From NCBI GenBank assembly GCA_013286765.1, contig JABDFB010000002.1, positions 5,833 through 69,832 on the forward strand: DNA of 64,000 nt, in the 5' to 3' direction. The translations under genes were made by a program, and so were the position numbers. Positions 1 to 64,000 of the stretch are shown piece by piece; position 1 is the first letter of the stretch, and each line of letters begins with the position of its first letter. Source of the stretch: Deltaproteobacteria bacterium. Its GTDB lineage: Bacteria; Bdellovibrionota; UBA1018. The notes under the pieces are model-generated. The model worked only from the letters and a program-made list of their open reading frames with translations. It was not told where the DNA came from and searched no databases.

Positions 1-453
1 AATAATACTTTTCGGGCCGCCTTTTTTGGAGGTGCCAAAGAGGGCTCCAATATAATTTTAAGTAGAATCCAAGGATTTCTATCTGGGGAATATGTCGAAG
101 AAAAAACAGCAGCAGAAAAAAGAGCGCAGGAACTTCTGCTAGTGAAGCAACAAAGTGAATTGAAACGCCCTAACTACCCTAATGGGGACCGCCCTAATGA
201 TGGCGGATCCCGAACGGCAACTCATCGCGAGGAACCGGTGCAGTCAGACCAAAAAAAGCGTCGGAGGAAAGAACGTCGGGAAAGGAAGGAAAGTCGGGGA
301 CGGTCTCAGCAATCAAATCAAAAGCCAACCGAGCAAGAACACCGGATTCGAATTGAGCCGCAAGCAAAATTCAAGACTCCAGCAACTGTGGACGAACACT
401 TGGAACCGCTGACCGGTGATCAACACGAACCCGCTCTCCCAAAGGAGAAATAG
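1..453 (+). CDS. C-terminal part of an unrecognised basic protein (5' end outside window)
   Basis: The frame is open from base 1, so the start lies upstream and only about 150 codons are visible. The first roughly 50 residues are mixed hydrophobic and charged (FRAAFFGGAKEG, then FLSGEYVEEKTA). The rest is a highly charged, probably disordered tail rich in Lys, Arg, Glu and Gln with an RRRKERRERKE run. A GTG at 142 could be an internal start, but the frame upstream of it has no stop, so I treat that stretch as coding. I do not recognise the family. The gene runs head-on into the nucleoside operon; hairpins lie between the two. Basic low-complexity tails occur on nucleic-acid-binding and membrane proteins, but that is not evidence of function here. 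Confidence 0.55.
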   Translation, partial: NNTFRAAFFGGAKEGSNIILSRIQGFLSGEYVEEKTAAEKRAQELLLVKQQSELKRPNYPNGDRPNDGGSRTATHREEPVQSDQKKRRRKERRERKESRGRSQQSNQKPTEQEHRIRIEPQAKFKTPATVDEHLEPLTGDQHEPALPKEK

Positions 454-484
454 CGGGCTGCCTATCTTACCCTCCGCGGGAGGG
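430..484. terminator. Paired hairpins between convergent genes
   Basis: CCCGCT at 430-435 pairs with AGCGGG at 452-457, with CTCC/GGAG nested inside. A second stem pairs CCCTCC (470-475) with GGAGGG (479-484) across a 3-nt loop. They lie between the stop of the plus-strand gene at 453 and the stop of the minus-strand operon at 493. No clear T-tract follows on either strand, so use as an intrinsic terminator is an inference from position. Confidence 0.4.
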
Positions 485-492
485 GAAGCGAG

Positions 493-504
493 TTATCGGA
501 TACC
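493..504. repeat. Copy C of the ATCGGATACC dispersed repeat
   Basis: TTATCGGATACC here supplies the last codons and the stop of the amidohydrolase gene. The same sequence ends two longer intergenic repeat copies at 35664-35725 and 42254-42301. Only this short block is shared with them, so membership in the family is tentative. Confidence 0.35.
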
Positions 505-1896
505 TTTGCTGATGGTTTTATGCGCTTTGCGCATTAAGCTCTGTAGTTTCTCTACCGAGAATCCACTCATCTTCCCATTTGTATACACCATTTTTCCATC
601 GACCATGGTCCACTTCACATGAGAAGGGTCGGAGGAATAGACGATGGAAGAGGCAATGGCCTCATTATCCAGGGAAAGTTTTTCTGGAATAGAGTTGGTT
701 AAGGTATTTAGATCCATCGCTACTAAATCGGCTTTTTTGCCTTCCTCGATGGATCCGATTTGATCAAACCAATTCAGTGCTACGGCACCATTTCGAGTGG
801 CCATATCGAGGACTTCGGTAGCCGGCATGCCTTTGGGACCGATGCGGGGTTTGTGCAAAATCGCTGCAAGTTTTAATTCATTGAATATATTTAGACTATT
901 GTTACAAGGAGCCCCATCGGCTCCGAGGCAAACGTTGATGCCAAGGGCTTTAAGTTCTGGGATAGGTGCAATTCCAGATGCGAGTTTTAGATTGGAACTA
1001 GGGCAATGAGTAACATGGGTTCCGGTTCTTTTGAGGATTCTCTGTTCTTTTGGGTTGAGCCAGACGCCGTGAGCGATCACTAGGCGAGGGGATGTTAGCC
1101 CCATTTGTTCGAGGCATTCGATGTTTTCGCACCCAAAGCGTTTTCGGACAATTTCAATTTCGTTTTGATTTTCACTGGCGTGGGTGTGGACGATAGCATT
1201 GAGTTCACGTGAAATCTTAGCGACTGATTTGAGTAGTTGGTCGGAACACGAAATAGCAAATCGGGGTGCGAAAGAAGCACGGATGCGATCGTTCTCTTTA
1301 TTATTCCATTTAGAATATAGCTGGTATGCTTCTTCGAGTGCTTGGGCAGTAGGCTCGCTCAGGGCACTGGCGGAAGAAGACGGAATCTCCGGGGCGTGGT
1401 CCATCAGGCATTTGCCAACGCTGGCGCGGATGCCGGTGTCCCGCACGGCGCGAAAAACAGATTCCGTATGTTTTACGGTGGCCATGTCTAAAATACAGGT
1501 GGTACCGGAAGCGAGGAGTTCGTTTATTCCCAGGAGAGCGCTAGTATATAATGTTTCCGGCGTATGGGCGGCTTCCATCAGCCAAATACGCTTCGTGAGC
1601 CACTCGATTAAATCCATATCATCGGCTTGATTCCGAAATAAAGTCTGGCAGAGATGGATATGAGTTTGGACAAAACCGGGCAAGATGGTTAAACCGCGAG
1701 CGTCGATGATTTTTAGATTCGCGCCGCGCCCTCTATTCTCACCGCGCGCACTAGGACTGCGCGACGTGATGGCATCCATGACGCCGTTGCGGATTCGGAT
1801 GTTTTTCCTAAAAACTTTACGCTGCTCGTCTTGCGTGTACAGGGTCCCATTGATGATCCACGTTTCACTACCGGCAGCAGCTTTGTCGCGTTTCAT
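493..1896 (-). CDS. Amidohydrolase of the MTA/SAH (adenosine) deaminase family
   Basis: This 467-residue protein has the metal-dependent amidohydrolase plan: a small beta domain, then a TIM barrel with QTHIHL (metal-binding HxH) near residue 80, HTHASEN near 240, AHGVWL near 275, LGADGAPCNN near 330, and a closing beta domain ending in a KKADLVAMD-type strand. DLIEWLTKRIWLMEA is typical of the TrzA/AtzA/MtaD branch, which deaminates S-adenosylhomocysteine, methylthioadenosine or adenosine. It is the last gene of the nucleoside operon and its ATG overlaps the TGA of the cytidine deaminase gene (ATGA), so translation is probably coupled. No classical adenosine deaminase is in the operon, so this enzyme may supply that step by making inosine for the phosphorylase. 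Guanine or another base deaminase is possible. Confidence 0.85.
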   Translation of the reverse strand: MKRDKAAAGSETWIINGTLYTQDEQRKVFRKNIRIRNGVMDAITSRSPSARGENRGRGANLKIIDARGLTILPGFVQTHIHLCQTLFRNQADDMDLIEWLTKRIWLMEAAHTPETLYTSALLGINELLASGTTCILDMATVKHTESVFRAVRDTGIRASVGKCLMDHAPEIPSSSASALSEPTAQALEEAYQLYSKWNNKENDRIRASFAPRFAISCSDQLLKSVAKISRELNAIVHTHASENQNEIEIVRKRFGCENIECLEQMGLTSPRLVIAHGVWLNPKEQRILKRTGTHVTHCPSSNLKLASGIAPIPELKALGINVCLGADGAPCNNSLNIFNELKLAAILHKPRIGPKGMPATEVLDMATRNGAVALNWFDQIGSIEEGKKADLVAMDLNTLTNSIPEKLSLDNEAIASSIVYSSDPSHVKWTMVDGKMVYTNGKMSGFSVEKLQSLMRKAHKTISKGIR

Positions 1897-2336
1897 TTAC
1901 TGCTCAAGAACCCGCGGCGGAAGGGGTTGGAAAAAATTTCAATGAATTTCTTTAGAGAGAAATTTCCCTTCACATTGGCGAAGTAGATATTGGGATTTTT
2001 TCCAAATTCGCCAATTACTTGCAGGCACATGCCGCAGGGAGGCCAAGGGTCGCGTGAATCAGTGACCACGAGGACGTCCGAAATTTCGAGAAAACCGACT
2101 TCGCTCACCGCTTTTACAATCGCCGTACGTTCCGCACAGATACAGCCCCCGTAAGAGGAGTTTTCGACGTTACATCCAGAAAAAATTTTCCCCGTGTTAG
2201 TGCGAATGGCGGCGCCGACTTTGTGGCCGCTGTAAATGCAGTGGGCTTTTTCCCGAGCAAGGACTGCATTTCTGAAAAGTTCTCGAACTTCTTCTGTTGA
2301 TTCTGCGATATTCGAACTGATGGGTTTTGTGGTCAT
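1893..2336 (-). CDS. cdd: Cytidine deaminase
   Basis: A 147-residue cytosolic zinc enzyme converting cytidine and deoxycytidine to uridine and deoxyuridine. Visible signatures are YSGHKVGAAI near residue 40, the NVENSSYGG substrate loop, CAER with the catalytic Glu and a zinc Cys, and PCGMCLQ with the other two zinc cysteines. The length is close to the usual 130-150 of the tetrameric form. The gene lies 31 nt downstream of the purine nucleoside phosphorylase gene and its stop overlaps the start of the amidohydrolase. It would feed uridine and deoxyuridine to the pyrimidine phosphorylase encoded in the same operon. Confidence 0.93.
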   Translation of the reverse strand: MTTKPISSNIAESTEEVRELFRNAVLAREKAHCIYSGHKVGAAIRTNTGKIFSGCNVENSSYGGCICAERTAIVKAVSEVGFLEISDVLVVTDSRDPWPPCGMCLQVIGEFGKNPNIYFANVKGNFSLKKFIEIFSNPFRRGFLSSK

Positions 2337-2367
2337 CTTAACCTTACTTTCTGGAAGCAGCGCCCGT

Positions 2368-3252
2368 TTAGACTTTATCTGGGGCCGACGTCTTATTGGA
2401 CATATTAGCCGGCATTTTAGCCAATTGGGGAGCAGATTCGACCAGAATCCGTCTTAGTCTGTCTGCTCCGATCTTGGAGACCTCCAAGACTTCAGCGTGA
2501 GTGGGTACCGTTCGTGAAAGTCCCGCTGCGAAATTTGTAATGCAGCTGATTCCGAAAACCGGAATTCCAAAATGATTGGCAGCAATGGCCTCGGAAACAG
2601 TAGACATCCCGACTGCATCAGCTCCCAAGATTCTAAGCATTCGTACTTCGGCAGGTGTTTCATAGGTAGGGCCAATTAATCCGGCGTAGACCCCACTATG
2701 AATCGGCATATCGATTTGCGTGGCAGTCGCCTGCACGATTTTTCTCGCCTCCAGACTATAGGCTTCCGTCAAATCGGGAAAGCGTGGTCCTAGTTCGGAT
2801 AAATTAGGGCCGATCAAAGGATTGCCGCCGGTCAAATTCAAGTGATCGTCGATTACCATCAAATCGCCGGGACGGAATCGTGTGTTAATTCCGCCGGCGG
2901 CATTTGTCAAAATGAGCGTTTTGATTCCGAGAGAACAGAGGACTCGGGTTGGAAAAATTACTTCTCTTTGGGAATAGCCTTCGTAGGCATGAAAGCGGCC
3001 AAGCATACAGATGGTAGGAACACCATTGAGTTTTCCGTACATAAGTTGGCCGGCATGACCCACGACGCTGGTGGGGTGGAAGTAGGGAATTTCAGAATAA
3101 GGAATGGTGACAGTCTCCGTGAGTTCTTGACAGACGCTGCCGAGCCCCGACCCAAGAATAATGCCCAGAGTCGGTCTCATTTGGACTCGGTTTCTTATGA
3201 TCTGAACTGCCTCTTGAATGCGCTGGTAACTGTTTTTTTCACCATTTGCCAT
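2368..3252 (-). CDS. Purine nucleoside phosphorylase (trimeric PNP family)
   Basis: This 294-residue enzyme splits purine (deoxy)nucleosides with phosphate into base and (deoxy)ribose 1-phosphate. Trimeric-type signatures are GIILGSGLGS near residue 30 (phosphate loop), VGHAGQLMYG, GRFHAYEGYS, TNAAGGI, the GPTYETPAEVRM purine-site segment and GMSTVSEAIAANH. These mark the PunA/PupG/XapA type rather than the hexameric DeoD type. An AGGA Shine-Dalgarno at 3261-3264 sits 8 nt before the ATG. The gene is third-last of the operon, behind a 13-bp tandem repeat separating it from deoA. The sugar phosphate product goes to DeoB and DeoC; the free base could be recovered by the Hpt encoded at 47655-48200. 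Confidence 0.94.
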   Translation of the reverse strand: MANGEKNSYQRIQEAVQIIRNRVQMRPTLGIILGSGLGSVCQELTETVTIPYSEIPYFHPTSVVGHAGQLMYGKLNGVPTICMLGRFHAYEGYSQREVIFPTRVLCSLGIKTLILTNAAGGINTRFRPGDLMVIDDHLNLTGGNPLIGPNLSELGPRFPDLTEAYSLEARKIVQATATQIDMPIHSGVYAGLIGPTYETPAEVRMLRILGADAVGMSTVSEAIAANHFGIPVFGISCITNFAAGLSRTVPTHAEVLEVSKIGADRLRRILVESAPQLAKMPANMSNKTSAPDKV

Positions 3253-3288
3253 CTTGAAAGTCCTTTATCGGAGTTCGTTTCTAGCTCG

Positions 3289-3340
3289 GTCATTAAATTT
3301 GATCATTATGTCTGGTCATTACACCCGACCATTACATTTG
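3289..3340 (-). repeat. Four tandem 13-bp units carrying TAATG on the coding strand
   Basis: Four exact-period units start at 3289, 3302, 3315 and 3328: GTCATTAAATTTG, ATCATTATGTCTG, GTCATTACACCCG and ACCATTACATTTG. Read on the minus (coding) strand, every unit contains TAATG, an overlapping stop and start codon. The first TAATG supplies the deoA stop. From there two mini-ORFs can be read: ATG at 3332 to TAA at 3306 (8 residues), then ATG at 3306 to TAA at 3265 (13 residues). The second ends just before the Shine-Dalgarno of the phosphorylase gene. The array therefore overlaps the last codons of deoA and fills most of the junction. Confidence 0.75.
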
Positions 3341-4684
3341 GTCGAGTATGAGTTTTCCAACGGATTTTCTGGAACTACTCATTTCGATCGATTTCCAAAA
3401 CTGGTTTTCTAAAGACGCGAGGTCCATGTCTTTTGGTGCGTAGACGGTGGCTACCGGTTCGCCTGCTAAAACTTCGTGCCCCAGTTTTTTGTGGAAAACC
3501 AAACCAACATTATAATTGATGAGGTCTGTCACTTTTTTTCTGCCACCACCGAGGTCTACCACAATTCGCCCGATATTCTCTGCGTTCATTTTGTTGAGAT
3601 AGCCTTTGCGCTTTGCTTTCCAAACCACTCTTTGGGTCGATTGATTGCTAGGTTGCGGAGTCGACTCGAACAATCCAAGATGTTCGGGGTTTCCACCTTG
3701 CGCTTTGATCAGTTTTTTAAAAATTTCCCAGGCGCTACCGTCTTTGAGGCGGTCTTGAGCGATTTTTCTGCCTTCCAAAAGATTACGGGCAAGACCACCT
3801 AGCTCGAGCATATGGGCACAAAGGTGGATAGTGAGTTCTTTGAGATCAGTCGAGCAAAGGTCGTCTTCGGGTTTCTCGTTTTTGAGAACTTCTATGGCTT
3901 CTTTGACTTCCAAGGCGTTTCCGACAGAGTAACCCAGGGGCTGGTTCATATCTGAAAGGACAGCACGGCACGGGAGTTTCATTTTCTTTGCGACTCGGAG
4001 TAATGTCTTAGCGAGCTTTTGAGCATCCGCTTTAGTTCTCATGAAAGCACCGCTACCCACTTTCACATCCAGCACTAGCGCGTTGGTCCCTTCCGCTAGT
4101 TTCTTGGAAAGTATGGACGCAACAATCAGTGGAATGCACTCAACGGTTCCAGTGACATCACGTAAAGAGTAGAGTTTGCGATCGGCCGGGACCATTTTTT
4201 CTGATTGACCGATAATGGCACACCCGATGCGCGAAAGCGTGTTCTCAAATTCTTGTTTGCTCAAGTTGATGCGCATGCCTTTGATTGCTTCCAGCTTATC
4301 AAGAGTTCCGCCACTATGGCCGAGTCCACGGCCAGCCATCATAGGAACTTTTAGACCGCAAGCAGCTGCCAAGGGCGCTAAGATGATCGAAATTTTGTCG
4401 CCGACGCCCCCAGTGGAGTGTTTATCTGCTTTAAAGCCAGAGACGCCGGATAAATCGTAAATTTCTCCACTCTCGGTCATGGCTTCTGTCAGGTGAATGG
4501 TCTCGTTTAAACTGAGGCCTCTAAAAAAAATCGCCATGAGCAGGGCGCTCGCCTGGTAATCAGCCACCTCACCCGAAGTTAAACCGAAAATAAAATTTCG
4601 GATTTCCTGGCGAGTGAGTTCCCCACCGTCACGTTTTTTTTTGATAATCCAAACGGGATTCGAAATTGCTGTGACTGGAGTCAT
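3332..4684 (-). CDS. deoA: Thymidine / pyrimidine-nucleoside phosphorylase
   Basis: A 450-residue enzyme that phosphorolyses thymidine, deoxyuridine or uridine to base and sugar 1-phosphate. Visible features are the alpha-helical N-terminal domain with SGEVADYQASALLMAI, the phosphate-binding KHSTGGVGDKIS near residue 85, the family signature MAGRGLGHSGGTLDKLE near 115, and KLYSLRDVTGTVE with the substrate Arg/Ser/Lys region. The length is slightly above the 430-440 usual for the family. Its ATG overlaps the TGA of deoB (ATGA at 4684-4681). Its last codons lie in the 13-bp tandem repeat. It partners DeoB and DeoC downstream in the pathway. Whether it prefers thymidine alone (DeoA) or all pyrimidine nucleosides (Pdp) cannot be told from sequence by eye. 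Confidence 0.93.
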   Translation of the reverse strand: MTPVTAISNPVWIIKKKRDGGELTRQEIRNFIFGLTSGEVADYQASALLMAIFFRGLSLNETIHLTEAMTESGEIYDLSGVSGFKADKHSTGGVGDKISIILAPLAAACGLKVPMMAGRGLGHSGGTLDKLEAIKGMRINLSKQEFENTLSRIGCAIIGQSEKMVPADRKLYSLRDVTGTVECIPLIVASILSKKLAEGTNALVLDVKVGSGAFMRTKADAQKLAKTLLRVAKKMKLPCRAVLSDMNQPLGYSVGNALEVKEAIEVLKNEKPEDDLCSTDLKELTIHLCAHMLELGGLARNLLEGRKIAQDRLKDGSAWEIFKKLIKAQGGNPEHLGLFESTPQPSNQSTQRVVWKAKRKGYLNKMNAENIGRIVVDLGGGRKKVTDLINYNVGLVFHKKLGHEVLAGEPVATVYAPKDMDLASLENQFWKSIEMSSSRKSVGKLILDQM

Positions 4685-5919
4685 TGGATCAGCTCCGCAA
4701 GAAAGGATTTTCCGTCGAGAGACTTCGAAGCGGTCCCGGAAAGCGTTCCTATGAGAGCCTCGGTAACCGTTGCGCCGATATCAGAAAAACTTTCGCGTAT
4801 GCCCAAGTCGACGGCACCATGAGATTTTTTTTGTCCCGGCGAATAGGCGAGGATCGGGGTGTACTCTCGGGTGTGATCCGTTCCAGGATAAGTAGGATCG
4901 TTTCCGTGGTCTGCTGAGATAACCAGAAGATCATTGGATTTGAGTTTTTGGACAATTTGGGCCAGGCCCTGGTCGAATTGTTCGAGAGCAGACCCGAATC
5001 CAACTACATCGCGACGATGTCCATAAAGCATATCAAAATCAATCAGGTTGCAATAAACTAGGCCAGCCTGAAACTGGTCCAATTGCTCCAAGACTACGGC
5101 GATACCGTCCGCGTTGCCATGAGTGTCGATATTCGATTGAATGCCGGCCGCAGCAAAGATATTGGAAATTTTTCCAACTCCCAGAGTTTCTATTCCAGCG
5201 GCACAGAGAACGTCCAAGTATGTCTCTCGAGGGGGTTTTTGAGAGTAGTCTTTTCTATTGTAGGTTCGCTGAAAGGGCTGTCCTTGCTTTGGATTGCCCA
5301 CAAACGGGCGTGCGATGACGCGGCCAATTTTAAGTTCGTCGCAGATTTGCCGTGCCGACTCGCAGATTTTGTAGAGCCGCTGTAAGCCAAAACTTTCTTC
5401 GTGCGCCGCTACTTGCCAAACACTATCAGCACTGGTGTAGAGTATGGGTTTGCCGGTTCGCAAATGCTCGTCGCCGAGTTCAACAATAATCTCGGTTCCA
5501 CTGGCGGTTTTGTTGCCCAGAATGCCGGGGAGTTGATTCTCTTTCACCCATCGATTGATCGCATCCTGTGGAAAACCCTTGGGGAAAACCTGAAATGGAT
5601 CACTGACTGGTAGACCTACCATCTCCCAGTGCCCGGAAGTGGTATCTTTGCCTTCAGAAAGTTCGGCAGCTCGGCCGAAGGCTCCAAAACCTTGGCCGGG
5701 TTTAAGCGGTTGGGTTCCTAATACGGAGGTGAGATTTCCGATTCCCATTTGTGCCAGATTTGGAAGCTGAAGAGTACGTCCTGTTTTTTTCTGAAACTGA
5801 TTCGATAGATTTCCCAATGTATTAGAACCTTGGTCTCCATATCGATCAGCATCGGGTAATTCGCCCGCTCCAACCCCATCTAGGACTATCCAGAACACGC
5901 GACTAACCGATTTCTTCAT
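4681..5919 (-). CDS. deoB: Phosphopentomutase
   Basis: A 412-residue alkaline-phosphatase-superfamily mutase that interconverts (deoxy)ribose 1-phosphate and 5-phosphate using Mn2+. The N-terminus has WIVLDGVGAGELPDA with the first metal Asp. DTTSGHWEM carries the phosphorylated Thr region near residue 95, NLIDFDMLYGHRRD lies near 295, and SADHGNDPTYPGTDHTRE supplies the second metal cluster near 345. The length is normal. A purine-rich stretch with AAGAGAAGAG precedes the ATG in the 59-bp gap after deoC. The stop overlaps the deoA start. It links the two phosphorylases of the operon to DeoC. Confidence 0.95.
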   Translation of the reverse strand: MKKSVSRVFWIVLDGVGAGELPDADRYGDQGSNTLGNLSNQFQKKTGRTLQLPNLAQMGIGNLTSVLGTQPLKPGQGFGAFGRAAELSEGKDTTSGHWEMVGLPVSDPFQVFPKGFPQDAINRWVKENQLPGILGNKTASGTEIIVELGDEHLRTGKPILYTSADSVWQVAAHEESFGLQRLYKICESARQICDELKIGRVIARPFVGNPKQGQPFQRTYNRKDYSQKPPRETYLDVLCAAGIETLGVGKISNIFAAAGIQSNIDTHGNADGIAVVLEQLDQFQAGLVYCNLIDFDMLYGHRRDVVGFGSALEQFDQGLAQIVQKLKSNDLLVISADHGNDPTYPGTDHTREYTPILAYSPGQKKSHGAVDLGIRESFSDIGATVTEALIGTLSGTASKSLDGKSFLAELIQ

Positions 5920-5978
5920 AGGTTTATCTCTTCTCTTCTTTTCTCTTCAGGTCTTTTCGACGGTACCCATAGGTGAAG

Positions 5979-6767
5979 TCAGTAGGCTGCTGTGGACGGT
6001 TTTGAGCCCGGCATTGAACCCATTTGGGGATTTTGCAATTCACCGATTATGTTGACACTTGCCGATGTGCCCAAGCGAGTTGCGCCGGCGTCCAGCATCT
6101 TTAAAGCGTCATTGAGAGTTCGAATTCCGCCTGAGGCCTTGACGCCCATTTCTGAACCCACGATTCGACGCATAAGTTCTACGTCGGCAACAGTTGCTCC
6201 GGATCCTGCAAATCCGGTCGAGGTCTTTACAAAAGCGGCGCCAGCTGCCTTGGATAGGGCACAACCGATGATCTTTTGGTCCTCGGTTAAACTTCCTGTT
6301 TCCAGAATTACTTTAACAGGATACGGACGACTTGCCACGACGACTTGCCGGATATCGTCATAGACGAATGAATAGTCTTTCTCTTTTAGTGCGGTTAGTT
6401 GAATCACCATATCAAGCTCTTGTGCGCCATCTTCAATGGCTTGTTTAACCTCAGCTACCTTAGAGATAGTGGGAAGTACCCCAGATGGAAAGCCAATTAC
6501 TGTAATCGGTCGGACGGGAGACTTTTGCAGAAGCGACGCTGCTAATCGGACGTAGTTTGGATTGATGCAGACTGTGGCAAACTGGAACTGTAGGGCTTCA
6601 GCACAGAGCTTTTTGATATCCGCCTCAGTGGCTTCCGGCTTCAGAAGGGTATGGTCAATCTTTGAGGCTAGGTGCTTGCCGGTGATCGGTTCATTTGGCT
6701 TTTCGTTTAGGTTAAACTGGCGACGAGTAGGCTTATCCACACAGGTATCCTTAATAGGTTCAATCAT
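5979..6767 (-). CDS. deoC: Deoxyribose-phosphate aldolase
   Basis: A class I aldolase cleaving deoxyribose 5-phosphate to acetaldehyde and glyceraldehyde 3-phosphate, the last step of deoxynucleoside catabolism. Motifs are KIDHTLLKPEAT near the start, VCINPNYVRLA, VKVILETGSL with the catalytic-region Lys, and AAFVKTSTGFAGSGAT with the Schiff-base Lys. The open frame extends to 6887, but the ATG at 6767 is preceded by an AGGGGGC ribosome site and gives 262 residues, nearer the usual length, so I prefer it. As first gene of the nucleoside operon it probably follows the operon promoter. TTGACA hexamers lie at 6807-6812 and 6830-6835 on the minus strand. Confidence 0.94.
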   Translation of the reverse strand: MIEPIKDTCVDKPTRRQFNLNEKPNEPITGKHLASKIDHTLLKPEATEADIKKLCAEALQFQFATVCINPNYVRLAASLLQKSPVRPITVIGFPSGVLPTISKVAEVKQAIEDGAQELDMVIQLTALKEKDYSFVYDDIRQVVVASRPYPVKVILETGSLTEDQKIIGCALSKAAGAAFVKTSTGFAGSGATVADVELMRRIVGSEMGVKASGGIRTLNDALKMLDAGATRLGTSASVNIIGELQNPQMGSMPGSKPSTAAY

Positions 6768-7310
6768 TTCTTGCCCCCTAAAACAGTTCCTACTTTTTAC
6801 TTGAAGTGTCAAGTCGGATTCGCTAACTTTGTCAACAGGAAGGTTTGCGCATAGCGAATCTTCATGATTAACTGAACCAGGTCGCATTTGCTAAAGTTTT
6901 TTGCTTTAGATATAAATGAATAAGACCTGTAGAATAGTTTGGAGTGGAGGAGAACTAATTTCCTCATCCCCTTTTGGATTAAGAAATTTGCAGGAATTCC
7001 CGGTGAAGTCTGGGAATACTCAAGAGGCCTTAAGGCTGCTGAAGAAGACTTTCAGCGCTACGCTTGACGCATACCAATTTGGGAGATTTTATTGCAATTA
7101 ATGTTGAGACCATGGGCATCACGAAACCATGGGTAGGGTTTGTAGGAGCATCAAGTTGCCCTTAGAAAAATTTTTTACGCAAGCACGAAAAAAAATGTTT
7201 TTACAAACAGTTCGTTTAAGAAGTGAATCACCGTCGTTATCTTTTGGTGATTCTGACTTTCCATACCCTGTTTTCATTTGTATGCCTCTGGTCGACTGAC
7301 GGGAGTGTCC
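6768..7310. other. 543-bp divergent intergenic region between deoC and the RNase E/G gene
   Basis: It should hold promoters for both directions. On the minus strand two TTGACA hexamers (6830-6835, then 6807-6812) lie with exactly 17 bp between them upstream of deoC; a good -10 is not obvious. On the plus strand there is a small inverted repeat ATTCCC/GGGAAT (6996-7017), two CCATGGG copies around 7113-7135, and a stronger hairpin at 7225-7253. A 61-codon ORF at 6916-7101 has no recognisable product or ribosome site and I do not call it a gene. Confidence 0.5.
7225..7253 (+). promoter_or_regulatory. Leader hairpin before the RNase E/G gene
   Basis: GAATCACC (7225-7232) and GGTGATTC (7246-7253) form a perfect 8-bp stem with a 13-nt loop, ending 57 nt before the chosen start codon. 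No T-tract follows, so it does not look like a terminator. In Escherichia coli the rne 5' leader is a structured target through which RNase E controls its own mRNA. An equivalent role here is an inference from position only. Confidence 0.4.
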
Positions 7311-10300
7311 ATGTCGAATGAATTAATCATCAATGCATCTTTACCAGAAACAAGAATCGCTTTGATCGAAGATGGCCAGATACAAGAGCTACTCATCGAA
7401 AGAGCTTCAGAAAAAGGAATTGTAGGCAATATTTACAAAGGTCGTGTAACACGGGTTCTGCCCGGAATGCAGGCGGCTTTTGTGGATATCGGTCTTGAGA
7501 AGGCCGCGTTTTTATATGTAGACGATGTTTACGTCCATTCTGAAATTTGGGAAGAGGAGGAAGGCCAAGCTCAAGAGCATCCTTTAGCCGATGTCCATCC
7601 GGAAGGAGAAATTACGCCAGAAAGCGTAGAGGCAGGAGAAGTTTCTGCTCAACCATCCGAGACAGAAGGGCCCAGTTCAGAAGGGGGAGAGCCCACTTCT
7701 CAAATGAGGGAAATCGAACCAGATTCGAATCAAGAGGATGACCATGACGAGGAGGACGATGAGGATAAAAAGCCCGTAGAAATGGGCCCGGAACCTCAAT
7801 CGCCTGGAAATAAAAAAGGTTCTGATTCTGATTCGGACTCCGAAGGCGAAGACCCAAATGATGGTGATGGTGATGGCGATGAAGACTCAGATAGTGAGGA
7901 TGTCGAAGGCACTATTAGTCCGGACGGTGAATCGGAAAATGCGGGAGCAGCCGACTCGACGGGAAGTAAATTTTCACAGGCAAATTCTGGAAGACAAAGA
8001 CGGCATCGTAGGGGACGAAGGGGCGGAAAATTTAAACGTCGCCCGCCAGCTAACGAGCCTCAGGTTCAAGTCCAATCCCAGCAAAATTATCCAGATCAAT
8101 ATCACGAACAAATGAACGATGAAGGTCCCGCCTCATTAAGCTCCAGCAATGGGGATCAGAATCGTGCATCCAGTACAACAACAGTTGTTGATCCAGAAGT
8201 GGGACGGCCTCAGGAAGTGCAGGGGGAAGGCGAGGCACGACGAAGTCAGCCAGTGTCCGGAGCGGATCGTTCAGAGTCTAGGCCAGAATTTCGTGCACAG
8301 CGATTTCGAGATCGACGGATTCGGCAAAAATCGAATTATCGGGCGATAAAGCCCCAGGCCAATATTCAAGATCTATTAAAAGAAGGGCAAGAAGTTCTGG
8401 TTCAAGTTGCAAAAGATCCAATTGCAACAAAGGGGGCTAGACTAACCTGCCATATAAGTTTACCGGGGCGACATTTAGTATGTATGCCGACTATCGATCA
8501 TGTCGGTGTGTCTCGACGTATCGAAAGGGATGATGAGCGAAGGCGCTTAAGAGACTACGTTGAGAAGAATCGCCCAAAGAATCTGGGTTTTATTGTTCGT
8601 ACCGCCAGCGGAAAGCAGCAGTCTGAAAAGAGGATTAAGCAGGACATCGATTACCTCACAAAACTCTGGACTGAGATTCGCGAGAAGGCGGGTACAGTGA
8701 CCGCGCCCGCTTTGGTTTACGAAGATCTAAATGTCGTACTTCGAGCTGTAAGAGACTGGGTTACAGAAGAAATTGATAAGGTCATCGTTGATTCTCGATA
8801 TCATTATAATGAGATGCAGCGGTTTGTTTCTCACTTCATGCCGGTACTTAAGCAAAAAGTAGAATTGTATCATGGAGATATTCCAATTTTTGACGCATAC
8901 GGAATTTCTACTGAGCTCTCGCGTGCCTTAGAGCGAAAAGTTTGGCTAAAATCGGGTGGGTATATTGTCATCGACCAGGCAGAAGCTCTGGTTGCGATCG
9001 ATGTAAACACCGGCCGCTATGTTGGGAAGAAAAATCTCGAGGACACAATTCTTAAAACAAACCTCGAGGCAGTCCAGGAAGTCGCTTATCAGCTGCGGCT
9101 TAGAAACTGTGGTGGGATTATCATTATCGATCTTATCGATATGGAAAAAGAAGAGAATCGCTACCGCGTCTACCGTGCTCTTGAGGAAGCATTGTCGAGG
9201 GATCGCGCACGTCCAACGATTATGAAAATTTCAGAGCTCGGACTGATAGAAATGACTCGTAAGAGAACGCGGGATACGATTGTGCGAGCTCTTTGCGAAT
9301 CTTGTACGCACTGCGAAGGCAAAGGTTTTATTAAGAGTAAGCAGACGGTAGCCTATGAAGTGATGCGCGAAATCGAACGAGAGGGAATTGAGCGCGACGT
9401 GGGTAAGATTCTGGTTCAGGCGCATTCTGATGTTATCGATATATTGGCGATAGACGAACGTGAGACTTTGGATCAACTCGAAAAACGCTACAGAAAGATG
9501 ATTTACTTGCAATCCGTTACCGATTTTCATCCTGAGCAATTTGAAGTAACGGCCGATAAACGCGAGCGTCCCGAACGTGGCCGAACTAACGAACGTTCTG
9601 CTGACTTTTCAGATCGAGATCGGAATAGAGGCCGAACAGACCGAGATAGGGGCGAGAAGGGTGATCGTGGCGAGCGGGCTGACCGAACAGATCGAACAGC
9701 CGATCGTGAACGTACCGAACGCTCTGATAAGGGCAGGGGGGGCCAACAAGAAAGCAAGAGTCAGGGTGAAGCCGGCATGGGGAGTACGGAGCGCGTGATT
9801 CTTCCTGTGGTGCCCAATCCTTTACCCGATTCGGTAGGTAATGTGACGCCATCTCAAATGGGGCAGGCCAATAGTACGACAAATCCAGTGGGTGCTCCAG
9901 CCAGTGGCAGTGATGAAGGTATGGACGAAGAAGATCGATTGGCTTTCTTAAGGGCTCAGGCGGCACAAGATGCTGCACTTGCTCGCTTAGGAAGTGGAAG
10001 TGGACATGGATCAAGTTCGCGAACTGGAGAATCTGGGCCACATCGCCAAGATCGAAATGCTTCGAGAAGAAACGCCCGTGGGGGACGCCGAGGTAGTAAT
10101 AAATTTCGTCGCGGGAGTGGAGGGAGTGGAGGGGGTGGAAGCCATGATCGGAACAATCGAGGCGTGAAGGCGAACCCCGGTCATTATTCTTCTCCACAAA
10201 AATGGAGTGAACCGGCCGAAGAACAAAGTACTTATAACAAGAGCGATTTGAATAATTCGTCATCTGGTGGTCAGAATAGTGGCCAAGGCGGCGGCGATGG

Positions 10301-10361
10301 GTCGAGCGGAGGAGGCACTAATGGTGGAAAAGGGGAGGATTTTCTGCAGTCCCCAGTATGA
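7311..10361 (+). CDS. Ribonuclease E/G with large inserts in and after the catalytic core
   Basis: A 1016-residue endoribonuclease of the RNase E/G family, expected in rRNA maturation and mRNA decay. The ATG at 7311, with GGGAG upstream, is preferred over an in-frame TTG at 7278. The S1 domain starts normally (GNIYKGRVTRVLPGMQAAF, about 40-58) but is interrupted at about 76-350 by an acidic then Arg-rich low-complexity stretch before resuming. Catalytic metal ligands are Asp564 (DVNTGR) and Asp607 (IIDLID), 43 residues apart as in E. coli RNase E. CTHCEGKG at 665-672 matches the zinc-link CxxC. From about 745 the tail is disordered, with Arg/Asp repeats then Gly/Ser/Arg-rich sequence, and could bind RNA or partner proteins. 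An S1 insert is known in other lineages; this one is long. The prmA gene follows. Confidence 0.92.
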   Translation: MSNELIINASLPETRIALIEDGQIQELLIERASEKGIVGNIYKGRVTRVLPGMQAAFVDIGLEKAAFLYVDDVYVHSEIWEEEEGQAQEHPLADVHPEGEITPESVEAGEVSAQPSETEGPSSEGGEPTSQMREIEPDSNQEDDHDEEDDEDKKPVEMGPEPQSPGNKKGSDSDSDSEGEDPNDGDGDGDEDSDSEDVEGTISPDGESENAGAADSTGSKFSQANSGRQRRHRRGRRGGKFKRRPPANEPQVQVQSQQNYPDQYHEQMNDEGPASLSSSNGDQNRASSTTTVVDPEVGRPQEVQGEGEARRSQPVSGADRSESRPEFRAQRFRDRRIRQKSNYRAIKPQANIQDLLKEGQEVLVQVAKDPIATKGARLTCHISLPGRHLVCMPTIDHVGVSRRIERDDERRRLRDYVEKNRPKNLGFIVRTASGKQQSEKRIKQDIDYLTKLWTEIREKAGTVTAPALVYEDLNVVLRAVRDWVTEEIDKVIVDSRYHYNEMQRFVSHFMPVLKQKVELYHGDIPIFDAYGISTELSRALERKVWLKSGGYIVIDQAEALVAIDVNTGRYVGKKNLEDTILKTNLEAVQEVAYQLRLRNCGGIIIIDLIDMEKEENRYRVYRALEEALSRDRARPTIMKISELGLIEMTRKRTRDTIVRALCESCTHCEGKGFIKSKQTVAYEVMREIEREGIERDVGKILVQAHSDVIDILAIDERETLDQLEKRYRKMIYLQSVTDFHPEQFEVTADKRERPERGRTNERSADFSDRDRNRGRTDRDRGEKGDRGERADRTDRTADRERTERSDKGRGGQQESKSQGEAGMGSTERVILPVVPNPLPDSVGNVTPSQMGQANSTTNPVGAPASGSDEGMDEEDRLAFLRAQAAQDAALARLGSGSGHGSSSRTGESGPHRQDRNASRRNARGGRRGSNKFRRGSGGSGGGGSHDRNNRGVKANPGHYSSPQKWSEPAEEQSTYNKSDLNNSSSGGQNSGQGGGDGSSGGGTNGGKGEDFLQSPV

Positions 10362-10481
10362 GGAGAAAAAGTTCTGTGATAGGACCCAGCCAGTATCAAA
10401 ATAGCGCCAAGAATAGTGTCACGATTAATGACGCGAATAGTTCATGATACTTATAGTGAAAGAGAAGAGTGAGGAGGGAAA

Positions 10482-11492
10482 ATGGTTCCTGGGAGCTCTA
10501 CAACAACTTATAAACTTGCAGTACTTGTTCCTCAAAAAGTTTCAATACCGGGACAGTTTGGAAAAAGCATCGACCGCCAGGCCTTTTACGAGTGGGTTTG
10601 GAATCGTTTTTCCAAATCAAGTTTACTGGGGGTACACGAAGGGACTGTTTTAAGCGATCAAGCGTCAGAAAATGGTTTTGAGACAGAGGCTTGGACACTG
10701 GACGCCGCAGAAGCGCCCAGCGAGAGAGATTGGATCGATCGGCAAGAGGAAATCAAGGCGGAGCTCTATTTTTCGGAGCATTCCCAGGCCTTGAGCGCTG
10801 CTTCGGTCCTCAAACAAATTCCCGAAATCACTGTGGGCAAAGTGGAAGAGCAGGAACCTCAGGATTGGGATGCCGAGTGGAAAGCCACATTCTTGAACTC
10901 AGGTGCGGGCATCGAGATTTCCCCATTTTGGCGTGTAGTTCCTCCCTGGGTCGAAATCGATCAATCGAAACAGACAAAGAAAAATATTAAACTCAATCCT
11001 GGCGCGGGTTTCGGCACTGGCACCCACGAGACCACTCAGCTTTGTTTAGAGGCAATAGGAAAACTCTCGGTCAAATATCCGCTCAAAGGAGTGCGAGCAC
11101 TCGACTTTGGTAGCGGTTCTGGAATACTGGCCGTGGGAATGGCCCTCCTGGGGGCCGAAGTAGATGCGGTCGAAATCGATCCAATGGCCCTGTCTAATGG
11201 CAAAGAAAATGCGGGTCTGAATCAGGTTGATCAGAAAATTCATTTCTCACCCTATTTGTCCAAAGAACCGCGACTCTATCGATTTATCGTAGCTAATATT
11301 TTAAGGCCGATATTATTAGAATATTCTGAAAAACTAGTGCAACGACTGCATCCTGAAGGAATATTGATTTTGTCTGGTTTGGTTGAAAAGGACCTACAAT
11401 TGATTTTCAATGAATACTGCCGTAGGTTAAAAAGACCAGAAGCGAGAGTTATGGAAAAGGACGAGTGGCGAGCTTTAGTCTTCGGTGGCTAG
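10482..11492 (+). CDS. prmA: Ribosomal protein L11 methyltransferase
   Basis: A 336-residue SAM-dependent methyltransferase that would trimethylate ribosomal protein L11. The L11-recognition half is N-terminal and variable. The catalytic half has the PrmA signature NPGAGFGTGTHETTQLCLEA near residue 170, SAM motif I DFGSGSGILAVGMALLGAEV near 208, the acidic AVEIDP, and VANILRPILLE in place of the usual NILA. The ATG is preceded by GGAGGG. At 336 residues it is longer than the usual 290-300, mostly in the N-terminal half. It lies 120 bp after the RNase gene. Confidence 0.88.
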   Translation: MVPGSSTTTYKLAVLVPQKVSIPGQFGKSIDRQAFYEWVWNRFSKSSLLGVHEGTVLSDQASENGFETEAWTLDAAEAPSERDWIDRQEEIKAELYFSEHSQALSAASVLKQIPEITVGKVEEQEPQDWDAEWKATFLNSGAGIEISPFWRVVPPWVEIDQSKQTKKNIKLNPGAGFGTGTHETTQLCLEAIGKLSVKYPLKGVRALDFGSGSGILAVGMALLGAEVDAVEIDPMALSNGKENAGLNQVDQKIHFSPYLSKEPRLYRFIVANILRPILLEYSEKLVQRLHPEGILILSGLVEKDLQLIFNEYCRRLKRPEARVMEKDEWRALVFGG

Positions 11493-11549
11493 GGGGCGAA
11501 ATGTCTTTTTGGCTGGATGCTTCGTCGCTGACCGCAGAGGGGATAAAAT

Positions 11550-12167
11550 TTGGAATCCATTTGGCGTACATCGCTTTATGAAGCAAAAGACGTTCTCACA
11601 GAGTTTTTAGAGTCGCCGGCTACATTTTCGCAGTTGAATTCTATCTCGAAGCTGTTGATAGAAACTTTTCGCAATGGAGGACGCGTTTTTAGCTGCGGAA
11701 ACGGTGGTTCCCACTGTGATGCGATGCACTTTGCCGAAGAACTAACCGGTCGCTATCGCAAAGATCGCCGGCCTTTGGGCGCACTTGCTCTCGGAGATCC
11801 GAGTCATCTGACTTGTGTTGCCAATGATTATGGGTTTGAATATGTTTTCTCACGACAGCTCTTGGGCCTTGCTCGAGCAGGAGATGCATTACTTGTTTTG
11901 TCAACGAGCGGTCATTCTCGTAATTTGATTTATGCGATTGAAGCGGCTCGTAAAATTGGAATGCCGGTAATCGGACTGCTAGGACGGACGGGGGGCGCGG
12001 TGAAGGATCTGTGCAGTTTGTCAATCGTGGCGCCCGGAAAAAGTTCTGACCGAATTCAGGAAATTCATATAAAGATCATACATACCCTTATTGAAGTGAT
12101 CGAACGCAGCTTGTTTCCCGACCACTATGTGGATCAGGAGAGCGAGCGTATACAGACAAATCTCTAG
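11550..12167 (+). CDS. gmhA: Sedoheptulose-7-phosphate isomerase
   Basis: A 205-residue SIS-fold isomerase converting sedoheptulose 7-phosphate to D-glycero-manno-heptose 7-phosphate, the first step of ADP/GDP-heptose synthesis for LPS core or surface glycans. The match to the E. coli enzyme is strong: SCGNGGSHCDAMHFAEELTG (about 49-68) with the zinc His and Glu, LSTSGHS, and DRIQEIHIKIIH with the zinc Gln and His. The start is TTG at 11550 behind GAGGGG; no better in-frame ATG keeps the conserved N-terminal helix. It opens the polysaccharide locus. No other heptose genes (hldE, gmhB, hldD) are in this window. Confidence 0.93.
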   Translation: MESIWRTSLYEAKDVLTEFLESPATFSQLNSISKLLIETFRNGGRVFSCGNGGSHCDAMHFAEELTGRYRKDRRPLGALALGDPSHLTCVANDYGFEYVFSRQLLGLARAGDALLVLSTSGHSRNLIYAIEAARKIGMPVIGLLGRTGGAVKDLCSLSIVAPGKSSDRIQEIHIKIIHTLIEVIERSLFPDHYVDQESERIQTNL

Positions 12168-12277
12168 CATTCATAGGAATTTTTGATAATAGTCTTTAGA
12201 CAATCTAGTCTTGACCTGGTTTATTCTACCCGGGCTTTGAGTTCTGGGGCTTCTAACTGATAGGAGATGTGCGGCGC

Positions 12278-12997
12278 ATGAACGGTATTTCTGGACTTAA
12301 AATTAAAATTTTTTCGGATGGTGCGGACCTAGCCTCGATGCTGGAAATGAATAAAAATCCCCAAATTACGGGATTGACCACGAATCCAAGTCTGATGAGA
12401 AAAGCTGGGGTTAAGGACTATCGGAACTATTGTAAAGAAGTCTTAAGTCAAATTAAGACCAAACCGATCTCATTTGAAGTATTTGCAGACGATTTTGTAG
12501 AAATGCGTCGACAGGCGCTGGAGATTACGACCTGGGGAAAAAATGTTTACGTGAAAATTCCTGTAACGAATTCCAAAGGGAGACCTTCGTACGAGCTGAT
12601 TCGCGACCTCGCTGGTGAAGGCGTAAAACTCAACGTGACAGCCCTACTGACACTCGCTCAAGTCCATGAGTCCTGCCAGGCGTTAAAAGGTGGACCAGCT
12701 TCGATAGTTTCTGTTTTTGCGGGTCGAATTGCCGATACTGGTAGGGACCCGATGCCATTGATGAAAGCGGCTCTCGAGATCTGCAAAGCCTCTGATTCTA
12801 ATATTGAACTACTCTGGGCTAGTACGCGAGAGATATTGAATATTTTTCAGGCAGACGAATGCGGTTGTCATATTATTACAGTGCCGTTCGATATTCTAAA
12901 TAAGACATCACAGGTTGGTAAGGACTTGACCAAGGTAAGTCTGGAGACAGTCGAAACGTTTAAAAAAGATGCTGAGTCTGCCGGCTATCATCTTTAA
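12278..12997 (+). CDS. Short transaldolase (TalC-like family)
   Basis: A roughly 239-residue TIM-barrel enzyme of the short transaldolase/fructose-6-phosphate aldolase group. Visible are FSDGADLASMLEM, the TGLTTNPSLM loop, VYVKIPVT with the Schiff-base Lys near residue 90, LNVTALLTLAQ, and VSVFAGRIADTGRDP. The ATG at 12278 lies 11 nt after GGAG; an upstream GTG at 12269 is too close to that site. True transaldolases make sedoheptulose 7-phosphate from fructose 6-phosphate and erythrose 4-phosphate. Lying next to gmhA, and near a sedoheptulokinase-like gene, it may set the supply of C7 sugar phosphate for the locus. A dedicated glycan-related aldolase is equally possible. Confidence 0.82.
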   Translation: MNGISGLKIKIFSDGADLASMLEMNKNPQITGLTTNPSLMRKAGVKDYRNYCKEVLSQIKTKPISFEVFADDFVEMRRQALEITTWGKNVYVKIPVTNSKGRPSYELIRDLAGEGVKLNVTALLTLAQVHESCQALKGGPASIVSVFAGRIADTGRDPMPLMKAALEICKASDSNIELLWASTREILNIFQADECGCHIITVPFDILNKTSQVGKDLTKVSLETVETFKKDAESAGYHL

Positions 12998-13032
12998 AAA
13001 AAAATAGACATACGAGATGGAGCTCCGGAGAA

Positions 13033-14370
13033 ATGCAACAGAATAATACTTCAGCAGAGTTAAGGGCAGAAATTCTCGAAAAGAGTAGAGCGTTTTATGA
13101 GATCTCTTATTCAAAAAGGGATTTCATTCCAGGTGAGACTTACATCCCCGCCACAGTAAAAGTAATGGATAGTCAGGACCTATCGTCTCTGATTGATGCA
13201 TCGCTAGATATGTGGCTGACAGCTGGGCGCTATTCAAAAGATTTTGAAGCAAAACTGCCTAGGTTTTTTGGCAGAAAAGTACCAGCCCTTCTAGTCAATA
13301 GCGGGTCTAGTGCTAATTTGTTGGCCGTAAGCTGTTTGGGATCCAGTTTTCTTAAAAAAATGAAATTAAAACCACTGGAAAAAGGCGACGAAGTAATTAC
13401 AGTTGCCGCGGGTTTTCCAACAACTGTCAATCCAATTATTCAAAACGGCTGGGTTCCTGTTTTTGTCGATGTCGATCTAAAGACTATCAACGCTTTGCCG
13501 GAAAAAGTGATGGAAGCAAAGACGTCGAAAACGCGAGCGGTTGTTTTGGCGCATACGCTAGGAAATCCCTATCGTTCGGATATTCTGGCGGATTGGTGCC
13601 GAAAAGAAGGCCTCTTTCTTATTGAAGACTGTTGTGATGCACTGGGATCTACTATTGGTGAATCGCCTGTGGGTTCATTCGGTGATTACGCCACTGTGAG
13701 TTTTTACCCGGCCCATCATATTACGATGGGTGAGGGCGGCGCAGTTATGAGTAAGTCCGCGCAGCTTAGAAGAATCGGTGAGAGCATTCGTGACTGGGGA
13801 AGAGACTGCTGGTGCGATCCTGGAAAAGATAATACTTGTGGCAAGCGATTTGGATGGCAGCTTGGAAGTCTCCCGTGCGGCTACGATCATAAATATACGT
13901 ACTCGAATATTGGCTACAATCTCAAAGTTACCGATATGCAGGCCGCACTCGGCGTTTCTCAGCTTCAAAAAGTGGAAAAATTCGTAGCAACCCGTCGTTC
14001 TAACTGGAAGAAACTATCCAATTGGGTGAAATCGTCGCCGAAGTTGGAAGGTAAATTAATTCCGGTTGAACCGACCGAAGGAACGAATCCAAGTTGGTTT
14101 GGATTCCCCATCCACTGTGCGCCTGGGTTGAGTCGTGAATCAATTACGACTTTCTTGGAAGATAGCAAGGTGGGAACGCGTCTTCTCTTCGGAGGAAATT
14201 TAACGAAACAACCAGCTTACGAAAATATCGAATTCCGAGTTTGCGGTGAATTGACCGCAACAGATCAGATTATGCAACAAACGTTTTGGATTGGTGTCCA
14301 TCCTGGTTTGGACGAAAAACGGATGGAGTATATGATTGATCAATTAGAAAAGGCTGTTGGACAAGCGTAA
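13033..14370 (+). CDS. rfbH: CDP-4-keto-6-deoxyglucose 3-dehydrase (E1/RfbH family)
   Basis: A 445-residue PMP-dependent iron-sulfur dehydrase that removes the C3 hydroxyl of CDP-4-keto-6-deoxyglucose on the way to 3,6-dideoxyhexoses. The aminotransferase fold is evident (VNSGSSANLLAVS near residue 90, IEDCCDALGS near 200). The usual PLP lysine is replaced by His in FYPAHHITMGEGGA, diagnostic of this dehydrase group. A Cys cluster (DCWCDPGKDNTCG, then LPCG) fits the [2Fe-2S] site. A CCGGAG ribosome site precedes the ATG. The pathway partners rfbF and rfbG lie about 15 kb away at 28858-30726. The E3 reductase usually paired with E1 is not visible in the window. Confidence 0.92.
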   Translation: MQQNNTSAELRAEILEKSRAFYEISYSKRDFIPGETYIPATVKVMDSQDLSSLIDASLDMWLTAGRYSKDFEAKLPRFFGRKVPALLVNSGSSANLLAVSCLGSSFLKKMKLKPLEKGDEVITVAAGFPTTVNPIIQNGWVPVFVDVDLKTINALPEKVMEAKTSKTRAVVLAHTLGNPYRSDILADWCRKEGLFLIEDCCDALGSTIGESPVGSFGDYATVSFYPAHHITMGEGGAVMSKSAQLRRIGESIRDWGRDCWCDPGKDNTCGKRFGWQLGSLPCGYDHKYTYSNIGYNLKVTDMQAALGVSQLQKVEKFVATRRSNWKKLSNWVKSSPKLEGKLIPVEPTEGTNPSWFGFPIHCAPGLSRESITTFLEDSKVGTRLLFGGNLTKQPAYENIEFRVCGELTATDQIMQQTFWIGVHPGLDEKRMEYMIDQLEKAVGQA

Positions 14371-14386
14371 TTTGAATAAGCAAAGT

Positions 14387-15553
14387 ATGGGCTATATCAT
14401 TTGGGCACCTGATTACGTTACGAATTCCGCTGGAGTAAAGTGTCTCTATATCCTTTGTGACTTGCTCAATCAAAACGGGTATTCCTCTTATATTGCAGGT
14501 TCTGAAAGAACGGATCCATCGCTCCAGGCACCTTTGATTTCGATGGATGAAGCTCGAAAAAAAGTCCGTCAAGAAGGATTTGTGGCCGTCTACGCCGAGA
14601 CTGCACTTGGAAATCCACTTGGGGCAACCAAAGTAGCGCGTTGGGTTTTGAATAAGCCGGGATTGCTGGGTGGATCTTTTGTCTATGATAGTAAGGAGTG
14701 GGTTTTTACTTACTCTGACGTCTATAAAGAACATATAAAAAATAGCCTGGCTGGAAAACTCTATCTCCCAACTATAGATCAAGAACTGTTCTTTAACGAT
14801 GGTAGGCCTCTTGAGGGACGGAATCTAGAGTGCTTCTACGTGGGCAAATCCACTTATAAAGAAGGGTATTTTAACAAAGAGGTTGTGTTTGAAATTACCC
14901 GTCAAACCCCACCCCGAAGGGAACTGGGAAAACTCTTTCGTGCTAGCCGAGTTCTCTATTGTTTTGATAATAGTAGCGTTTTAGCCTACGAAGCGATTAT
15001 GTGCGGGTGTCCTGTGGTAGTGATTCCCGATGGAAGCCACGTCCGTTCGGATTATGAAAAACTCGAACTAGGGATGAATGGCCTAGCCTGGGGTTTAGGA
15101 AAATCCGGAGAAGAGTTGGAACGTGCGAAATCCACGGTTCATCTAATGCCAGCACACTACGAACAAGTGAAATCTGATTTTTCTAAGCAATTAGATCTGT
15201 TTTTGGAGATCTCCCAAGGAAAAAAGGTGGACCAAAATGGGCAAAAGTCGGTGCTCAAGTTAGGTGGCGCTCTCCCTAAGACCGCCTGTGAAAATTGTTT
15301 TATTTTACGGGATCAGAATGAAATTCTGAATAAACAACTTGATGCGGTCTATAATGAGTTGGATGCTATCAATAGATCAAAAACGCGTGTGATCTCAAAA
15401 AACGTGGATATCTACCTGCCGGGGTTGAAGAAGGTTTTACTTCCTCTGGGAGGCGGATTATATTACGGACTTCGATTCTTTCTCAGGTCCTACAAGTTTG
15501 TGATGCGAAGTTTTTCCGGATTACGATTCAAAGAGAAAAATCTAATGCTCTAA
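14387..15553 (+). CDS. Probable glycosyltransferase of the polysaccharide locus
   Basis: About 388 residues. The N-terminal segment (GYIIWAPDYVTNSAGVKCLY) resembles the donor-independent half of GT-B glycosyltransferases, and YCFDNSSVLAYEAIMCGCPV near residue 200 fits the nucleotide-sugar-binding E-x7-E-like region of GT4-type enzymes. The C-terminus has a short helical, coiled-coil-like stretch and a basic amphipathic segment that could touch the membrane. I prefer the ATG at 14387; TTG codons at 14357 and 14372 are in frame and would overlap the rfbH stop. No strong ribosome site is visible. It would transfer a sugar to the glycan; donor and linkage cannot be told. Confidence 0.6.
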   Translation: MGYIIWAPDYVTNSAGVKCLYILCDLLNQNGYSSYIAGSERTDPSLQAPLISMDEARKKVRQEGFVAVYAETALGNPLGATKVARWVLNKPGLLGGSFVYDSKEWVFTYSDVYKEHIKNSLAGKLYLPTIDQELFFNDGRPLEGRNLECFYVGKSTYKEGYFNKEVVFEITRQTPPRRELGKLFRASRVLYCFDNSSVLAYEAIMCGCPVVVIPDGSHVRSDYEKLELGMNGLAWGLGKSGEELERAKSTVHLMPAHYEQVKSDFSKQLDLFLEISQGKKVDQNGQKSVLKLGGALPKTACENCFILRDQNEILNKQLDAVYNELDAINRSKTRVISKNVDIYLPGLKKVLLPLGGGLYYGLRFFLRSYKFVMRSFSGLRFKEKNLML

Positions 15554-15703
15554 GTTCGTTGAGGATAGAATTATTTGCAGCGGCCAAGAATAATAAAAAC
15601 TATAAAATTAATGTTCTTTTTGTTAGAAAAGTCCCTAGCAAAAAATGGGAAAACCTGACGATGCATGGGGAAAAAGAAATGAACGATATCGGGATAGTCT
15701 ACA

Positions 15704-17422
15704 ATGAATAAAAACCTTTTGCTGACGGTGCTGATTCCTACATACAATCGAGGGCGCTTCCTAGATACACTTTTAAAATCGCTAAGTGGCTCCAGCATTC
15801 TAAATGACCCCTCAAAAGTTGAGGTAGTAATTGCTAATAATCGGTCGCAGGACAATACAATTAGTGTTATCCAAAAATATGAAAACCGCATAAGCAATCT
15901 TCGTGCGATTAATTACGAAGAGCATGTCCGTACAGCTGAGGAAAATGTTTTTAGAAGTTTCAAAGAGTGTATGGGAGAATACACATGGATTTTAGGTGAT
16001 GATGATCTCCCAGCCCTTGAGACGCTCGACAATGTACTAAAAGAATTAGAAAAAAATTGTCACGATTTTCTCATATTCAACTCACCCGTAATTGGTCCAA
16101 ATTCGACAATTCCCAGCAATGTTACTCTTCGGATGCTAGGGGGGCAGCACAGCGCTGATATAGTCGAAATAGCGATTCACAACGGATATTGGTTTGTTTT
16201 GGCCGGGATGTCGAGCCAGATAATGAGAACCCGGTATATTAAGGCTTTTGATTTTCAGCCTATCACTAACATTAGTTTAATTTATAGCCACGTTACAGCT
16301 TATATCGAATGTTACCATGGAAAGGTAACGACTTGCTTTAACTATCCATTGGTTTGGTACAGACTCTCCTACCATGACGACCAACATTGGAAGAAAGCTT
16401 CAAAATTGCATGATGTTTTTGATGAGTATTTCTGGACGCTCGGGTTCATACGGCAGTTAAAATATCTCATCAGTAAAAATATATTTGATAAATATTCGTT
16501 GTTTTATATGTTGGACCAGAATGACTATGTTCGGTTCAGGTTGGTCTATCATGTTTGTGAGAAGCTCTTTCACCAGGTAAAAGCAAGCCGAAAAACTACG
16601 GATTCGCGACAAAAGATAGGTCGGGCAGAATTTTATGAAATGGTCGATTTTCTTATGGAAACCTCGAACTTATTACGAGAATTTCTGTGGGATCTGGAGA
16701 CCTACTATGAGTTGCCTTTGATTCCAGAGGCCAAAGGTAAAAGCGCGCTGAAATGGCGTTTCGTTCGCGCAGCTAAAAAGAAGCAACGCGAGGAAGCGTT
16801 GAAAGTTGAATCTAATCTCGCCAAGAAGCTAGACGAGAATATCAAAAACTGCAGTTCAACAATTCTTTATGGGTTTTTTGTTCGTCGATACGGAAATTAT
16901 TCGATCTATCGTATTGGAACAAGGTATTTCTGTGTTTATAACGGACAAGAAAAATATCTGGAATGGCAGTTGTGGTATGTCGACGTTGTCGAGTGTCCAC
17001 CCTATTTTTATATTGCCCAGACTCTGGAAGGTGCACTTGAGCGGCTTCGAATCCTAGAGAGGACTTCAGATTTTGTTGACGAAGCGGGAAGTTATGCACT
17101 ATTTATGGATTCTGAATGGAATAGGAAGCCCGATCCTGACGCTGACGCTGAAGACGAACGGAACCTGGAGGAGAAGGTAGAAGAATTGCTGATCATCGCG
17201 AATGAAAGCCGCGAGGCAGCTGCACTCCAAGGAAAGCGGCCAAAGAGTTTTGCCGAGCTGTCCTATATGATTTTAAGAAAATCTTATCTTATCGTGAGAG
17301 ATCGGTACCGTGCTCATAATAAAGTGCCTGACCAGTTGAATGATAAACTGATTCGTCAAATGAAAAGACTTCCTGGCCAATTTCAGGGAAAAGAAAAATG
17401 GAATCAAAGAATTACCTATTAA
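15704..17422 (+). CDS. Family 2 glycosyltransferase with long C-terminal extension (paralogue 1)
   Basis: A 572-residue protein. The first 220 residues or so are a GT-A family 2 domain: TVLIPTYNRGRFLDTLLKSL, VVIANNRSQDNT, and the metal-binding DXD in WILGDDDLP near residue 105. The remaining 350 residues are not a standard GT2 domain: mixed helical sequence with DEYFWTLGFIRQLKYLI, then LYGFFVRRYGNYSIYRIG and a final FAELSYMILRKSY segment. The same arrangement is found in the next gene, so the extension belongs to this subfamily. The 3' end overlaps the next gene by 25 bp. Role: sugar transfer onto the surface glycan, acceptor unknown. Confidence 0.85.
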   Translation: MNKNLLLTVLIPTYNRGRFLDTLLKSLSGSSILNDPSKVEVVIANNRSQDNTISVIQKYENRISNLRAINYEEHVRTAEENVFRSFKECMGEYTWILGDDDLPALETLDNVLKELEKNCHDFLIFNSPVIGPNSTIPSNVTLRMLGGQHSADIVEIAIHNGYWFVLAGMSSQIMRTRYIKAFDFQPITNISLIYSHVTAYIECYHGKVTTCFNYPLVWYRLSYHDDQHWKKASKLHDVFDEYFWTLGFIRQLKYLISKNIFDKYSLFYMLDQNDYVRFRLVYHVCEKLFHQVKASRKTTDSRQKIGRAEFYEMVDFLMETSNLLREFLWDLETYYELPLIPEAKGKSALKWRFVRAAKKKQREEALKVESNLAKKLDENIKNCSSTILYGFFVRRYGNYSIYRIGTRYFCVYNGQEKYLEWQLWYVDVVECPPYFYIAQTLEGALERLRILERTSDFVDEAGSYALFMDSEWNRKPDPDADAEDERNLEEKVEELLIIANESREAAALQGKRPKSFAELSYMILRKSYLIVRDRYRAHNKVPDQLNDKLIRQMKRLPGQFQGKEKWNQRITY

Positions 17423-19005
17423 CTATTTTAATCCCCACTTACAATCGAGGGCACTATCTGAGGCAGTTGCTCCGCCTCTTTAAAGAGTCGGGGGTATTAG
17501 CGGAAGATCATAGAATTCAGCTTGTAATAGCAAATAATTGCTCGAAAGATTCTACTCTCCAAGTTGTAGCTGAATATTCAGACGTTTTTCCAAACTTCAA
17601 GCTATTAAATTATACCGAGCATGTCTCCTCTGCGGAAGAAAATGTCTTTCGGAGTTTCAAGAATTGCGATGGAGAATATACTTGGATTTTGGGCGATGAC
17701 GATGTTCCATTTTTTGAAAATCTAGAAACGGTAGTTCGCGAGCTCGAGACGAATGTGCACGACTTCCTTCAACACAATATTGCTGTTGTAGGCCGAAAGG
17801 GAAAGATCACGAGCGAAGCTGTCCTCAGGATGCATAACGAAAAATGGACTGGGGATGTTCGGGATCTGGCCTTGCATAATGGCTGCTGGTACGTGATGGC
17901 GGGGATGTCTAACCAGATTTTGCGGACTTCTCTTGTAAGAGACTTTGATTTCCAAACTGTGACTAAGATTGGTCTGATCTATAGTCACGTGACGGCATAT
18001 CTTCTCTGTTTTTCAGGAAGGGTAACGACCTGTTTTAACTATCCCATTGTTTGGTATAAAGTAATAGAAGGGGATAATGATCACTGGTCGAGAGCTGCCA
18101 AAAAACACAACGTTTTTACTGAGTACTTTTGGACTCTGGGATGGATTCGACAAATAAAGTTTCTTATCGGAAAAGGAATTTTGCAGAAGAGCGATCCACT
18201 TTATTTGTTGGAACACAATGATCGCAAAAAGTTCAGGATGCTTAATACCATGCATCAGAAACTTTTTGATCAAGTGAAACTGGGGCGAATTAGTAAAGAT
18301 CCTAGAGAAAAAATGAGTGAGTCGGATTTCTACGAGATTTATAATTTTCTTCTTGAGACGAATATATTCTTTAGGGAAACTCTTTGGGATATCGAAAGAT
18401 ATTATAAACTATCAATGGAGAATAAAGGGCTCTTTTCTAGAAAAAGAGCTGAACAAGAATCTCTTCATATGGGAATTGATGATCGATTCAAGGTATTCAA
18501 CTCTTCGCTTCTCTATGGTTTTTTTGTAAGGCGGTACAAGGGCTATTCGATCTATAAAATAGCTCGGCGTTATTATGGTATTCGGAGTGATCGTAAGGCG
18601 CTCTTAGAGAAAGAAATACAATTTGTTGATGTGGCGTCGCAACCGCCGTACCTGTTTACTTCAGAAAGCTTAGACCAAGTAATGAAATTGGTCGATCAAA
18701 ATGGAGAAGATTCAAAACTTCAAGAATTGAAACCGCATACGGGTGATTTCGGTTACGATAGATTCTCAAGAGGAGACGTCTCTTTTAATAGATCTTTGCT
18801 TCCCGACGGGCAATTTATTCCAACTGAAGACGGTACGCTCATCGATTTAAATGGTAATCCCGTTATGGATGAAAATGGCGAACCCATTCAGCTTGAGAAA
18901 AAGAATCCCACCACCTACGCTGAATTATCATACCTTATAGCTCGGAAGGGATACTGGGTACTAAAGAGAATTTACCACGATCTCAAGAATGCTGTTGGAA
19001 TTTGA
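17398..19005 (+). CDS. Family 2 glycosyltransferase with long C-terminal extension (paralogue 2)
   Basis: A 535-residue homologue of the preceding protein along the whole length. It has LTILIPTYNRGHYLRQLLRL, VIANNCSKDST, WILGDDDVPFFE (DXD), DEYFWTLG-like EYFWTLGWIRQIKFLI, LYGFFVRRYKGYSIYKIA and YAELSYLIARKGYW. The start overlaps the upstream stop region by 25 bp, so the pair is translationally linked. A stretch near residues 460-500 (DGTLIDLNGNPVMDENG) is specific to this copy. Tandem duplication followed by divergence is the simplest explanation; the two may add successive residues or act on alternative acceptors. A long hairpin element follows the stop. Confidence 0.85.
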   Translation: MESKNYLLTILIPTYNRGHYLRQLLRLFKESGVLAEDHRIQLVIANNCSKDSTLQVVAEYSDVFPNFKLLNYTEHVSSAEENVFRSFKNCDGEYTWILGDDDVPFFENLETVVRELETNVHDFLQHNIAVVGRKGKITSEAVLRMHNEKWTGDVRDLALHNGCWYVMAGMSNQILRTSLVRDFDFQTVTKIGLIYSHVTAYLLCFSGRVTTCFNYPIVWYKVIEGDNDHWSRAAKKHNVFTEYFWTLGWIRQIKFLIGKGILQKSDPLYLLEHNDRKKFRMLNTMHQKLFDQVKLGRISKDPREKMSESDFYEIYNFLLETNIFFRETLWDIERYYKLSMENKGLFSRKRAEQESLHMGIDDRFKVFNSSLLYGFFVRRYKGYSIYKIARRYYGIRSDRKALLEKEIQFVDVASQPPYLFTSESLDQVMKLVDQNGEDSKLQELKPHTGDFGYDRFSRGDVSFNRSLLPDGQFIPTEDGTLIDLNGNPVMDENGEPIQLEKKNPTTYAELSYLIARKGYWVLKRIYHDLKNAVGI

Positions 19006-19131
19006 TAGCAGTAATCTTAAAGCACCACATTGAAATGTCGCCCCTTTGGGGGCGTACCAAACTGAAGGTGGCGAAAAAAGTCTGAAAAGCAATTTGAGAC
19101 TAGGTCCGCAGTATCGGTACCACTGAATGGA

Positions 19132-19260
19132 GGGACTAGCTTGCTTAGATCCCTAGAGGGGGCTCGCGCCAGCCGGAGGCGTTCGCAGGGCGAAGCCCGA
19201 AGAGGCGCGCGCAGCCCATGGATGGACGTCCCCGATACGGGATCTAAGCAAGCTAGTCCC
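19132..19260. repeat. Long hairpin element 1 (22-bp perfect arms)
   Basis: The arm at 19132-19153 (GGGACTAGCTTGC...) is perfectly complementary to 19239-19260 (...GCAAGCTAGTCCC). The 85-bp interior folds further: GGGCT..CGCGCC pairs imperfectly with GGCGCGCGCAGCCC, and GGGCgaaGCCC makes an inner hairpin. It lies between two convergent genes (stops at 19005 and 19284). A second element with different arms but a related core is at 42031-42135, also between convergent genes. A bidirectional terminator or a palindromic mobile repeat would fit. Confidence 0.8.
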
Positions 19261-19283
19261 CTCTCACTCAGCGGTAACTACTA

Positions 19284-20363
19284 CTACAACCCTCTCTCGT
19301 AAATTGCTCTTTTCAACTTTTCATTATTTGCGTAAGGGCTACCGATGTCATCTATTTTGATAGGTTCATCTTGCTTGACGGCGCGAAGTAATACTTCACC
19401 TCGCATAAATTCTCTGCAGGAGATTTGACCCTTCTGAAGCGGAATGGCCAGGTATACATCGGCTTCGGTGAGAACATGGCCTTCTGGCAAATCTCTTTTT
19501 GGATAGAGTCCTCGCACCAAGGAGTCCAGATACTTGATCTCCTTCTCCGGAGGTGTGCGTTTAGTTAGGCCTACAGGACCACACATTTCGACGGCTTTGT
19601 GCCAGGCTTTAAACCATGTGTCTACTTGCTCTGGGAGCGAATTATACTTAGCAGTAGGAATAACTCCATCATCAATATCGATATGTCTCTCGAAGGTCCG
19701 AGCACCCTTGGCATAGGCCATCATTACGGAAGAGCTCCAATCGTGATATTCGTGAGTCGAATATCCGATAGTATGATTAGGATAACGATTTCTTAGAAAG
19801 TCAATTTGGTTGATTTCGACTTCATTATCTTCGGACGGGTAGATAGAAACACAATGATTAATTGCGATCGGAATATGTCTCTTTTCGAAGAAGCTGACTA
19901 GATCGTCAATGTCTTTGAGTGAGGAGCCGCCGGTAGAAAAGATAACTGGCTTTCGTGTGCTAGCAATTTTTTCGATGAGGAACCAGTCGTTAATATCAGA
20001 ACTTGCAATCTTGATAATCTCGATTCCTAGTTCTTCGCAAAGGTCAACCGAAACTTCGTCGAAGGGTGTGCACATGGGGATGCAGTTATTTTCCTTTATG
20101 CTCTTGACCATGGTTGCGTAGTCTTCGTTGGAAACCTTAGTGTCGATGGTTTTCTTAATATAACGAATGTCGGTTCGATTACGAAAGTCTTTATGAATAA
20201 AATTATCGACATCTCGGAATTGCAGTTTTATGGCGGCGCGTACGTTATTGAACCGAACGATTTTGCCGTAATCAGAAATGATTCGAAGACCTCGGCTCAG
20301 CTTTCCCCAATGATTATTGGCCAATTCTAAAACAAACAAACCATCAAAAATATCCCGATTCAT
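19284..20363 (-). CDS. NeuB-like 3-deoxy-ulosonic acid synthase with SAF domain
   Basis: About 359 residues: a TIM-barrel N-terminal part of the NeuB/SpsE family (LELANNHWGKLSRG, CTPFDEVSVDLCEELG, IKIASSDINDWFLIEKIA, TGGSSLKDIDDLV) and a C-terminal antifreeze-like SAF domain from about 295. Known members condense PEP with ManNAc or related sugars to sialic, legionaminic or pseudaminic acids. Two usually conserved spots differ: GYSTHEYHD where GYSDHT is common, and FERHID where EKHF is common, so the substrate may be unusual. An ATG at 20363 or an in-frame TTG at 20369 could start it; a GGGAG lies upstream. It is the last gene of an operon with a HAD phosphatase, sugar kinase, AroB-like cyclase and SDR. 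Confidence 0.85.
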   Translation of the reverse strand: MNRDIFDGLFVLELANNHWGKLSRGLRIISDYGKIVRFNNVRAAIKLQFRDVDNFIHKDFRNRTDIRYIKKTIDTKVSNEDYATMVKSIKENNCIPMCTPFDEVSVDLCEELGIEIIKIASSDINDWFLIEKIASTRKPVIFSTGGSSLKDIDDLVSFFEKRHIPIAINHCVSIYPSEDNEVEINQIDFLRNRYPNHTIGYSTHEYHDWSSSVMMAYAKGARTFERHIDIDDGVIPTAKYNSLPEQVDTWFKAWHKAVEMCGPVGLTKRTPPEKEIKYLDSLVRGLYPKRDLPEGHVLTEADVYLAIPLQKGQISCREFMRGEVLLRAVKQDEPIKIDDIGSPYANNEKLKRAIYERGL

Positions 20364-20399
20364 GAGCAAGTACTCTCCCTGTTGTTATTATGACCAAGC

Positions 20400-21062
20400 T
20401 TATAGCATTTCTAAGAGATCCACTACACCATTAACCACAAAGTTAGGCTTTAATTCTAGAAGGGATGAACTCTCGTCATATCCTTGAAGTACTGCCACTG
20501 AGTGAATACCGACTTCTCGGGCAGCCAATAGATCACTTCTTGAATCTCCTACCATTATGACTTCGGGCAGGTGAAGTGACCATTTCCTAACTACTGTTTC
20601 TAACATTTGGGTTTTAGTTAAGCTTACGGATTTGCTACTGTCAAGGCAAACCACGTCTCGAAAGGGTCCAAGTTTTTTTATTTCGATTATTTTTCGTGTT
20701 GGGAATTCTCTCTTGTTTGTCGCGATGTAGGTGTAGATCCCTCGAGAATGAAGAGTCTCCAGAAGAGGAGATACACCTTCGAATACAGACGTCTTTGTGT
20801 AGTCGGAGTTGTCATACAAAGTCTTGAACTCCTTTGCAATTGCTACGATTTCTTGAGGGCTCAAAGAAGGATTGATAGAACTTATAATTTTATCAAGAGG
20901 GGGGCCTATGAATTTCTTCATTACATTCAAGTTTGCAGAAATAGGATTTCTGTGGCCGCTCAGTTCGAACGCTTTCCCAAGACAGGATAGAACTTCATCG
21001 GCAGAATCAATGAGAGTTCCATCTAAATCAAAAATAAAGTGGGAGTAGTATTCGAGCGTCAT
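20400..21062 (-). CDS. HAD-superfamily phosphatase
   Basis: 220 residues with the full HAD set: FDLDGTLIDSADE (nucleophile Asp) at the N-terminus, YIATNKR (motif II), Lys in the LTKTQML region, and MVGDSRSDLLAA (motif IV). An all-helical cap sits after motif I, as in phosphoglycolate/N-acylneuraminate-9-phosphatase-like enzymes. The frame is open further upstream, but the ATG at 21062 overlaps the kinase gene's TGA (ATGA), which fixes the start. Between a NeuB-like synthase and a sugar kinase, it probably dephosphorylates an intermediate of the same pathway. Confidence 0.8.
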   Translation of the reverse strand: MTLEYYSHFIFDLDGTLIDSADEVLSCLGKAFELSGHRNPISANLNVMKKFIGPPLDKIISSINPSLSPQEIVAIAKEFKTLYDNSDYTKTSVFEGVSPLLETLHSRGIYTYIATNKREFPTRKIIEIKKLGPFRDVVCLDSSKSVSLTKTQMLETVVRKWSLHLPEVIMVGDSRSDLLAAREVGIHSVAVLQGYDESSSLLELKPNFVVNGVVDLLEML

Positions 21063-22453
21063 GTTTCCCATTTTGCCTGCAACTTTTGGTTTTCTTGGGT
21101 CATCGTCGATAGGTTTTTTAAACCTTCTAGTGTTTCGTCGGCAGTAGCGTGTCCTTGCTTTACTTCTCTGCCTGTAACATTTGCTATAACTCCAGAAATA
21201 ACTGGGATCTTTTGAGGAATACCGCCGCTTACTATAATCTGCTTTAAGACATGGTCTGGATCGATTTTCTCTATAAGATCGCAATACTGGTAAGCGAGCG
21301 TTCTGATTAGCGATGCGAGATAATTTTTAAGCGAAAGAGAACCTTCCTGTATTTCTTGAATCGATCCACCGGAGGAGTAATTCCATCCACCAGGAAAAAA
21401 AGATAGATTCATCTTAAGAGTGGAATTAAGAATATCTTCCATACTAAGGGTAGTTAGAATGTCCCAAAACGAAAGGTTATTGACGCCGCAGGCTTTAGCA
21501 ATGTCTTCCAGAAAGACCATACAAACGTTCAGAGCTCTGCCTGCTGGAATATGAGTGATGGTCGCAAGTCTCCGACCTTCAAAATAGGGACGATACTCTA
21601 GTATTTCAACTTTGTTGGGATAATCAATAATGGATACTTGTGAGCCGGTTCCGATATTAACAGAAATAGTTTTTGAAGGAAGATTTCCCGCGCCTAAGAC
21701 TGCGCAAGGGTGATCTCCAACACCCAGATATACGGGAATTTGTTTTTGCCGGTATTTCATGGTCGCACTGGGTACGACCGCCTCAGTCACTTCATTAAAA
21801 GCCACTCTTTTGCCCGTACGTTCGAGAATATATTCTTGCAGTTGAGTCGAGGGACGATGTGTGTTCAGGTCATAGAATCCAAGACCAGCAGCCATTGTTT
21901 CGTGTGCAATATTCCTGTGCGCGTCGACGCAGATCGATAGCCATTCTGGTAGCGAAATAATTTTACATGGTTTTGGTAGATCCGCATTCTGCGCTAAGTG
22001 GTAGAAATTAGAAAAGGGAAGACTGGGACGCAGACGCATTCCCGTAATGCTCTTATAAAAACCAGAACAGTCTTTGCTAATTTGGGCGAAAGTGGATGTA
22101 TCCCCACTGCCTTCGAGTGACCGTTGGTCTTTCCAACTGATATAGGGAGTAAGGGGTTTGTTATTCTCGTCGGTGACTATGAAGCCATGCATTTCACTGC
22201 AAATGAGAATTTTTTCAACAGAGAAATTAAGGTCTTGTATATAGGTTTTGCACAAACCTAAGAACGTGGACTTAATAGTATCCAAAGAAACTTCGTACTT
22301 CTGAGCTTTTTCGCTCAGCTGAGCTTGGACGAGATTGGGCGAAGTGGGCTGGCTCTGCGGATGGGAAAATTCTCCTGTCGATAAGTCCAAGAGAATAGAC
22401 TTAATTCGTGAAGCACCGAAGTCTAGAAGCAAAGCATAGCGCTGAAGACTCAA
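21059..22453 (-). CDS. FGGY-family carbohydrate kinase, sedoheptulokinase-like
   Basis: 464 residues of the FGGY fold: an N-terminal phosphate-binding strand (LLLDFGASRIKSILLD), SEMHGFIVTD and YISWKDQRS in the sugar pocket, LGVGDHPCAVLGAGN, VNIGTGSQVSIID (second phosphate motif) and IIVSGGIPQKIPV near the ATP site. The MHG and WKDQR patterns recall sedoheptulose/xylulose kinases; I cannot confirm the substrate. The start is TTG overlapping the upstream TGA (TTGA at 22453-22450). Sedoheptulose kinase activity would yield sedoheptulose 7-phosphate, which is also the GmhA substrate and the usual substrate of C7-cyclitol cyclases. Confidence 0.75.
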   Translation of the reverse strand: MSLQRYALLLDFGASRIKSILLDLSTGEFSHPQSQPTSPNLVQAQLSEKAQKYEVSLDTIKSTFLGLCKTYIQDLNFSVEKILICSEMHGFIVTDENNKPLTPYISWKDQRSLEGSGDTSTFAQISKDCSGFYKSITGMRLRPSLPFSNFYHLAQNADLPKPCKIISLPEWLSICVDAHRNIAHETMAAGLGFYDLNTHRPSTQLQEYILERTGKRVAFNEVTEAVVPSATMKYRQKQIPVYLGVGDHPCAVLGAGNLPSKTISVNIGTGSQVSIIDYPNKVEILEYRPYFEGRRLATITHIPAGRALNVCMVFLEDIAKACGVNNLSFWDILTTLSMEDILNSTLKMNLSFFPGGWNYSSGGSIQEIQEGSLSLKNYLASLIRTLAYQYCDLIEKIDPDHVLKQIIVSGGIPQKIPVISGVIANVTGREVKQGHATADETLEGLKNLSTMTQENQKLQAKWET

Positions 22454-23598
22454 TGAAATACCTCTTGAATAATCGTTTTAATTTCAGAAGTAAGCTCATC
22501 GTTAAGAGGGAGCGACAAAAATTTCATCTGGCCGATCGAATGAAGGATCACGAAATTGACAGTATTTCCTGTCGTTTTCTTGTCTTTTTTCAAAAGACTT
22601 TTGAGTTTTTCGCTATCAACGTTGAGAATTCTCTTTTTTAAGTGAGCTGGAATCAGGTTTGATGCCATCCCTTTGATCAAGTCCGATTCTTTTCGGGGTA
22701 AGAGATTCCTTCGGACGCTTAACTCGTTGACAATGAGAACACCCATCGTAACTGCTATCCCATGTGGAATTTCATACTCGGAAATGACCTCAAGCGCGTG
22801 TCCGATCGTATGCCCGTAGTTCATACTTCTTCGGAGATCAAGCTCAAATTCATCTTCCTCGACTACCGCTTTTTTAACAGCAAGGGAGCCAAGGACTAGC
22901 GCTAATGCCTGTGCGTTAGTGAGAGTGTCCACCCCCTGAAAATTTCTTAGAAAATTCTCGACTCCAGGTTTTCCACCCGTAATATGTAGTTTTATAACCT
23001 CGCCTAGTCCCGATACAATTTCGTGTTGGCTCAGGGTTTTTAAAAAACCGCAATTAATTATAATCTGTGATGGAGCAGAAAAAAGGGCGATCTGGTTCTT
23101 TGTCTGCTTGTAGTTAAGCCCCGTTTTTCCGCCAATGCAACTATCACACTGAGATAAAAGCGTTGTTGGAAAATAGACCCAAGGAATGCCCCGCTTAAAT
23201 GTTGCGGCCGCGTAGGCTCCTACGTCCTGAATGATTCCGCCGCCGACAACTACCAGCTTTTCTCCCTTGGTAAGTTTATTAAAATTCATGAAGTCAACCA
23301 CAGAGAGCATGCCGTCAACCGTCTTAAAATCTTCGGTCGCTTTTGCCTTCAAAATTTTGTTACTTGGATGAGTGATGCAGTCGCCGTAAAGCTCCCAAAC
23401 TCTTTCGTCGATTAGTAGAAGATAGTTTGGATCTTCCGAGAGGATTTGCTGGACAGTCTTTCCGGGTTTTTCGTTTGTGTCAAAAATAACAGAATAGGGT
23501 CTTGGAACAGATTTTACTTCAAATCGAATTTTGTCAGCGATGGGTGGTATCTCTAGAGAAAACTCCTTTTCTTGAATTTTAAATGTTGATGGATTCAC
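22450..23598 (-). CDS. AroB-superfamily sugar-phosphate cyclase (dehydroquinate-synthase-like)
   Basis: 382 residues. The NAD site (GEKLVVVGGGIIQDVGAYAA) and PTTLLSQCDSCIGGKTGLN follow dehydroquinate synthase. GLGEVIKLH, NYGHTIGHALE and PHGIAV supply the zinc Glu, His and His. It departs from housekeeping AroB in IIQDVGA (usually VIGDLAG), in KQTKNQIALF, and in an N-terminal extension of about 40-50 residues. The GHTIGHALE segment is nearer AroB than the valiolone synthases I recall. The GTG start overlaps the SDR stop (GTGA), and the neighbours are glycan genes, so a dedicated carbocycle-forming enzyme is more likely than shikimate synthesis. A second aroB elsewhere in the genome would support this. 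Confidence 0.8.
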   Translation of the reverse strand: MNPSTFKIQEKEFSLEIPPIADKIRFEVKSVPRPYSVIFDTNEKPGKTVQQILSEDPNYLLLIDERVWELYGDCITHPSNKILKAKATEDFKTVDGMLSVVDFMNFNKLTKGEKLVVVGGGIIQDVGAYAAATFKRGIPWVYFPTTLLSQCDSCIGGKTGLNYKQTKNQIALFSAPSQIIINCGFLKTLSQHEIVSGLGEVIKLHITGGKPGVENFLRNFQGVDTLTNAQALALVLGSLAVKKAVVEEDEFELDLRRSMNYGHTIGHALEVISEYEIPHGIAVTMGVLIVNELSVRRNLLPRKESDLIKGMASNLIPAHLKKRILNVDSEKLKSLLKKDKKTTGNTVNFVILHSIGQMKFLSLPLNDELTSEIKTIIQEVFH

Positions 23599-24290
23599 TC
23601 CTGAAACCCTCCAATTGAATAGCCGCCGTCCGCAACAATGTCCTGTCCATGAATGAAGTTATTCTGCGAGGAACAAAGAAAATAGGCGATGTGAGCGATG
23701 TCTTCCGGTTGTCCGAGCTTATTTCCTAAAGGTATCTTTCTCTCCAGCGAGCGAATAGTATCGCTATCATTATTCTTGCGAGTCAATTTCGTATCAATAA
23801 ACCCCGGGGAGATAGAATTGACTCGAATATTAAAAGGTCCCAATTCCAACGCTAAGGTTTTGACAACTCCGTTTAGGGCATGCTTGGCGGTGGAATAGGC
23901 TAGTCTACCAACGCGAGAAAAGGAGCCGTAGAGGGAGGAAATGGCTAATATGGATCCTGATTTTCTTTCTTTAAAAGACGGGATCAAAACCTGTGCCGTG
24001 TATAGGAATCCCAGGGTATTCACTGAAAGCGCTGTTTCGATGTCTTCCCGGGAAACGCTTTCTACCTTCTTTGGATTATTCCAGCCGGCACTTTGGACGA
24101 GTACATCATATTCTTTCGAATGAGTAGCAAAGTAACTATCTATTGCCTTTGGATTGGTGAGATCAAGATCCTGGCGGCCAAGGCTGGTCACTTGATCGCC
24201 AGCTTCACGAAATCGTTGGACGATTGCGCTTCCAATGTCTCCGTGCCCCCCTAGAACCAATACTCGACGAGTTATAGATGAATTTGCCAC
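23595..24290 (-). CDS. Short-chain dehydrogenase/reductase
   Basis: 231 residues with a Rossmann N-terminus (VLVLGGHGDIGSA, a variant of TGxxxGIG), QSAG in place of NNAG, the catalytic Ser in AISSLYGS and the YSTAKH catalytic Tyr-Lys near residue 150. It ends with GQDIVADGGYSIGG, typical of classical SDRs. The gene starts with GTG and is the first of the five-gene minus-strand operon ending in the NeuB-like gene, divergent from wzm. It probably reduces or oxidises a keto group of the sugar or cyclitol made by the operon. Confidence 0.85.
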   Translation of the reverse strand: MANSSITRRVLVLGGHGDIGSAIVQRFREAGDQVTSLGRQDLDLTNPKAIDSYFATHSKEYDVLVQSAGWNNPKKVESVSREDIETALSVNTLGFLYTAQVLIPSFKERKSGSILAISSLYGSFSRVGRLAYSTAKHALNGVVKTLALELGPFNIRVNSISPGFIDTKLTRKNNDSDTIRSLERKIPLGNKLGQPEDIAHIAYFLCSSQNNFIHGQDIVADGGYSIGGFQE

Positions 24291-24444
24291 AAAGTTTTAG
24301 GTATCGTATAAATGCTAGGTTAGTCAACGTTCATCTGAAGCGATCTAGCGCAGCTGCTTGGGCAAAAAAAGGAATGCCGATTGCTATCTAGAATGGATAT
24401 ATCGAAAAATAAATTGTATTATAAGGAACTTAGGATTGTCTGCA

Positions 24445-25248
24445 ATGTCATCAAAAAGCACTACTCTTAACACCCTTCTATTTGATCCTTTCTGCTTAAG
24501 AAAGAAATTTTTGGTTTTCAACCTTGTCAGTCGAAATCTGAAGATAAAGTACCGACGGTCGATTGTGGGAATATTTTGGACCCTTCTATCTCCCACTGCG
24601 ATGGGATTTGTTTATTATTTTGTATTTAAAATTATTTTGAAAGTACAAATTCCCCACTATTTGGCGTTCGTACTCAGTGGTGTGATGCCTTGGGCTTTCT
24701 TCAACCAGACCGTGCTTGAAGGTATGGAGTCCATTGTTGGAAATTGGGGAATTGTTTCGAAAGTTCCGATTCCTATTCAAGTATTTTCCTATGTGAATGC
24801 TCTTACCAATTTAACAACCCTATTTTTAGCAATTCCTGTCTTGATAGGCGCGTCAGTTTTTACAGATGTTCCCCTTAGCCTCTCAGTGCTCTGTCTCCCG
24901 TTTTTACTACTTGCACTTTTTCTTATCGCCTATTTTGTCTCGCTTATCCTAAGCATTTTGTTCGTATTTTTTAGAGATTTAAGGCATTTAATGGGGATTA
25001 TTCTTCAACTCTGGTTTTATGCTACACCAGTGATTTATGAAGAAGGAATGATCCCGAACAAACACCGCTGGATCATCGAGGTCAACCCTTTAGCGACGGT
25101 TTTTATAGCCATCCATAAAGTCATGGCGCAGGGAGTTTGGCCTACTCGAGTTGAACTACTTACTGTCGCCTTCTGGTGCGTATTTTTCTATTTGATTGGT
25201 AATTTGGTTTTAGTATTCGGCAGGCGTGAGATTGTGGAAAATATATGA
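24445..25248 (+). CDS. wzm: ABC-2 polysaccharide exporter permease (Wzm)
   Basis: About 267 residues of inner-membrane permease with roughly six hydrophobic segments. The N-terminal part has the family feature LVSRNLKIKYRRSIVGIFWTL; PWAFFNQTV, VSLILSILFVFFRDLRH and LWFYATPVIYE follow. The frame is open from 24358, but ATG 24445 has AGGA 9 nt upstream and begins at the usual place. The stop overlaps the ATG of the ATPase gene (ATGA). With Wzt it would move completed lipid-linked polysaccharide across the inner membrane, making this an ABC-dependent rather than Wzx/Wzy locus. Confidence 0.92.
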   Translation: MSSKSTTLNTLLFDPFCLRKKFLVFNLVSRNLKIKYRRSIVGIFWTLLSPTAMGFVYYFVFKIILKVQIPHYLAFVLSGVMPWAFFNQTVLEGMESIVGNWGIVSKVPIPIQVFSYVNALTNLTTLFLAIPVLIGASVFTDVPLSLSVLCLPFLLLALFLIAYFVSLILSILFVFFRDLRHLMGIILQLWFYATPVIYEEGMIPNKHRWIIEVNPLATVFIAIHKVMAQGVWPTRVELLTVAFWCVFFYLIGNLVLVFGRREIVENI

Positions 25249-26000
25249 CGACCCCTGTAATTAGTATAAAAGACGTCAGGAAAGATTTTCGTTTCTGGGA
25301 CGATCGTCCGACAAGCGTCAAGACGATGTTGGTGGACATTCTCAAAGGAAAACTTCGATTTGGCATTAAAGAAGAATTTACAGTCTTAGAAGATATCAGT
25401 TTTGACATTTACCCGGGGGAGTTTGTTGGAATCATGGGCCGAAATGGTGCCGGCAAAAGTACCCTCTTGAAACTCATTTGTGGAATTTATAGTCCTACGA
25501 GTGGAACCATTGAAGTTAATTCGCAAATCGCTCCTCTCATCGAATTAGGTGCTGGCTTTGCCGGAGACTTGTCGGGGTATGAAAATATATTTTTGAACGC
25601 TGCTATCTTGGGGCTTGGAAGGAAAGCAACAGAGAAAGCGATGGCAGGAATTTTAGAGTTCTCGGAGCTGGGCGAAATGATCCAAATGCCCGTGAAAAAC
25701 TACTCGAGTGGAATGCTAGTTCGGTTGGGCTTCTCTATTGCCGCCCACTTGCCGTTCCCCATTCTTTTGATTGATGAAATTCTTGCTGTGGGCGATGCCG
25801 GATTTCAGATCAAATGCATTAATAAAGTAAGAGAAATGCATCAGGCAGGGCGAACTATAGTGCTCATTACCCACAGTCCGGAGGCGGTGAAACAAAACTG
25901 CCAGCGCTGCATTGTCATCGAACAGAAAAAGAAAGTTCATGATGGTTCAGTCGAAGAGGGTGTGAATCTCTATTTGCGATCGGTATGCCCTACGGTCTAA
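25245..26000 (+). CDS. wzt: ABC polysaccharide exporter ATPase (Wzt/TagH type)
   Basis: 251 residues with Walker A GRNGAGKST near residue 65, signature YSSGMLVRLGFSIA near 150, Walker B ILLIDEILAVGD near 170 and the switch His in LITHSPEA. The protein ends shortly after the nucleotide-binding domain, so it lacks the C-terminal carbohydrate-binding domain of O9a-type Wzt and cannot read a chain-terminating cap that way. The 3' end overlaps the convergent glycosyltransferase gene by 11 bp. Confidence 0.92.
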   Translation: MTTPVISIKDVRKDFRFWDDRPTSVKTMLVDILKGKLRFGIKEEFTVLEDISFDIYPGEFVGIMGRNGAGKSTLLKLICGIYSPTSGTIEVNSQIAPLIELGAGFAGDLSGYENIFLNAAILGLGRKATEKAMAGILEFSELGEMIQMPVKNYSSGMLVRLGFSIAAHLPFPILLIDEILAVGDAGFQIKCINKVREMHQAGRTIVLITHSPEAVKQNCQRCIVIEQKKKVHDGSVEEGVNLYLRSVCPTV

Positions 26001-26949
26001 CGGATCGTTGCTGTCGAATTAAAGAAGGAATTTCAAGTACTTTGCCAATCGCTCTGGAAAAACAGGCTCGAGCGATGGCAGGATCCTTTCTCAGATTTAT
26101 TAGACCGAGTATCAAAAATCCTATTCCAAAATCCCACGGATAAATGAAAACTAAACGATCCAAAAAAGGAAGAGGGCCGTCGGTTTGCGAGACACTCAAA
26201 GCGAAGCTATACGATTTATTCCAGTTGGCTCGACATTTTTCTAGAATTCCGGGTGAGTTATTGGGGACATACAGAAGGCTTTTGAAGGGAGTTACTCCCA
26301 GTTCATTGTTTCCGTGCTGACGGTAGGCATAGAGGGCTTTTGGTATCGGAACAACTCTCCCGTAACGGGCGGCTAGATAAGGGTACCAGTGGTCATGATA
26401 ATGAACACCGTCAGGGATAACAGGAAATCTTCTGGCTAGATTGGCATCAAAGAGCATCGAGCAACCGGCAACCATGTTGCGAACGATAAAGTGTCTAGGT
26501 CTTGAGTTCTTCACCCCCCGTTTTTCTAATTTCCATGCGGTTTCATAGCTGATTTTGTCTGCTATCAATAAATTCATATCCGAATGGACCAAACTTAAAG
26601 AGGGTAGTTCTTTATAAAAGTCTAAACATACTGCCAGTTTATTAGGAAACCAGATATCGTCTTGGTCTGCGCATGCAATAGCATCAACGTGGAGATCTAG
26701 GACTTTTTGAATCGCTTTTTCGAAGTTCTTTTTGGCACCAAGGCGAACTTCATTCTCAATCCATATGAATTTTGAATCGGTTAGAAAAGACTCTAACTTT
26801 GGCATTTTCCTGAGGTCTTTGACAGGCGAATCAAGAGTGACAATACAATTCCAATTTTGATACTCTTGATTGCGAATAGACAAGAGCTGCTCGTAAAAGT
26901 AGTCAGGGTGGGGTTTGTAGGCGGCTAACGCAATGCCAATCTTAGTCAA
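25990..26949 (-). CDS. Family 2 glycosyltransferase
   Basis: 319 residues. GT-A features are IGIALAAYKPHPDYFYEQL at the start, LGAKKNFEKAI, and ACADQDDIWFPNKL with the DXD-type acidic cluster near residue 95. HYHDHWYPYLAARYG near 205 is the usual acceptor-side region, and LYAYRQHGNN fits the rhamnosyltransferase-like GT2 pattern. Its start overlaps the upstream gene's stop by 8 bp on the minus strand. A hydrophobic stretch near the C-terminus (WDFGIGFLILGLI) may be membrane-associated. Confidence 0.85.
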   Translation of the reverse strand: MTKIGIALAAYKPHPDYFYEQLLSIRNQEYQNWNCIVTLDSPVKDLRKMPKLESFLTDSKFIWIENEVRLGAKKNFEKAIQKVLDLHVDAIACADQDDIWFPNKLAVCLDFYKELPSLSLVHSDMNLLIADKISYETAWKLEKRGVKNSRPRHFIVRNMVAGCSMLFDANLARRFPVIPDGVHYHDHWYPYLAARYGRVVPIPKALYAYRQHGNNELGVTPFKSLLYVPNNSPGILEKCRANWNKSYSFALSVSQTDGPLPFLDRLVFIYPWDFGIGFLILGLINLRKDPAIARACFSRAIGKVLEIPSLIRQQRSVRP

Positions 26950-27877
26950 AGTTAATACGTTCCCTCTCTATTACCAGCGGTCGTTTCAGTACCTGTGTAT
27001 GAATCGAGCCAATGTATTCACCTAAAATTCCAATAAAGAAGAGTTGTATAGAAGAGAACACGAAAACGCTAATCAATAATGGCGCTGTACCCATGACAAA
27101 CTGTTGCCAATAAATTAATTTTAGGATCAAAAAAATGAAACCGATCATCAAACCAACGGCCGAAGCGGCAAAGCCAATCATGGTAGCAAGCCGGAGAGGA
27201 ACTTTAGAATGGTTCGTAATTCCCAGCATCGCCATATCGTAGAGAGTGTAGAAGTTGTTTTTTGTAATCCCTCGCCGTCTGGCTTTTTGTAGGTAGGGAA
27301 TTTGACATAGTGAAAAACCTAACTCCATTACCAAACCCCTAAAATAAGGGTAGGGGTCGTCGATTTGTCTAAGAGTATGAATGACTTTTTGGTCATACAG
27401 TCCAAAGCCTGTGAAATTTTTGACCAGTGGAGTATCAGAGAGCGTATTAATCAGATAATAGTAGAATTTGCGAATGGCATACATCAACAGGGATTCTTCG
27501 CTGCCTTTTTTGACACCAATGACGACTTGGCAACCTTCTTCCCATTTTTTTAGTAGTTCCGGAATCATGTCGGGCGGATCTTGAAAGTCGGCAACGAGGC
27601 TGATGACCGCCTGGCCACGGGCTTGCAATAGACCATGATAAGGTGAACGAATATGGCCAAAGTTTCGGGTATTTAAAATTACTTTTATATTTTTATCGCG
27701 GGCAGCAATAGCCTTCAATATCTGAGGTGTTTTATCTTTGGACCCGTTATCTATGAAAATATGCTCGTACTGGTACTGAGGCAGTTTCGCAAAAGTCCCT
27801 TTTACCGCTTCGGAAAGAGCTTCGACATTTTCTTCTTCATTATAACAAGCTGTTACGACAGAGATGAGTTTTGACAT
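26942..27877 (-). CDS. Polyprenyl-phosphate glycosyltransferase with two C-terminal TM helices (GtrB/DPM1 type)
   Basis: 311 residues: SVVTACYNEEENVEALSEAV, FIDNGSKDKTPQIL, NTRNFGHIRSPYHGLLQARG and LVADFQDPPDMIP (DXD region) identify the dolichol-phosphate-mannose-synthase-like GT2 group. Two transmembrane helices near residues 230-290 are followed by LGEYIGSIHTQVLKRPL, the family's C-terminal signature. Known members charge undecaprenyl phosphate with a sugar that is later transferred in the periplasm, for example in glycan modification. No flippase (GtrA) or GT-C partner is visible next to it. Confidence 0.88.
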   Translation of the reverse strand: MSKLISVVTACYNEEENVEALSEAVKGTFAKLPQYQYEHIFIDNGSKDKTPQILKAIAARDKNIKVILNTRNFGHIRSPYHGLLQARGQAVISLVADFQDPPDMIPELLKKWEEGCQVVIGVKKGSEESLLMYAIRKFYYYLINTLSDTPLVKNFTGFGLYDQKVIHTLRQIDDPYPYFRGLVMELGFSLCQIPYLQKARRRGITKNNFYTLYDMAMLGITNHSKVPLRLATMIGFAASAVGLMIGFIFLILKLIYWQQFVMGTAPLLISVFVFSSIQLFFIGILGEYIGSIHTQVLKRPLVIERERINFD

Positions 27878-27919
27878 AATAGTTTTAATTTACCTACCTA
27901 CATTCGAATGCTCACGCGT

Positions 27920-28795
27920 TCAGTTCATAATATTTCTAATTCCATCTTGCAAAGACCATTTGGCTTTCCAGCCAGGGAGTACAGGGCCGGCGTCCCACGG
28001 TTCCCGCATTTCTCTTGGTCGTTGTGGGAGTGCGTTCCATTGAATCTCGATATTTTTACCGGCGCCCTTTTGGAAAAGTTCGACGAGGTTTCTAATTTTT
28101 ACAGGGTGTCCCGAGGTGAGACGATAAGATTGAAACGCTTCCGAAGACTCTCGGAGTATTTTCCAGGCTTGCGTGAAGCCTGCCACTGCATCTTCGACAT
28201 GAATAAGATCTATCCAGTTTTCTCCGTCTGAAGTCTGGAACGGCTTTCCTGCCAGAGTGCACTCTCTCAGAATATTGAGCAGTTTTCTGCGTTGATCACC
28301 CGGACCATAAGTATCGGTGAGTTTGAGATTGAGCACACGGAGTGGGTGGAGTTCCGAATAGTATTTCAAAATGTCTTCAAAGGCTTGTTTCATGCCGGCG
28401 TATAAACAAACAGGCGAATATTCTTTTCCTTCGTAATTTTGCCAAACAGTCCCTGTATTTACAAGCAATGGGACGTTTGCTTGAACCAGGGCGTCTGCTA
28501 AGAGTGTCCCAAAGCGAATATTGCCGTCAATCATAGCAGGAATATCTTCGTAAGAGTGTTGAGCTTTAAAGTGAGTTGCCAGATGAAAGCAGCAATCGGG
28601 CTGAATCGACTTTATAAGGTCTCTCAGTTCTTCAAAAGCATTATCGATCCAGTGCATTTGGAAGGGATGCGTCTGAGTGTTTTTGCTTCGCCCTAATCCG
28701 TGAACATCGTGTCCCAGATTAGCCAAATATAAAGCTAATCGCGATCCGATAAATCCGGTTGCCCCAGTGATGAGAATTTTTGCTTTTGGTACCAT
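27920..28795 (-). CDS. NAD(P)-dependent sugar epimerase/reductase, CDP-abequose-synthase-like
   Basis: 291 residues of extended SDR: ILITGATGFIGSRLALYL at the N-terminus, HLATHF, NTGTVWQNY, and the catalytic YAGMK near residue 130. The short length and its place next to rfbF resemble RfbJ-like CDP-sugar 4-ketoreductases that finish CDP-abequose or CDP-paratose. The chemistry is inferred from neighbours; any deoxysugar reductase would look similar. Confidence 0.72.
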   Translation of the reverse strand: MVPKAKILITGATGFIGSRLALYLANLGHDVHGLGRSKNTQTHPFQMHWIDNAFEELRDLIKSIQPDCCFHLATHFKAQHSYEDIPAMIDGNIRFGTLLADALVQANVPLLVNTGTVWQNYEGKEYSPVCLYAGMKQAFEDILKYYSELHPLRVLNLKLTDTYGPGDQRRKLLNILRECTLAGKPFQTSDGENWIDLIHVEDAVAGFTQAWKILRESSEAFQSYRLTSGHPVKIRNLVELFQKGAGKNIEIQWNALPQRPREMREPWDAGPVLPGWKAKWSLQDGIRNIMN

Positions 28796-28857
28796 TTGTG
28801 TTTTTCTGCTGGCGTGATTCTAGACCCTTAAAGCAGAATCGGCAAGATGTGAGAGAA

Positions 28858-29685
28858 TTACCGAGAATCTCTGGGGTACCATGGTGCTTTTCCTGCGTCC
28901 CATAACTCTTGAAGGAACATCTTATCTCTCAGTGTATCCATCGGGCGCCAGAATCCACGATGCTCGTAAGTCATAAGCTGTCCGTCTTGTGCTAGTTGGA
29001 ACAGGGGAGTTCGCTCAAGAATGCAGCTTTCATCAGTATCTAAGTAATCCCGAAATTTTGCATTAAAGATGAAGAATCCGCCGTTAATTAAACCTTGCTT
29101 ATCTTCGGGCTTTTCAAGAAAGCCGGTGACTTTACCTCCGGATTGAACATCCAGTTCTCCAAAACGAGCCATTGCTGGAACTCCTAGGACGGTTCCAATT
29201 CGGCCGTGTCCTTGGTGGAATTCCATTTCGTTGATTAGATTGGCGTCGGTCAGGCCGTCTCCATAAGTCACTGCGAAGTGGGAGATCTTTTCCTCGCGAC
29301 AAGTTTCGTCAAATGCGCGTGCGACTCTCGCTCCTGTCATCGTATTTTGCCCAGTATCAATGACTCGCACTCGCCATCGTTCCTGAGTATTATTCTCGCC
29401 GAAGGTCGAAAATTTTCGGTCGTTCGATTGTCGATTATCGATCATGATATGATTGAGGCGATAAACATAGTTCAAAAAGAATTGTTTGACCTCCCAAGAC
29501 CGATAACCAGCGCAAATAATAAAATCGTCAAATCCAAAAGAATAGTACCACCGCATGATATGAAGCAGAATAGGTGTATCGCCAATTTCAATCATGGGTT
29601 TGGGCTTCAAGTGAGTTTCCTCAGAGAGCCTCGTGCCTAGACCGCCAGCCAAAATAAAAACAGGAATGTTTTGCATTTTTTTCAT
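28858..29685 (-). CDS. rfbF: Glucose-1-phosphate cytidylyltransferase
   Basis: About 275 residues of sugar nucleotidyltransferase making CDP-glucose from CTP and glucose 1-phosphate. FILAGGLGTRLSEETHLKPK at the start, IGDTPILLHIMRWYY, VTYGDGLTDANL near 130, NGGFFIFN and FWRPMDTLRDK are characteristic of RfbF/AscA. Starts at 29685 or 29676 are both possible; the ORF opens further upstream to 29715. It diverges from rfbG with only about 21 bp between start codons, so at least one promoter must lie inside the other gene, or both genes are read from more distant promoters. Confidence 0.93.
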   Translation of the reverse strand: MKKMQNIPVFILAGGLGTRLSEETHLKPKPMIEIGDTPILLHIMRWYYSFGFDDFIICAGYRSWEVKQFFLNYVYRLNHIMIDNRQSNDRKFSTFGENNTQERWRVRVIDTGQNTMTGARVARAFDETCREEKISHFAVTYGDGLTDANLINEMEFHQGHGRIGTVLGVPAMARFGELDVQSGGKVTGFLEKPEDKQGLINGGFFIFNAKFRDYLDTDESCILERTPLFQLAQDGQLMTYEHRGFWRPMDTLRDKMFLQELWDAGKAPWYPRDSR

Positions 29686-29706
29686 AGCTTGATTAAAACC
29701 TGTAAC

Positions 29707-30726
29707 ATGGTTCAAAATTTATCTCATCGTGCCTCAACTTCCTGGAAAGAGTCAAAGGTATTTATCACAGGCGCTACGGGTCTTCTCGGTTCGCATTTAA
29801 CGCGCTTCCTCGTTGACAGTGGTGCTGAAGTTGTCGCTCTGGTACGTGACTCAGTGCCGCGTTCTCTTTTCTATGATGCTAGTCCGGAGTGGTCTCTTCA
29901 CTCGAAGGTAGTCACTGTTCGCGGTGGGGTTGAAGATTTTTTTCTGATCGAACGCATCCTCAACGAATATGAAATTGATACTGTTTTTCATCTTGCGGCA
30001 CAGACAATCGTAGGAACTGCGAATCGGAATCCCGTCGCGACCTTTAAAACAAATATTGAAGGCACCTGGAATATTCTGGAATCAGCTCGGATCCATCAAA
30101 AGAAAATAAAAAGAGTCGTAGTTGCTTCTTCTGACAAAGCCTATGGCAATTTAAAAGGCGAGTCATACAACGAGAGCTTTGCATTGGCTGGTGAGCATCC
30201 TTACGATGTATCGAAGAGCTGCGCGGATTTGATTACCCAGGCCTATGCGAAGAGTTATGGCGTTCCTGCAGCAATCACTCGGTGTGGAAATTTCTTTGGC
30301 GCTGGGGACTTGAACTATAGTCGTATTATCCCGGGAACGATTAGAGATGTTCTGCAGAATCGTTCGCCCGTGATTCGAAGCAACGGGAAGTTTATTCGGG
30401 ATTATATTTATGCGGAAGATGGTGCAATGGCTTACCTGACGCTGGCTGAAGCCATGCTTGGATCGTCTGGGAGCACAAAATTTATTGGAGAGGCGTTTAA
30501 CTTCTCGTATGGATTACGGTTAAACGTTATTGAAGTCGTCGATAAGATTCTTACGATGATGAATAGGACCGAATTGCAGCCGCGAATCCTAAACGAAGCT
30601 AATAACGAAATACCGGTTCAGTGTTTAGATAGCACCAAATCAAAGTCTCAGTTGGGGTGGCAACCTAAGTACGGTTTTGACGACGGACTGCGAAAGACGA
30701 TCCAATGGTACCAACAACTAAACTAG
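29707..30726 (+). CDS. rfbG: CDP-glucose 4,6-dehydratase
   Basis: About 339 residues. Extended SDR with VFITGATGLLGSHLTRFL, FHLAAQTIVGTANRNP (typical of this CDP-glucose branch), SSDKAYG, and the catalytic YDVSK near residue 160; RDYIYAEDGAMAYL follows. It makes CDP-4-keto-6-deoxyglucose, the substrate of RfbH. The ATG at 29707 is chosen because it places the Rossmann motif at the usual distance; the frame is open from 29671. The gene overlaps the next one by 22 bp. Confidence 0.93.
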   Translation: MVQNLSHRASTSWKESKVFITGATGLLGSHLTRFLVDSGAEVVALVRDSVPRSLFYDASPEWSLHSKVVTVRGGVEDFFLIERILNEYEIDTVFHLAAQTIVGTANRNPVATFKTNIEGTWNILESARIHQKKIKRVVVASSDKAYGNLKGESYNESFALAGEHPYDVSKSCADLITQAYAKSYGVPAAITRCGNFFGAGDLNYSRIIPGTIRDVLQNRSPVIRSNGKFIRDYIYAEDGAMAYLTLAEAMLGSSGSTKFIGEAFNFSYGLRLNVIEVVDKILTMMNRTELQPRILNEANNEIPVQCLDSTKSKSQLGWQPKYGFDDGLRKTIQWYQQLN

Positions 30727-31784
30727 AAGCTTTTTTTGCTCGTGATTTTGAGCGTGCGTGTTCCTCTGTGTCCGGTGGGGAAGCCGAGGAAGTGTGGAAG
30801 TCCCTGCAATTTGGCAAGGTCTTTCTTACCGGTGGGACCGGTTTTTTTGGATCCTGGCTTTTGCGCCTCTTTCAGTGGGCGAATCAACACCATAATGCGC
30901 AAATCGAAGTGACGGTCCTCAGCCGAAATCCAGCACAGTTTCAGCAGCGCAACCCGGATTTTGCGAGGCTTCCTTTTTTACGTTTTGTCAGCGGCGATGT
31001 GCGAAATTTTGAGTTTCCGAGTGGTCACTTTACTCACATTATTCATGCTGCCACTGAGGCGAGCGCAAAACTGAACGAAGGTGATCCTCTATTAATGCTG
31101 GATACGATTACTCAGGGTACGCGCCGAGTACTCGATTTTGCGAGAACTTGTAAGCAGGCAAGACTTTTATTTACCAGTTCAGGTGCAGTTTATGGGCGTC
31201 AACCGTCTGAGCTGACTCATATTCCAGAGATATATAGTGGTGGCCCAAATATTCTTGCAGCTACATCCGCTTACGGCGAAGGCAAAAGATACGCTGAGTT
31301 GCTCTGCGCAATTTACTACCGCACTCATGGCATTATTCCAATTATAGCGCGATGCTTCGCTTTTGCAGGACCGTACCTTCCCATGGATGCGCATTTCGCA
31401 ATTGGAAATTTTGTGAAGGATGCTATAGACGGTCCAGTCATTCATGTTCAGGGAGATGGGACGCCATTTCGTTCTTATATGTATGGGGCAGACCTGGCAT
31501 TTTGGTTGCTTCGCATTTTGTCTAATGGAAATCCCGGACATGCTTATCATGTCGGATCTGAAAATGATTATTCCATTGAAGATATAGCCCATATTGTTGC
31601 CGATGTGGCCGGGCATCTGAAAGGACATTCCGTCGCCGTAAAGATTGCTAAGCAACATAAACCCGGTCATCTTGCTGAGCGTTATGTTCCAAAGACGGAG
31701 AAGACCCGCAGCGAGTTAGGCCTGCGCGAAAACTTCAGCTTACAAGATTGCGTCGAAGCAATGTACCGATATTCGCAATTGTAA
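30705..31784 (+). CDS. NAD-dependent epimerase/dehydratase
   Basis: 359 residues of extended SDR: KVFLTGGTGFFGSWLLRLF near residue 40, HAATEASAKLNEGDP, TSSGAVYGRQP, and YGEGKRYAE (catalytic YxxxK) near 190; RSYMYGADLAFWLL and HVGSENDYSIEDIA close the sugar-binding part. It resembles nucleotide-sugar dehydratase/epimerases of glycan loci. Translationally coupled to rfbG by a 22-bp overlap, it probably acts on the same CDP-sugar series, perhaps as the 4-ketoreductase or an epimerase. Confidence 0.8.
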   Translation: MVPTTKLEAFFARDFERACSSVSGGEAEEVWKSLQFGKVFLTGGTGFFGSWLLRLFQWANQHHNAQIEVTVLSRNPAQFQQRNPDFARLPFLRFVSGDVRNFEFPSGHFTHIIHAATEASAKLNEGDPLLMLDTITQGTRRVLDFARTCKQARLLFTSSGAVYGRQPSELTHIPEIYSGGPNILAATSAYGEGKRYAELLCAIYYRTHGIIPIIARCFAFAGPYLPMDAHFAIGNFVKDAIDGPVIHVQGDGTPFRSYMYGADLAFWLLRILSNGNPGHAYHVGSENDYSIEDIAHIVADVAGHLKGHSVAVKIAKQHKPGHLAERYVPKTEKTRSELGLRENFSLQDCVEAMYRYSQL

Positions 31785-31872
31785 ACATCCCAAAGGCAAT
31801 TGCTATAAGCAGCTCGCTTTGCCTGCGATGCTCTTTGTTCATAAATGTAACAAACCGAGAAACAATGATAAA

Positions 31873-32508
31873 ATGCTATTAAAGATGAATAGCCAATTCA
31901 GGGATTTCTACTTGCTTTTGTACGGAATTAGTATTCTATGTTTATTTATTTATGGTTCGACTGTTTTTATGCATATTCGAAGGCTGAAGTACTTTTCAGC
32001 AAAGCCCATGAAAAGCGATTCGAACTCTTGGGCAGGGCTTGCACTTCAGATTGCAGGATTTTTAACACTTTTTGTGTATTATAGAAAACCTTTCGGTCCC
32101 CTTATTTCTTCCGTCAGGTATTTGGAAATTGCAGGTGGGATGTTTGCGGCGTCGTTTTGTATCTTCTTTACATGGCTGGGAATCTACGCAATCAAAAATC
32201 TGGGAAAGCAGTGGACCTTTAGTGCACGCATTGTATCGGGACATGAGCTGGTCACCCTCGGTCCTTATCGTTGGGTCCGTCATCCGATTTATACTAGTTT
32301 ACTGGGAACTACTATTACAACAGGATGTTTGTTTAGTTCGCCATTTGGACTTGTTTTAGGCACCAGCCTTTTTCTTACGGGTACTCTTTACAGCATCAAG
32401 TGCGAACAGCGATTGTTAAAGGAAGCGTTCCAGGAGAAGTTCGAGCAATATCGAATTTCCGTTCCCTCCCTCATTCCGAATTTCTTTAAAGAAGAGAAAC
32501 TCCTCTAG
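31873..32508 (+). CDS. Membrane methyltransferase-like protein (isoprenylcysteine methyltransferase/PEMT superfamily)
   Basis: About 211 residues with four or five hydrophobic segments. The diagnostic C-terminal part is LVTLGPYRWVRHPIYTSLLG near residue 130, the SAM-binding RHPxY motif, followed by CEQRLLKEAFQEKFEQY with the conserved Glu. Bacterial members act on unknown lipids or small molecules. Several in-frame starts exist (31819 TTG, 31828, 31873, 31885); none has a clear ribosome site. The 3' end overlaps the convergent flavoprotein gene by 4 bp. Confidence 0.75.
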   Translation: MLLKMNSQFRDFYLLLYGISILCLFIYGSTVFMHIRRLKYFSAKPMKSDSNSWAGLALQIAGFLTLFVYYRKPFGPLISSVRYLEIAGGMFAASFCIFFTWLGIYAIKNLGKQWTFSARIVSGHELVTLGPYRWVRHPIYTSLLGTTITTGCLFSSPFGLVLGTSLFLTGTLYSIKCEQRLLKEAFQEKFEQYRISVPSLIPNFFKEEKLL

Positions 32509-33929
32509 GACAAAGCCTCAGCTACCGCATTGTAACCGCCCATGCCATGCACTCCAGGGCCGGGCGGTGTGGACGAAGAGCAGATAAAGAGTCTTGGGTT
32601 TGGTGTGGTGTAGGATTTGATTCGGACAACGGGCCGAAATACCTGTTGTATAAAATGGTTCATCCCGCCGGAAATATCACCACCGACTAAGTTTGGATTG
32701 CGTTTTTCTAAATCAGCGGGGGAGAGTTTACTCTTAGCGAGAATGCGGCTTTTAAATCCGGGCGCGAAGCGCTCAATTTGGTTTTCAATTCGATCTGTCA
32801 TGTCTTCCGGCCAAGCATGTGGAACGTGGCAATAAGCCCAGGCAGTGTGTTTCCCACTAGGTGCACGAGTCGAGTCAAAGAGACTCGACTGGCAGAGCAG
32901 GACGTAAGGCTTTTCTGAGATTTTTCCCGAAACCACATTTTCTTCGGAATCAGTGAGTTCTTCGAGAGAGCATCCTAAGTGTACAGTAGCTGCTTTCGCG
33001 CACTCGCTGGAACTCCACGGAATTGGACCCGATAGCGCCCAATCCATTTTAAAGACGCCGGGGCCGTATTTGAATTTTCTGAGTTTGTCCAGATAGGACT
33101 GCGGAAGTTCGTCAGCGGCGATGGAAGCCACTTGTCTTGGAGTGAGGTCCATAAAGATCCAACGCGAGGGTGGCAGCTCTCGCAAAGATTCTACTTCCGT
33201 ATTCAGAATGAGTTCCCCACCCAAGGCTTTGAGGTAAGCAACCATCGCATCCGCAAGTTTCTGTGAGCCACCGCGCGGAATAGGCCAGCCACCCGCGTGG
33301 GCCGCAGCCTGCAAAACCAGGCCTACCGCAGCGGAAGCGGGACTTCGAAGTGACGTAGATGAATGCGCTGCGATACCACCAAAAATCGCTCGCGCTTTTT
33401 CTGTCTGAAATTTTGAACGCGCAAGTCTATCAGCGCTCAAAATCGCTTTTAAACCGAACTTCGCTAACTTAATCGGATGCCGTGGAATATGCAGAATTGG
33501 GCCAAGAATTTCGGCTTTCAGAGCGTCCCAATCTTTCACCAGAGGATTCATCAACGAAATATACGCGCGTTCGTCTTTTCCCAGATGCGCGGCTGTTGCT
33601 TCTACAGAACGTTCCAGCCATACGGCCGTTCCGTCGTGCCAGGGGTGGGCGAGCGGATATTGCGAATGGATCCATTCGAGTCCATATTTTTTTAATTCTA
33701 GTCCTATAGTATAAAAAAATGGTGATGCAATCGCCATAGGATGTGCTGCTGAACAAACATCATGTAAAAAACCAGGTAAAGTCAGTTCCTCGGAACGCGT
33801 ACCGCCGCCGGGATTTGCTGCTTTTTCATAAACAACGACGGAATGTCCAGCTCTTGCTAGTGTGATGGCGGCGGCTAGTCCGTTCGGTCCGGATCCGATA
33901 ACAATGGCGTCTAGATCTTTCTTTTGCAT
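32505..33929 (-). CDS. FAD-dependent phytoene-desaturase/PYROXD2-like oxidoreductase
   Basis: 474 residues. The dinucleotide-binding motif DAIVIGSGPNGLAAAITLARAG with the downstream acidic residue (VYEKAANPGGG) is the carotenoid-desaturase type. GGSQKLADAMVAYLKALGGE near residue 230 is the second characteristic segment, and PGPGVHGMGGYNAVAE is the C-terminal FAD-contact motif. The FICSSSTPPGPGVHGM ending is that of the PYROXD2/NAD(P)/FAD subgroup rather than of true CrtI. The substrate is unknown; no carotenoid genes are near. Confidence 0.85.
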   Translation of the reverse strand: MQKKDLDAIVIGSGPNGLAAAITLARAGHSVVVYEKAANPGGGTRSEELTLPGFLHDVCSAAHPMAIASPFFYTIGLELKKYGLEWIHSQYPLAHPWHDGTAVWLERSVEATAAHLGKDERAYISLMNPLVKDWDALKAEILGPILHIPRHPIKLAKFGLKAILSADRLARSKFQTEKARAIFGGIAAHSSTSLRSPASAAVGLVLQAAAHAGGWPIPRGGSQKLADAMVAYLKALGGELILNTEVESLRELPPSRWIFMDLTPRQVASIAADELPQSYLDKLRKFKYGPGVFKMDWALSGPIPWSSSECAKAATVHLGCSLEELTDSEENVVSGKISEKPYVLLCQSSLFDSTRAPSGKHTAWAYCHVPHAWPEDMTDRIENQIERFAPGFKSRILAKSKLSPADLEKRNPNLVGGDISGGMNHFIQQVFRPVVRIKSYTTPNPRLFICSSSTPPGPGVHGMGGYNAVAEALS

Positions 33930-34009
33930 CTTTGTAATGCGCTAACCCTGGCACAGGGTAGCTCCTCCCCGATATAAGAAATTTAGCATTAAATCACCTA
34001 AATACCTGT

Positions 34010-35527
34010 CTAGTTATTTTGAAGCCAACCCTGATCTTGCAAAATCGCTCTAAAATTAGCATTGCCGAGAGATAGTGGTGGTAAGTACGGTCCGACGCGC
34101 CTACGATTCCAGATGCGAGATTCTTTTTCACCCCAATCGGTAAAACGATATTCGTAAAGCTCCGCTCGAATAAATTTGGGGGGCTGATCCGGAAACGGAT
34201 TATGTGCGATTAGATCCAAAATGGCCGAGTCATTTTGTAGGAGCTTTCCGACGAGATTGAGAGTCCAAGGGTAATAGCTGTAGTCGCCCATCGCGGCAAA
34301 CCACATGAGCCAATCCAATCTCATATGATAAGGCGCCACCACTGGTGGACGTTTGGTTGGGTTGCCTGGTTTTCCTTTAAACTCGTATTCTTTCCACTGA
34401 GTCCCAGGGCCTGGTAGGGGATCGGTGGTTCCCTCTATGATAATTTCATTCCGAATACGGGTAACACTTCCGAAAGCACCGTAAGTATTTATCAAGTGCA
34501 ACGGATCAAAACTCGTATTCATAATTTGTCGGCTGGAAACCAGGTTCATCACTGGTCGAATGCTCATGAGTAGGACAAACGCCGTCCATCCGTAAATCAA
34601 TAGTGCCGGATGTCCTGTGACAGACGGACCTTGGTTAAGCCAATAAGCCCAAGTGAGCCACTGAGGCCAGTTTGTAAACCCAAGCTTTAGCCCAAGCCAG
34701 AGAAAGAGTGAGTCATCAAAGCAAGAGATCGTCAGAACGATAGTTAAATAGTTAAGCCAAGATAGATTTCCGCTCAGAATCAGTGTGCCCTGAAATAGGA
34801 TCGTTAACAAGCCGGCAATGCCTCGAATCCATCTTGGCCCGAAGATAAAGAATGGCACAATGAGTTCAACAAAATGGGTAAATAAGACCGAGCCTTTTTG
34901 TATCCAGACAGGTAAATGATGAAAATACCAGCTCAGAGGATTGGGCATCGGCTGCGTTTCGTAATGATACTGCATGCACGTCAAGCTACGCCAACAATCA
35001 TCACCACGAATTTTTATCAGCCCTGCCCCAAACATCAATCTGAACACTATCCATCTAAATAGCCAGATAATCAGAGTTGGGACCGGCGATCGCGTGGGGC
35101 CTAGAAAAATAGCCAAAAAACCAGATTCGAGTAGGAGCGACTCCCAACCAAAACTGTAGAAAGTTTGGCCTACATTTACAAACGAGAGATAAAGCAGCCA
35201 AAGACTGAACCATACCAAGACCGAGGTTGCTAAACCGAAAGCGTCCGAGAGACCCGATAGCGCAATCAGCGCCAAAATTAAACCTACCCAAGCGAGCACA
35301 AGCGCAAAGCCATCCGAGAAATGAGCAAAGAATACACTTGGGGAATCCCAAAACGTGATTCGTTTAAGAAAATGCTGAACAGGCAGGAGACCCCGTTCTC
35401 CACAAAGTCCTTTAAACTGATTAATCGTTGCTAGGAAGGCGATAAAGTAAATGAACGCAAGCGTTCGTTGGATAAAAAAGCGGGTGAAACTATAGTTTGA
35501 CTCATCTAAGAACCCAGAAAGTTGCAT
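34010..35527 (-). CDS. Lipase maturation factor (LMF1-like) membrane protein
   Basis: 505 residues, with about seven to nine hydrophobic helices in the first 340 and a soluble C-terminal domain. GWESLLLESGFLAIFLGP, RWIVFRLMFGAGLIKIRGD, DCWRSLTCMQYHYETQPMPN and LSWYFHHLP near residues 125-210 are the LMF signature. The C-terminal LDWLMWFAAMGDYSYYPW also matches. In vertebrates LMF1 helps fold secreted lipases in the ER; bacterial homologues are scattered and uncharacterised. It is transcribed divergently from valS. Confidence 0.88.
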   Translation of the reverse strand: MQLSGFLDESNYSFTRFFIQRTLAFIYFIAFLATINQFKGLCGERGLLPVQHFLKRITFWDSPSVFFAHFSDGFALVLAWVGLILALIALSGLSDAFGLATSVLVWFSLWLLYLSFVNVGQTFYSFGWESLLLESGFLAIFLGPTRSPVPTLIIWLFRWIVFRLMFGAGLIKIRGDDCWRSLTCMQYHYETQPMPNPLSWYFHHLPVWIQKGSVLFTHFVELIVPFFIFGPRWIRGIAGLLTILFQGTLILSGNLSWLNYLTIVLTISCFDDSLFLWLGLKLGFTNWPQWLTWAYWLNQGPSVTGHPALLIYGWTAFVLLMSIRPVMNLVSSRQIMNTSFDPLHLINTYGAFGSVTRIRNEIIIEGTTDPLPGPGTQWKEYEFKGKPGNPTKRPPVVAPYHMRLDWLMWFAAMGDYSYYPWTLNLVGKLLQNDSAILDLIAHNPFPDQPPKFIRAELYEYRFTDWGEKESRIWNRRRVGPYLPPLSLGNANFRAILQDQGWLQNN

Positions 35528-35663
35528 CGAAATAGCCTACAGCAATTGAAGTGCCACGATAAGGGCATCCGCGATAAGGGTATCTGATGACTTTTTGATA
35601 GGCGCTGAGTCATTTTGATGTACCATTGCTCTGACGCGCTGAATATCGGGCTGCCGCCAGCGA

Positions 35664-35725
35664 AGCTGCTGCTAGCATAGGGAAGGAATCTCACAAAAAG
35701 GAATCTCAGTGAATTATCGGATACC
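35664..35725. repeat. Copy A of an intergenic dispersed repeat
   Basis: AGCTGCTGCTAGCATAGG..GAAGGAATCTCA, ending in TTATCGGATACC, matches copy B at 42254-42301 with few differences apart from an internal length change. It lies in the divergent region between the LMF1-like gene and valS. A nearby tandem GATAAGGGcATC / GATAAGGGtATC (about 35557-35585) is a separate short repeat. Confidence 0.6.
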
Positions 35726-35789
35726 TTTTCTTGCCCCGTTACCCCGCCTATTTTGCTATTTCTTTCATTCCAGGGTATGGATTTATCCC

Positions 35790-38621
35790 ATGCAGCACAC
35801 CCCGCCTGTCAATAAAGCTATTAGAATGCCTCAGGTGCCTTTGCCCAAGGCGTACGAGCCGGGGCAATTCGAGACCCAAATCTACCAATTCTGGGAAGCG
35901 AATGATTGCTTTCGAGCTTCCGATAAGAATGCCCAGGGCCAAAAGGCATATTCGATAATGATCCCGCCACCTAATGTGACAGGTGTTTTGCACATGGGGC
36001 ATGCGTTTTTATACACAATTCAAGATATTCTGATTCGCTGGCGCCGGATGCATGGAGATAACGCGCTCTGGTTGCCAGGAAAAGATCACGCAGGTATTGC
36101 GACTCAAACCGTTGTAGAAAGAGCCATTGCCGAAGAAGGCCGGAAACAAACCGGAAAACCCAGGACCCGACACGATCTTGGTCGCGATAAATTTGTGGCT
36201 CGCGCTTGGAAATGGAAAGAGGATCACGGCAATCAAATTACTACTCAAATGCGACGTCTTGGAGCCTCACTCGATTGGAGCCGTGAGCGCTTCACTATGG
36301 ACGAAGGTTTTAACACTGCCGTAAAAAAGGTCTTTTCAACCCTTTATCACGAAGGCCTGATCTACCGAGGCGAGAGAATTATTAATTGGTGCACCCGCTG
36401 CCATACGGCTCTTTCCGACCTCGAAGTAAATCCTACAGATCGCAAAGGATCCCTCTGGCATATTGCCTATCGTGTTGTAGACAATGCGGGAAAACCGGTC
36501 TTGAATAAAGATAAAACGCCCGCTCAATTAATTATTGCAACGACTCGACCTGAAACGTTCTTAGGAGATACGGCAGTAGCTGTTCATCCGGATGACGAGC
36601 GATATAAACATCTTCATGGTAAAAAGGCAGTTTTGCCCCTTATCGAAAGAGAAGTGCCGATTATTACCGATAGCTACGTCGATCTTGAGTTTGGAACTGG
36701 CGCTCTCAAGGTCACTCCCGCACACGACTTTAATGACTATGACTTGGGAACTAAACACGCGTTACCCACTCTTTCCGTGATGGGTAAGGACGGAAAGATC
36801 ACATCCGAAGGCGGATCTTACGCGGGTTTGAGTTTTAAAGATGCCCGTGAAAGGATTATTGAAGACCTCAAAAACGCGGGCCTTTTAGTCAAAGTCGAAG
36901 AGCATCTGAACAAAGTCGGACTTTGCTCGAGATGTGAGACCGTAGCTGAGCCGATGATTTCCAAGCAGTGGTTTGTAAAGATTGAGCCTCTTGCGAAACC
37001 AGCTATTGAGGCCGTTGAAACAGGAAAAGTTAAATTCACGCCAAAGAACTGGGAGAAGACGTATTTCGAATGGATGGTTAATATTCGAGATTGGTGTATT
37101 TCTCGGCAACTTTGGTGGGGGCATCAGATCCCGGCTTGGTACTGCCAGCGCTGTAGTGAAGTAGTGGTCTCTGAAATTACGCCGCAAGAGTGCACGGGCT
37201 GTAAGGCTCCGCAGTCTGAGTTAAAACAGGATGAAGATGTTCTAGATACCTGGTTTAGTGCTGCTCTCTGGCCTTTTGCGACGCTTGGCTGGCCGGAAAA
37301 TACGGCACCGCTAAAAACGTTCTATCCAAATTCCGTTATGGAAACGGGCTTCGACATTATCTTCTTTTGGGTGGCGAGAATGATGATGATGGGCATTCAT
37401 TTTATGAAGGATGTGCCATTCCATAATATCTATTTAAATGCCATGGTTCGGGATGAAAAAGGCGATAAGATGACCAAGTCGAAAGGCAACGTCATCGATC
37501 CACTCAAAGCGATCGAGCAATACGGCGCCGATTCGCTCCGCTTCACGCTGACAATTATGGCCGGCCAGGGTCGAGACGTGAAGCTCTCTCTCGACCGCGT
37601 GGAGGGATATAAGGCGTTCTGTAATAAGTTCTGGAATGCGGTGAAGTTCTTTCACTTACACCACCAGTCCAATTCAGATTTACCCGAGCCTGCTGGTGGC
37701 TTAGAAAAATGGGTGACTGACAATCGCAAAGATCTATGGATTGTTCACCGGTGGATTTTGTCGCGGCTTCAAGATGTAACCGCAACGGTTGAAAAAGGGC
37801 TTGCGGAGTTTGAGCTCAATGTTGCAGTGCAGGCGCTCTACGATTTTATCTGGGGCGAGTTCTGCGATTGGTATATTGAATTTTCGAAGTTGCCGCTGCG
37901 CGAGGCCGGTTCCGAGCAGCAGCGTGAAGCGCTTACCGTTCTTCGATATATGATCGAGGTTTTATTGCGATTACTCCATCCGTTTGTTCCTTTCATGTCT
38001 GAGGAATTGTGGATGTCGCTGCCGTGGATTCAGCCAGCACAAACAAAAACTCGAAAAATGTTGGACAAAGATCCGATCTACTCTCTTATGCTCCAACCGT
38101 TTCCGAAGGTACAACCGAGTTTTAAAGATAAAGAGGCGGAGAGTGTTCTTGCTGATTTGAAGCAAGTGATTCAGGCGCTAAGAAATTTCAGAGGAGAAAA
38201 TACGATTTCACCAAAAGTCGAGTTCGACGTGCTTTACAGTACCTCCGCAAAGAAAACGGAAGAGCTAGTGACGACGTATGGCGAGCTACTCAAGACTATG
38301 GCGAGGGTAAAACAGTTTCAAAAAGTCGAGCCTGCAAAAAATAGGGAGAAGCGAGTAGCTGTTATTCCGATTCCCGAGCTCAAATTAGAAATGTGTGTTT
38401 CGCTCGAAGGGCTGGTGAATCTGGACGAGGAAGTCAAACGTATCCAGAAAGAACTCGAGAAGATCGCGAGCGATATCAGTCATGTTGAAAACAAGCTCTC
38501 CCAGGAAACTTTTTTGAGTAAAGCTCCGAAGCAATTAGTCGAGAAGGAAACGAAACGTCGAGCGGAGTTGACCTCTAAGAAGGCAGAGCTAGAAAATTCA
38601 TTAATGCGCCTAAAGGGCTGA
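35790..38621 (+). CDS. valS: Valyl-tRNA synthetase
   Basis: About 943 residues. Class I signatures are PPNVTGVLHMGHAF (HIGH motif) near residue 55 and DKMTKSKGNVIDP (KMSKS motif) near 570. TTRPETFLGDTAVAVHPDD marks the CP1 editing domain that removes mischarged threonine. Zinc-type Cys pairs occur at CTRCHT and CQRCSE..CTGCK, and a C-terminal coiled coil of about 65 residues binds tRNA. The frame is open from 35709, but that segment lies partly in a dispersed repeat and is not ValS-like, so ATG 35790 is preferred; ATG 35826 is possible. Confidence 0.96.
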   Translation: MQHTPPVNKAIRMPQVPLPKAYEPGQFETQIYQFWEANDCFRASDKNAQGQKAYSIMIPPPNVTGVLHMGHAFLYTIQDILIRWRRMHGDNALWLPGKDHAGIATQTVVERAIAEEGRKQTGKPRTRHDLGRDKFVARAWKWKEDHGNQITTQMRRLGASLDWSRERFTMDEGFNTAVKKVFSTLYHEGLIYRGERIINWCTRCHTALSDLEVNPTDRKGSLWHIAYRVVDNAGKPVLNKDKTPAQLIIATTRPETFLGDTAVAVHPDDERYKHLHGKKAVLPLIEREVPIITDSYVDLEFGTGALKVTPAHDFNDYDLGTKHALPTLSVMGKDGKITSEGGSYAGLSFKDARERIIEDLKNAGLLVKVEEHLNKVGLCSRCETVAEPMISKQWFVKIEPLAKPAIEAVETGKVKFTPKNWEKTYFEWMVNIRDWCISRQLWWGHQIPAWYCQRCSEVVVSEITPQECTGCKAPQSELKQDEDVLDTWFSAALWPFATLGWPENTAPLKTFYPNSVMETGFDIIFFWVARMMMMGIHFMKDVPFHNIYLNAMVRDEKGDKMTKSKGNVIDPLKAIEQYGADSLRFTLTIMAGQGRDVKLSLDRVEGYKAFCNKFWNAVKFFHLHHQSNSDLPEPAGGLEKWVTDNRKDLWIVHRWILSRLQDVTATVEKGLAEFELNVAVQALYDFIWGEFCDWYIEFSKLPLREAGSEQQREALTVLRYMIEVLLRLLHPFVPFMSEELWMSLPWIQPAQTKTRKMLDKDPIYSLMLQPFPKVQPSFKDKEAESVLADLKQVIQALRNFRGENTISPKVEFDVLYSTSAKKTEELVTTYGELLKTMARVKQFQKVEPAKNREKRVAVIPIPELKLEMCVSLEGLVNLDEEVKRIQKELEKIASDISHVENKLSQETFLSKAPKQLVEKETKRRAELTSKKAELENSLMRLKG

Positions 38622-38646
38622 GAGAAGGGCTAAAAACGGTGGACCT

Positions 38647-39321
38647 ATGACAGGAAAGAAACGAGCCATCCTTCTTGGGCCGTCGGTTCAGTCACTCTCA
38701 AAGATCAAGCAGATTCTCCAAGACATCAAAATGGATCGAGACTGCGATATTATCGTCGGTATCGACGGCGGAGTCGACGTCTGGGATAAACTGGGCTACA
38801 AACCGCATTTTGGAGTAGGGGACTGGGATAGCCTAAAATCTAAGAAAAGGCTCTCGAGCCTCGCCCATATTACACTACAAAAAGATAAAGATCGAAGTGA
38901 CCTATTCTTTTCTGCAGTGGCTGCTCTCAATTCGGGCGCAGACGAAATTGTGGCTTTAGGAGTCTCGGGAGGAAAACGAGCAGATCAGCATCTTGCGATG
39001 CTCTTAGATTGTTCTTTTATTTCTTCAGGAGACCTAGGGTTGGTGAAGAGCGTTCGAGTTCTTGGGGAAGATGCGGATTATTATTTTTTGTCTCCTCGAA
39101 TCCCAAGGTGGGTAGGGAAGAATCTCAAAGGCAGAACAGCTTCTTTGTTTGCTATGACTGCGAAGGTTTCGGGTCTCACATTGAAAGGATTTCGTTATAC
39201 CTTGAAAAATGGAATCCTAATTCCTTCGTCCCACGGAATGAGCAATGTGATTACTGAAACTTCTTGTGATGTCCACTTGCGTAATGGCCGCTTATTGGTA
39301 ATAATGCCCAAAAATGGGTGA
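38647..39321 (+). CDS. Thiamine pyrophosphokinase-like protein
   Basis: 224 residues. VGIDGGVDVWDKLGYKPHFGVGDWDSL with the GDWDS metal-binding motif, followed by LQKDKDRSDLFFSA (the D-x-K/D-D pattern) and GVSGGKRADQHLAMLLD, match the catalytic domain of TPK. SSHGMSNVITE near the C-terminus fits the thiamine-binding domain. It would convert thiamine to thiamine diphosphate. The gene starts 26 bp after valS and overlaps the next gene by 8 bp. Confidence 0.85.
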   Translation: MTGKKRAILLGPSVQSLSKIKQILQDIKMDRDCDIIVGIDGGVDVWDKLGYKPHFGVGDWDSLKSKKRLSSLAHITLQKDKDRSDLFFSAVAALNSGADEIVALGVSGGKRADQHLAMLLDCSFISSGDLGLVKSVRVLGEDADYYFLSPRIPRWVGKNLKGRTASLFAMTAKVSGLTLKGFRYTLKNGILIPSSHGMSNVITETSCDVHLRNGRLLVIMPKNG

Positions 39322-41029
39322 AACAAAATCCAGCCACCCGGCTATTCAATTTAAAACGATTCCTATTGTTCCGGGGCCCCTTTCGCGTTTGGAGCATATC
39401 CGCCCAAGTCTTTTGGAAGATGTGATTCGAAAGACAAAAGAAGAACTCTCTGGGACAGGTCTGGATCTGCTTTTAGGTGAAGCGCTTTATTCAGAACGCT
39501 CCAGACTCCGGTATAGTCGACCTACTATTTTTACACGTGAGCGGTATCAAGGGGATGCTGCACTCTGGAATTCCATTCAGGCGGGTCTAGTAAAATCGCA
39601 TGCTGAAGTGGATCGTAAGCTACAGCTGGATCAAGTGATTCGTCACTATGCCGAAGAAATTGGTGGACATTTTGATCCACGAGTCTATCGAATTGCTGTT
39701 CGGTCTGTGCCATGGGGTTTTAATTGGCTATTGAATGCTGCTAGCGTGAGACGATTTGTACCGTGGGGACTGACAGAATCGCTTAGCTCGCGTCTTAATA
39801 TCGTAGGTGAAGTACCTGCCCTTAAAAATTTGGCAGGAAAGGGGACAATTCTTCTTGTCCCTACTCATCAAAGCAATATAGACAGCGTATTGATTGGCTA
39901 TGTGATTTATCTCATGTCATTGCCTCCATTCGCTTATGGTGCTGGGCTCAACCTTTTTTCTAATCCGGTGCTGAGTTTTTTTATGAGTCGTCTGGGTTCT
40001 TACACCGTCGATCGTAAAAAGAATAATTTGATCTATAAAACCACGCTCAAAAACTATAGTTCACGCATTCTATTAGAAGGGATTCACTCGATTTTCTTTC
40101 CTGGTGGAGGGAGGTCCCGCAGCGGAGCGATCGAATCCAAATTGAAACTAGGTTTATTAGGGACCGGACTGGCCGCACAAATCGAAGGTATGCAAGCCGG
40201 ACGGGCTCACTCCAGAGTCTATATTGTTCCAATGGTCGTGAGTTACCATTTTGTTCTAGAGGCAAGTTCTCTGATAGAAGACTATTTGCAGGAATCAGGG
40301 AAGCATCAATACCTCATTAAGAAAGACGAGTTTTGGCAGGCACAAAAACTGTTTAATTTTTTCTGGAAATTCTTTTCTTCTCAATCAGATATTACGGTTA
40401 GAATTGGAAAACCTCTCGATATCTTCGGGAACTTCGTCGATGAAAATGGAGAATCCCTGGGTCCCAACGGTACTATGATTGATCCCGCGCGATGGTTGAC
40501 AACCGATGGTGAATTAAAGAAACATACGCAACGAGACGTGGAGTATACGCGAGAGATGAGCATTAGGCTTACCGAGCGTTTTCATAAGGAAAATACTGTT
40601 CTCACCTCGCATCTAGTTGCATTTTCATTTTTCGAAGCCCTTCGTAACAAATACCGGGAATTTGACCTGTTTCGATTCTTGAGATTGTTGCCTGAGCAGA
40701 GGATTTTGTTATTCAAGGACTATCTTCCGATTGCAGAGATTTTTCACCGAAAAGTCACTCACCTAGCCCAACGAGGCCAGCTCTACCTATGTCCTGAGCT
40801 TCAAAACTTAGATACAGAGGCGTGGGTGAAAGACGGCATTAGGAAACTAGGTCCTTTTCATGATGCAGCTGTTGTCAAAGTTCAGGGGGAACTGATTTCT
40901 TCTGAGGATTTAAATCTGCTCTATTACTATAGGAATAGATTGGCAGGATTTGGGCTATCACTAACATTTGATGAGCGAATTTCGAGTTCGCATTTGGGTC
41001 AATATGATGCGCACGGATTTTTGGCGTAG
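39314..41029 (+). CDS. PlsB-like glycerol-3-phosphate/lysophosphatidate acyltransferase
   Basis: 571 residues. The acyltransferase block is visible: VPTHQSNIDSVLIGY (HxxxxD catalytic motif) near residue 190, LGSYTVDRKKNN (motif II), IFFPGGGRSRSGA (motif III, FPEGTRS variant) near 260 and IVPMVVSY (motif IV). PlsB of E. coli is about 800 residues; this is a shorter relative, as in several delta-type bacteria. It would acylate glycerol 3-phosphate, and the next gene encodes the enzyme that makes that substrate, with a 26-bp overlap. Confidence 0.85.
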   Translation: MGETKSSHPAIQFKTIPIVPGPLSRLEHIRPSLLEDVIRKTKEELSGTGLDLLLGEALYSERSRLRYSRPTIFTRERYQGDAALWNSIQAGLVKSHAEVDRKLQLDQVIRHYAEEIGGHFDPRVYRIAVRSVPWGFNWLLNAASVRRFVPWGLTESLSSRLNIVGEVPALKNLAGKGTILLVPTHQSNIDSVLIGYVIYLMSLPPFAYGAGLNLFSNPVLSFFMSRLGSYTVDRKKNNLIYKTTLKNYSSRILLEGIHSIFFPGGGRSRSGAIESKLKLGLLGTGLAAQIEGMQAGRAHSRVYIVPMVVSYHFVLEASSLIEDYLQESGKHQYLIKKDEFWQAQKLFNFFWKFFSSQSDITVRIGKPLDIFGNFVDENGESLGPNGTMIDPARWLTTDGELKKHTQRDVEYTREMSIRLTERFHKENTVLTSHLVAFSFFEALRNKYREFDLFRFLRLLPEQRILLFKDYLPIAEIFHRKVTHLAQRGQLYLCPELQNLDTEAWVKDGIRKLGPFHDAAVVKVQGELISSEDLNLLYYYRNRLAGFGLSLTFDERISSSHLGQYDAHGFLA

Positions 41030-42017
41030 TTCAAAAGTAGCAGTGGTCGGTGGCGGCAGCTGGGGTACCGTTCTAGCTCAGCTCGCGTCGCGGAACTGCC
41101 GTGAAGTTCGGCTCTGGGTGAGAGACGAAAATCTCGCGCGAACTATTAACTCGACTCGGGTCAATAAGACGTACATGCCCGAACTATATTTGAATGAGAA
41201 TATTCACGCTTTCAGTGCACTGGACCGAGTCTTTCAGGATAACGTGAACGTGATTATCTGGGCGCTTCCGTCGGGTGTCACTCGGTCGCAGGCTCGTGCT
41301 TGTGCGGGGTTTCTGCGCGGGGATGAATTAATTTTGCATGCTACCAAGGGAATTGAAGCCGGAACCATGAAGCGAATCTCTGAAATTCTGGTCGATGAAC
41401 TTCCGGCCCGCAGAGTTGGTATGGTGAGCGGACCCAACCTAGCCCACGAAATTGCAAAAGGACAGCCTGCCGCGACGACGGTCGCTTCGGCGTTTAACGA
41501 AGTATGTGAAGTTGGCCAGTGGCTGCTGACACAAGAGAATTTTAGAATTTACACGGCTAACGATATTGTCGGGGTCGAGTGGGCGGGAGCGCTGAAAAAT
41601 ATTTTGGCGATTGCATCGGGAGCTCTCGAGGGGATGAGTCTTGGATGGAATACACGAGCACTATTTATTACTCGAGGCCTCGTCGAAATGGTTCGGTTTG
41701 GCAATGCTATGGGTGCACAGGAGTCGACCTTCTTAACTCTCGCCGGAATTGGTGACCTATTGGCAACCTGTCTGAGTCCGCTCAGTAGAAATTACCGGGT
41801 TGGATTCCGAATCGCAGGTGGTGAAAAACTGGAAAAAATTCTGGAAGATCTAGGCAGCGTCGCTGAAGGCGTTCCGACGACTTACAGCGTCTGTGAATAC
41901 GCCACGCTGCGAGGAATTCCCATGCCTATTACAGAAAGTGTGTATCAGCTACTGCGAGGCGAGGTGACTGCGTCAGAGGCGCTGAAGAAACTGATGACGC
42001 GGCCATCTGTGAGCTAA
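41004..42017 (+). CDS. gpsA: Glycerol-3-phosphate dehydrogenase [NAD(P)+]
   Basis: About 337 residues. VAVVGGGSWGTVLAQLASRN is the NAD(P)-binding loop, LHATKGIE and SGPNLAHEIAKGQPAATT follow, and EWAGALKNILAIASGALEGM carries the catalytic Lys; TLAGIGDLLATCLSPLSRNY is the C-terminal signature. It reduces dihydroxyacetone phosphate to sn-glycerol 3-phosphate for phospholipid synthesis. ATG 41004 is favoured over upstream 40968 because it puts the Rossmann loop near the N-terminus. It is coupled to the acyltransferase gene. Confidence 0.95.
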   Translation: MMRTDFWRSSKVAVVGGGSWGTVLAQLASRNCREVRLWVRDENLARTINSTRVNKTYMPELYLNENIHAFSALDRVFQDNVNVIIWALPSGVTRSQARACAGFLRGDELILHATKGIEAGTMKRISEILVDELPARRVGMVSGPNLAHEIAKGQPAATTVASAFNEVCEVGQWLLTQENFRIYTANDIVGVEWAGALKNILAIASGALEGMSLGWNTRALFITRGLVEMVRFGNAMGAQESTFLTLAGIGDLLATCLSPLSRNYRVGFRIAGGEKLEKILEDLGSVAEGVPTTYSVCEYATLRGIPMPITESVYQLLRGEVTASEALKKLMTRPSVS

Positions 42018-42030
42018 GTAATAGAACAGG

Positions 42031-42135
42031 GGAGTTAAACCATCAGACCAGATGTCGGGCGCGCGCATCCTGCGCTTGTGCGCGGGCGCCATCCATGGCG
42101 CGCACAAGCGCTCACTGGTCTGATGGTTTAACTCC
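42031..42135. repeat. Long hairpin element 2 (21-bp and 13-bp perfect arms)
   Basis: GGAGTTAAACCATCAGACCA.. (42031-42051) is perfectly complementary to 42115-42135. Nested inside, GCGCTTGTGCGCG (42072-42084) pairs with CGCGCACAAGCGC (42099-42111). AGAAC/GTTCT extends the stem outward. The core CCATCCATGG (42089-42098) is the reverse complement of CCATGGATGG in element 1. Like element 1 it lies between convergent genes (stops at 42017 and 42304). Confidence 0.8.
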
Positions 42136-42253
42136 GCTCCCCGTTCTACGTCGCGGTTGCTAGCGAGTTGCCTTCGGCAACTAAGGAAGTGTTAATAAGA
42201 TAAAAAGGGTATTCCCGATTACTCGTTAGCTGTAATTAACGCATCGCCTATTG

Positions 42254-42301
42254 AGCTGCCGCTAGCATAAAGAAGGAATCCCAAAGAAGTCATCGGATAC
42301 C
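42254..42301. repeat. Copy B of an intergenic dispersed repeat
   Basis: AGCTGCCGCTAGCATAAAG, then AAGGAATCCCA and finally ATCGGATACC, match copy A at 35664-35725. The block ends two bases before the receiver gene's stop codon. Confidence 0.6.
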
Positions 42302-42303
42302 GT

Positions 42304-42747
42304 TCAATCCGTTTGCTTTGTGGTTGTACGCTTAGGTCCTACCGACAGAAGAAGCCGTTTAATGTGAGAATCAAGCTCTTGAGGGGTGCAAGGTTTTTCG
42401 ACTAAGCAATTTGACTTGAGTTTTAAAGCAGCGAGCATCGTTTCGCGGTCTTGTCGACCGGTGAGGAACAAAGATGGGAGATCTGGGACGATCGCTCTTA
42501 ATTCTTTTAAGAGTTTGAAACCATCCATTCCGGGCATTGTGACGTCTAGGACTGCGACATCGACCGGGAATCGGCGCACCATTTCAAGGGCTTCCTCGCC
42601 GTTGCTCGCAATCACGGCACGATACCCCATGTCGTAGAATCTATGCTGCATCGAGTCTAATAATACCTGATCGTCATCAACGAAAAGAACTGTGACCGAG
42701 TCTTTAACCATTTTCTCATTCACCTTGTCCATACCACTCATTTTCAT
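42304..42747 (-). CDS. Stand-alone CheY-like response regulator
   Basis: 147 residues, essentially one receiver domain: VLFVDDDQVLLD (acidic pocket), VDVAVLDVTMPGMDG with the phosphorylated Asp, LFLTGRQDRE (Thr switch) and NCLVEKPCTPQEL (conserved Lys). No output domain follows, only a basic Thr/Lys tail (PKRTTTKQTD). The start could be 42747, or the ATG before VKDSVTV which has AAGGTG upstream. No histidine kinase is adjacent, so it is an orphan in this window, probably acting by protein contact. Confidence 0.88.
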   Translation of the reverse strand: MKMSGMDKVNEKMVKDSVTVLFVDDDQVLLDSMQHRFYDMGYRAVIASNGEEALEMVRRFPVDVAVLDVTMPGMDGFKLLKELRAIVPDLPSLFLTGRQDRETMLAALKLKSNCLVEKPCTPQELDSHIKRLLLSVGPKRTTTKQTD

Positions 42748-42879
42748 GCGCTATTCTCTTATTAGTCTACAAGACACTGACTGCTGATGTAAACCGGTGA
42801 AAAAGCATTCGTTCTTCCGCCCCTTTCTTGGCCCCCTTCCTCCCTTGAATAGTTGCCGCTAAGGAGTTAAATTCTCACT

Positions 42880-43110
42880 ATGCGTAAATTTCATTTAGAT
42901 AGAGAAAAATATATTACTCTTATGCAGGCTGAGGGGATCAATGTGGCCCTTACCCGACTGCATCAGGACTTAAACGAATGGGAATTTTTGACTTTCGAAG
43001 GTGAGGATGGCTATTCACCAGAGCTTTGGGAAGAGTTGAAACAAGTACGGGATTTCTCCCGGGAGTTATGGGAACTGTCTCTCAAGAACCAATCGTCAGT
43101 TGCAAGCTAA
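42880..43110 (+). CDS. Small hypothetical protein (76 residues)
   Basis: A 76-residue acidic, mainly helical protein with AAGGAG about 14 nt before its ATG. The composition (many Glu, Leu, Trp; LNEWEFLTFEGEDGY) looks like genuine protein rather than a shadow, and no other gene covers most of it. I recognise no family. Its last 29 bp overlap the convergent gene that ends at 43082. Confidence 0.5.
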   Translation: MRKFHLDREKYITLMQAEGINVALTRLHQDLNEWEFLTFEGEDGYSPELWEELKQVRDFSRELWELSLKNQSSVAS

Positions 43111-43663
43111 GTCCCAACTGAACGCCCCACTGATACATTGTGTCATACAAAATCCCAAATCGTGCCGACCATGCCCCGTCCTCCTGAAATCGTCGAAAAC
43201 GAACCGAAAAAGCGGGATTAAAACGGACGTGTATTGCTTGACTTAGTGTTTCTGACGGACTTTTCTGAAAACGGTAACTCGGGGCGACCAGGTCGACGCC
43301 TAGACCTAGACCAAACGCATTCAGAAACCATAAAATCCCTTCTGCGCCAAACTGAAAATCTAATCTGCTAAAATCGCTTCCGCCGGCCCATAAAGAGCTC
43401 ACTCTTGGTCCTACCCAAAAACTATGGCGTGAATTGATAGCAAATAAATAAGCTGCGCCCAACTCAGCTCCGTAGTTAGACGGATTTACGGATACAAAAG
43501 AGCCTCGCAAATCCAGAGAAGAAGCTTGGGCTTCGGGGTCTGCGACAGAAGCTGTGCCGGTATTGGCCGGTGATTCCGATCTAGCTACGGACGTTGCAGC
43601 CTGTGTGGTGGTTGAGCAAGAAAAACAATATAAGGTTAGGGCAAGTAATAAAGCCTTGGCCAT
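43082..43663 (-). CDS. Exported envelope protein, probably a small beta-barrel
   Basis: 193 residues. The N-terminus is a signal peptide (AKALLLALTLYCFSC...TTQAATS); cleavage after TQA by signal peptidase I or lipidation at Cys16 are both conceivable. The mature part alternates aromatic and polar residues (YGAELGAAYLFAINSRHSFW, GLGLGVDLVAPSYRF, GVQLGLSLQLTIGS) and ends in a hydrophobic strand, as outer-membrane barrels do. No family recognised. It starts 2 bp after the RDD protein gene stop, so the two are co-transcribed. Confidence 0.6.
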   Translation of the reverse strand: MAKALLLALTLYCFSCSTTTQAATSVARSESPANTGTASVADPEAQASSLDLRGSFVSVNPSNYGAELGAAYLFAINSRHSFWVGPRVSSLWAGGSDFSRLDFQFGAEGILWFLNAFGLGLGVDLVAPSYRFQKSPSETLSQAIHVRFNPAFSVRFRRFQEDGAWSARFGILYDTMYQWGVQLGLSLQLTIGS

Positions 43664-43665
43664 GG

Positions 43666-44205
43666 CTACTCCCGCAGTTCCTCTGCGCTCTGCTGCTGAA
43701 CCGCTTCATCGCTTTCAGTTTCCTTGTTTCGATAAACGCAGGCTGTTCCCGCAATCAGATCGTGCAGTCCTCTTTTTTCAGGGTGGAAAGCTACCATCAA
43801 GAATCCTGCGCTGAAAATGAAATAGGAAGGGATATAGGCAAGGCACCGAATCAGCGATTGTTTGAACGTGATCGGCCCACCTGTACTTTCCGAAATTATA
43901 TAAACTTTGAAAATGCGTTTTCCAATGCTGGTTCCATAAATGGTACCGCCCCAAGTATAGTAGACTAGCGATAACCCACCTCGGAGGATAACAAGTAGAG
44001 CCTGCACGGAAAAAGAACTGAGAGCGCTGAGGAGGTTGAATCCATTTCCATCGGCGCCACGTATAAATATAATTTTGATCCAGTATAGTAGACCTAAGAA
44101 GATCAATCCGACGGCACAGCTTGCTATATCCAAGAGACAACTATCGACAAAATCCGCACAGACTCGAATCCAAAAACCTGCGTATTTTCTGTTCGCTTTC
44201 ATCAT
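43666..44205 (-). CDS. RDD-family membrane protein
   Basis: 179 residues. YAGFWIRVCADFVDSCLLD carries the Arg..Asp..Asp pattern that names the RDD family in the first helix, and TIYGTSIGKRIFKVYII is the second conserved block; KRGLHDLIAGTACVYRNK is the third. About four hydrophobic helices are present. The role of RDD proteins is mostly unknown; some act in Na+/H+ transport. It diverges from the sigma-54 operon starting at 44374; an inverted repeat TGACA-N6-TGTCA lies between. Confidence 0.85.
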   Translation of the reverse strand: MMKANRKYAGFWIRVCADFVDSCLLDIASCAVGLIFLGLLYWIKIIFIRGADGNGFNLLSALSSFSVQALLVILRGGLSLVYYTWGGTIYGTSIGKRIFKVYIISESTGGPITFKQSLIRCLAYIPSYFIFSAGFLMVAFHPEKRGLHDLIAGTACVYRNKETESDEAVQQQSAEELRE

Positions 44206-44249
44206 ATGTGCCCCTAGCGACCCTCTGTTACTTTAACTTCATCGATTAC

Positions 44250-44265
44250 TGACACCCATCTGTCA
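44250..44265. promoter_or_regulatory. TGACA-N6-TGTCA inverted repeat in a divergent promoter region
   Basis: TGACA (44250-44254) and TGTCA (44261-44265) form a dyad; read on the minus strand it also contains a TTGACA -35-like hexamer for the RDD gene. An operator is possible, but a five-base dyad is weak evidence. Confidence 0.3.
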
Positions 44266-44329
44266 ACTCAATTTATTTCCGATTCCCGAATGAGCTGCGT
44301 CCAAAGGTGCCCAAAAATGGGGATAAAAT

Positions 44330-44345
44330 AGGCACGGAGATTGCT
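44330..44345 (+). promoter_or_regulatory. Sigma-54 (-24/-12) promoter
   Basis: AGGCACGGAGATTGCT matches the sigma-54 consensus TGGCAC-N5-TTGCW with a single mismatch at the first base; the GG and GC dinucleotides are 12 bp apart. Transcription would start near 44356, 18 bp before the ATG of the first gene of the two-gene secreted operon, leaving room for the GGGGGCGAG ribosome site. Two genes for sigma-54 activators lie at 55497 and 59749. Confidence 0.75.
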
Positions 44346-44373
44346 GATATCGCACCAATAGGGGGCGAGATCG

Positions 44374-45279
44374 ATGCAACTTTTTCATAAATCGACTCTC
44401 ATTTTCGTTGCGCCATTCGTTGTGTTTCTTGCTGGAATCAGCATGACAAAGACTAGCATGGGATCGAACATGTCAGAAGAGGAATATCAAGAAGCCCTGC
44501 AAATTGCTGAAAGAAAAGTCGAAAAGAAGAAAAATCAGGAAATTCAAGCTAACCTGCTTCGCCAATCCGATTTGTCAGGTTCTTCCGGTTCCCCTTCGGT
44601 AAATGCCCTCTCTGCAGAAGCCGTGGCACGGGTATTTGGACGATTCTACCAACCAGGCGATGCTTGGGACGTTGCGGTTTGGCAGTATAAGAATGAGCAT
44701 ATTCCAGCCGGAAAATCGCTCGATCACCGCAATGATTCTTCTTATGCGAACGGAACAAATCTCAAAGTTCAATACCGCGGTCTATTTCATTATGAAATAT
44801 TGAATGCACCACCGAACGCATCAACACACATACTCATAAAGATCAGTGAGGTACCTGATAACAAAATCAAATCTGTTGATCCGTCTGTTGCCTTTATAAC
44901 GCTTACGCTCGACAACCAGTTTAAACAAATTAGGAAAGCATACACGTTCAAAGATTCTGCCCAAAGCGTCAGAGTCTTCCCCGACGGTATTAGATCCGGA
45001 ATGACACCGTTGGAATTCTTGCCATTGGATGCACCTGATTTTATTTCAGCGGATAGCGAAAAACCATCTGCCTCAACTTTGCCGAAATTACCGTCTGCGA
45101 TTACGAATTTTATGGATGAATTGGGAATTCGTCTAAGCCTCACAGACAGCACCTGGTATGAACAGGACGATTTTTTCGGACGACCCATACAGGCATTGTG
45201 GAAAAAATCTGAACCTTGGCCGGTACTAATAAAAAACTCATATGGAATTACTGTTCTTGTCCGTAAGAGATCTTTATGA
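44374..45279 (+). CDS. Exported protein of unknown function, first gene of sigma-54 operon
   Basis: 301 residues. A signal peptide covers about the first 24 residues (LIFVAPFVVFLAGISM), followed by a charged helical segment (SEEEYQEALQIAERKVEKKK). The body is mixed with a Trp-rich patch (PGDAWDVAVWQY) and HILIKISEV / VAFITLTLDNQ strands, ending SEPWPVLIKNSYGITVLV. No family recognised. The GGGGGCGAG Shine-Dalgarno precedes the ATG. Its TGA overlaps the ATG of the transglutaminase-elicitor gene (ATGA), so the two products are made together and may interact outside the inner membrane. Confidence 0.7.
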   Translation: MQLFHKSTLIFVAPFVVFLAGISMTKTSMGSNMSEEEYQEALQIAERKVEKKKNQEIQANLLRQSDLSGSSGSPSVNALSAEAVARVFGRFYQPGDAWDVAVWQYKNEHIPAGKSLDHRNDSSYANGTNLKVQYRGLFHYEILNAPPNASTHILIKISEVPDNKIKSVDPSVAFITLTLDNQFKQIRKAYTFKDSAQSVRVFPDGIRSGMTPLEFLPLDAPDFISADSEKPSASTLPKLPSAITNFMDELGIRLSLTDSTWYEQDDFFGRPIQALWKKSEPWPVLIKNSYGITVLVRKRSL

Positions 45280-46775
45280 AAACTAAATTTTGCCAACCCA
45301 AAACCTGGCTGCCCAAAGTCGTGCAAAAACAAAAATGTATATTGTTTTTATTTATTTTAATGGCAAGTTTTATTCTAGTTACCTGTGCGGAGCCTGAGCA
45401 GGAAAATACCGGTAATACTCCTTCGTCGGGTGAGGACTCGTACACCGCCAATCCAAAGCCTCCTAGAGACCCCTACCCAAGATTTCGTGGGCAGGACTAT
45501 CGCGGAAATAAAAATTTCGCTTCGCTGATCAACAGTTTCAGAAAAGGTAGACTCGAAGTCACTCCATGGGCCGGCACTTTTTGGCCATATATTTTAAATG
45601 GAATTGCTATGCCAGTGATTCCTAATCTTACAATGACAGGATTAACTTCGGGACTAGTGCCGGAGTCCGGTACTAGTCCTGCTGGAAAGTATGACGCAGC
45701 TCGCGGCCGAAAAACAAGAGCACAAGACTGGGAGATTACTTATCACGGCAAAAAAGTCTCAGGCGTTGAAGGCTGGTGGGGCCATTGTAACGGTTGGGCG
45801 GCTGCCTCTGTTCTCTTTCCTGAGCCCAAAGAGCCGGTAAAAGTAAACGGAGTGGTTTTTGGTGTCGCTGATATTAAGGGTCTATTAACAGAAATAGGAA
45901 TGTCAGTACTTGCAGATTTTTACGGTGAAAGAATGTATGATACTGATTCATATAGCTCACCTAAATATTTCGATACGGTGCCGGATCAGTACTTTCTTGT
46001 CCTTACAAATTATATGGGGAATCTCAAGAAACCCATTCTCGTCGATCGATTCACTGGTCCCCAAGTTTGGAATCAACCTCTCGTTGCCTATGAATTTCAA
46101 TATCCAAAACCCGAGGACTATCTCGGGAATACTCTTCAGGCACCCAATGTCTATCGGATCCGAGTGACCTCCAAGATTTGGTGGGTTAATGATCTGGGTG
46201 TTCAACCGGATGCTATTACAGAGCCCTTTGATTTTTCGAACCCGGATGCCAATCCCTACGTTATGTCGCGAGACCTTTATATGGAGGTCTGGGTGGATGC
46301 TCCGATTAAATTCGATGCAACAGGAAAAATTACTTCTAGCGGCGATGTAATAGTGACGCGACAAGGAAGCACTTTAGTTGGTGGGGCATGGCACATGGAT
46401 AACGTTGACGAGAATGAAAGATGGCCCGATTATATGTGGATTCCGTACGATATCACGGCACCGTCAGATCCCGAGCAGGAATATATTAATCCACAAGTCG
46501 ACTACCAATGGGTGAAAAAGCATTTGCTGGTTCCGGGTGGGCAAGACGATCCAACTGCTGTGCCAAGCCCTGTGGCCTCAGCACCACCGGTAAGTCCCAT
46601 TCCGCGGCCAACTATTATTTCGAGTAGTCCGGGAAATCCGGAAGGGCGGCCCGGACTACCCGGGAGTTCTGCCACCCCTGTGCCAGTTCCGACACCAACG
46701 TCGCAGCCGGGAAGTCCGATCCCTAATCCAACACCATTACCGAACCCTAATCCGTCGCCAAGGCCTATTATTTAG
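45276..46775 (+). CDS. Secreted transglutaminase-elicitor lipoprotein with a Pep-13-like motif
   Basis: 499 residues. A long N-terminal hydrophobic stretch ends in LVTC (Cys37), a lipobox. WWGHCNGWAAASVL at 167-180, with Cys171 as likely catalytic residue, matches the transglutaminase-elicitor family of Phytophthora GP42. VWNQPLVAYEFQY starting at Val264 aligns with the Pep-13 segment VWNQPVRGFKVYE of GP42, keeping Trp2 and Pro5. GGAWHMDNVDENERWPDYMW near 370 probably carries a catalytic His/Asp. The last 80 residues are a Pro/Ser/Thr-rich linker or wall-spanning tail. GP42 cross-links proteins; bacterial homologues are known in a few groups. The start overlaps the upstream stop. Confidence 0.82.
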   Translation: MKTKFCQPKTWLPKVVQKQKCILFLFILMASFILVTCAEPEQENTGNTPSSGEDSYTANPKPPRDPYPRFRGQDYRGNKNFASLINSFRKGRLEVTPWAGTFWPYILNGIAMPVIPNLTMTGLTSGLVPESGTSPAGKYDAARGRKTRAQDWEITYHGKKVSGVEGWWGHCNGWAAASVLFPEPKEPVKVNGVVFGVADIKGLLTEIGMSVLADFYGERMYDTDSYSSPKYFDTVPDQYFLVLTNYMGNLKKPILVDRFTGPQVWNQPLVAYEFQYPKPEDYLGNTLQAPNVYRIRVTSKIWWVNDLGVQPDAITEPFDFSNPDANPYVMSRDLYMEVWVDAPIKFDATGKITSSGDVIVTRQGSTLVGGAWHMDNVDENERWPDYMWIPYDITAPSDPEQEYINPQVDYQWVKKHLLVPGGQDDPTAVPSPVASAPPVSPIPRPTIISSSPGNPEGRPGLPGSSATPVPVPTPTSQPGSPIPNPTPLPNPNPSPRPII

Positions 46776-46918
46776 GAAGCAGAAGCTTTGATGAATTCTT
46801 CAAAATTTAGAATATTGTGGTATGGTGAGGTCGTTATTTTGTTTTATTGCTTCTTCTGAGTCTGCGGGCATAGTGCCCATATCCTCTGTAAGTTGCACCC
46901 AGGATCTAGGGAGATTAT

Positions 46919-47284
46919 ATGGGAAAGAAACTTTACGTAGGCAACCTACCTTTTTCAGCAACGGACCAAGCATTACAAGACATGTTCGCCCAGTGTGGAA
47001 CGGTTGAATCAGTGAAAATTATTACAGACCGTGATTCTGGCAGAAGCAAAGGTTTTGGCTTTGTCGAAATGGCCTCAGACGCGGAAGCGCAAGAAGCTAT
47101 CAATCGATTTAATGGTTCCGAATTCGAAGGCCGTCAGATGACCGTCAATGAAGCTAAACCAATGGCTCCAAGAACAGGTGGCGGTGGAGGCCGAGGCGGT
47201 TTTGGTGGTGGCGGCGGCGGCGGAGGTCGAGGCGGCTTTGGCGGTGGTGGTGGCGGCGGAGGCCGCGGTGGTCGTCGATACTAA
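46919..47284 (+). CDS. Glycine-rich RRM RNA-binding protein
   Basis: 121 residues. One RNA recognition motif: RNP2 KLYVGNLPFS at 4-13 and RNP1 KGFGFVEM near 43. From about 85 the tail is nearly all Gly with Arg and Phe (GGFGGGGGGGGRGG blocks). This matches the bacterial glycine-rich RRM (Rbp) proteins, often cold-induced and involved in RNA chaperoning. AGGGAG precedes the ATG. A short hairpin GGGCA/TGCCC (46866-46878) lies in the leader. Confidence 0.93.
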   Translation: MGKKLYVGNLPFSATDQALQDMFAQCGTVESVKIITDRDSGRSKGFGFVEMASDAEAQEAINRFNGSEFEGRQMTVNEAKPMAPRTGGGGGRGGFGGGGGGGGRGGFGGGGGGGGRGGRRY

Positions 47285-47316
47285 AGATACTAAGTGTACG
47301 CCTCGCATCAGGCTAT

Positions 47317-47345
47317 TTGACACCCGAATTTCAGACCTGTATAAC
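47317..47345 (+). promoter_or_regulatory. Sigma-70 promoter for tatA
   Basis: TTGACA (47317-47322), 17-bp spacer, TATAAC (47340-47345). The predicted start of transcription near 47352 is only about 5 nt before the tatA ATG, and no Shine-Dalgarno is present, suggesting a leaderless or nearly leaderless transcript. Confidence 0.65.
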
Positions 47346-47356
47346 CATTCCTACAT

Positions 47357-47641
47357 ATGTTTGGAATTTCGGGTGAACACCTACTTATTTTGGGAATAGT
47401 CCTTCTAATCTTTGGCCCTAGGCGGTTGCCGGAACTAGGTAACACAATGGGAAAAGCAATTAGGAATTTCAAAGACGCTCTCTCTGGAGTTGAAGAAGCG
47501 AAATTTCGAAAATTAGAGGAAGAGAAGGAAGAAGCGAAGCGATTAGCAGCGATGGACTCGGCAGGTGTAGCAGCCGCGGCCACCCAGTCTCAGACTGTCT
47601 CTGCTAAGGTAAATAGTAGTCCAAATCAGCACCAAAGTTAG
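47357..47641 (+). CDS. tatA: Twin-arginine translocase subunit TatA/E
   Basis: 94 residues. A single N-terminal transmembrane helix (MFGISGEHLLILGIVLLIFG) is followed by the invariant FGP hinge, RRLPELG, and the amphipathic helix NTMGKAIRNFKDAL, then a Glu/Lys-rich and Ala/Ser/Gln-rich tail. TatA forms the variable pore that lets folded proteins cross the inner membrane. No tatB or tatC is next to it. The TTGACA/TATAAC promoter sits right in front of the gene. Confidence 0.93.
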   Translation: MFGISGEHLLILGIVLLIFGPRRLPELGNTMGKAIRNFKDALSGVEEAKFRKLEEEKEEAKRLAAMDSAGVAAAATQSQTVSAKVNSSPNQHQS

Positions 47642-47654
47642 AATAGACCGGATT

Positions 47655-48200
47655 ATGGCTCCCCCTATGATGGATGAAAGAAATTTTACTAAATATTTGA
47701 ATCGGCACGAAATAGACGCTCTCGTAATCAGAGTGGCAGAGGCGATCAATAACGACTACAAAGATAAGAAGGTAGTGTTGGTTGCCGTACTTAAAGGCGC
47801 CATTTTATTCCTAGCAGATTTGGTTCGCCATCTAGATTTAGATCTTGAAATCGAATTTGTACGACTCTCGAGCTACGGCAAGGCTAGGGCTTCGAGCGGA
47901 ACGGTAACACTTCTTAAAGATATTCAAAGCGACATTCGCGGAAAGCACGTTTTGATTGTCGAGGAAATTATCGATAGTGGTCGTACTCTGAAATTTCTCT
48001 ACGATCGACTAAAAGCTTCCAATCCAGCCTCCGTTGAAATCGTCACTTTACTCGACAAGGCTTCTAAAAGAATGGTCGACGTACCGGTGAAATACGTAGG
48101 CAAACTGGTGGAAGATCAGTTCTTGATCGGATATGGCCTAGACCTCGAGGAGCACTGTCGCAATCTTTCCGAGATATACTATTTGAAATACCCGAATTAG
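47655..48200 (+). CDS. hpt: Hypoxanthine phosphoribosyltransferase
   Basis: 181 residues. The PRPP-binding motif HVLIVEEIIDSGRTLKFL near residue 100 and the N-terminal VLVAVLKGAILFLADLVRHL are those of Hpt; LEIEFVRLSSYG follows, and the hydrophobic VGKLVEDQFLIGYGLDLEE block completes the base site. It recovers hypoxanthine (and guanine) to nucleotides, complementing the phosphorylase of the deo operon. It lies 13 bp after tatA and is likely co-transcribed. Confidence 0.94.
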   Translation: MAPPMMDERNFTKYLNRHEIDALVIRVAEAINNDYKDKKVVLVAVLKGAILFLADLVRHLDLDLEIEFVRLSSYGKARASSGTVTLLKDIQSDIRGKHVLIVEEIIDSGRTLKFLYDRLKASNPASVEIVTLLDKASKRMVDVPVKYVGKLVEDQFLIGYGLDLEEHCRNLSEIYYLKYPN

Positions 48201-48219
48201 GGTTTCGTAGGTAATCCAA

Positions 48220-48248
48220 TTGACCTTCGCTCGACTCTTGGTTAAGGT
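48220..48248 (+). promoter_or_regulatory. Likely promoter of tRNA-Pro
   Basis: TTGACC (48220-48225), 17-bp spacer, TAAGGT (48243-48248), ending 25 bp before the tRNA. The -35 is good and the -10 moderate. Confidence 0.5.
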
Positions 48249-48273
48249 GCACTTCCAATCTTTTTTTCTCTGA

Positions 48274-48348
48274 CGGGGCGTAGCGCAGCCTGGCTAGCGC
48301 ACTTGCTTTGGGAGCAAGGGGTCGTGGGTTCGAATCCCGCCGCCCCGA
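48274..48348 (+). tRNA. tRNA-Pro (anticodon TGG)
   Basis: A full cloverleaf: acceptor CGGGGCG/CGCCCCG, D arm GCGC..GCGC, anticodon stem CTTGC/GCAAG with loop TTTGGGA (anticodon TGG), T arm GTGGG-TTCGAAT-CCCGC. Discriminator A at 48348; CCA is not encoded (ATCAA follows). A GC-rich hairpin overlaps the acceptor 3' strand. Confidence 0.95.
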
Positions 48349-48404
48349 TCAACCCGCCGCAGGCGGTTGATCGGTATGTAATATTAAAAAATCAAAGATT
48401 TTTT
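48345..48404 (+). terminator. Terminator hairpins after tRNA-Pro
   Basis: CCGATCAACC(C)GCC (48345-48358) pairs with GGCGGTTGATCGG (48362-48374) with one bulged C. A second stem AAAAAATC (48386-48393) with GATTTTTT (48397-48404) supplies a T-run. Confidence 0.7.
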
Positions 48405-48452
48405 GTACCCGATTTTCCACCTTGACGGGGTCAGTAGTGCTTTAGACTTAAC

Positions 48453-48480
48453 TTGAATAGTTAGCTAAATTCTTTATATT
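48453..48480 (+). promoter_or_regulatory. Candidate promoter of the 1464-residue gene
   Basis: TTGAAT (48453-48458), 16-bp spacer, TATATT (48475-48480). The expected transcription start coincides with the GTG start codon at 48487, and there is no Shine-Dalgarno, so a leaderless mRNA would fit. Confidence 0.45.
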
Positions 48481-48486
48481 AGCGCA

Positions 48487-51400
48487 GTGAGTCATGCACT
48501 AAAATATATCGTTTCATTCAATATACTTATAATTATTTCAGTAGCCTTTCCTGCCCACGCTTCTGATACCACGCCTCGCGAAACCACTAAGTACTTAGAA
48601 GAAAATAAAGTATCGGAATGCATAGAGGATCAATTAATGGAAGCGCTTGCGAAAAGCGATGTTCCAAGAGTCATTCGCCTTTTGAATCCGCCTACAAGCT
48701 GTAATCAAGAACGAGCTTCCTCTCACCGACGCCGAGAAATCGATTGGCAAAAGGGTGTCTCAGGGCATGAGAAGGTTTTGGAGGACCTTGTGATCGCAAC
48801 AGAAGAACCAGAAATAGTTGAGGAAGTACTGAAACACGAGCCCAAGCTAAAAGGATATCATTTCAGATACCAAACGGTAAGAAGACTAGCTGAAGTCCTA
48901 CATGCCTACTACAGGACGGGATCTAATAAGAAAGAGTTAGCAAAACGCATCCTAAAACTTGAAAAGATTTTTGAGATGTTGGTAAGGCAACCTGGCTATT
49001 TTGCTCTTCCTATAAATGTCGACCGTCTAAAAGATATGCCAGCTGGAGTAAAAGCGAGATATTATGATCGATTTTTGCTGAACAATTTGCCAACTCTGTA
49101 TCGCGCATTATTAGAGCAATTTTGGAGCGAGCTCGGCAATGTTTTTTCCGACGACGTTCCTCGTACACTAAATAAAAAACATTATCTAAAACTTGTTGTT
49201 TCTAACTCCGAAATCGAAACAGGGATAAGAAGGAGCCTCTCAGATCAAAGAATGAGTCCGGAAACTCGACAGCAAGAAATTGAAGATTTGCTCGAAAAAG
49301 TGCCCCCTGGGCTTACCCCCAGTCAGAGGTTACTTGTATTTAATTCGATCGACCCGGAGACCGGTTTAAGCCCTTTAGAATTAACAGCAAGCAGAGGAGA
49401 TTTCACTACCGTCTTTCAACTATTAGATGTTGTTCCTTTTCCATCTTCGAAGCTATCTCAGAAAGAAAAGCTTCAATTTCTTTTAGAAGAAATGAGAAGA
49501 GACTCCAGACTTCATTTTCATCGTAAAGACTTGATTTCAGGTATACGGACTTTTATAAAAAGCCTTGATACGACGGAAGAAGACAAAAGTGAGGCCAAAG
49601 TACCCAAATTAAGCGAATTACCTAAAGCCGATAACAAAGAGGAGAGTTCAGCGATTACTAGAGAAGCTCTCAGGGAATTTCCTAGAGCATTTAAAGATTT
49701 TGTCCCTTTTCTTTACACGCATAGCGAACTCTGCTCAAGTATTGAACAATCGATCTCGAACGATCAGGTAGAAGTTTTTAAATATTTATCAAATATAGAA
49801 GATTCTGGCTTGAGATATCAAGACTGGGTGGATATGAATGGAATATTAATACCCGAGGCACTCAGAAGTGATTATGATTCAAACTATGCTCAAAGACTCC
49901 CATTTGCTGTTAGAGAAAATCTCTTCAAACGACTTGAGAAAGCCCTAAAAGACAATGCGCTCAACATCCTGAACGCTATTGCAAAGATTCCGAACATTAG
50001 GAGAACTCTTGCTCCATCTAATGCAAAGGATACTCGAGGAAGCGATCTGGCAAAGATATTTGTGAGTAGGATTAATCCAGCCGACGATCGCCAGCTCAAA
50101 GCGGCTGTCACCGTTGTAAGAGTGGGGATTTTAACGCCGAAAGATTTTTTTTATATATTGCATGAAGGAGGAGGAGAAAAAGTCTTCCAATCTCTCCTAG
50201 CGCTGAAATATCTGGGCACCGGTAGTTTTACCGAGGGGCTAAGTTTGGCTGATTTTCAACAAGCCGCGAAGACTCATTCTTATCATTCTATCGAAGAATT
50301 TGAACCGTTAAAAGATAAACTGACTGGAAGATCCATATTAACATTTTTGTTGGATTTATTTTTTTCTAGCGAAGGAGAAAAGGCCGCTGAATTGGGAAGA
50401 GACATTGTGACGGCCTTCACATCAGGCGAAGTCCTGTCAGTTGAAAATTTAAGACTGATTAGGAGTTATAAAGATTCACAAATTTCAAAAAAGCTCGGTT
50501 TTGATCAAGTTTATAGGGTCGCTATGATTCAGGTTGCCTCGAGAGCTTTGAGTCGAGGAGAGACGGAAGAAGTATTGCAGGTCTTTGACGATTTTGGCTT
50601 CACTCCGGTCAGAGCAGAAGATTATCAGATGGTAGAAAAGACCAGTCCAGAATATTTGGAGCCTCTTTTAGGGGAGCTCTTACGTAGTCAAAAAGTGAGA
50701 TCCGTAGACGCAAAGCCGTGGAGCCAGCTTGTGATTAAGAAGAATCTTCGAAAGGTCGCGGAACCTCTTTTGCTTTTCATCCTTAAAAGCATAAAATCTA
50801 CAGCACCAGATCCTATGCTGCCGGATCAGACATCGGAACTATGTGCTACTGCAATTCGTCTTTTGAAATTTCATGGCCCGGTAGGAGATTCCGTAATGGA
50901 AATTCTGATGAGGCACAAAGAGTCCCCGGAGTTTGCCGAAATCTACGTGCTTGCGATGGTGAAAGCTCTACAAAAGGCTGCCCACAATGGGGATTCTGAA
51001 GTTGTTTTAAGAATCATGGGGGAGCTGGACAAACCCGAACTGATTTCTTCACTTGAGAAAGTCCCTGCAAAAACGGTTGAAACTGTCTTTAATGAACTCG
51101 TTTCAATGAATAAGATTCGACCCGAAGATGTAAAACTATGGGCACGGTTAGCCATTCAAAAAGGCCTTAGAAACGTAGCCCGTGGACTTGAGCAAAGGTT
51201 TTCGGCCATTACAGATGCGATTGGAAAAGGAGATGGAGATACTGCAACGGTGCTCTTGGAGCTTCACGGTCCGGTGGAGCCGCATTCTCTCCCACCGAAA
51301 GAGCTGCGAGACACTATCCTCAAGACAAGAAAACAGGACAATCCAAATTTGTCAGGAGTGTATGAGGTCGCGGTACGCAATGGGATTTTAAAAGATGAAA

Positions 51401-52881
51401 GCAAAGCCATGGGCCAAGAGGCGAAAAGTGAGATGGACCTTGAAGCGGTTGCCAGGGGCTTGGTTGTTAATCGCGAAATTCATGCTTTCACAAAAATATC
51501 TCCAAAGGAATTAAAAAAAGAACAAGAAGAGTTTTTGAAACGCCCGGAAATTCAAAAATTGAAGTGTTCGACTTTAGCTGCGTACTTTGACCAACTTTTC
51601 AAACCTGGCGAAGTTGTAAACCAGACGCTAGTGGCCGCTTTACCTAGGAATGATCCAAATTATCTTGATCCTGCGAGTTTCAAGGATTTTACCTCTAATC
51701 CACCGACAACTCTGAGTATAGAAAATGCCAGAAAAGGGATCCAGACGGTGATTGGCCTCTGCGATGAGGAGTCAAAAACACCAGGCGACGTCGCTCTGCA
51801 CGCGCAATATGTGACTAAGAAAGCGATTGAAAAAATCGAGAAGATGAAAGAGGCCGAGGATGGTGTAGTCCAAAAATTGATGGCAGCAAAGGAAATGAAA
51901 GAGGATCTGACGGAAAGATTTGCTGAGTTGACCAGACAGAGGACTCATTTACAACGTACTAGAGCGGATGCCATTCACAATTCTCTCGTTATTGTGGCGT
52001 CTGCGGGACAGCATTGCTCAACGGGTCAGCAGTCGGGTTTGGTCACTATCGAGGGAGTGTTAAAAATTGGTGCTACCCAAAAAACACCAGCAAGTCTGAG
52101 GGAACATCTTCTACAGGCGCTCGATCGGAAACGAGAAGAAATCTATCTAAAAGTAATTGAATTTCTCGATGATCAAGAAACTGGTGCAACGAATTTTATG
52201 GGAAGAGATCTTCTGTGGAAGGATCTTGGTATTCTGAGTCCTCCTCCTACCGGTTTCCCACAGTATTACTATCGAAGTCCTGACTATCAAGCTTGGGGTC
52301 CGAATAAGGTCGCTCATAAAAAAGTGTTCAAACCCTTATCCCCATCCGCATTTAAATCCTTAGTCGAACGTCGTTTTTTTTACGGAAAAATTGGCTATAA
52401 AAGGTTACCCGATTGGGGTTTTAGATATACGAGAAATGAAAAAGATGAGCTGGCAAGATCGCATCCAGGTTATACGGTAGAAATGATTGCGAAAACTGTT
52501 TTAGATGCTCTTGCTAAAGACCCGACATACAATGAAGATTTAATCGAAGTGATGCGCTCGGCAGTCCCCTATAAAGACGTTTGGGAATGGGCAAAAGGAA
52601 ATGTTGCACTCTATCGAAGATTCAATTTTGAGGAGCCAACTTTTAAACGAGGGCCCGGGGATGAGGTGACCTCTGAAATTGACTGGGAAAAGGATTTAAA
52701 CACTGAAGAGAGAGAAAGACTTTCTGAGGTTTTGACTGAGGAATATATTAAATACAAACAATACGTCGTATTGAAGGAGAACGAAAAAAAATCAAATGTA
52801 TTTGTACTTAACCCATCCAGCGAAGAAGCTCTTAGAGTTCTACTTAAAGGATTGGGCGTGGTCATTAGTTCGGAATTATGA
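48487..52881 (+). CDS. Giant exported protein with tandem internal repeats (1464 residues)
   Basis: No family is recognised with confidence. A signal peptide (FNILIIISVAFPAHA-S) at residues 9-26 sends it out of the cytoplasm. The body is almost wholly helical and charged. NSIDPETGLSPLELTASRGD near 286 resembles an ankyrin repeat. Two long units repeat in tandem: about 675-818 and 819-957, each running from VYRVAM/IYVLAM through LRKVAEPL/LRNVARGL and FHGPV/LHGPV, with a partial third copy starting VYEVAV at 958. Around 1130-1170 is a coiled-coil-like stretch. The C-terminal 200 residues (LLWKDLGILSPPPTGFPQYY) are distinct. The codon/base composition is more AT-rich than in the flanking genes. 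The start is GTG at 48487, probably leaderless. A secreted scaffold or host/prey-interaction protein is a guess. Confidence 0.7.
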   Translation: MSHALKYIVSFNILIIISVAFPAHASDTTPRETTKYLEENKVSECIEDQLMEALAKSDVPRVIRLLNPPTSCNQERASSHRRREIDWQKGVSGHEKVLEDLVIATEEPEIVEEVLKHEPKLKGYHFRYQTVRRLAEVLHAYYRTGSNKKELAKRILKLEKIFEMLVRQPGYFALPINVDRLKDMPAGVKARYYDRFLLNNLPTLYRALLEQFWSELGNVFSDDVPRTLNKKHYLKLVVSNSEIETGIRRSLSDQRMSPETRQQEIEDLLEKVPPGLTPSQRLLVFNSIDPETGLSPLELTASRGDFTTVFQLLDVVPFPSSKLSQKEKLQFLLEEMRRDSRLHFHRKDLISGIRTFIKSLDTTEEDKSEAKVPKLSELPKADNKEESSAITREALREFPRAFKDFVPFLYTHSELCSSIEQSISNDQVEVFKYLSNIEDSGLRYQDWVDMNGILIPEALRSDYDSNYAQRLPFAVRENLFKRLEKALKDNALNILNAIAKIPNIRRTLAPSNAKDTRGSDLAKIFVSRINPADDRQLKAAVTVVRVGILTPKDFFYILHEGGGEKVFQSLLALKYLGTGSFTEGLSLADFQQAAKTHSYHSIEEFEPLKDKLTGRSILTFLLDLFFSSEGEKAAELGRDIVTAFTSGEVLSVENLRLIRSYKDSQISKKLGFDQVYRVAMIQVASRALSRGETEEVLQVFDDFGFTPVRAEDYQMVEKTSPEYLEPLLGELLRSQKVRSVDAKPWSQLVIKKNLRKVAEPLLLFILKSIKSTAPDPMLPDQTSELCATAIRLLKFHGPVGDSVMEILMRHKESPEFAEIYVLAMVKALQKAAHNGDSEVVLRIMGELDKPELISSLEKVPAKTVETVFNELVSMNKIRPEDVKLWARLAIQKGLRNVARGLEQRFSAITDAIGKGDGDTATVLLELHGPVEPHSLPPKELRDTILKTRKQDNPNLSGVYEVAVRNGILKDESKAMGQEAKSEMDLEAVARGLVVNREIHAFTKISPKELKKEQEEFLKRPEIQKLKCSTLAAYFDQLFKPGEVVNQTLVAALPRNDPNYLDPASFKDFTSNPPTTLSIENARKGIQTVIGLCDEESKTPGDVALHAQYVTKKAIEKIEKMKEAEDGVVQKLMAAKEMKEDLTERFAELTRQRTHLQRTRADAIHNSLVIVASAGQHCSTGQQSGLVTIEGVLKIGATQKTPASLREHLLQALDRKREEIYLKVIEFLDDQETGATNFMGRDLLWKDLGILSPPPTGFPQYYYRSPDYQAWGPNKVAHKKVFKPLSPSAFKSLVERRFFYGKIGYKRLPDWGFRYTRNEKDELARSHPGYTVEMIAKTVLDALAKDPTYNEDLIEVMRSAVPYKDVWEWAKGNVALYRRFNFEEPTFKRGPGDEVTSEIDWEKDLNTEERERLSEVLTEEYIKYKQYVVLKENEKKSNVFVLNPSSEEALRVLLKGLGVVISSEL

Positions 52882-52901
52882 CGCTATTTGATCATACTGC
52901 C

Positions 52902-52932
52902 CCGATCCTGCGAGCGAAGGTAGGATGATCGG
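52902..52932 (+). terminator. Hairpin after the giant gene
   Basis: CCGATC..CT (52902-52909) pairs with AG..GATGATCGG (up to 52932) around GCGAGCGAAGGT, followed by a T-rich TTATTTCTTT. The outer CCGATC/GATCGG arms are the same as in the tRNA-Pro terminator at 48345-48374. Confidence 0.55.
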
Positions 52933-53024
52933 TTATTTCTTTGTATTCCCGATACCTTATTTCGTACTGTGTCGATTTTGACTCATCTATATTTTATGCG
53001 GGCATACCTATAAAATATTTAAAT

Positions 53025-54182
53025 ATGGGTAATAGATACAATTTGGTTCTTTCGTTCATTGTAGCGACATCGTGGATTTCTTCCAGTGCTGCTTTGGCTG
53101 GTGATAATAATAAGAATGATATCAGTATATTTACTGGCGAAAAAATTGAAAGAATTAGAACTAGCATTGATGAAGACGACTCTGTGCCCGCATGTATCAA
53201 GCACCAGGGCATGACTACACTAGACGCTGTTCATAAACATATTAAAGGCGTGTCGGCTGAGGAAGCATCCGAAACGGGTGTGCTCTTCGATTTCGATGGA
53301 GTAATAAGTAATAATCAAGGTGGATCCAGTGTAATTGATGACATTAAAACAATACCGCGTCGGGAAACTAGTGGATTGACTGGTCCTGACGTATTTAATC
53401 AAAGTTTAGAGAAAGGCATGACAACGGTAATTGCCTCGGCAGCTCGGAACTTTTATCATACGGCACAAAAACTTGAAGACGTAGGACTTTTCGAGAACGC
53501 TGGATTAGATAAGAATAACTTTGAAGTTAATAAAAAGACTGGACGAATTGTTGGCTTTTCGAAAGCCTTTTTAGAAAAGGCTTGCACTTCTTTGGAGGAG
53601 GGACGGACGGTTATGCCTGTTCCAAAAGAAGCGGATGCTGTAAAGGTGAAAGGTACTAAAGAAAGCTTCCAGGTAAGACCCCAAGGTGAATGCCCACAAG
53701 GCAAATATTTTGGCTTCGTTCAGGGAAAAGTCGCATCGCTGCGTTCTCATAAGGGGATTGCTCCAAAAGGTGCTCAGCTTACTGGTGAAGCGGTTTATAC
53801 AAACAAAGCTGCTGCATTCAAGGCTGTCGACGACAGCGAAAGATTGAGAAATAGGAATAGAAAACCGCTAAAAAAATTTATAATTGTCGAAGATAATATT
53901 GAGCGTATTAAGGAATTTGAAAAAGAAATAAGGGCAGCTTATGGTCCAGATGTGGAAGTCGAATGTTTCCATTTGGTACCTCCGGTGAACTCTAAAGAGA
54001 CAGCAGCAGAGCAGACCGCTTCGCCCGAGAGTCGCAATAGTCGCGGTCGGAGTGAGGCAGTATACGAACCACCGAAAGATCTAGCAGATTGCAATACTAT
54101 AGAAAACTCTAACATCACCTTTCTCCAGAAGGCACGCAGAGCTATCAGAAACGTTTTCGGCTTTTCTCTCAGGGGAAATTAG
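53025..54182 (+). CDS. Exported HAD-like protein (DUF2608-like)
   Basis: About 385 residues. A signal peptide (LVLSFIVATSWISSSAALAG) is at the N-terminus. GVLFDFDGVISNN carries the HAD nucleophile Asp pattern (DxD); VIASAARNF could be motif II, and KKFIIVEDNIERIKEFEKEI motif IV. Exported HAD-like proteins of the DUF2608 type occur in Legionella, chlamydiae and similar host-associated groups; assignment to that family is by resemblance. The C-terminal 80 residues are disordered and basic. ATG 53025 is chosen for the signal peptide; there is no Shine-Dalgarno, but TATAAA lies 11 nt upstream. AT-rich like its neighbours. Confidence 0.65.
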   Translation: MGNRYNLVLSFIVATSWISSSAALAGDNNKNDISIFTGEKIERIRTSIDEDDSVPACIKHQGMTTLDAVHKHIKGVSAEEASETGVLFDFDGVISNNQGGSSVIDDIKTIPRRETSGLTGPDVFNQSLEKGMTTVIASAARNFYHTAQKLEDVGLFENAGLDKNNFEVNKKTGRIVGFSKAFLEKACTSLEEGRTVMPVPKEADAVKVKGTKESFQVRPQGECPQGKYFGFVQGKVASLRSHKGIAPKGAQLTGEAVYTNKAAAFKAVDDSERLRNRNRKPLKKFIIVEDNIERIKEFEKEIRAAYGPDVEVECFHLVPPVNSKETAAEQTASPESRNSRGRSEAVYEPPKDLADCNTIENSNITFLQKARRAIRNVFGFSLRGN

Positions 54183-54241
54183 GTCGTCACTTTTTCTTAG
54201 GATCGGATTTACTTTTCGGCTGTGGCGCGTGCCGAGTTATC

Positions 54242-55171
54242 TCAGAACGAAATCATAATGTAATCAGAGTCAGCGTTCTGATCATTAGCGTCGTCTACTG
54301 GTTGAATCGATTTAGGAGCTGGCTCTACCATTTCAGGGCTACCATAATGCTCTAACTGAGGATTATTAATCTGTTCTGCAAACACATGGGAGTTTTCTAA
54401 GGCGGTCCCTGAGGTTGCTATTTCGGGAATTTGCGGCAGTTGATTTCTTTTATTCTTCATGAGTTTTGAATACGCTTTAGTTCTAGCCCGTGAAGCTCTC
54501 AGTTCTTCCATATATTGTCTTGCTGCTTCCTCGATACTCGGTACCGGAAAAAGTACGTCAGGATCAAGCTCCGCAACTTCTGTACGGTCTTGATTTTGTA
54601 TTTCTTGTTGAGGTTCTTCTGTCCTTTTCAAAACGTTCTGCAACGTAATGAGAACTTCTGTTGGAGCCGGGGTAGGCAGAGTGGGTCTTCCAGCAATGAC
54701 GTCACTACAAATAGATGCGTCGGAATTTCGAGGTGTACTGACAGAAGGGCTCATGTTTGTGCCTATACCAGAGTCACTATTCACACTTGCACTCATACTA
54801 GTATCACTATTTATATTGGAATCCGCGTCACTATCCGTGTTTGAACTGAGCAAAGGTTCTTTAGTCTCGATGGGTAGTCCACTCTCGATATCGTTCGGAT
54901 CGGGAAGCGGAAATATCCTTTCTAGGTTTTGCCTAGCTTTTGACTGTCTTGTTCCTTTGAAGCACTTTCGGAATCCCTCTTCATAAACAAAATGTGCTGA
55001 AGCCGTAAGGCCGCTATAGAGCCAAGTAAAAAATCCTCTAGAATTGTTTGTGGAACGGTTGTCGTTTGAATGAATTGTAATGGAATAATCGGCGGCAAAA
55101 CTAGTAGATGCGTGCGATATACCTGCAATGATTAAGCTCAACAGCAAAGCTTGCGAAAATCTAAATTTCAT
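54242..55171 (-). CDS. Exported Ser/Asp-rich protein of unknown function
   Basis: 309 residues. A signal peptide (KFRFSQALLLSLIIAGISHA, cleavage near SFA-AD) leads into GFFTWLYSGLTASAHFVYEEGF, then a low-complexity stretch (SNTDSDADSNINSDTSMSAS) over about 110-160. The C-terminal half is helical and charged (EEAARQYMEELRASRARTKA). No family recognised. It converges with the DUF2608-like gene and shares that gene's exported, low-complexity style. Low-complexity SD runs are common in surface adhesins and eukaryote-interacting proteins. Confidence 0.65.
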   Translation of the reverse strand: MKFRFSQALLLSLIIAGISHASTSFAADYSITIHSNDNRSTNNSRGFFTWLYSGLTASAHFVYEEGFRKCFKGTRQSKARQNLERIFPLPDPNDIESGLPIETKEPLLSSNTDSDADSNINSDTSMSASVNSDSGIGTNMSPSVSTPRNSDASICSDVIAGRPTLPTPAPTEVLITLQNVLKRTEEPQQEIQNQDRTEVAELDPDVLFPVPSIEEAARQYMEELRASRARTKAYSKLMKNKRNQLPQIPEIATSGTALENSHVFAEQINNPQLEHYGSPEMVEPAPKSIQPVDDANDQNADSDYIMISF

Positions 55172-55496
55172 ATTTGATCCATTTCAATACGACGATTCAA
55201 AATCCAAAAAAGGAAATAATAACTAGGGAGCCAATACAGTAGAGGAGCTCGAGATAATAAGATAATGGAACATTGAAGTAAATAGTGTTCTGAATAGGCT
55301 AGCTAATTCCTTGCGCTATTCAAGCGTTACTAATAGAGACCTAATAAATTTGATCAACATGAATCAAAACAGTTTATTTTTGAATCAGTGACGGTTTTAC
55401 ATTTTTCTTGCCTGTATTCCATGGGACTGAATATGATGCAGCAACTGAGATACACGCCTAGTGAAATTGTCTATTTTGAGAGTTTAAGGCACGAGG
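55172..55496. other. 325-bp AT-rich divergent intergenic region
   Basis: It separates the Ser/Asp-rich protein gene (minus) from the sigma-54 regulator gene (plus). AAGG lies 7 nt before the regulator's ATG. A 35-codon ORF from 55421 overlaps the regulator start out of frame; I do not call it. I see no clear promoter hexamers or sigma-54 site. Confidence 0.4.
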
Positions 55497-56951
55497 ATGA
55501 AGGAAAAGAAAAAAGTCCTAGTCTGTGATGACGATCTCATTTTTCAAGTTGGAATAAGTGAAACTCTAAAGACTCACTTCCAGGTTTTTCGCGCCCATCA
55601 TGGAGATGAGGCGCTAGAAGTTTTAAAAAATGAATCTATAGAACTACTCCTGCTGGATATCAACTTACGCAGATGCGATGAGGGGCTAGAATACATTCCA
55701 AAATTTTTCGAAATTGATAACGACCTTTCCGTAGTTGTTGTGAGTTTTAGGTCCGATTTTAGTTCGGTGAGACAAGCTATGAGGCTCGGAGCGATCGATT
55801 ATTTGACAAAAGATTTCCAGCCGGATGAACTGATTCATATTCTCAATCTCGCTCTACAACGTCAACAACTGATAAAGAGAAATCAGCAACAGAATTTTGA
55901 AGCACTAGCTATTCAAAGACAACATGTTCTGGTGGGTGAGAGTTCTTGCATAATTAAACTTCGCAGAAATATCGAAAAAATAAAAAATAGTACTTCCAAC
56001 GTAATCATTACAGGCGAGACCGGTACAGGAAAAGAACTGGTTGCGAGGCAGTTGAGGGCCACTCGACAAAACGGAACGCTGGAGCCGTTCTTGGCAATTG
56101 ATTCTTCGACTATTCAGAGCGCCACGGCAGTAAGTTCACTCTTCGGTCACGAAAAAGGTGCGTTTACGGGCGCGGATAAGATGAGTAAAGGGATATTCGA
56201 GGAGGCCAACGGAGGGACCGTCTACTTTGACGAGATTTCCAATATGCCGTTAGAGATACAATCCAAACTCCTTAGAGTCCTTCAAGAGAAGGAAATAGTG
56301 AGATTAGGGTCGTCGAAAACCATCGGCCTAGAGTTTCGGGTAATCTGTGCCACGAATCAGGACGTGGAGCAATTAGTCAAACAGGGGAGTTTTAAGTACG
56401 ATCTCTATCAAAGGCTCAACGTCCTACCCATTTGTGTGCCTCCTTTGCGGGAGCGACGCGACGATATTCCGCTTCTAGTTGAGTATTTCGCCGCTCGAGA
56501 GAGTCTTAAAGGCAGGAACATCAGGTTTACTGAAACGGCTATTGGGGCATTGCAGCTTTACTCTTGGCCGGGGAATGTCCGCGAACTGAGTAATTTGGTA
56601 TCTTTTCTAAGTACCATGACAGAAACTGGGACTGTTGGGATACATGACTTGCCGGATCGATTCTTGAACGCACTGCCCGCAGAGAAAGTCGAAGGCAACC
56701 GGGGTATTGGTTTAGCTTTTGAGTCAGATGCCGAAGCCCGAAGAAGTAGTACAAAAGTGTTTTATGAGAGAGTCCGGGAGTTCGAAAGAAATTTCTTATC
56801 TCTTGAATTTCAAAAGTCCAATGGCAATATTACTCAGCTTGCATTTAACCTGGGAATGGATCGATCCTATCTTTACACGAAACTAAAGGAATATGGAATC
56901 TATGTGGCGACACGGAAGGAAAGACGGGCCGACGAGGAAGTTGATCTTTAA
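55497..56951 (+). CDS. NtrC-family sigma-54-dependent response regulator
   Basis: 484 residues in three parts. Receiver: VLVCDDDLIFQVG, LLLDINLRRCD (phosphorylated Asp), DYLTKDFQPDEL. AAA+: Walker A GETGTGKE near 180, the sigma-54-contacting GAFTGA near 225, Walker B GGTVYFDEISNMP and the arginine finger in LPICVPPLRERRDD. C-terminal Fis-type HTH: NITQLAFNLGMDRSYLYTKL. It would activate RNA polymerase-sigma-54 when phosphorylated. No kinase gene is adjacent. The 3' end overlaps the dipeptidase gene. The sigma-54 promoter at 44330 is a possible target. Confidence 0.93.
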   Translation: MKEKKKVLVCDDDLIFQVGISETLKTHFQVFRAHHGDEALEVLKNESIELLLLDINLRRCDEGLEYIPKFFEIDNDLSVVVVSFRSDFSSVRQAMRLGAIDYLTKDFQPDELIHILNLALQRQQLIKRNQQQNFEALAIQRQHVLVGESSCIIKLRRNIEKIKNSTSNVIITGETGTGKELVARQLRATRQNGTLEPFLAIDSSTIQSATAVSSLFGHEKGAFTGADKMSKGIFEEANGGTVYFDEISNMPLEIQSKLLRVLQEKEIVRLGSSKTIGLEFRVICATNQDVEQLVKQGSFKYDLYQRLNVLPICVPPLRERRDDIPLLVEYFAARESLKGRNIRFTETAIGALQLYSWPGNVRELSNLVSFLSTMTETGTVGIHDLPDRFLNALPAEKVEGNRGIGLAFESDAEARRSSTKVFYERVREFERNFLSLEFQKSNGNITQLAFNLGMDRSYLYTKLKEYGIYVATRKERRADEEVDL

Positions 56952-58185
56952 ACAATTTCTTTTCTTTCTGATGGCTGCGGTTCTACTATTTCAGGCATTC
57001 CAGGTAAATGCCGATACAAAAGCTGGATCCTTCGGAAACAAAGACTCTTCCGAAAATGCTGGACATATTGAACTACACGCTCATCTTTTCATGAAGGAAG
57101 GAATGGGATGGACTTTTCGCGGGCATTTTGATGAGCCTTTGGAAGCGAAGTCGTGGCGAGATGGATTCTCATCCCAGGCTAACCCCGAAACTTTAAATAA
57201 ATCAAATTTAGATATTACTGTTGTATCATTATATGCACATCCGTTATTTATAAGATCTTTGCGTGGATCTATTCGCGAACAAATTGCTCTTACAAAAAAA
57301 TTTGTTACCGAGCATCCGCAATGGGCCATCGCAACGGACCCAAAGATGGCGAGAAAAAACCTGAACGAAGGAAAGCACGTCCTTATTCTTTCTCTGGAAG
57401 GCGCATCCGGAATTTTGGAGAATGACGAAGATTTAGAAGAGTTTATAGATCGGGGTGGAATTCGGATTGTGAATTTACTCCATCTTACTGACGATCAGTT
57501 TGGTGGCGTCGCTTTTTTAGGGGGGTTCAAGAATTTGGCTTCGCCCATAGCTTTGTTTAGGAGTTTTTTCGTACGGACTTTTGGTGATGAATCCGGAAAA
57601 AGAATCAGGCTGAATTCGCATGGCTTGACCGAAGAAGGTAAAGTGATGGCGCAAAAGCTGATTCAAAGGAAAGTTTGGTTGGATCTTGCTCATGCTTCTG
57701 ATGCGTCTCAGGCTGATCTCAACTCATTGTTGAATGCTGCAGGTCAGCGGCCTCTCTATACACATACCACTCTTCGAAAATATTATGGTGCGGAACGAGG
57801 CATTTCGTCAAAGCAGTTGGAAGAGGTAGCAAAGTACCGAGGCATTGTAGGGCTTATGCCAAGTGAGCTCATGCTGGAAGGAACTCCGAGTCTAGTTTCT
57901 AATTGCCGAGGAAGCATCGAAGCGTTCGCCACACAATATAAAGAAGTAGCTGCGGTAATCGGCCAAAATGCGACAGTAATGGGTAGCGATATCAACGGTG
58001 GCATTCCACATTTAAAGCCTGCATGTTTGGAAGGCACTTCTCTGAAAAAAGAAGGACTCTGGAATATTGGCCAGACTCCCTACCTATGGAAGGCTTTGTA
58101 TCTATTGGGTGTAGCGACCGATTCTGATGCAATGAGGCGAGCGCAGGTCGATCGCTTTCTTGATGCGTGGGCGGGCGGGCGTTAA
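56893..58185 (+). CDS. M19-family (membrane) dipeptidase-like protein
   Basis: 430 residues. A basic N-terminus and a TM/signal segment (FKQFLFFLMAAVLLFQAF) suggest export or anchoring. HIELHAHLFMK carries the HxH metal pair, ILSLEGA the bridging Glu, VNLLHLTDDQFG and VWLDLAHAS further His ligands, and GSDINGG the last metal residue, as in renal dipeptidase. Members hydrolyse dipeptides, including D-amino-acid ones. The start could be 56893 or 56902, both inside the end of the regulator gene (overlap of 50-59 bp), so the two are coupled. Confidence 0.82.
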   Translation: MESMWRHGRKDGPTRKLIFKQFLFFLMAAVLLFQAFQVNADTKAGSFGNKDSSENAGHIELHAHLFMKEGMGWTFRGHFDEPLEAKSWRDGFSSQANPETLNKSNLDITVVSLYAHPLFIRSLRGSIREQIALTKKFVTEHPQWAIATDPKMARKNLNEGKHVLILSLEGASGILENDEDLEEFIDRGGIRIVNLLHLTDDQFGGVAFLGGFKNLASPIALFRSFFVRTFGDESGKRIRLNSHGLTEEGKVMAQKLIQRKVWLDLAHASDASQADLNSLLNAAGQRPLYTHTTLRKYYGAERGISSKQLEEVAKYRGIVGLMPSELMLEGTPSLVSNCRGSIEAFATQYKEVAAVIGQNATVMGSDINGGIPHLKPACLEGTSLKKEGLWNIGQTPYLWKALYLLGVATDSDAMRRAQVDRFLDAWAGGR

Positions 58186-58186
58186 A

Positions 58187-58597
58187 TCAGAAGGTCAGAC
58201 CGATGATCATACCCCCAAGCAATATGCCCACCACAAGTAGAGAAAGCATCACGAAAATATAGTCTTTTTGAATTAGAAAAAGGACACCCATCAGCAGAAC
58301 TCGAGCAAAAGGAAGAAAGATCAGAGTAATCAGGCCAAGGTAAAGGACTGATCTAGATTCTAGTTTTGATAATCCTTCTAAAAATTCGGAAATTTTAAAG
58401 AATGACTCAAAGGTTTCGCGATGGAGAAAACTCACACCGAGTATTTTAGATTCGAATACGGTCTCTTTAATCAGGCCAATTCCTAAAAGAATGGCCGATA
58501 GAACTACGCCGGCTCTCAAGAGGTAACTGATATAGGTTTCCGCAGAAAGCAGTTTTTCGTGAGAATAGGTATTAAGAGGTATTTTACTATTGTCCAC
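58187..58597 (-). CDS. DUF1634 membrane protein
   Basis: 136 residues with three to four hydrophobic helices (YLLRAGVVLSAILLGIGLIKE, VLYLGLITLIFLPFARVLLM, VMLSLLVVGILLGGMIIGL). RAGVVLSAILLGIG is typical of DUF1634, which is commonly encoded next to TauE/SafE exporters, as here. GTG start with AGGA 7 nt upstream; it overlaps the exporter gene by 11 bp. Its stop lies one base from the dipeptidase stop on the other strand. Confidence 0.85.
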   Translation of the reverse strand: MDNSKIPLNTYSHEKLLSAETYISYLLRAGVVLSAILLGIGLIKETVFESKILGVSFLHRETFESFFKISEFLEGLSKLESRSVLYLGLITLIFLPFARVLLMGVLFLIQKDYIFVMLSLLVVGILLGGMIIGLTF

Positions 58598-59423
58598 TGG
58601 TAAATCCTTTGATGGCCATTTGTACCGATATAATCAATAGCACTATAACAAAAAGTCTTCGGATCGTTTGCGCAGGGAGGTAAAGCATAAGCTTCGATCC
58701 TAGTGTAGCTCCGCCTAAAACGCCCAGTGCAACCGGAGCTGCAATTTCTGGAACTACGTCTCCTCGTATGAAATACGCAGTTGCGCCGGCAGAGGCGGTA
58801 ACGCCAATCATGAAGTTCGACGTTGCCGAAGAAACTTTTATCGGGAGTTTCATGGCACGATCCATCGCAAGTACTTTTAGAATACCGCTGCCAATCCCGA
58901 GCAGTCCGGACAGAATGCCCGCCCAGAGCATTACAAAGAAACCAAAAGGGACTTGATGGACGGTATAAGATACTGTCTGATTCATAGAAGGGTCTATAAA
59001 TTGGGAATTTAGAGACAACTTTTTTGCTAAAGGATGGCCCTCGCCTGAGGAGTCTTTAACGGTCTCTCGGTGTCGGCCCATTTGGTAGGCTGAGTGACCA
59101 AGAACAAATGCAAAGAGAAGATATAAATACTTGGGATTAACAACGGAATTTAAGAGCGCTCCGCAGACGCCGCCAAGTGATGTAGCAATTTCCAGCAATA
59201 TGGCTAAACGAATATTTGTTACACGATCTCGAACGTAAGCCACGGCTGCTGCCGATGAAGTCGCTAATATTGTAATCATACTAGCACCTATCGCATATCG
59301 AATCGGGAGTCCGAAACCCAGCGTCAAGACCGGAGTTATGATGAGTCCCCCGCCAACACCCAGTATAGATCCGAGGCAACCTGCGGCAAACGCGATTGGA
59401 AAAAGAATAAATATGAGTGACAC
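58587..59423 (-). CDS. TauE/SafE-family anion exporter
   Basis: About 278 residues, eight hydrophobic helices in two homologous halves. GCLGSILGVGGGLIITPVLT and GLLGIGSGILKVLAM are the paired family signatures. Members export sulfite, sulfoacetate or related organosulfur anions. The frame is open to 59462, but the GTG at 59423 has AAAGGA 7 nt before it and begins at the first helix, so it is preferred. Co-transcribed with the DUF1634 gene; together they may form one transport complex. Confidence 0.88.
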   Translation of the reverse strand: MSLIFILFPIAFAAGCLGSILGVGGGLIITPVLTLGFGLPIRYAIGASMITILATSSAAAVAYVRDRVTNIRLAILLEIATSLGGVCGALLNSVVNPKYLYLLFAFVLGHSAYQMGRHRETVKDSSGEGHPLAKKLSLNSQFIDPSMNQTVSYTVHQVPFGFFVMLWAGILSGLLGIGSGILKVLAMDRAMKLPIKVSSATSNFMIGVTASAGATAYFIRGDVVPEIAAPVALGVLGGATLGSKLMLYLPAQTIRRLFVIVLLIISVQMAIKGFTSGQ

Positions 59424-59748
59424 CGTTTGTCCTTTTGTTTTCTCTCTGCCTCGACTGTCCACGTTCGAACTGCGTCGTTGCCGGACGTGCCGGGCCAGGA
59501 ATGGATACCGTATCTAATTCTGAACTTTAGTGAAAGACGAAACCTAGTACACTATTTTTGATTACAGGACAGAGTGTAGGGTGGAGCCCACACATTGTTG
59601 GTTGGGTTGTAGGCAATTGCCAACGTTTTTTTAAAATCTTCCATTTCTTGATCCATCAAAGTCGGAATTTTGTATGACGAAACGCTGATTTTTCGCAATT
59701 TCAGTTGTTGGTCCATAAATTGCTTTGACGCACCGGATTGAGGTTATT
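59424..59748. other. 325-bp divergent intergenic region
   Basis: It carries the promoters of the exporter pair (minus) and the sigma-54 activator (plus). A sigma-54-type site is at 59709-59724. GGATACCGTATC (about 59502-59513) is a short palindrome. Nothing protein-coding is supported. Confidence 0.4.
59709..59724 (+). promoter_or_regulatory. Probable sigma-54 promoter of the activator gene
   Basis: TGGTCC-ATAAA-TTGCT matches TGGCAC-N5-TTGCW with two mismatches, GG and GC 12 bp apart. Transcription would start near 59735, 14 nt before the ATG at 59749, with GAGG in between. It suggests positive autoregulation. Confidence 0.5.
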
Positions 59749-60756
59749 ATGGAAATTACAAAAGATATAAAATCACTTTTTGATGTTGCTTGTCAGACTT
59801 CCAGTACGGTCCTGATTACAGGCGAAACTGGCACTGGTAAAAGCTATTTGGCGAGAGAAATTCACCAAAATAGTTCTCGAAGTCAAAAAACATTCGTTTC
59901 TGTAAATTTGGCCAGTTTGCATGAAGGAACTTTAGAATCCGAACTGTTCGGCCATGAGAGAGGCGCCTTTACGGGTGCAGATCAAAAACGTATTGGAAAA
60001 CTGGAACTGGCGCAGGGAGGTACCGTCTTTCTTGATGAGATCGGAGAGCTCCCACCAAAACTTCAGGCGCGATTGCTAGAATTTTTGCAGTCGTGCACGA
60101 TTTCGCCGATTGGAAGTAATCGTGAAATAGAGCTCGACGTGCGTGTAATCGCTGCGACTCATCACAATCTTGAGCGAAGCATCGCAAAGCGGGAGTTTAG
60201 AATGGATCTCTATCATCGATTGCGAGTGATCTATTTCAATCTCAAATCACTCAGAACTCGACGTGAGGAGTTAGATTCTCTCATTCAGGAGTGCCTCGAA
60301 CAAGCGTTGCGCAAACATGGATCGGCAAAGATTGAAATTACACCGAAAGCATTAGAAAAACTGGAACGCTATTCTTGGCCGGGAAATATTCGAGAACTAA
60401 AGAATGCCCTCGAATATGCCAGCTTAGTAGCGCTAGGAAAGAACATCGATGTGCAACATCTGCCAGCATGGATGTTTGAAGAAAAGGCGTATTACGAAAA
60501 TGAGGCTGCTCGAGCGTTCGCTGTTCTAGGGGTCGCTGAAGTGCCTCTGACACTCGACTATCGGGCCACATTTGCACATTTTGAAAAGGAATACATTTTG
60601 CGTGCGTTAAGTAGATACGGAGGCAAGATTAATCGCACCGCAAGACAGATAGGGTTGAACAAGACAACGTTGATTCGAAGGTTGCGAGCTTACGGAATCC
60701 ACCCAGGGCATCGTGAGCCGGCAGAACAACCTGAACCAGTGGGTTCGGAAACCTAG
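59749..60756 (+). CDS. Sigma-54-dependent activator lacking a receiver domain
   Basis: About 335 residues. The AAA+ domain starts almost at once: STVLITGETGTGKSYLARE (Walker A), LFGHERGAFTGAD (sigma-54 contact), GGTVFLDEIGELPP (Walker B), DLYHRLRVIYFNLKSLRTRR (arginine finger region) and YSWPGNIRELKNAL. A Fis-type HTH (INRTARQIGLNKTTLIRRL) ends it. With no N-terminal sensor domain it resembles PspF, whose activity is set by a partner protein or by abundance. The ATG at 59749 has GAGG upstream; the frame opens at 59725. It lies upstream of the rRNA operon. Confidence 0.92.
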   Translation: MEITKDIKSLFDVACQTSSTVLITGETGTGKSYLAREIHQNSSRSQKTFVSVNLASLHEGTLESELFGHERGAFTGADQKRIGKLELAQGGTVFLDEIGELPPKLQARLLEFLQSCTISPIGSNREIELDVRVIAATHHNLERSIAKREFRMDLYHRLRVIYFNLKSLRTRREELDSLIQECLEQALRKHGSAKIEITPKALEKLERYSWPGNIRELKNALEYASLVALGKNIDVQHLPAWMFEEKAYYENEAARAFAVLGVAEVPLTLDYRATFAHFEKEYILRALSRYGGKINRTARQIGLNKTTLIRRLRAYGIHPGHREPAEQPEPVGSET

Positions 60757-60837
60757 CAGTCCGGAGAAACGGTGGAATCTTGCGGCTTTGAGGTGTCCCG
60801 AGATGCCCTCTGGGAGGCCATTGGCAAGAGGGGCTAA

Positions 60838-60895
60838 GAAAAAGTTAAAATTTTTTAAAAAATCTGTTGCAACCCGATATGGTCTTGGCTATTAA
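60838..60895 (+). promoter_or_regulatory. rRNA operon promoter with UP element
   Basis: TTGCAA (60867-60872), 17-bp spacer, TATTAA (60890-60895). The A/T-rich run at 60838-60863 immediately upstream is a classic UP element position, bound by the alpha subunit C-terminal domain in strong rRNA promoters. Confidence 0.7.
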
Positions 60896-60945
60896 GTCTA
60901 CCTCACCGCGACTGATTGGTTGTTTGAAAGACTGATATGAGCGGT

Positions 60946-60960
60946 TGATCTTTGACAATT
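60946..60960 (+). promoter_or_regulatory. boxA antitermination site of the rRNA leader
   Basis: TGATCTTTGACAATT is close to boxA TGCTCTTTAACA, which recruits NusB/NusE for rRNA antitermination. A second copy lies in the 16S-23S spacer. Confidence 0.65.
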
Positions 60961-61000
60961 AGGATGAATTTTTTGAAAGAGAAAGTGGGGGCAAGTAGGC
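60961..61000 (+). other. 5' strand of the pre-16S processing stem
   Basis: AGGATGAATTTTTTGAAAG through GTAGGC at 61000 is complementary, with small bulges, to 62832-62878 on the other side of 16S. Such a stalk brackets 16S in the precursor and is cut by RNase III. Confidence 0.7.
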
Positions 61001-61170
61001 CAGGCAGCCCTAGCACTCCTCCGGCGTAAGTTGGAGAGAACTGCAGGGTGATGTCGGTCGAATGCCTCGATCAATTTTCCAATGATATTGAGATAAATTG
61101 AGTGAGGACAAATTCGAATCAAGTTGAAAGATTATTTAAAGCGGCCTGAAAAGGCTGCTAAGAACAAGTT

Positions 61171-62734
<1,564 letters not shown>

Positions 62735-62831
62735 TCACTCCCGGAGCAATCCGTTTGGAGTCATCTTTTAGGTCATAGTCTCTGTTGAGGTCCTGAGGGA
62801 TTTATCTCTCAGACGATTTCCAGAGTAATTA

Positions 62832-62878
62832 GCCTACTTTGCAAACTTCCCCGCTTTCTCTCTCAAGGGATTCATCCT
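62832..62878 (+). other. 3' strand of the pre-16S processing stem
   Basis: GCCTACTTTGCAAACTTCCC through ATTCATCCT pairs with 60961-61000 (see that entry). It lies between 16S and tRNA-Ile. Confidence 0.7.
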
Positions 62879-62901
62879 ACTCTCTTTTTGTCTTCGCGCT
62901 T

Positions 62902-62978
<77 letters not shown>

Positions 62979-63395
62979 TTTTGTAAAATTACAGAATGTT
63001 AGGTTATAGGTAGCAACTGCGATTTTGTTAACGGGTAAAAGCTGATGCTTTATCAGGTTAAGTCGAAGCAGTGAATGGGTCCGAAGAAAAGAGAAAACAA
63101 AAAAATTTGTTGCTCAGGAAATCTTGAGCACTTGTTCTTTGAAAATTGAATAGAAAGTATAAAGTAAAGTTATGATTTTTGAGATTTTTAAAAAAATCTC
63201 GATCTCATCACTTGCTGAGGAAAAATAGAAGAATAATGTTAACGATCACTGATTTTAAGAATCAGGAACACGTTAAATGAGTCTATAACTACTGGAACTC
63301 CTAAGTGCGGGTTCTTAGTAGAAGTAGGCTCAGAGATCTGCGAATAGGCGAAGAGTCAAAGAGACTCTAAAAGAAAATCTGAGAAATCAGCTAAA
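62979..63395 (+). other. 16S-23S spacer after tRNA-Ile, with a boxA-like site
   Basis: No gene. TGTTCTTTGAAAATT at 63133-63147 is a boxA-like antitermination site preceding 23S. Several small hairpins (GAGATTTTT/AAAATCTC near 63180, CTGATT/AATCAG near 63249) probably belong to the precursor processing structure. Confidence 0.55.

Positions 63396-64000
<605 letters not shown>

What the first reader, a model, noticed from the sequence alone, without database searches (positions are those of the whole stretch)
19284..24290. Five-gene operon that may build an unknown carbocyclic or keto-acid sugar for the surface glycan
Seen: an overlapping minus-strand operon SDR - AroB-like cyclase - FGGY kinase - HAD phosphatase - NeuB-like synthase inside a polysaccharide locus, beside the Wzm/Wzt exporter, with gmhA and a transaldolase 7 kb away. 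Known: AroB-family cyclases close C7 sugar phosphates or DAHP into carbocycles; NeuB enzymes condense PEP with an aldose into 3-deoxy-ulosonic acids; FGGY kinases can make sedoheptulose 7-phosphate. Two routes are conceivable: sedoheptulose to its 7-phosphate to a C7 cyclitol, reduced by the SDR; or a NeuB-type keto acid phosphorylated and cyclised. Either would give an unusual glycan component. I know of no described pathway with this exact gene set. The cyclase differs from AroB in its NAD loop (IIQDVGA) but keeps GHTIGHALE, so its product is open.
Basis: partly seen in the sequence, partly recalled or inferred. Interest (0 to 1): 0.75.

Follow-up and report, generated by a model that had tools for sequence, protein, structure and literature searches.

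The report
Cyclase cassette for branched surface sugar
A bacterial surface-glycan locus carries five genes that look like part of an undescribed route to a ring-bearing, branched sugar, and relatives of the same gene set occur in distant bacteria and, as one compact operon, on bacteriophage-type contigs.

Summary
The five minus-strand ORFs are real and overlap as an operon. The cyclase is not AroB: with TIGR04425-type proteins it forms a clade (100/99) apart from the AroB, sedoheptulose-cyclase and EboD rows tested, yet it keeps the DHQS active-site residues checked, most of which the sedoheptulose cyclases have replaced. In relatives the unit sits beside a YerE/JanthE-type ThDP carboligase and a PEP/pyruvate C-C enzyme (NeuB, HMGL or HpcH): 37 of 39 ThDP loci against 1 of 38 others. 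Sixteen distinct IMG/VR loci carry NeuB-ThDP-SDR-cyclase-kinase in that order; phage hallmarks were seen in two of them. Proposed: NeuB makes a 3-deoxy-2-keto acid, the kinase phosphorylates it, the DHQS-like enzyme expels phosphate and closes a ring (or makes an omega-deoxy chain), the SDR reduces it, and the unit joins a C-branched CDP-3,6-dideoxyhexose. No ThDP gene lies in this window; its genome is not held. Nothing was assayed; substrates, step order and product are inferred. The kinase-aldolase link has few independent origins and one counter-example.

The parts
19284..20369 (-). NeuB-family synthase (PF03102+SAF), 361 aa; spsE-like, far below the sialate and pseudaminate NCBIfam cut-offs
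20400..21062 (-). HAD phosphatase, 220 aa, start ATG 21062 in ATGA overlap with the kinase stop
21059..22453 (-). FGGY-fold sugar kinase, 464 aa, D11 and D247 present
22450..23598 (-). DHQS-like cyclase (best NCBIfam hit TIGR04425, below its cut-off), 382 aa
23595..24290 (-). SDR oxidoreductase, 231 aa
13033..14370 (+). RfbH (CDP-4-keto-6-deoxyglucose 3-dehydrase type), over cut-off
28858..29715 (-). RfbF-like glucose-1-phosphate cytidylyltransferase (286 bits, cut-off 300)
29671..30726 (+). RfbG-like CDP-glucose 4,6-dehydratase (203 bits, cut-off 278)
30705..31784 (+). epimerase-family protein, 49% identical to the gene beside ThDP in L001 and 44% to one in L098; reductase role inferred
24358..26000 (+). 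Wzm/Wzt-type polysaccharide exporter (two genes)

Best explanation
The five genes are the window's share of a conserved pathway that builds an unusual side unit of a CDP-activated 3,6-dideoxyhexose for the surface polysaccharide. NeuB joins PEP to an aldose to give a 3-deoxy-2-keto acid (the HAD may remove a phosphate). The FGGY kinase phosphorylates the terminal hydroxyl. The DHQS-like cyclase oxidises the sugar, expels the phosphate and closes a cyclohexanone ring, and the SDR reduces the ring ketone. RfbF/G/H make CDP-4-keto-3,6-dideoxyglucose, and a YerE/JanthE-type ThDP carboligase (beside the cassette in relatives, not in this window) makes the C-C branch. Shown: gene content, families, active-site residues, phylogeny and co-occurrence. 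Inferred: all substrates, the order of the ThDP and cyclase steps, and the product.
Confidence: 0.45

Rival explanations
1. Non-cyclising variant: kinase, DHQS-like lyase and SDR act as an omega-deoxygenation unit. The enzyme expels the terminal phosphate without ring closure, giving a methyl ketone that the SDR reduces. The resulting 2-keto-3,omega-dideoxy acid stays an alpha-keto acid and is the ThDP donor, as needed for caryophyllose-like branches.
For: Leaves the alpha-keto acid intact for the ThDP step and uses every gene; keeps a carboxylated substrate, in line with the DHQS residue set. ErwE prefers hydroxylated alpha-keto acids and MMAR_2332 is said to be similar (PMC12247030, passages). 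Caryophyllose's terminal methyl is recalled.
Against: No member of the superfamily is known to me (recalled) to stop before ring closure. The terms dehydroquinate, aldolase and acetolactate do not occur in the main text of the three mycobacterial LOS papers queried, so they give no precedent.
Confidence: 0.22
2. Sedoheptulose route: the FGGY kinase makes sedoheptulose 7-phosphate, the cyclase makes a C7 cyclitol, the SDR reduces it, and NeuB serves a separate sugar.
For: FGGY-fold kinase, nearest folds xylulose and gluconate kinases, tied with glycerol and L-fuculose kinases; gmhA and transaldolase 7 kb away; the window's GmhA clusters with SIS genes beside type-A cyclases; EVS precedent (PMC5133447, passages).
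Against: Cyclase outside the sedoheptulose-cyclase clade and without most of its residues; sedoheptulose 7-phosphate is a central metabolite that needs no kinase (recalled); a NeuB/HMGL/HpcH partner is nearly constant in ThDP-linked loci; no transaldolase and only weak GmhA matches near relatives.
Confidence: 0.15
3. Two independent units side by side: NeuB-HAD for one sugar, SDR-cyclase-kinase for another.
For: Each occurs without the other: NeuB-HAD with ThDP in L130; SDR-cyclase-kinase with HMGL in L008 and L009.
Against: In these three loci a ThDP gene is present too, and 16 viral loci carry NeuB, ThDP, SDR, cyclase and kinase in one fixed order.
Confidence: 0.1
4. A divergent housekeeping AroB for aromatic amino acids.
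For: All DHQS residues checked are kept; 4 of 9 subfamily-B genomes show no other AroB of note.
Against: Tree position; score 255 against an aroB cut-off of 305, with TIGR04425 scoring higher; sugar-locus and viral contexts.
Confidence: 0.04

Closest known systems
TIGR04425, AroB-related putative sugar phosphate phospholyase (cyclizing)
   Same: Best NCBIfam hit; shared clade 100/99; C154 and G199 in 77 of 77 cyclases compared
   Different: 312.9 bits against a cut-off of 400; the window belongs to a sister clade tied to ThDP genes and mostly to the FGGY kinase
DHQS / AroB
   Same: Fold and the set of active-site residues checked
   Different: Separate clade, sugar-locus context, C154 where 34 of 34 AroB rows have S or A
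YerE/ErwE/JanthE C-branched sugar pathways
   Same: CDP-3,6-dideoxyhexose genes; relatives carry the ThDP enzyme and aldolase-type partners
   Different: No cyclase or dehydroquinate term occurs in the main text of the review queried (PMC12247030); the ThDP gene is absent from this window
Sedoheptulose 7-phosphate cyclases (EEVS, DDGS) and EboD
   Same: Superfamily and fold
   Different: Other clade (DDGS not in the tree); 6 to 7 of the seven diagnostic residues differ
NeuB sialate/pseudaminate synthases
   Same: NeuB and SAF domains; the two His aligned with recalled metal ligands are kept
   Different: 118 and 111 bits against cut-offs of 400 and 340; no CMP-transferase match in the 45 of 50 window ORFs of 150 aa or more that were scanned

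Membership tests
AroB (DHQS) | Falls inside the AroB clade | tested here: not met
   70-row tree, separate side 100/99
AroB (DHQS) | Catalytic residue set | tested here: met
   position equivalences to A. nidulans DHQS recalled
AroB (DHQS) | NCBIfam aroB cut-off 305 | tested here: not met
   255.4 bits
TIGR04425 | Curated cut-off 400 | tested here: not met
   312.9 bits
TIGR04425 | Common clade with above-cut-off members | tested here: met
   G004, G007 and G010 members above cut-off (loci L004, L007, L010) group with it
Sedoheptulose 7-phosphate cyclase | Clade and residue signature of the 3 annotated members tested | tested here: not met
   EVS-type enzymes were not available as rows
Sedoheptulose 7-phosphate cyclase | Activity on sedoheptulose 7-phosphate | not testable with these tools
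   needs an enzyme assay
Sialic acid synthase (NnaB) | TIGR03569 cut-off 399.65 | tested here: not met
   118.5 bits
YerE-type branched-sugar pathway | RfbH in the locus | tested here: met
   627 bits, cut-off 423
YerE-type branched-sugar pathway | YerE-like ThDP enzyme in the locus | tested here: not met
   tblastn over the 64 kb, best chance match E 1.2; present in 9 of 9 related genomes
FGGY kinase | FGGY_N domain, FGGY fold, D11/D247 | tested here: met
   that D11/D247 are the catalytic and ATP-site Asp is recalled

The most novel reading that the evidence does not exclude
Probability: 0.4. Interest if true: 0.87.

Novelty: new variant of a known kind. Interest (0 to 1): 0.72.

Why it matters
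It gives a concrete, testable pathway for a cyclase family known only as putative, links it to ThDP carboligases whose physiological substrates are open (JanthE: PMC12188165, passages), and shows phage-type contigs carrying an entire cyclitol/branched-sugar operon, which bears on how phages may decorate virions or alter host surfaces.

Tried and rejected
Housekeeping AroB: rejected by tree and context. GmhA/transaldolase as parts: no transaldolase match and only weak GmhA matches (40-54 bits) near relatives. Coxiella precedent: the search listing showed no relevant gene cluster and I opened none of those papers; I did not test Leptospira. Bradyrhizose: the search listing gave nothing on biosynthesis. 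Caryophyllose: passages of three mycobacterial papers hold no dehydroquinate or aldolase term. Plasmid and phage records by tblastn (40 of 115 and 15 of 15 matching records listed): mostly AroB, sedoheptulose cyclases or unannotated matches, none above 40% identity. PHROGs has no family for the window or phage cyclase or NeuB tested at 1e-5, but one of unknown function for the phage ThDP enzyme (316 bits). Co-location by shared contig length is a proxy only: 25 lengths shared by cyclase and kinase hits, 3 also by NeuB (120 listed hits each).

Dropped before counts: searches used 89 loci (14 bacterial, 75 viral), merged to 78 at 90% identity; L216 (an AroB) was then dropped to give 77 (14 bacterial, 63 viral). 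The kinase-scan loci L132-L134, with the same gene order, are not in those counts. Partner score thresholds and an 8-kb limit (4.5 kb for gene order) were set by me. For one search, 48 of 75 candidate flank proteins were used. Trees lacked DOIS, EVS, DDGS and aminoDHQS rows.
Full report
Observation. The five ORFs are present at the given coordinates with the families named. They overlap by 4 nt at SDR/cyclase, cyclase/kinase and, once the HAD start is moved to ATG 21062, kinase/HAD. No genome is held for the window.

The same locus encodes RfbH (627 bits, cut-off 423), an RfbF-like protein (286, cut-off 300), an RfbG-like protein (203, cut-off 278) and an epimerase-family protein 49% identical to the gene next to the ThDP gene in L001. 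No CMP-transferase match was seen in the 45 of 50 window ORFs of 150 aa or more that were scanned with Pfam or NCBIfam; five ORFs that overlap others were not scanned.

Second AroB. In one search, eight of eleven cassette genomes (G001-G011) had a second superfamily match of 164 bits or more. In one search, of nine subfamily-B genomes, four had an AroB over cut-off, G086 one at 205 bits, and G001 (23 bits, broken), G002, G003 and G318 none of note. So 'only copy' is answered for most but not all relatives and not for the window.

Neighbourhoods. SDR-cyclase, often with the kinase, recurs in a gammaproteobacterial MAG (L001, no kinase), Verrucomicrobiota (L003), Bacillota (L008, L009), a genome of the Bdellovibrionota phylum (L098) and, without kinase, in type-A loci. 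Kinase relatives were rare in rank searches at E 1e-30: 1 of 144 genomes in the phylum of G010, 12 of 200 in the family of G006 (a cyclase beside the kinase in 2 of the 12 loci fetched), 4 of 194 in the phylum of G003 (1 of 4), 0 of 7 in the order of G001, 1 of 55 in the order of G086; and 0 of 369 in the class of G001 at E 1e-50. L098 shares most of the window locus: NeuB 60%, SDR 54%, cyclase 43%, kinase 30%, Wzm 60%, Wzt 68%, a 398-aa protein 35%.

The ThDP partner. A ThDP enzyme of 598 bits or more against the L001 enzyme lies on the cyclase's contig in nine of nine subfamily-B genomes; of three type-A genomes searched, one had no match and two only about 30% identical, 205-221-bit ones. 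The best solved relative of the L008 enzyme is 8rph, 423 bits, the JanthE entry by recall. YerE attaches a pyruvate-derived unit to CDP-3,6-dideoxy-4-keto-glucose, and ErwE prefers longer hydroxylated donors (PMC12247030, passages). RfbH is over cut-off in 8 of 9 subfamily-B genomes (G002: 295 bits; the G009 hit holds two stops), in G1041, in 2 of 4 type-A genomes, in 0 of 6 other genomes of that call and in 0 of 14 controls. The window itself has no ThDP gene.

NeuB. The window NeuB is a spsE-like synthase, 227 bits to 3g8r and 61-88 bits to the seven other solved relatives. The 119 relatives listed are 71-82% identical and include many Microcystis. In G002 NeuB lies with RfbF/RfbG-like genes. 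NeuB was found in 4 of 19 genomes at E 1e-30 (G086, G002, G003; G006 only 38% identical) and 1 of 147 at E 1e-100 in the order of G942. So NeuB-HAD belongs to the ThDP branched-sugar setting and the cyclase unit looks like an addition to it.

Viral contigs. Scans of IMG/VR gave 15 kinase and 75 cyclase loci. After merging (77 distinct cyclases: 14 bacterial, 63 viral) an aldolase-type partner is present in 37 of 39 loci with ThDP and 1 of 38 without (that one is the window). The two ThDP loci without are L002 and L003, short contigs whose genomes hold NeuB elsewhere. The kinase is present in 26 of 27 loci with NeuB or HMGL and 0 of 11 with HpcH only; 26 of 28 kinase loci have ThDP (not the window and L172); RfbH-like genes lie within 8 kb in 24 of 39 ThDP loci and 8 of 38 others. 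Sixteen loci have the exact order NeuB-ThDP-SDR-cyclase-kinase, all viral, and 9 have HpcH-SDR-cyclase-ThDP. On the tree L001 (HpcH, no kinase) nests beside L098 among NeuB+kinase loci, an independent swap, while L208 (NeuB, no kinase) is a counter-example; related rows make the Fisher values too strong. Of four contigs sampled for hallmarks, L132 has a UvsX-like recombinase and a single-strand binding protein, L162 a major head protein, L152 a UvsX-like recombinase, L167 only a weak amidase; L152 and L162 belong to the sixteen. Among 48 flank proteins of 22 viral loci, terminase large subunit, UvsX-like, DnaB-like helicase and ribonucleotide reductase families appear in one to three members each, glycosyltransferases and epimerases most often. 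Seventeen of 20 viral kinases appear short (305-335 aa), but D11, D247, T269-G270 and G410-G411 are kept in 20 of 20.

Mechanism. The kinase is missing where the aldolase-type partner is HpcH only, and present in 26 of 27 loci with NeuB or HMGL. This suggests that kinase and aldolase supply one and the same phosphorylated keto acid to the cyclase. With the DHQS residue set this favours a DAHP-like substrate. The unresolved point is that ring closure uses up the 2-keto group which a ThDP donor would need; either cyclisation follows the ThDP step on the branch, or the two products meet otherwise, or the enzyme does not cyclise and only deoxygenates the chain end. I put 0.45 on the keto-acid/cyclase pathway tied to the branched 3,6-dideoxyhexose, 0.22 on the deoxygenation variant.

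Literature. Ten full-text searches listed no paper that joins these genes. Of the papers opened I saw passages only (PMC12247030, PMC12188165, PMC5133447, PMC4426668, PMC5706390, PMC4403928, PMC13354803). The 2024 survey of YerE-like clusters cited in PMC12247030 is not held, so an earlier mention there cannot be excluded.

Noticed in passing
L131-L215 (IMG/VR loci): Viral contigs, several with phage hallmark genes, carry the whole NeuB-ThDP-SDR-cyclase-kinase operon, often with RfbH/RfbG-like genes.
   Followed up: partly
L130 (G1041): Microcystis-like genome with NeuB-HAD, ThDP and epimerase-family gene but no cyclase or kinase in the 20 kb read.
   Followed up: partly
L004, L005, L007, L010 and other SDR-cyclase loci (28 distinct, most viral): Type-A TIGR04425 cyclases without ThDP or kinase; bacterial ones lie with SIS, 2-hydroxyacid dehydrogenase or cytidylyltransferase-like genes (the last by sequence look only).
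   Followed up: partly
window 15704-17422 and 17398-19005: Tandem paralogous glycosyltransferases, 43.5% identical.
   Followed up: no
window 14357-15553: 398-aa protein without Pfam or NCBIfam match, conserved in L098 (35%) beside the same genes.
   Followed up: no
window 48487-52881: 1464-aa ORF without Pfam match.
   Followed up: no
L116 (G007): Third superfamily copy grouping with the EboD-type cyclase.
   Followed up: no
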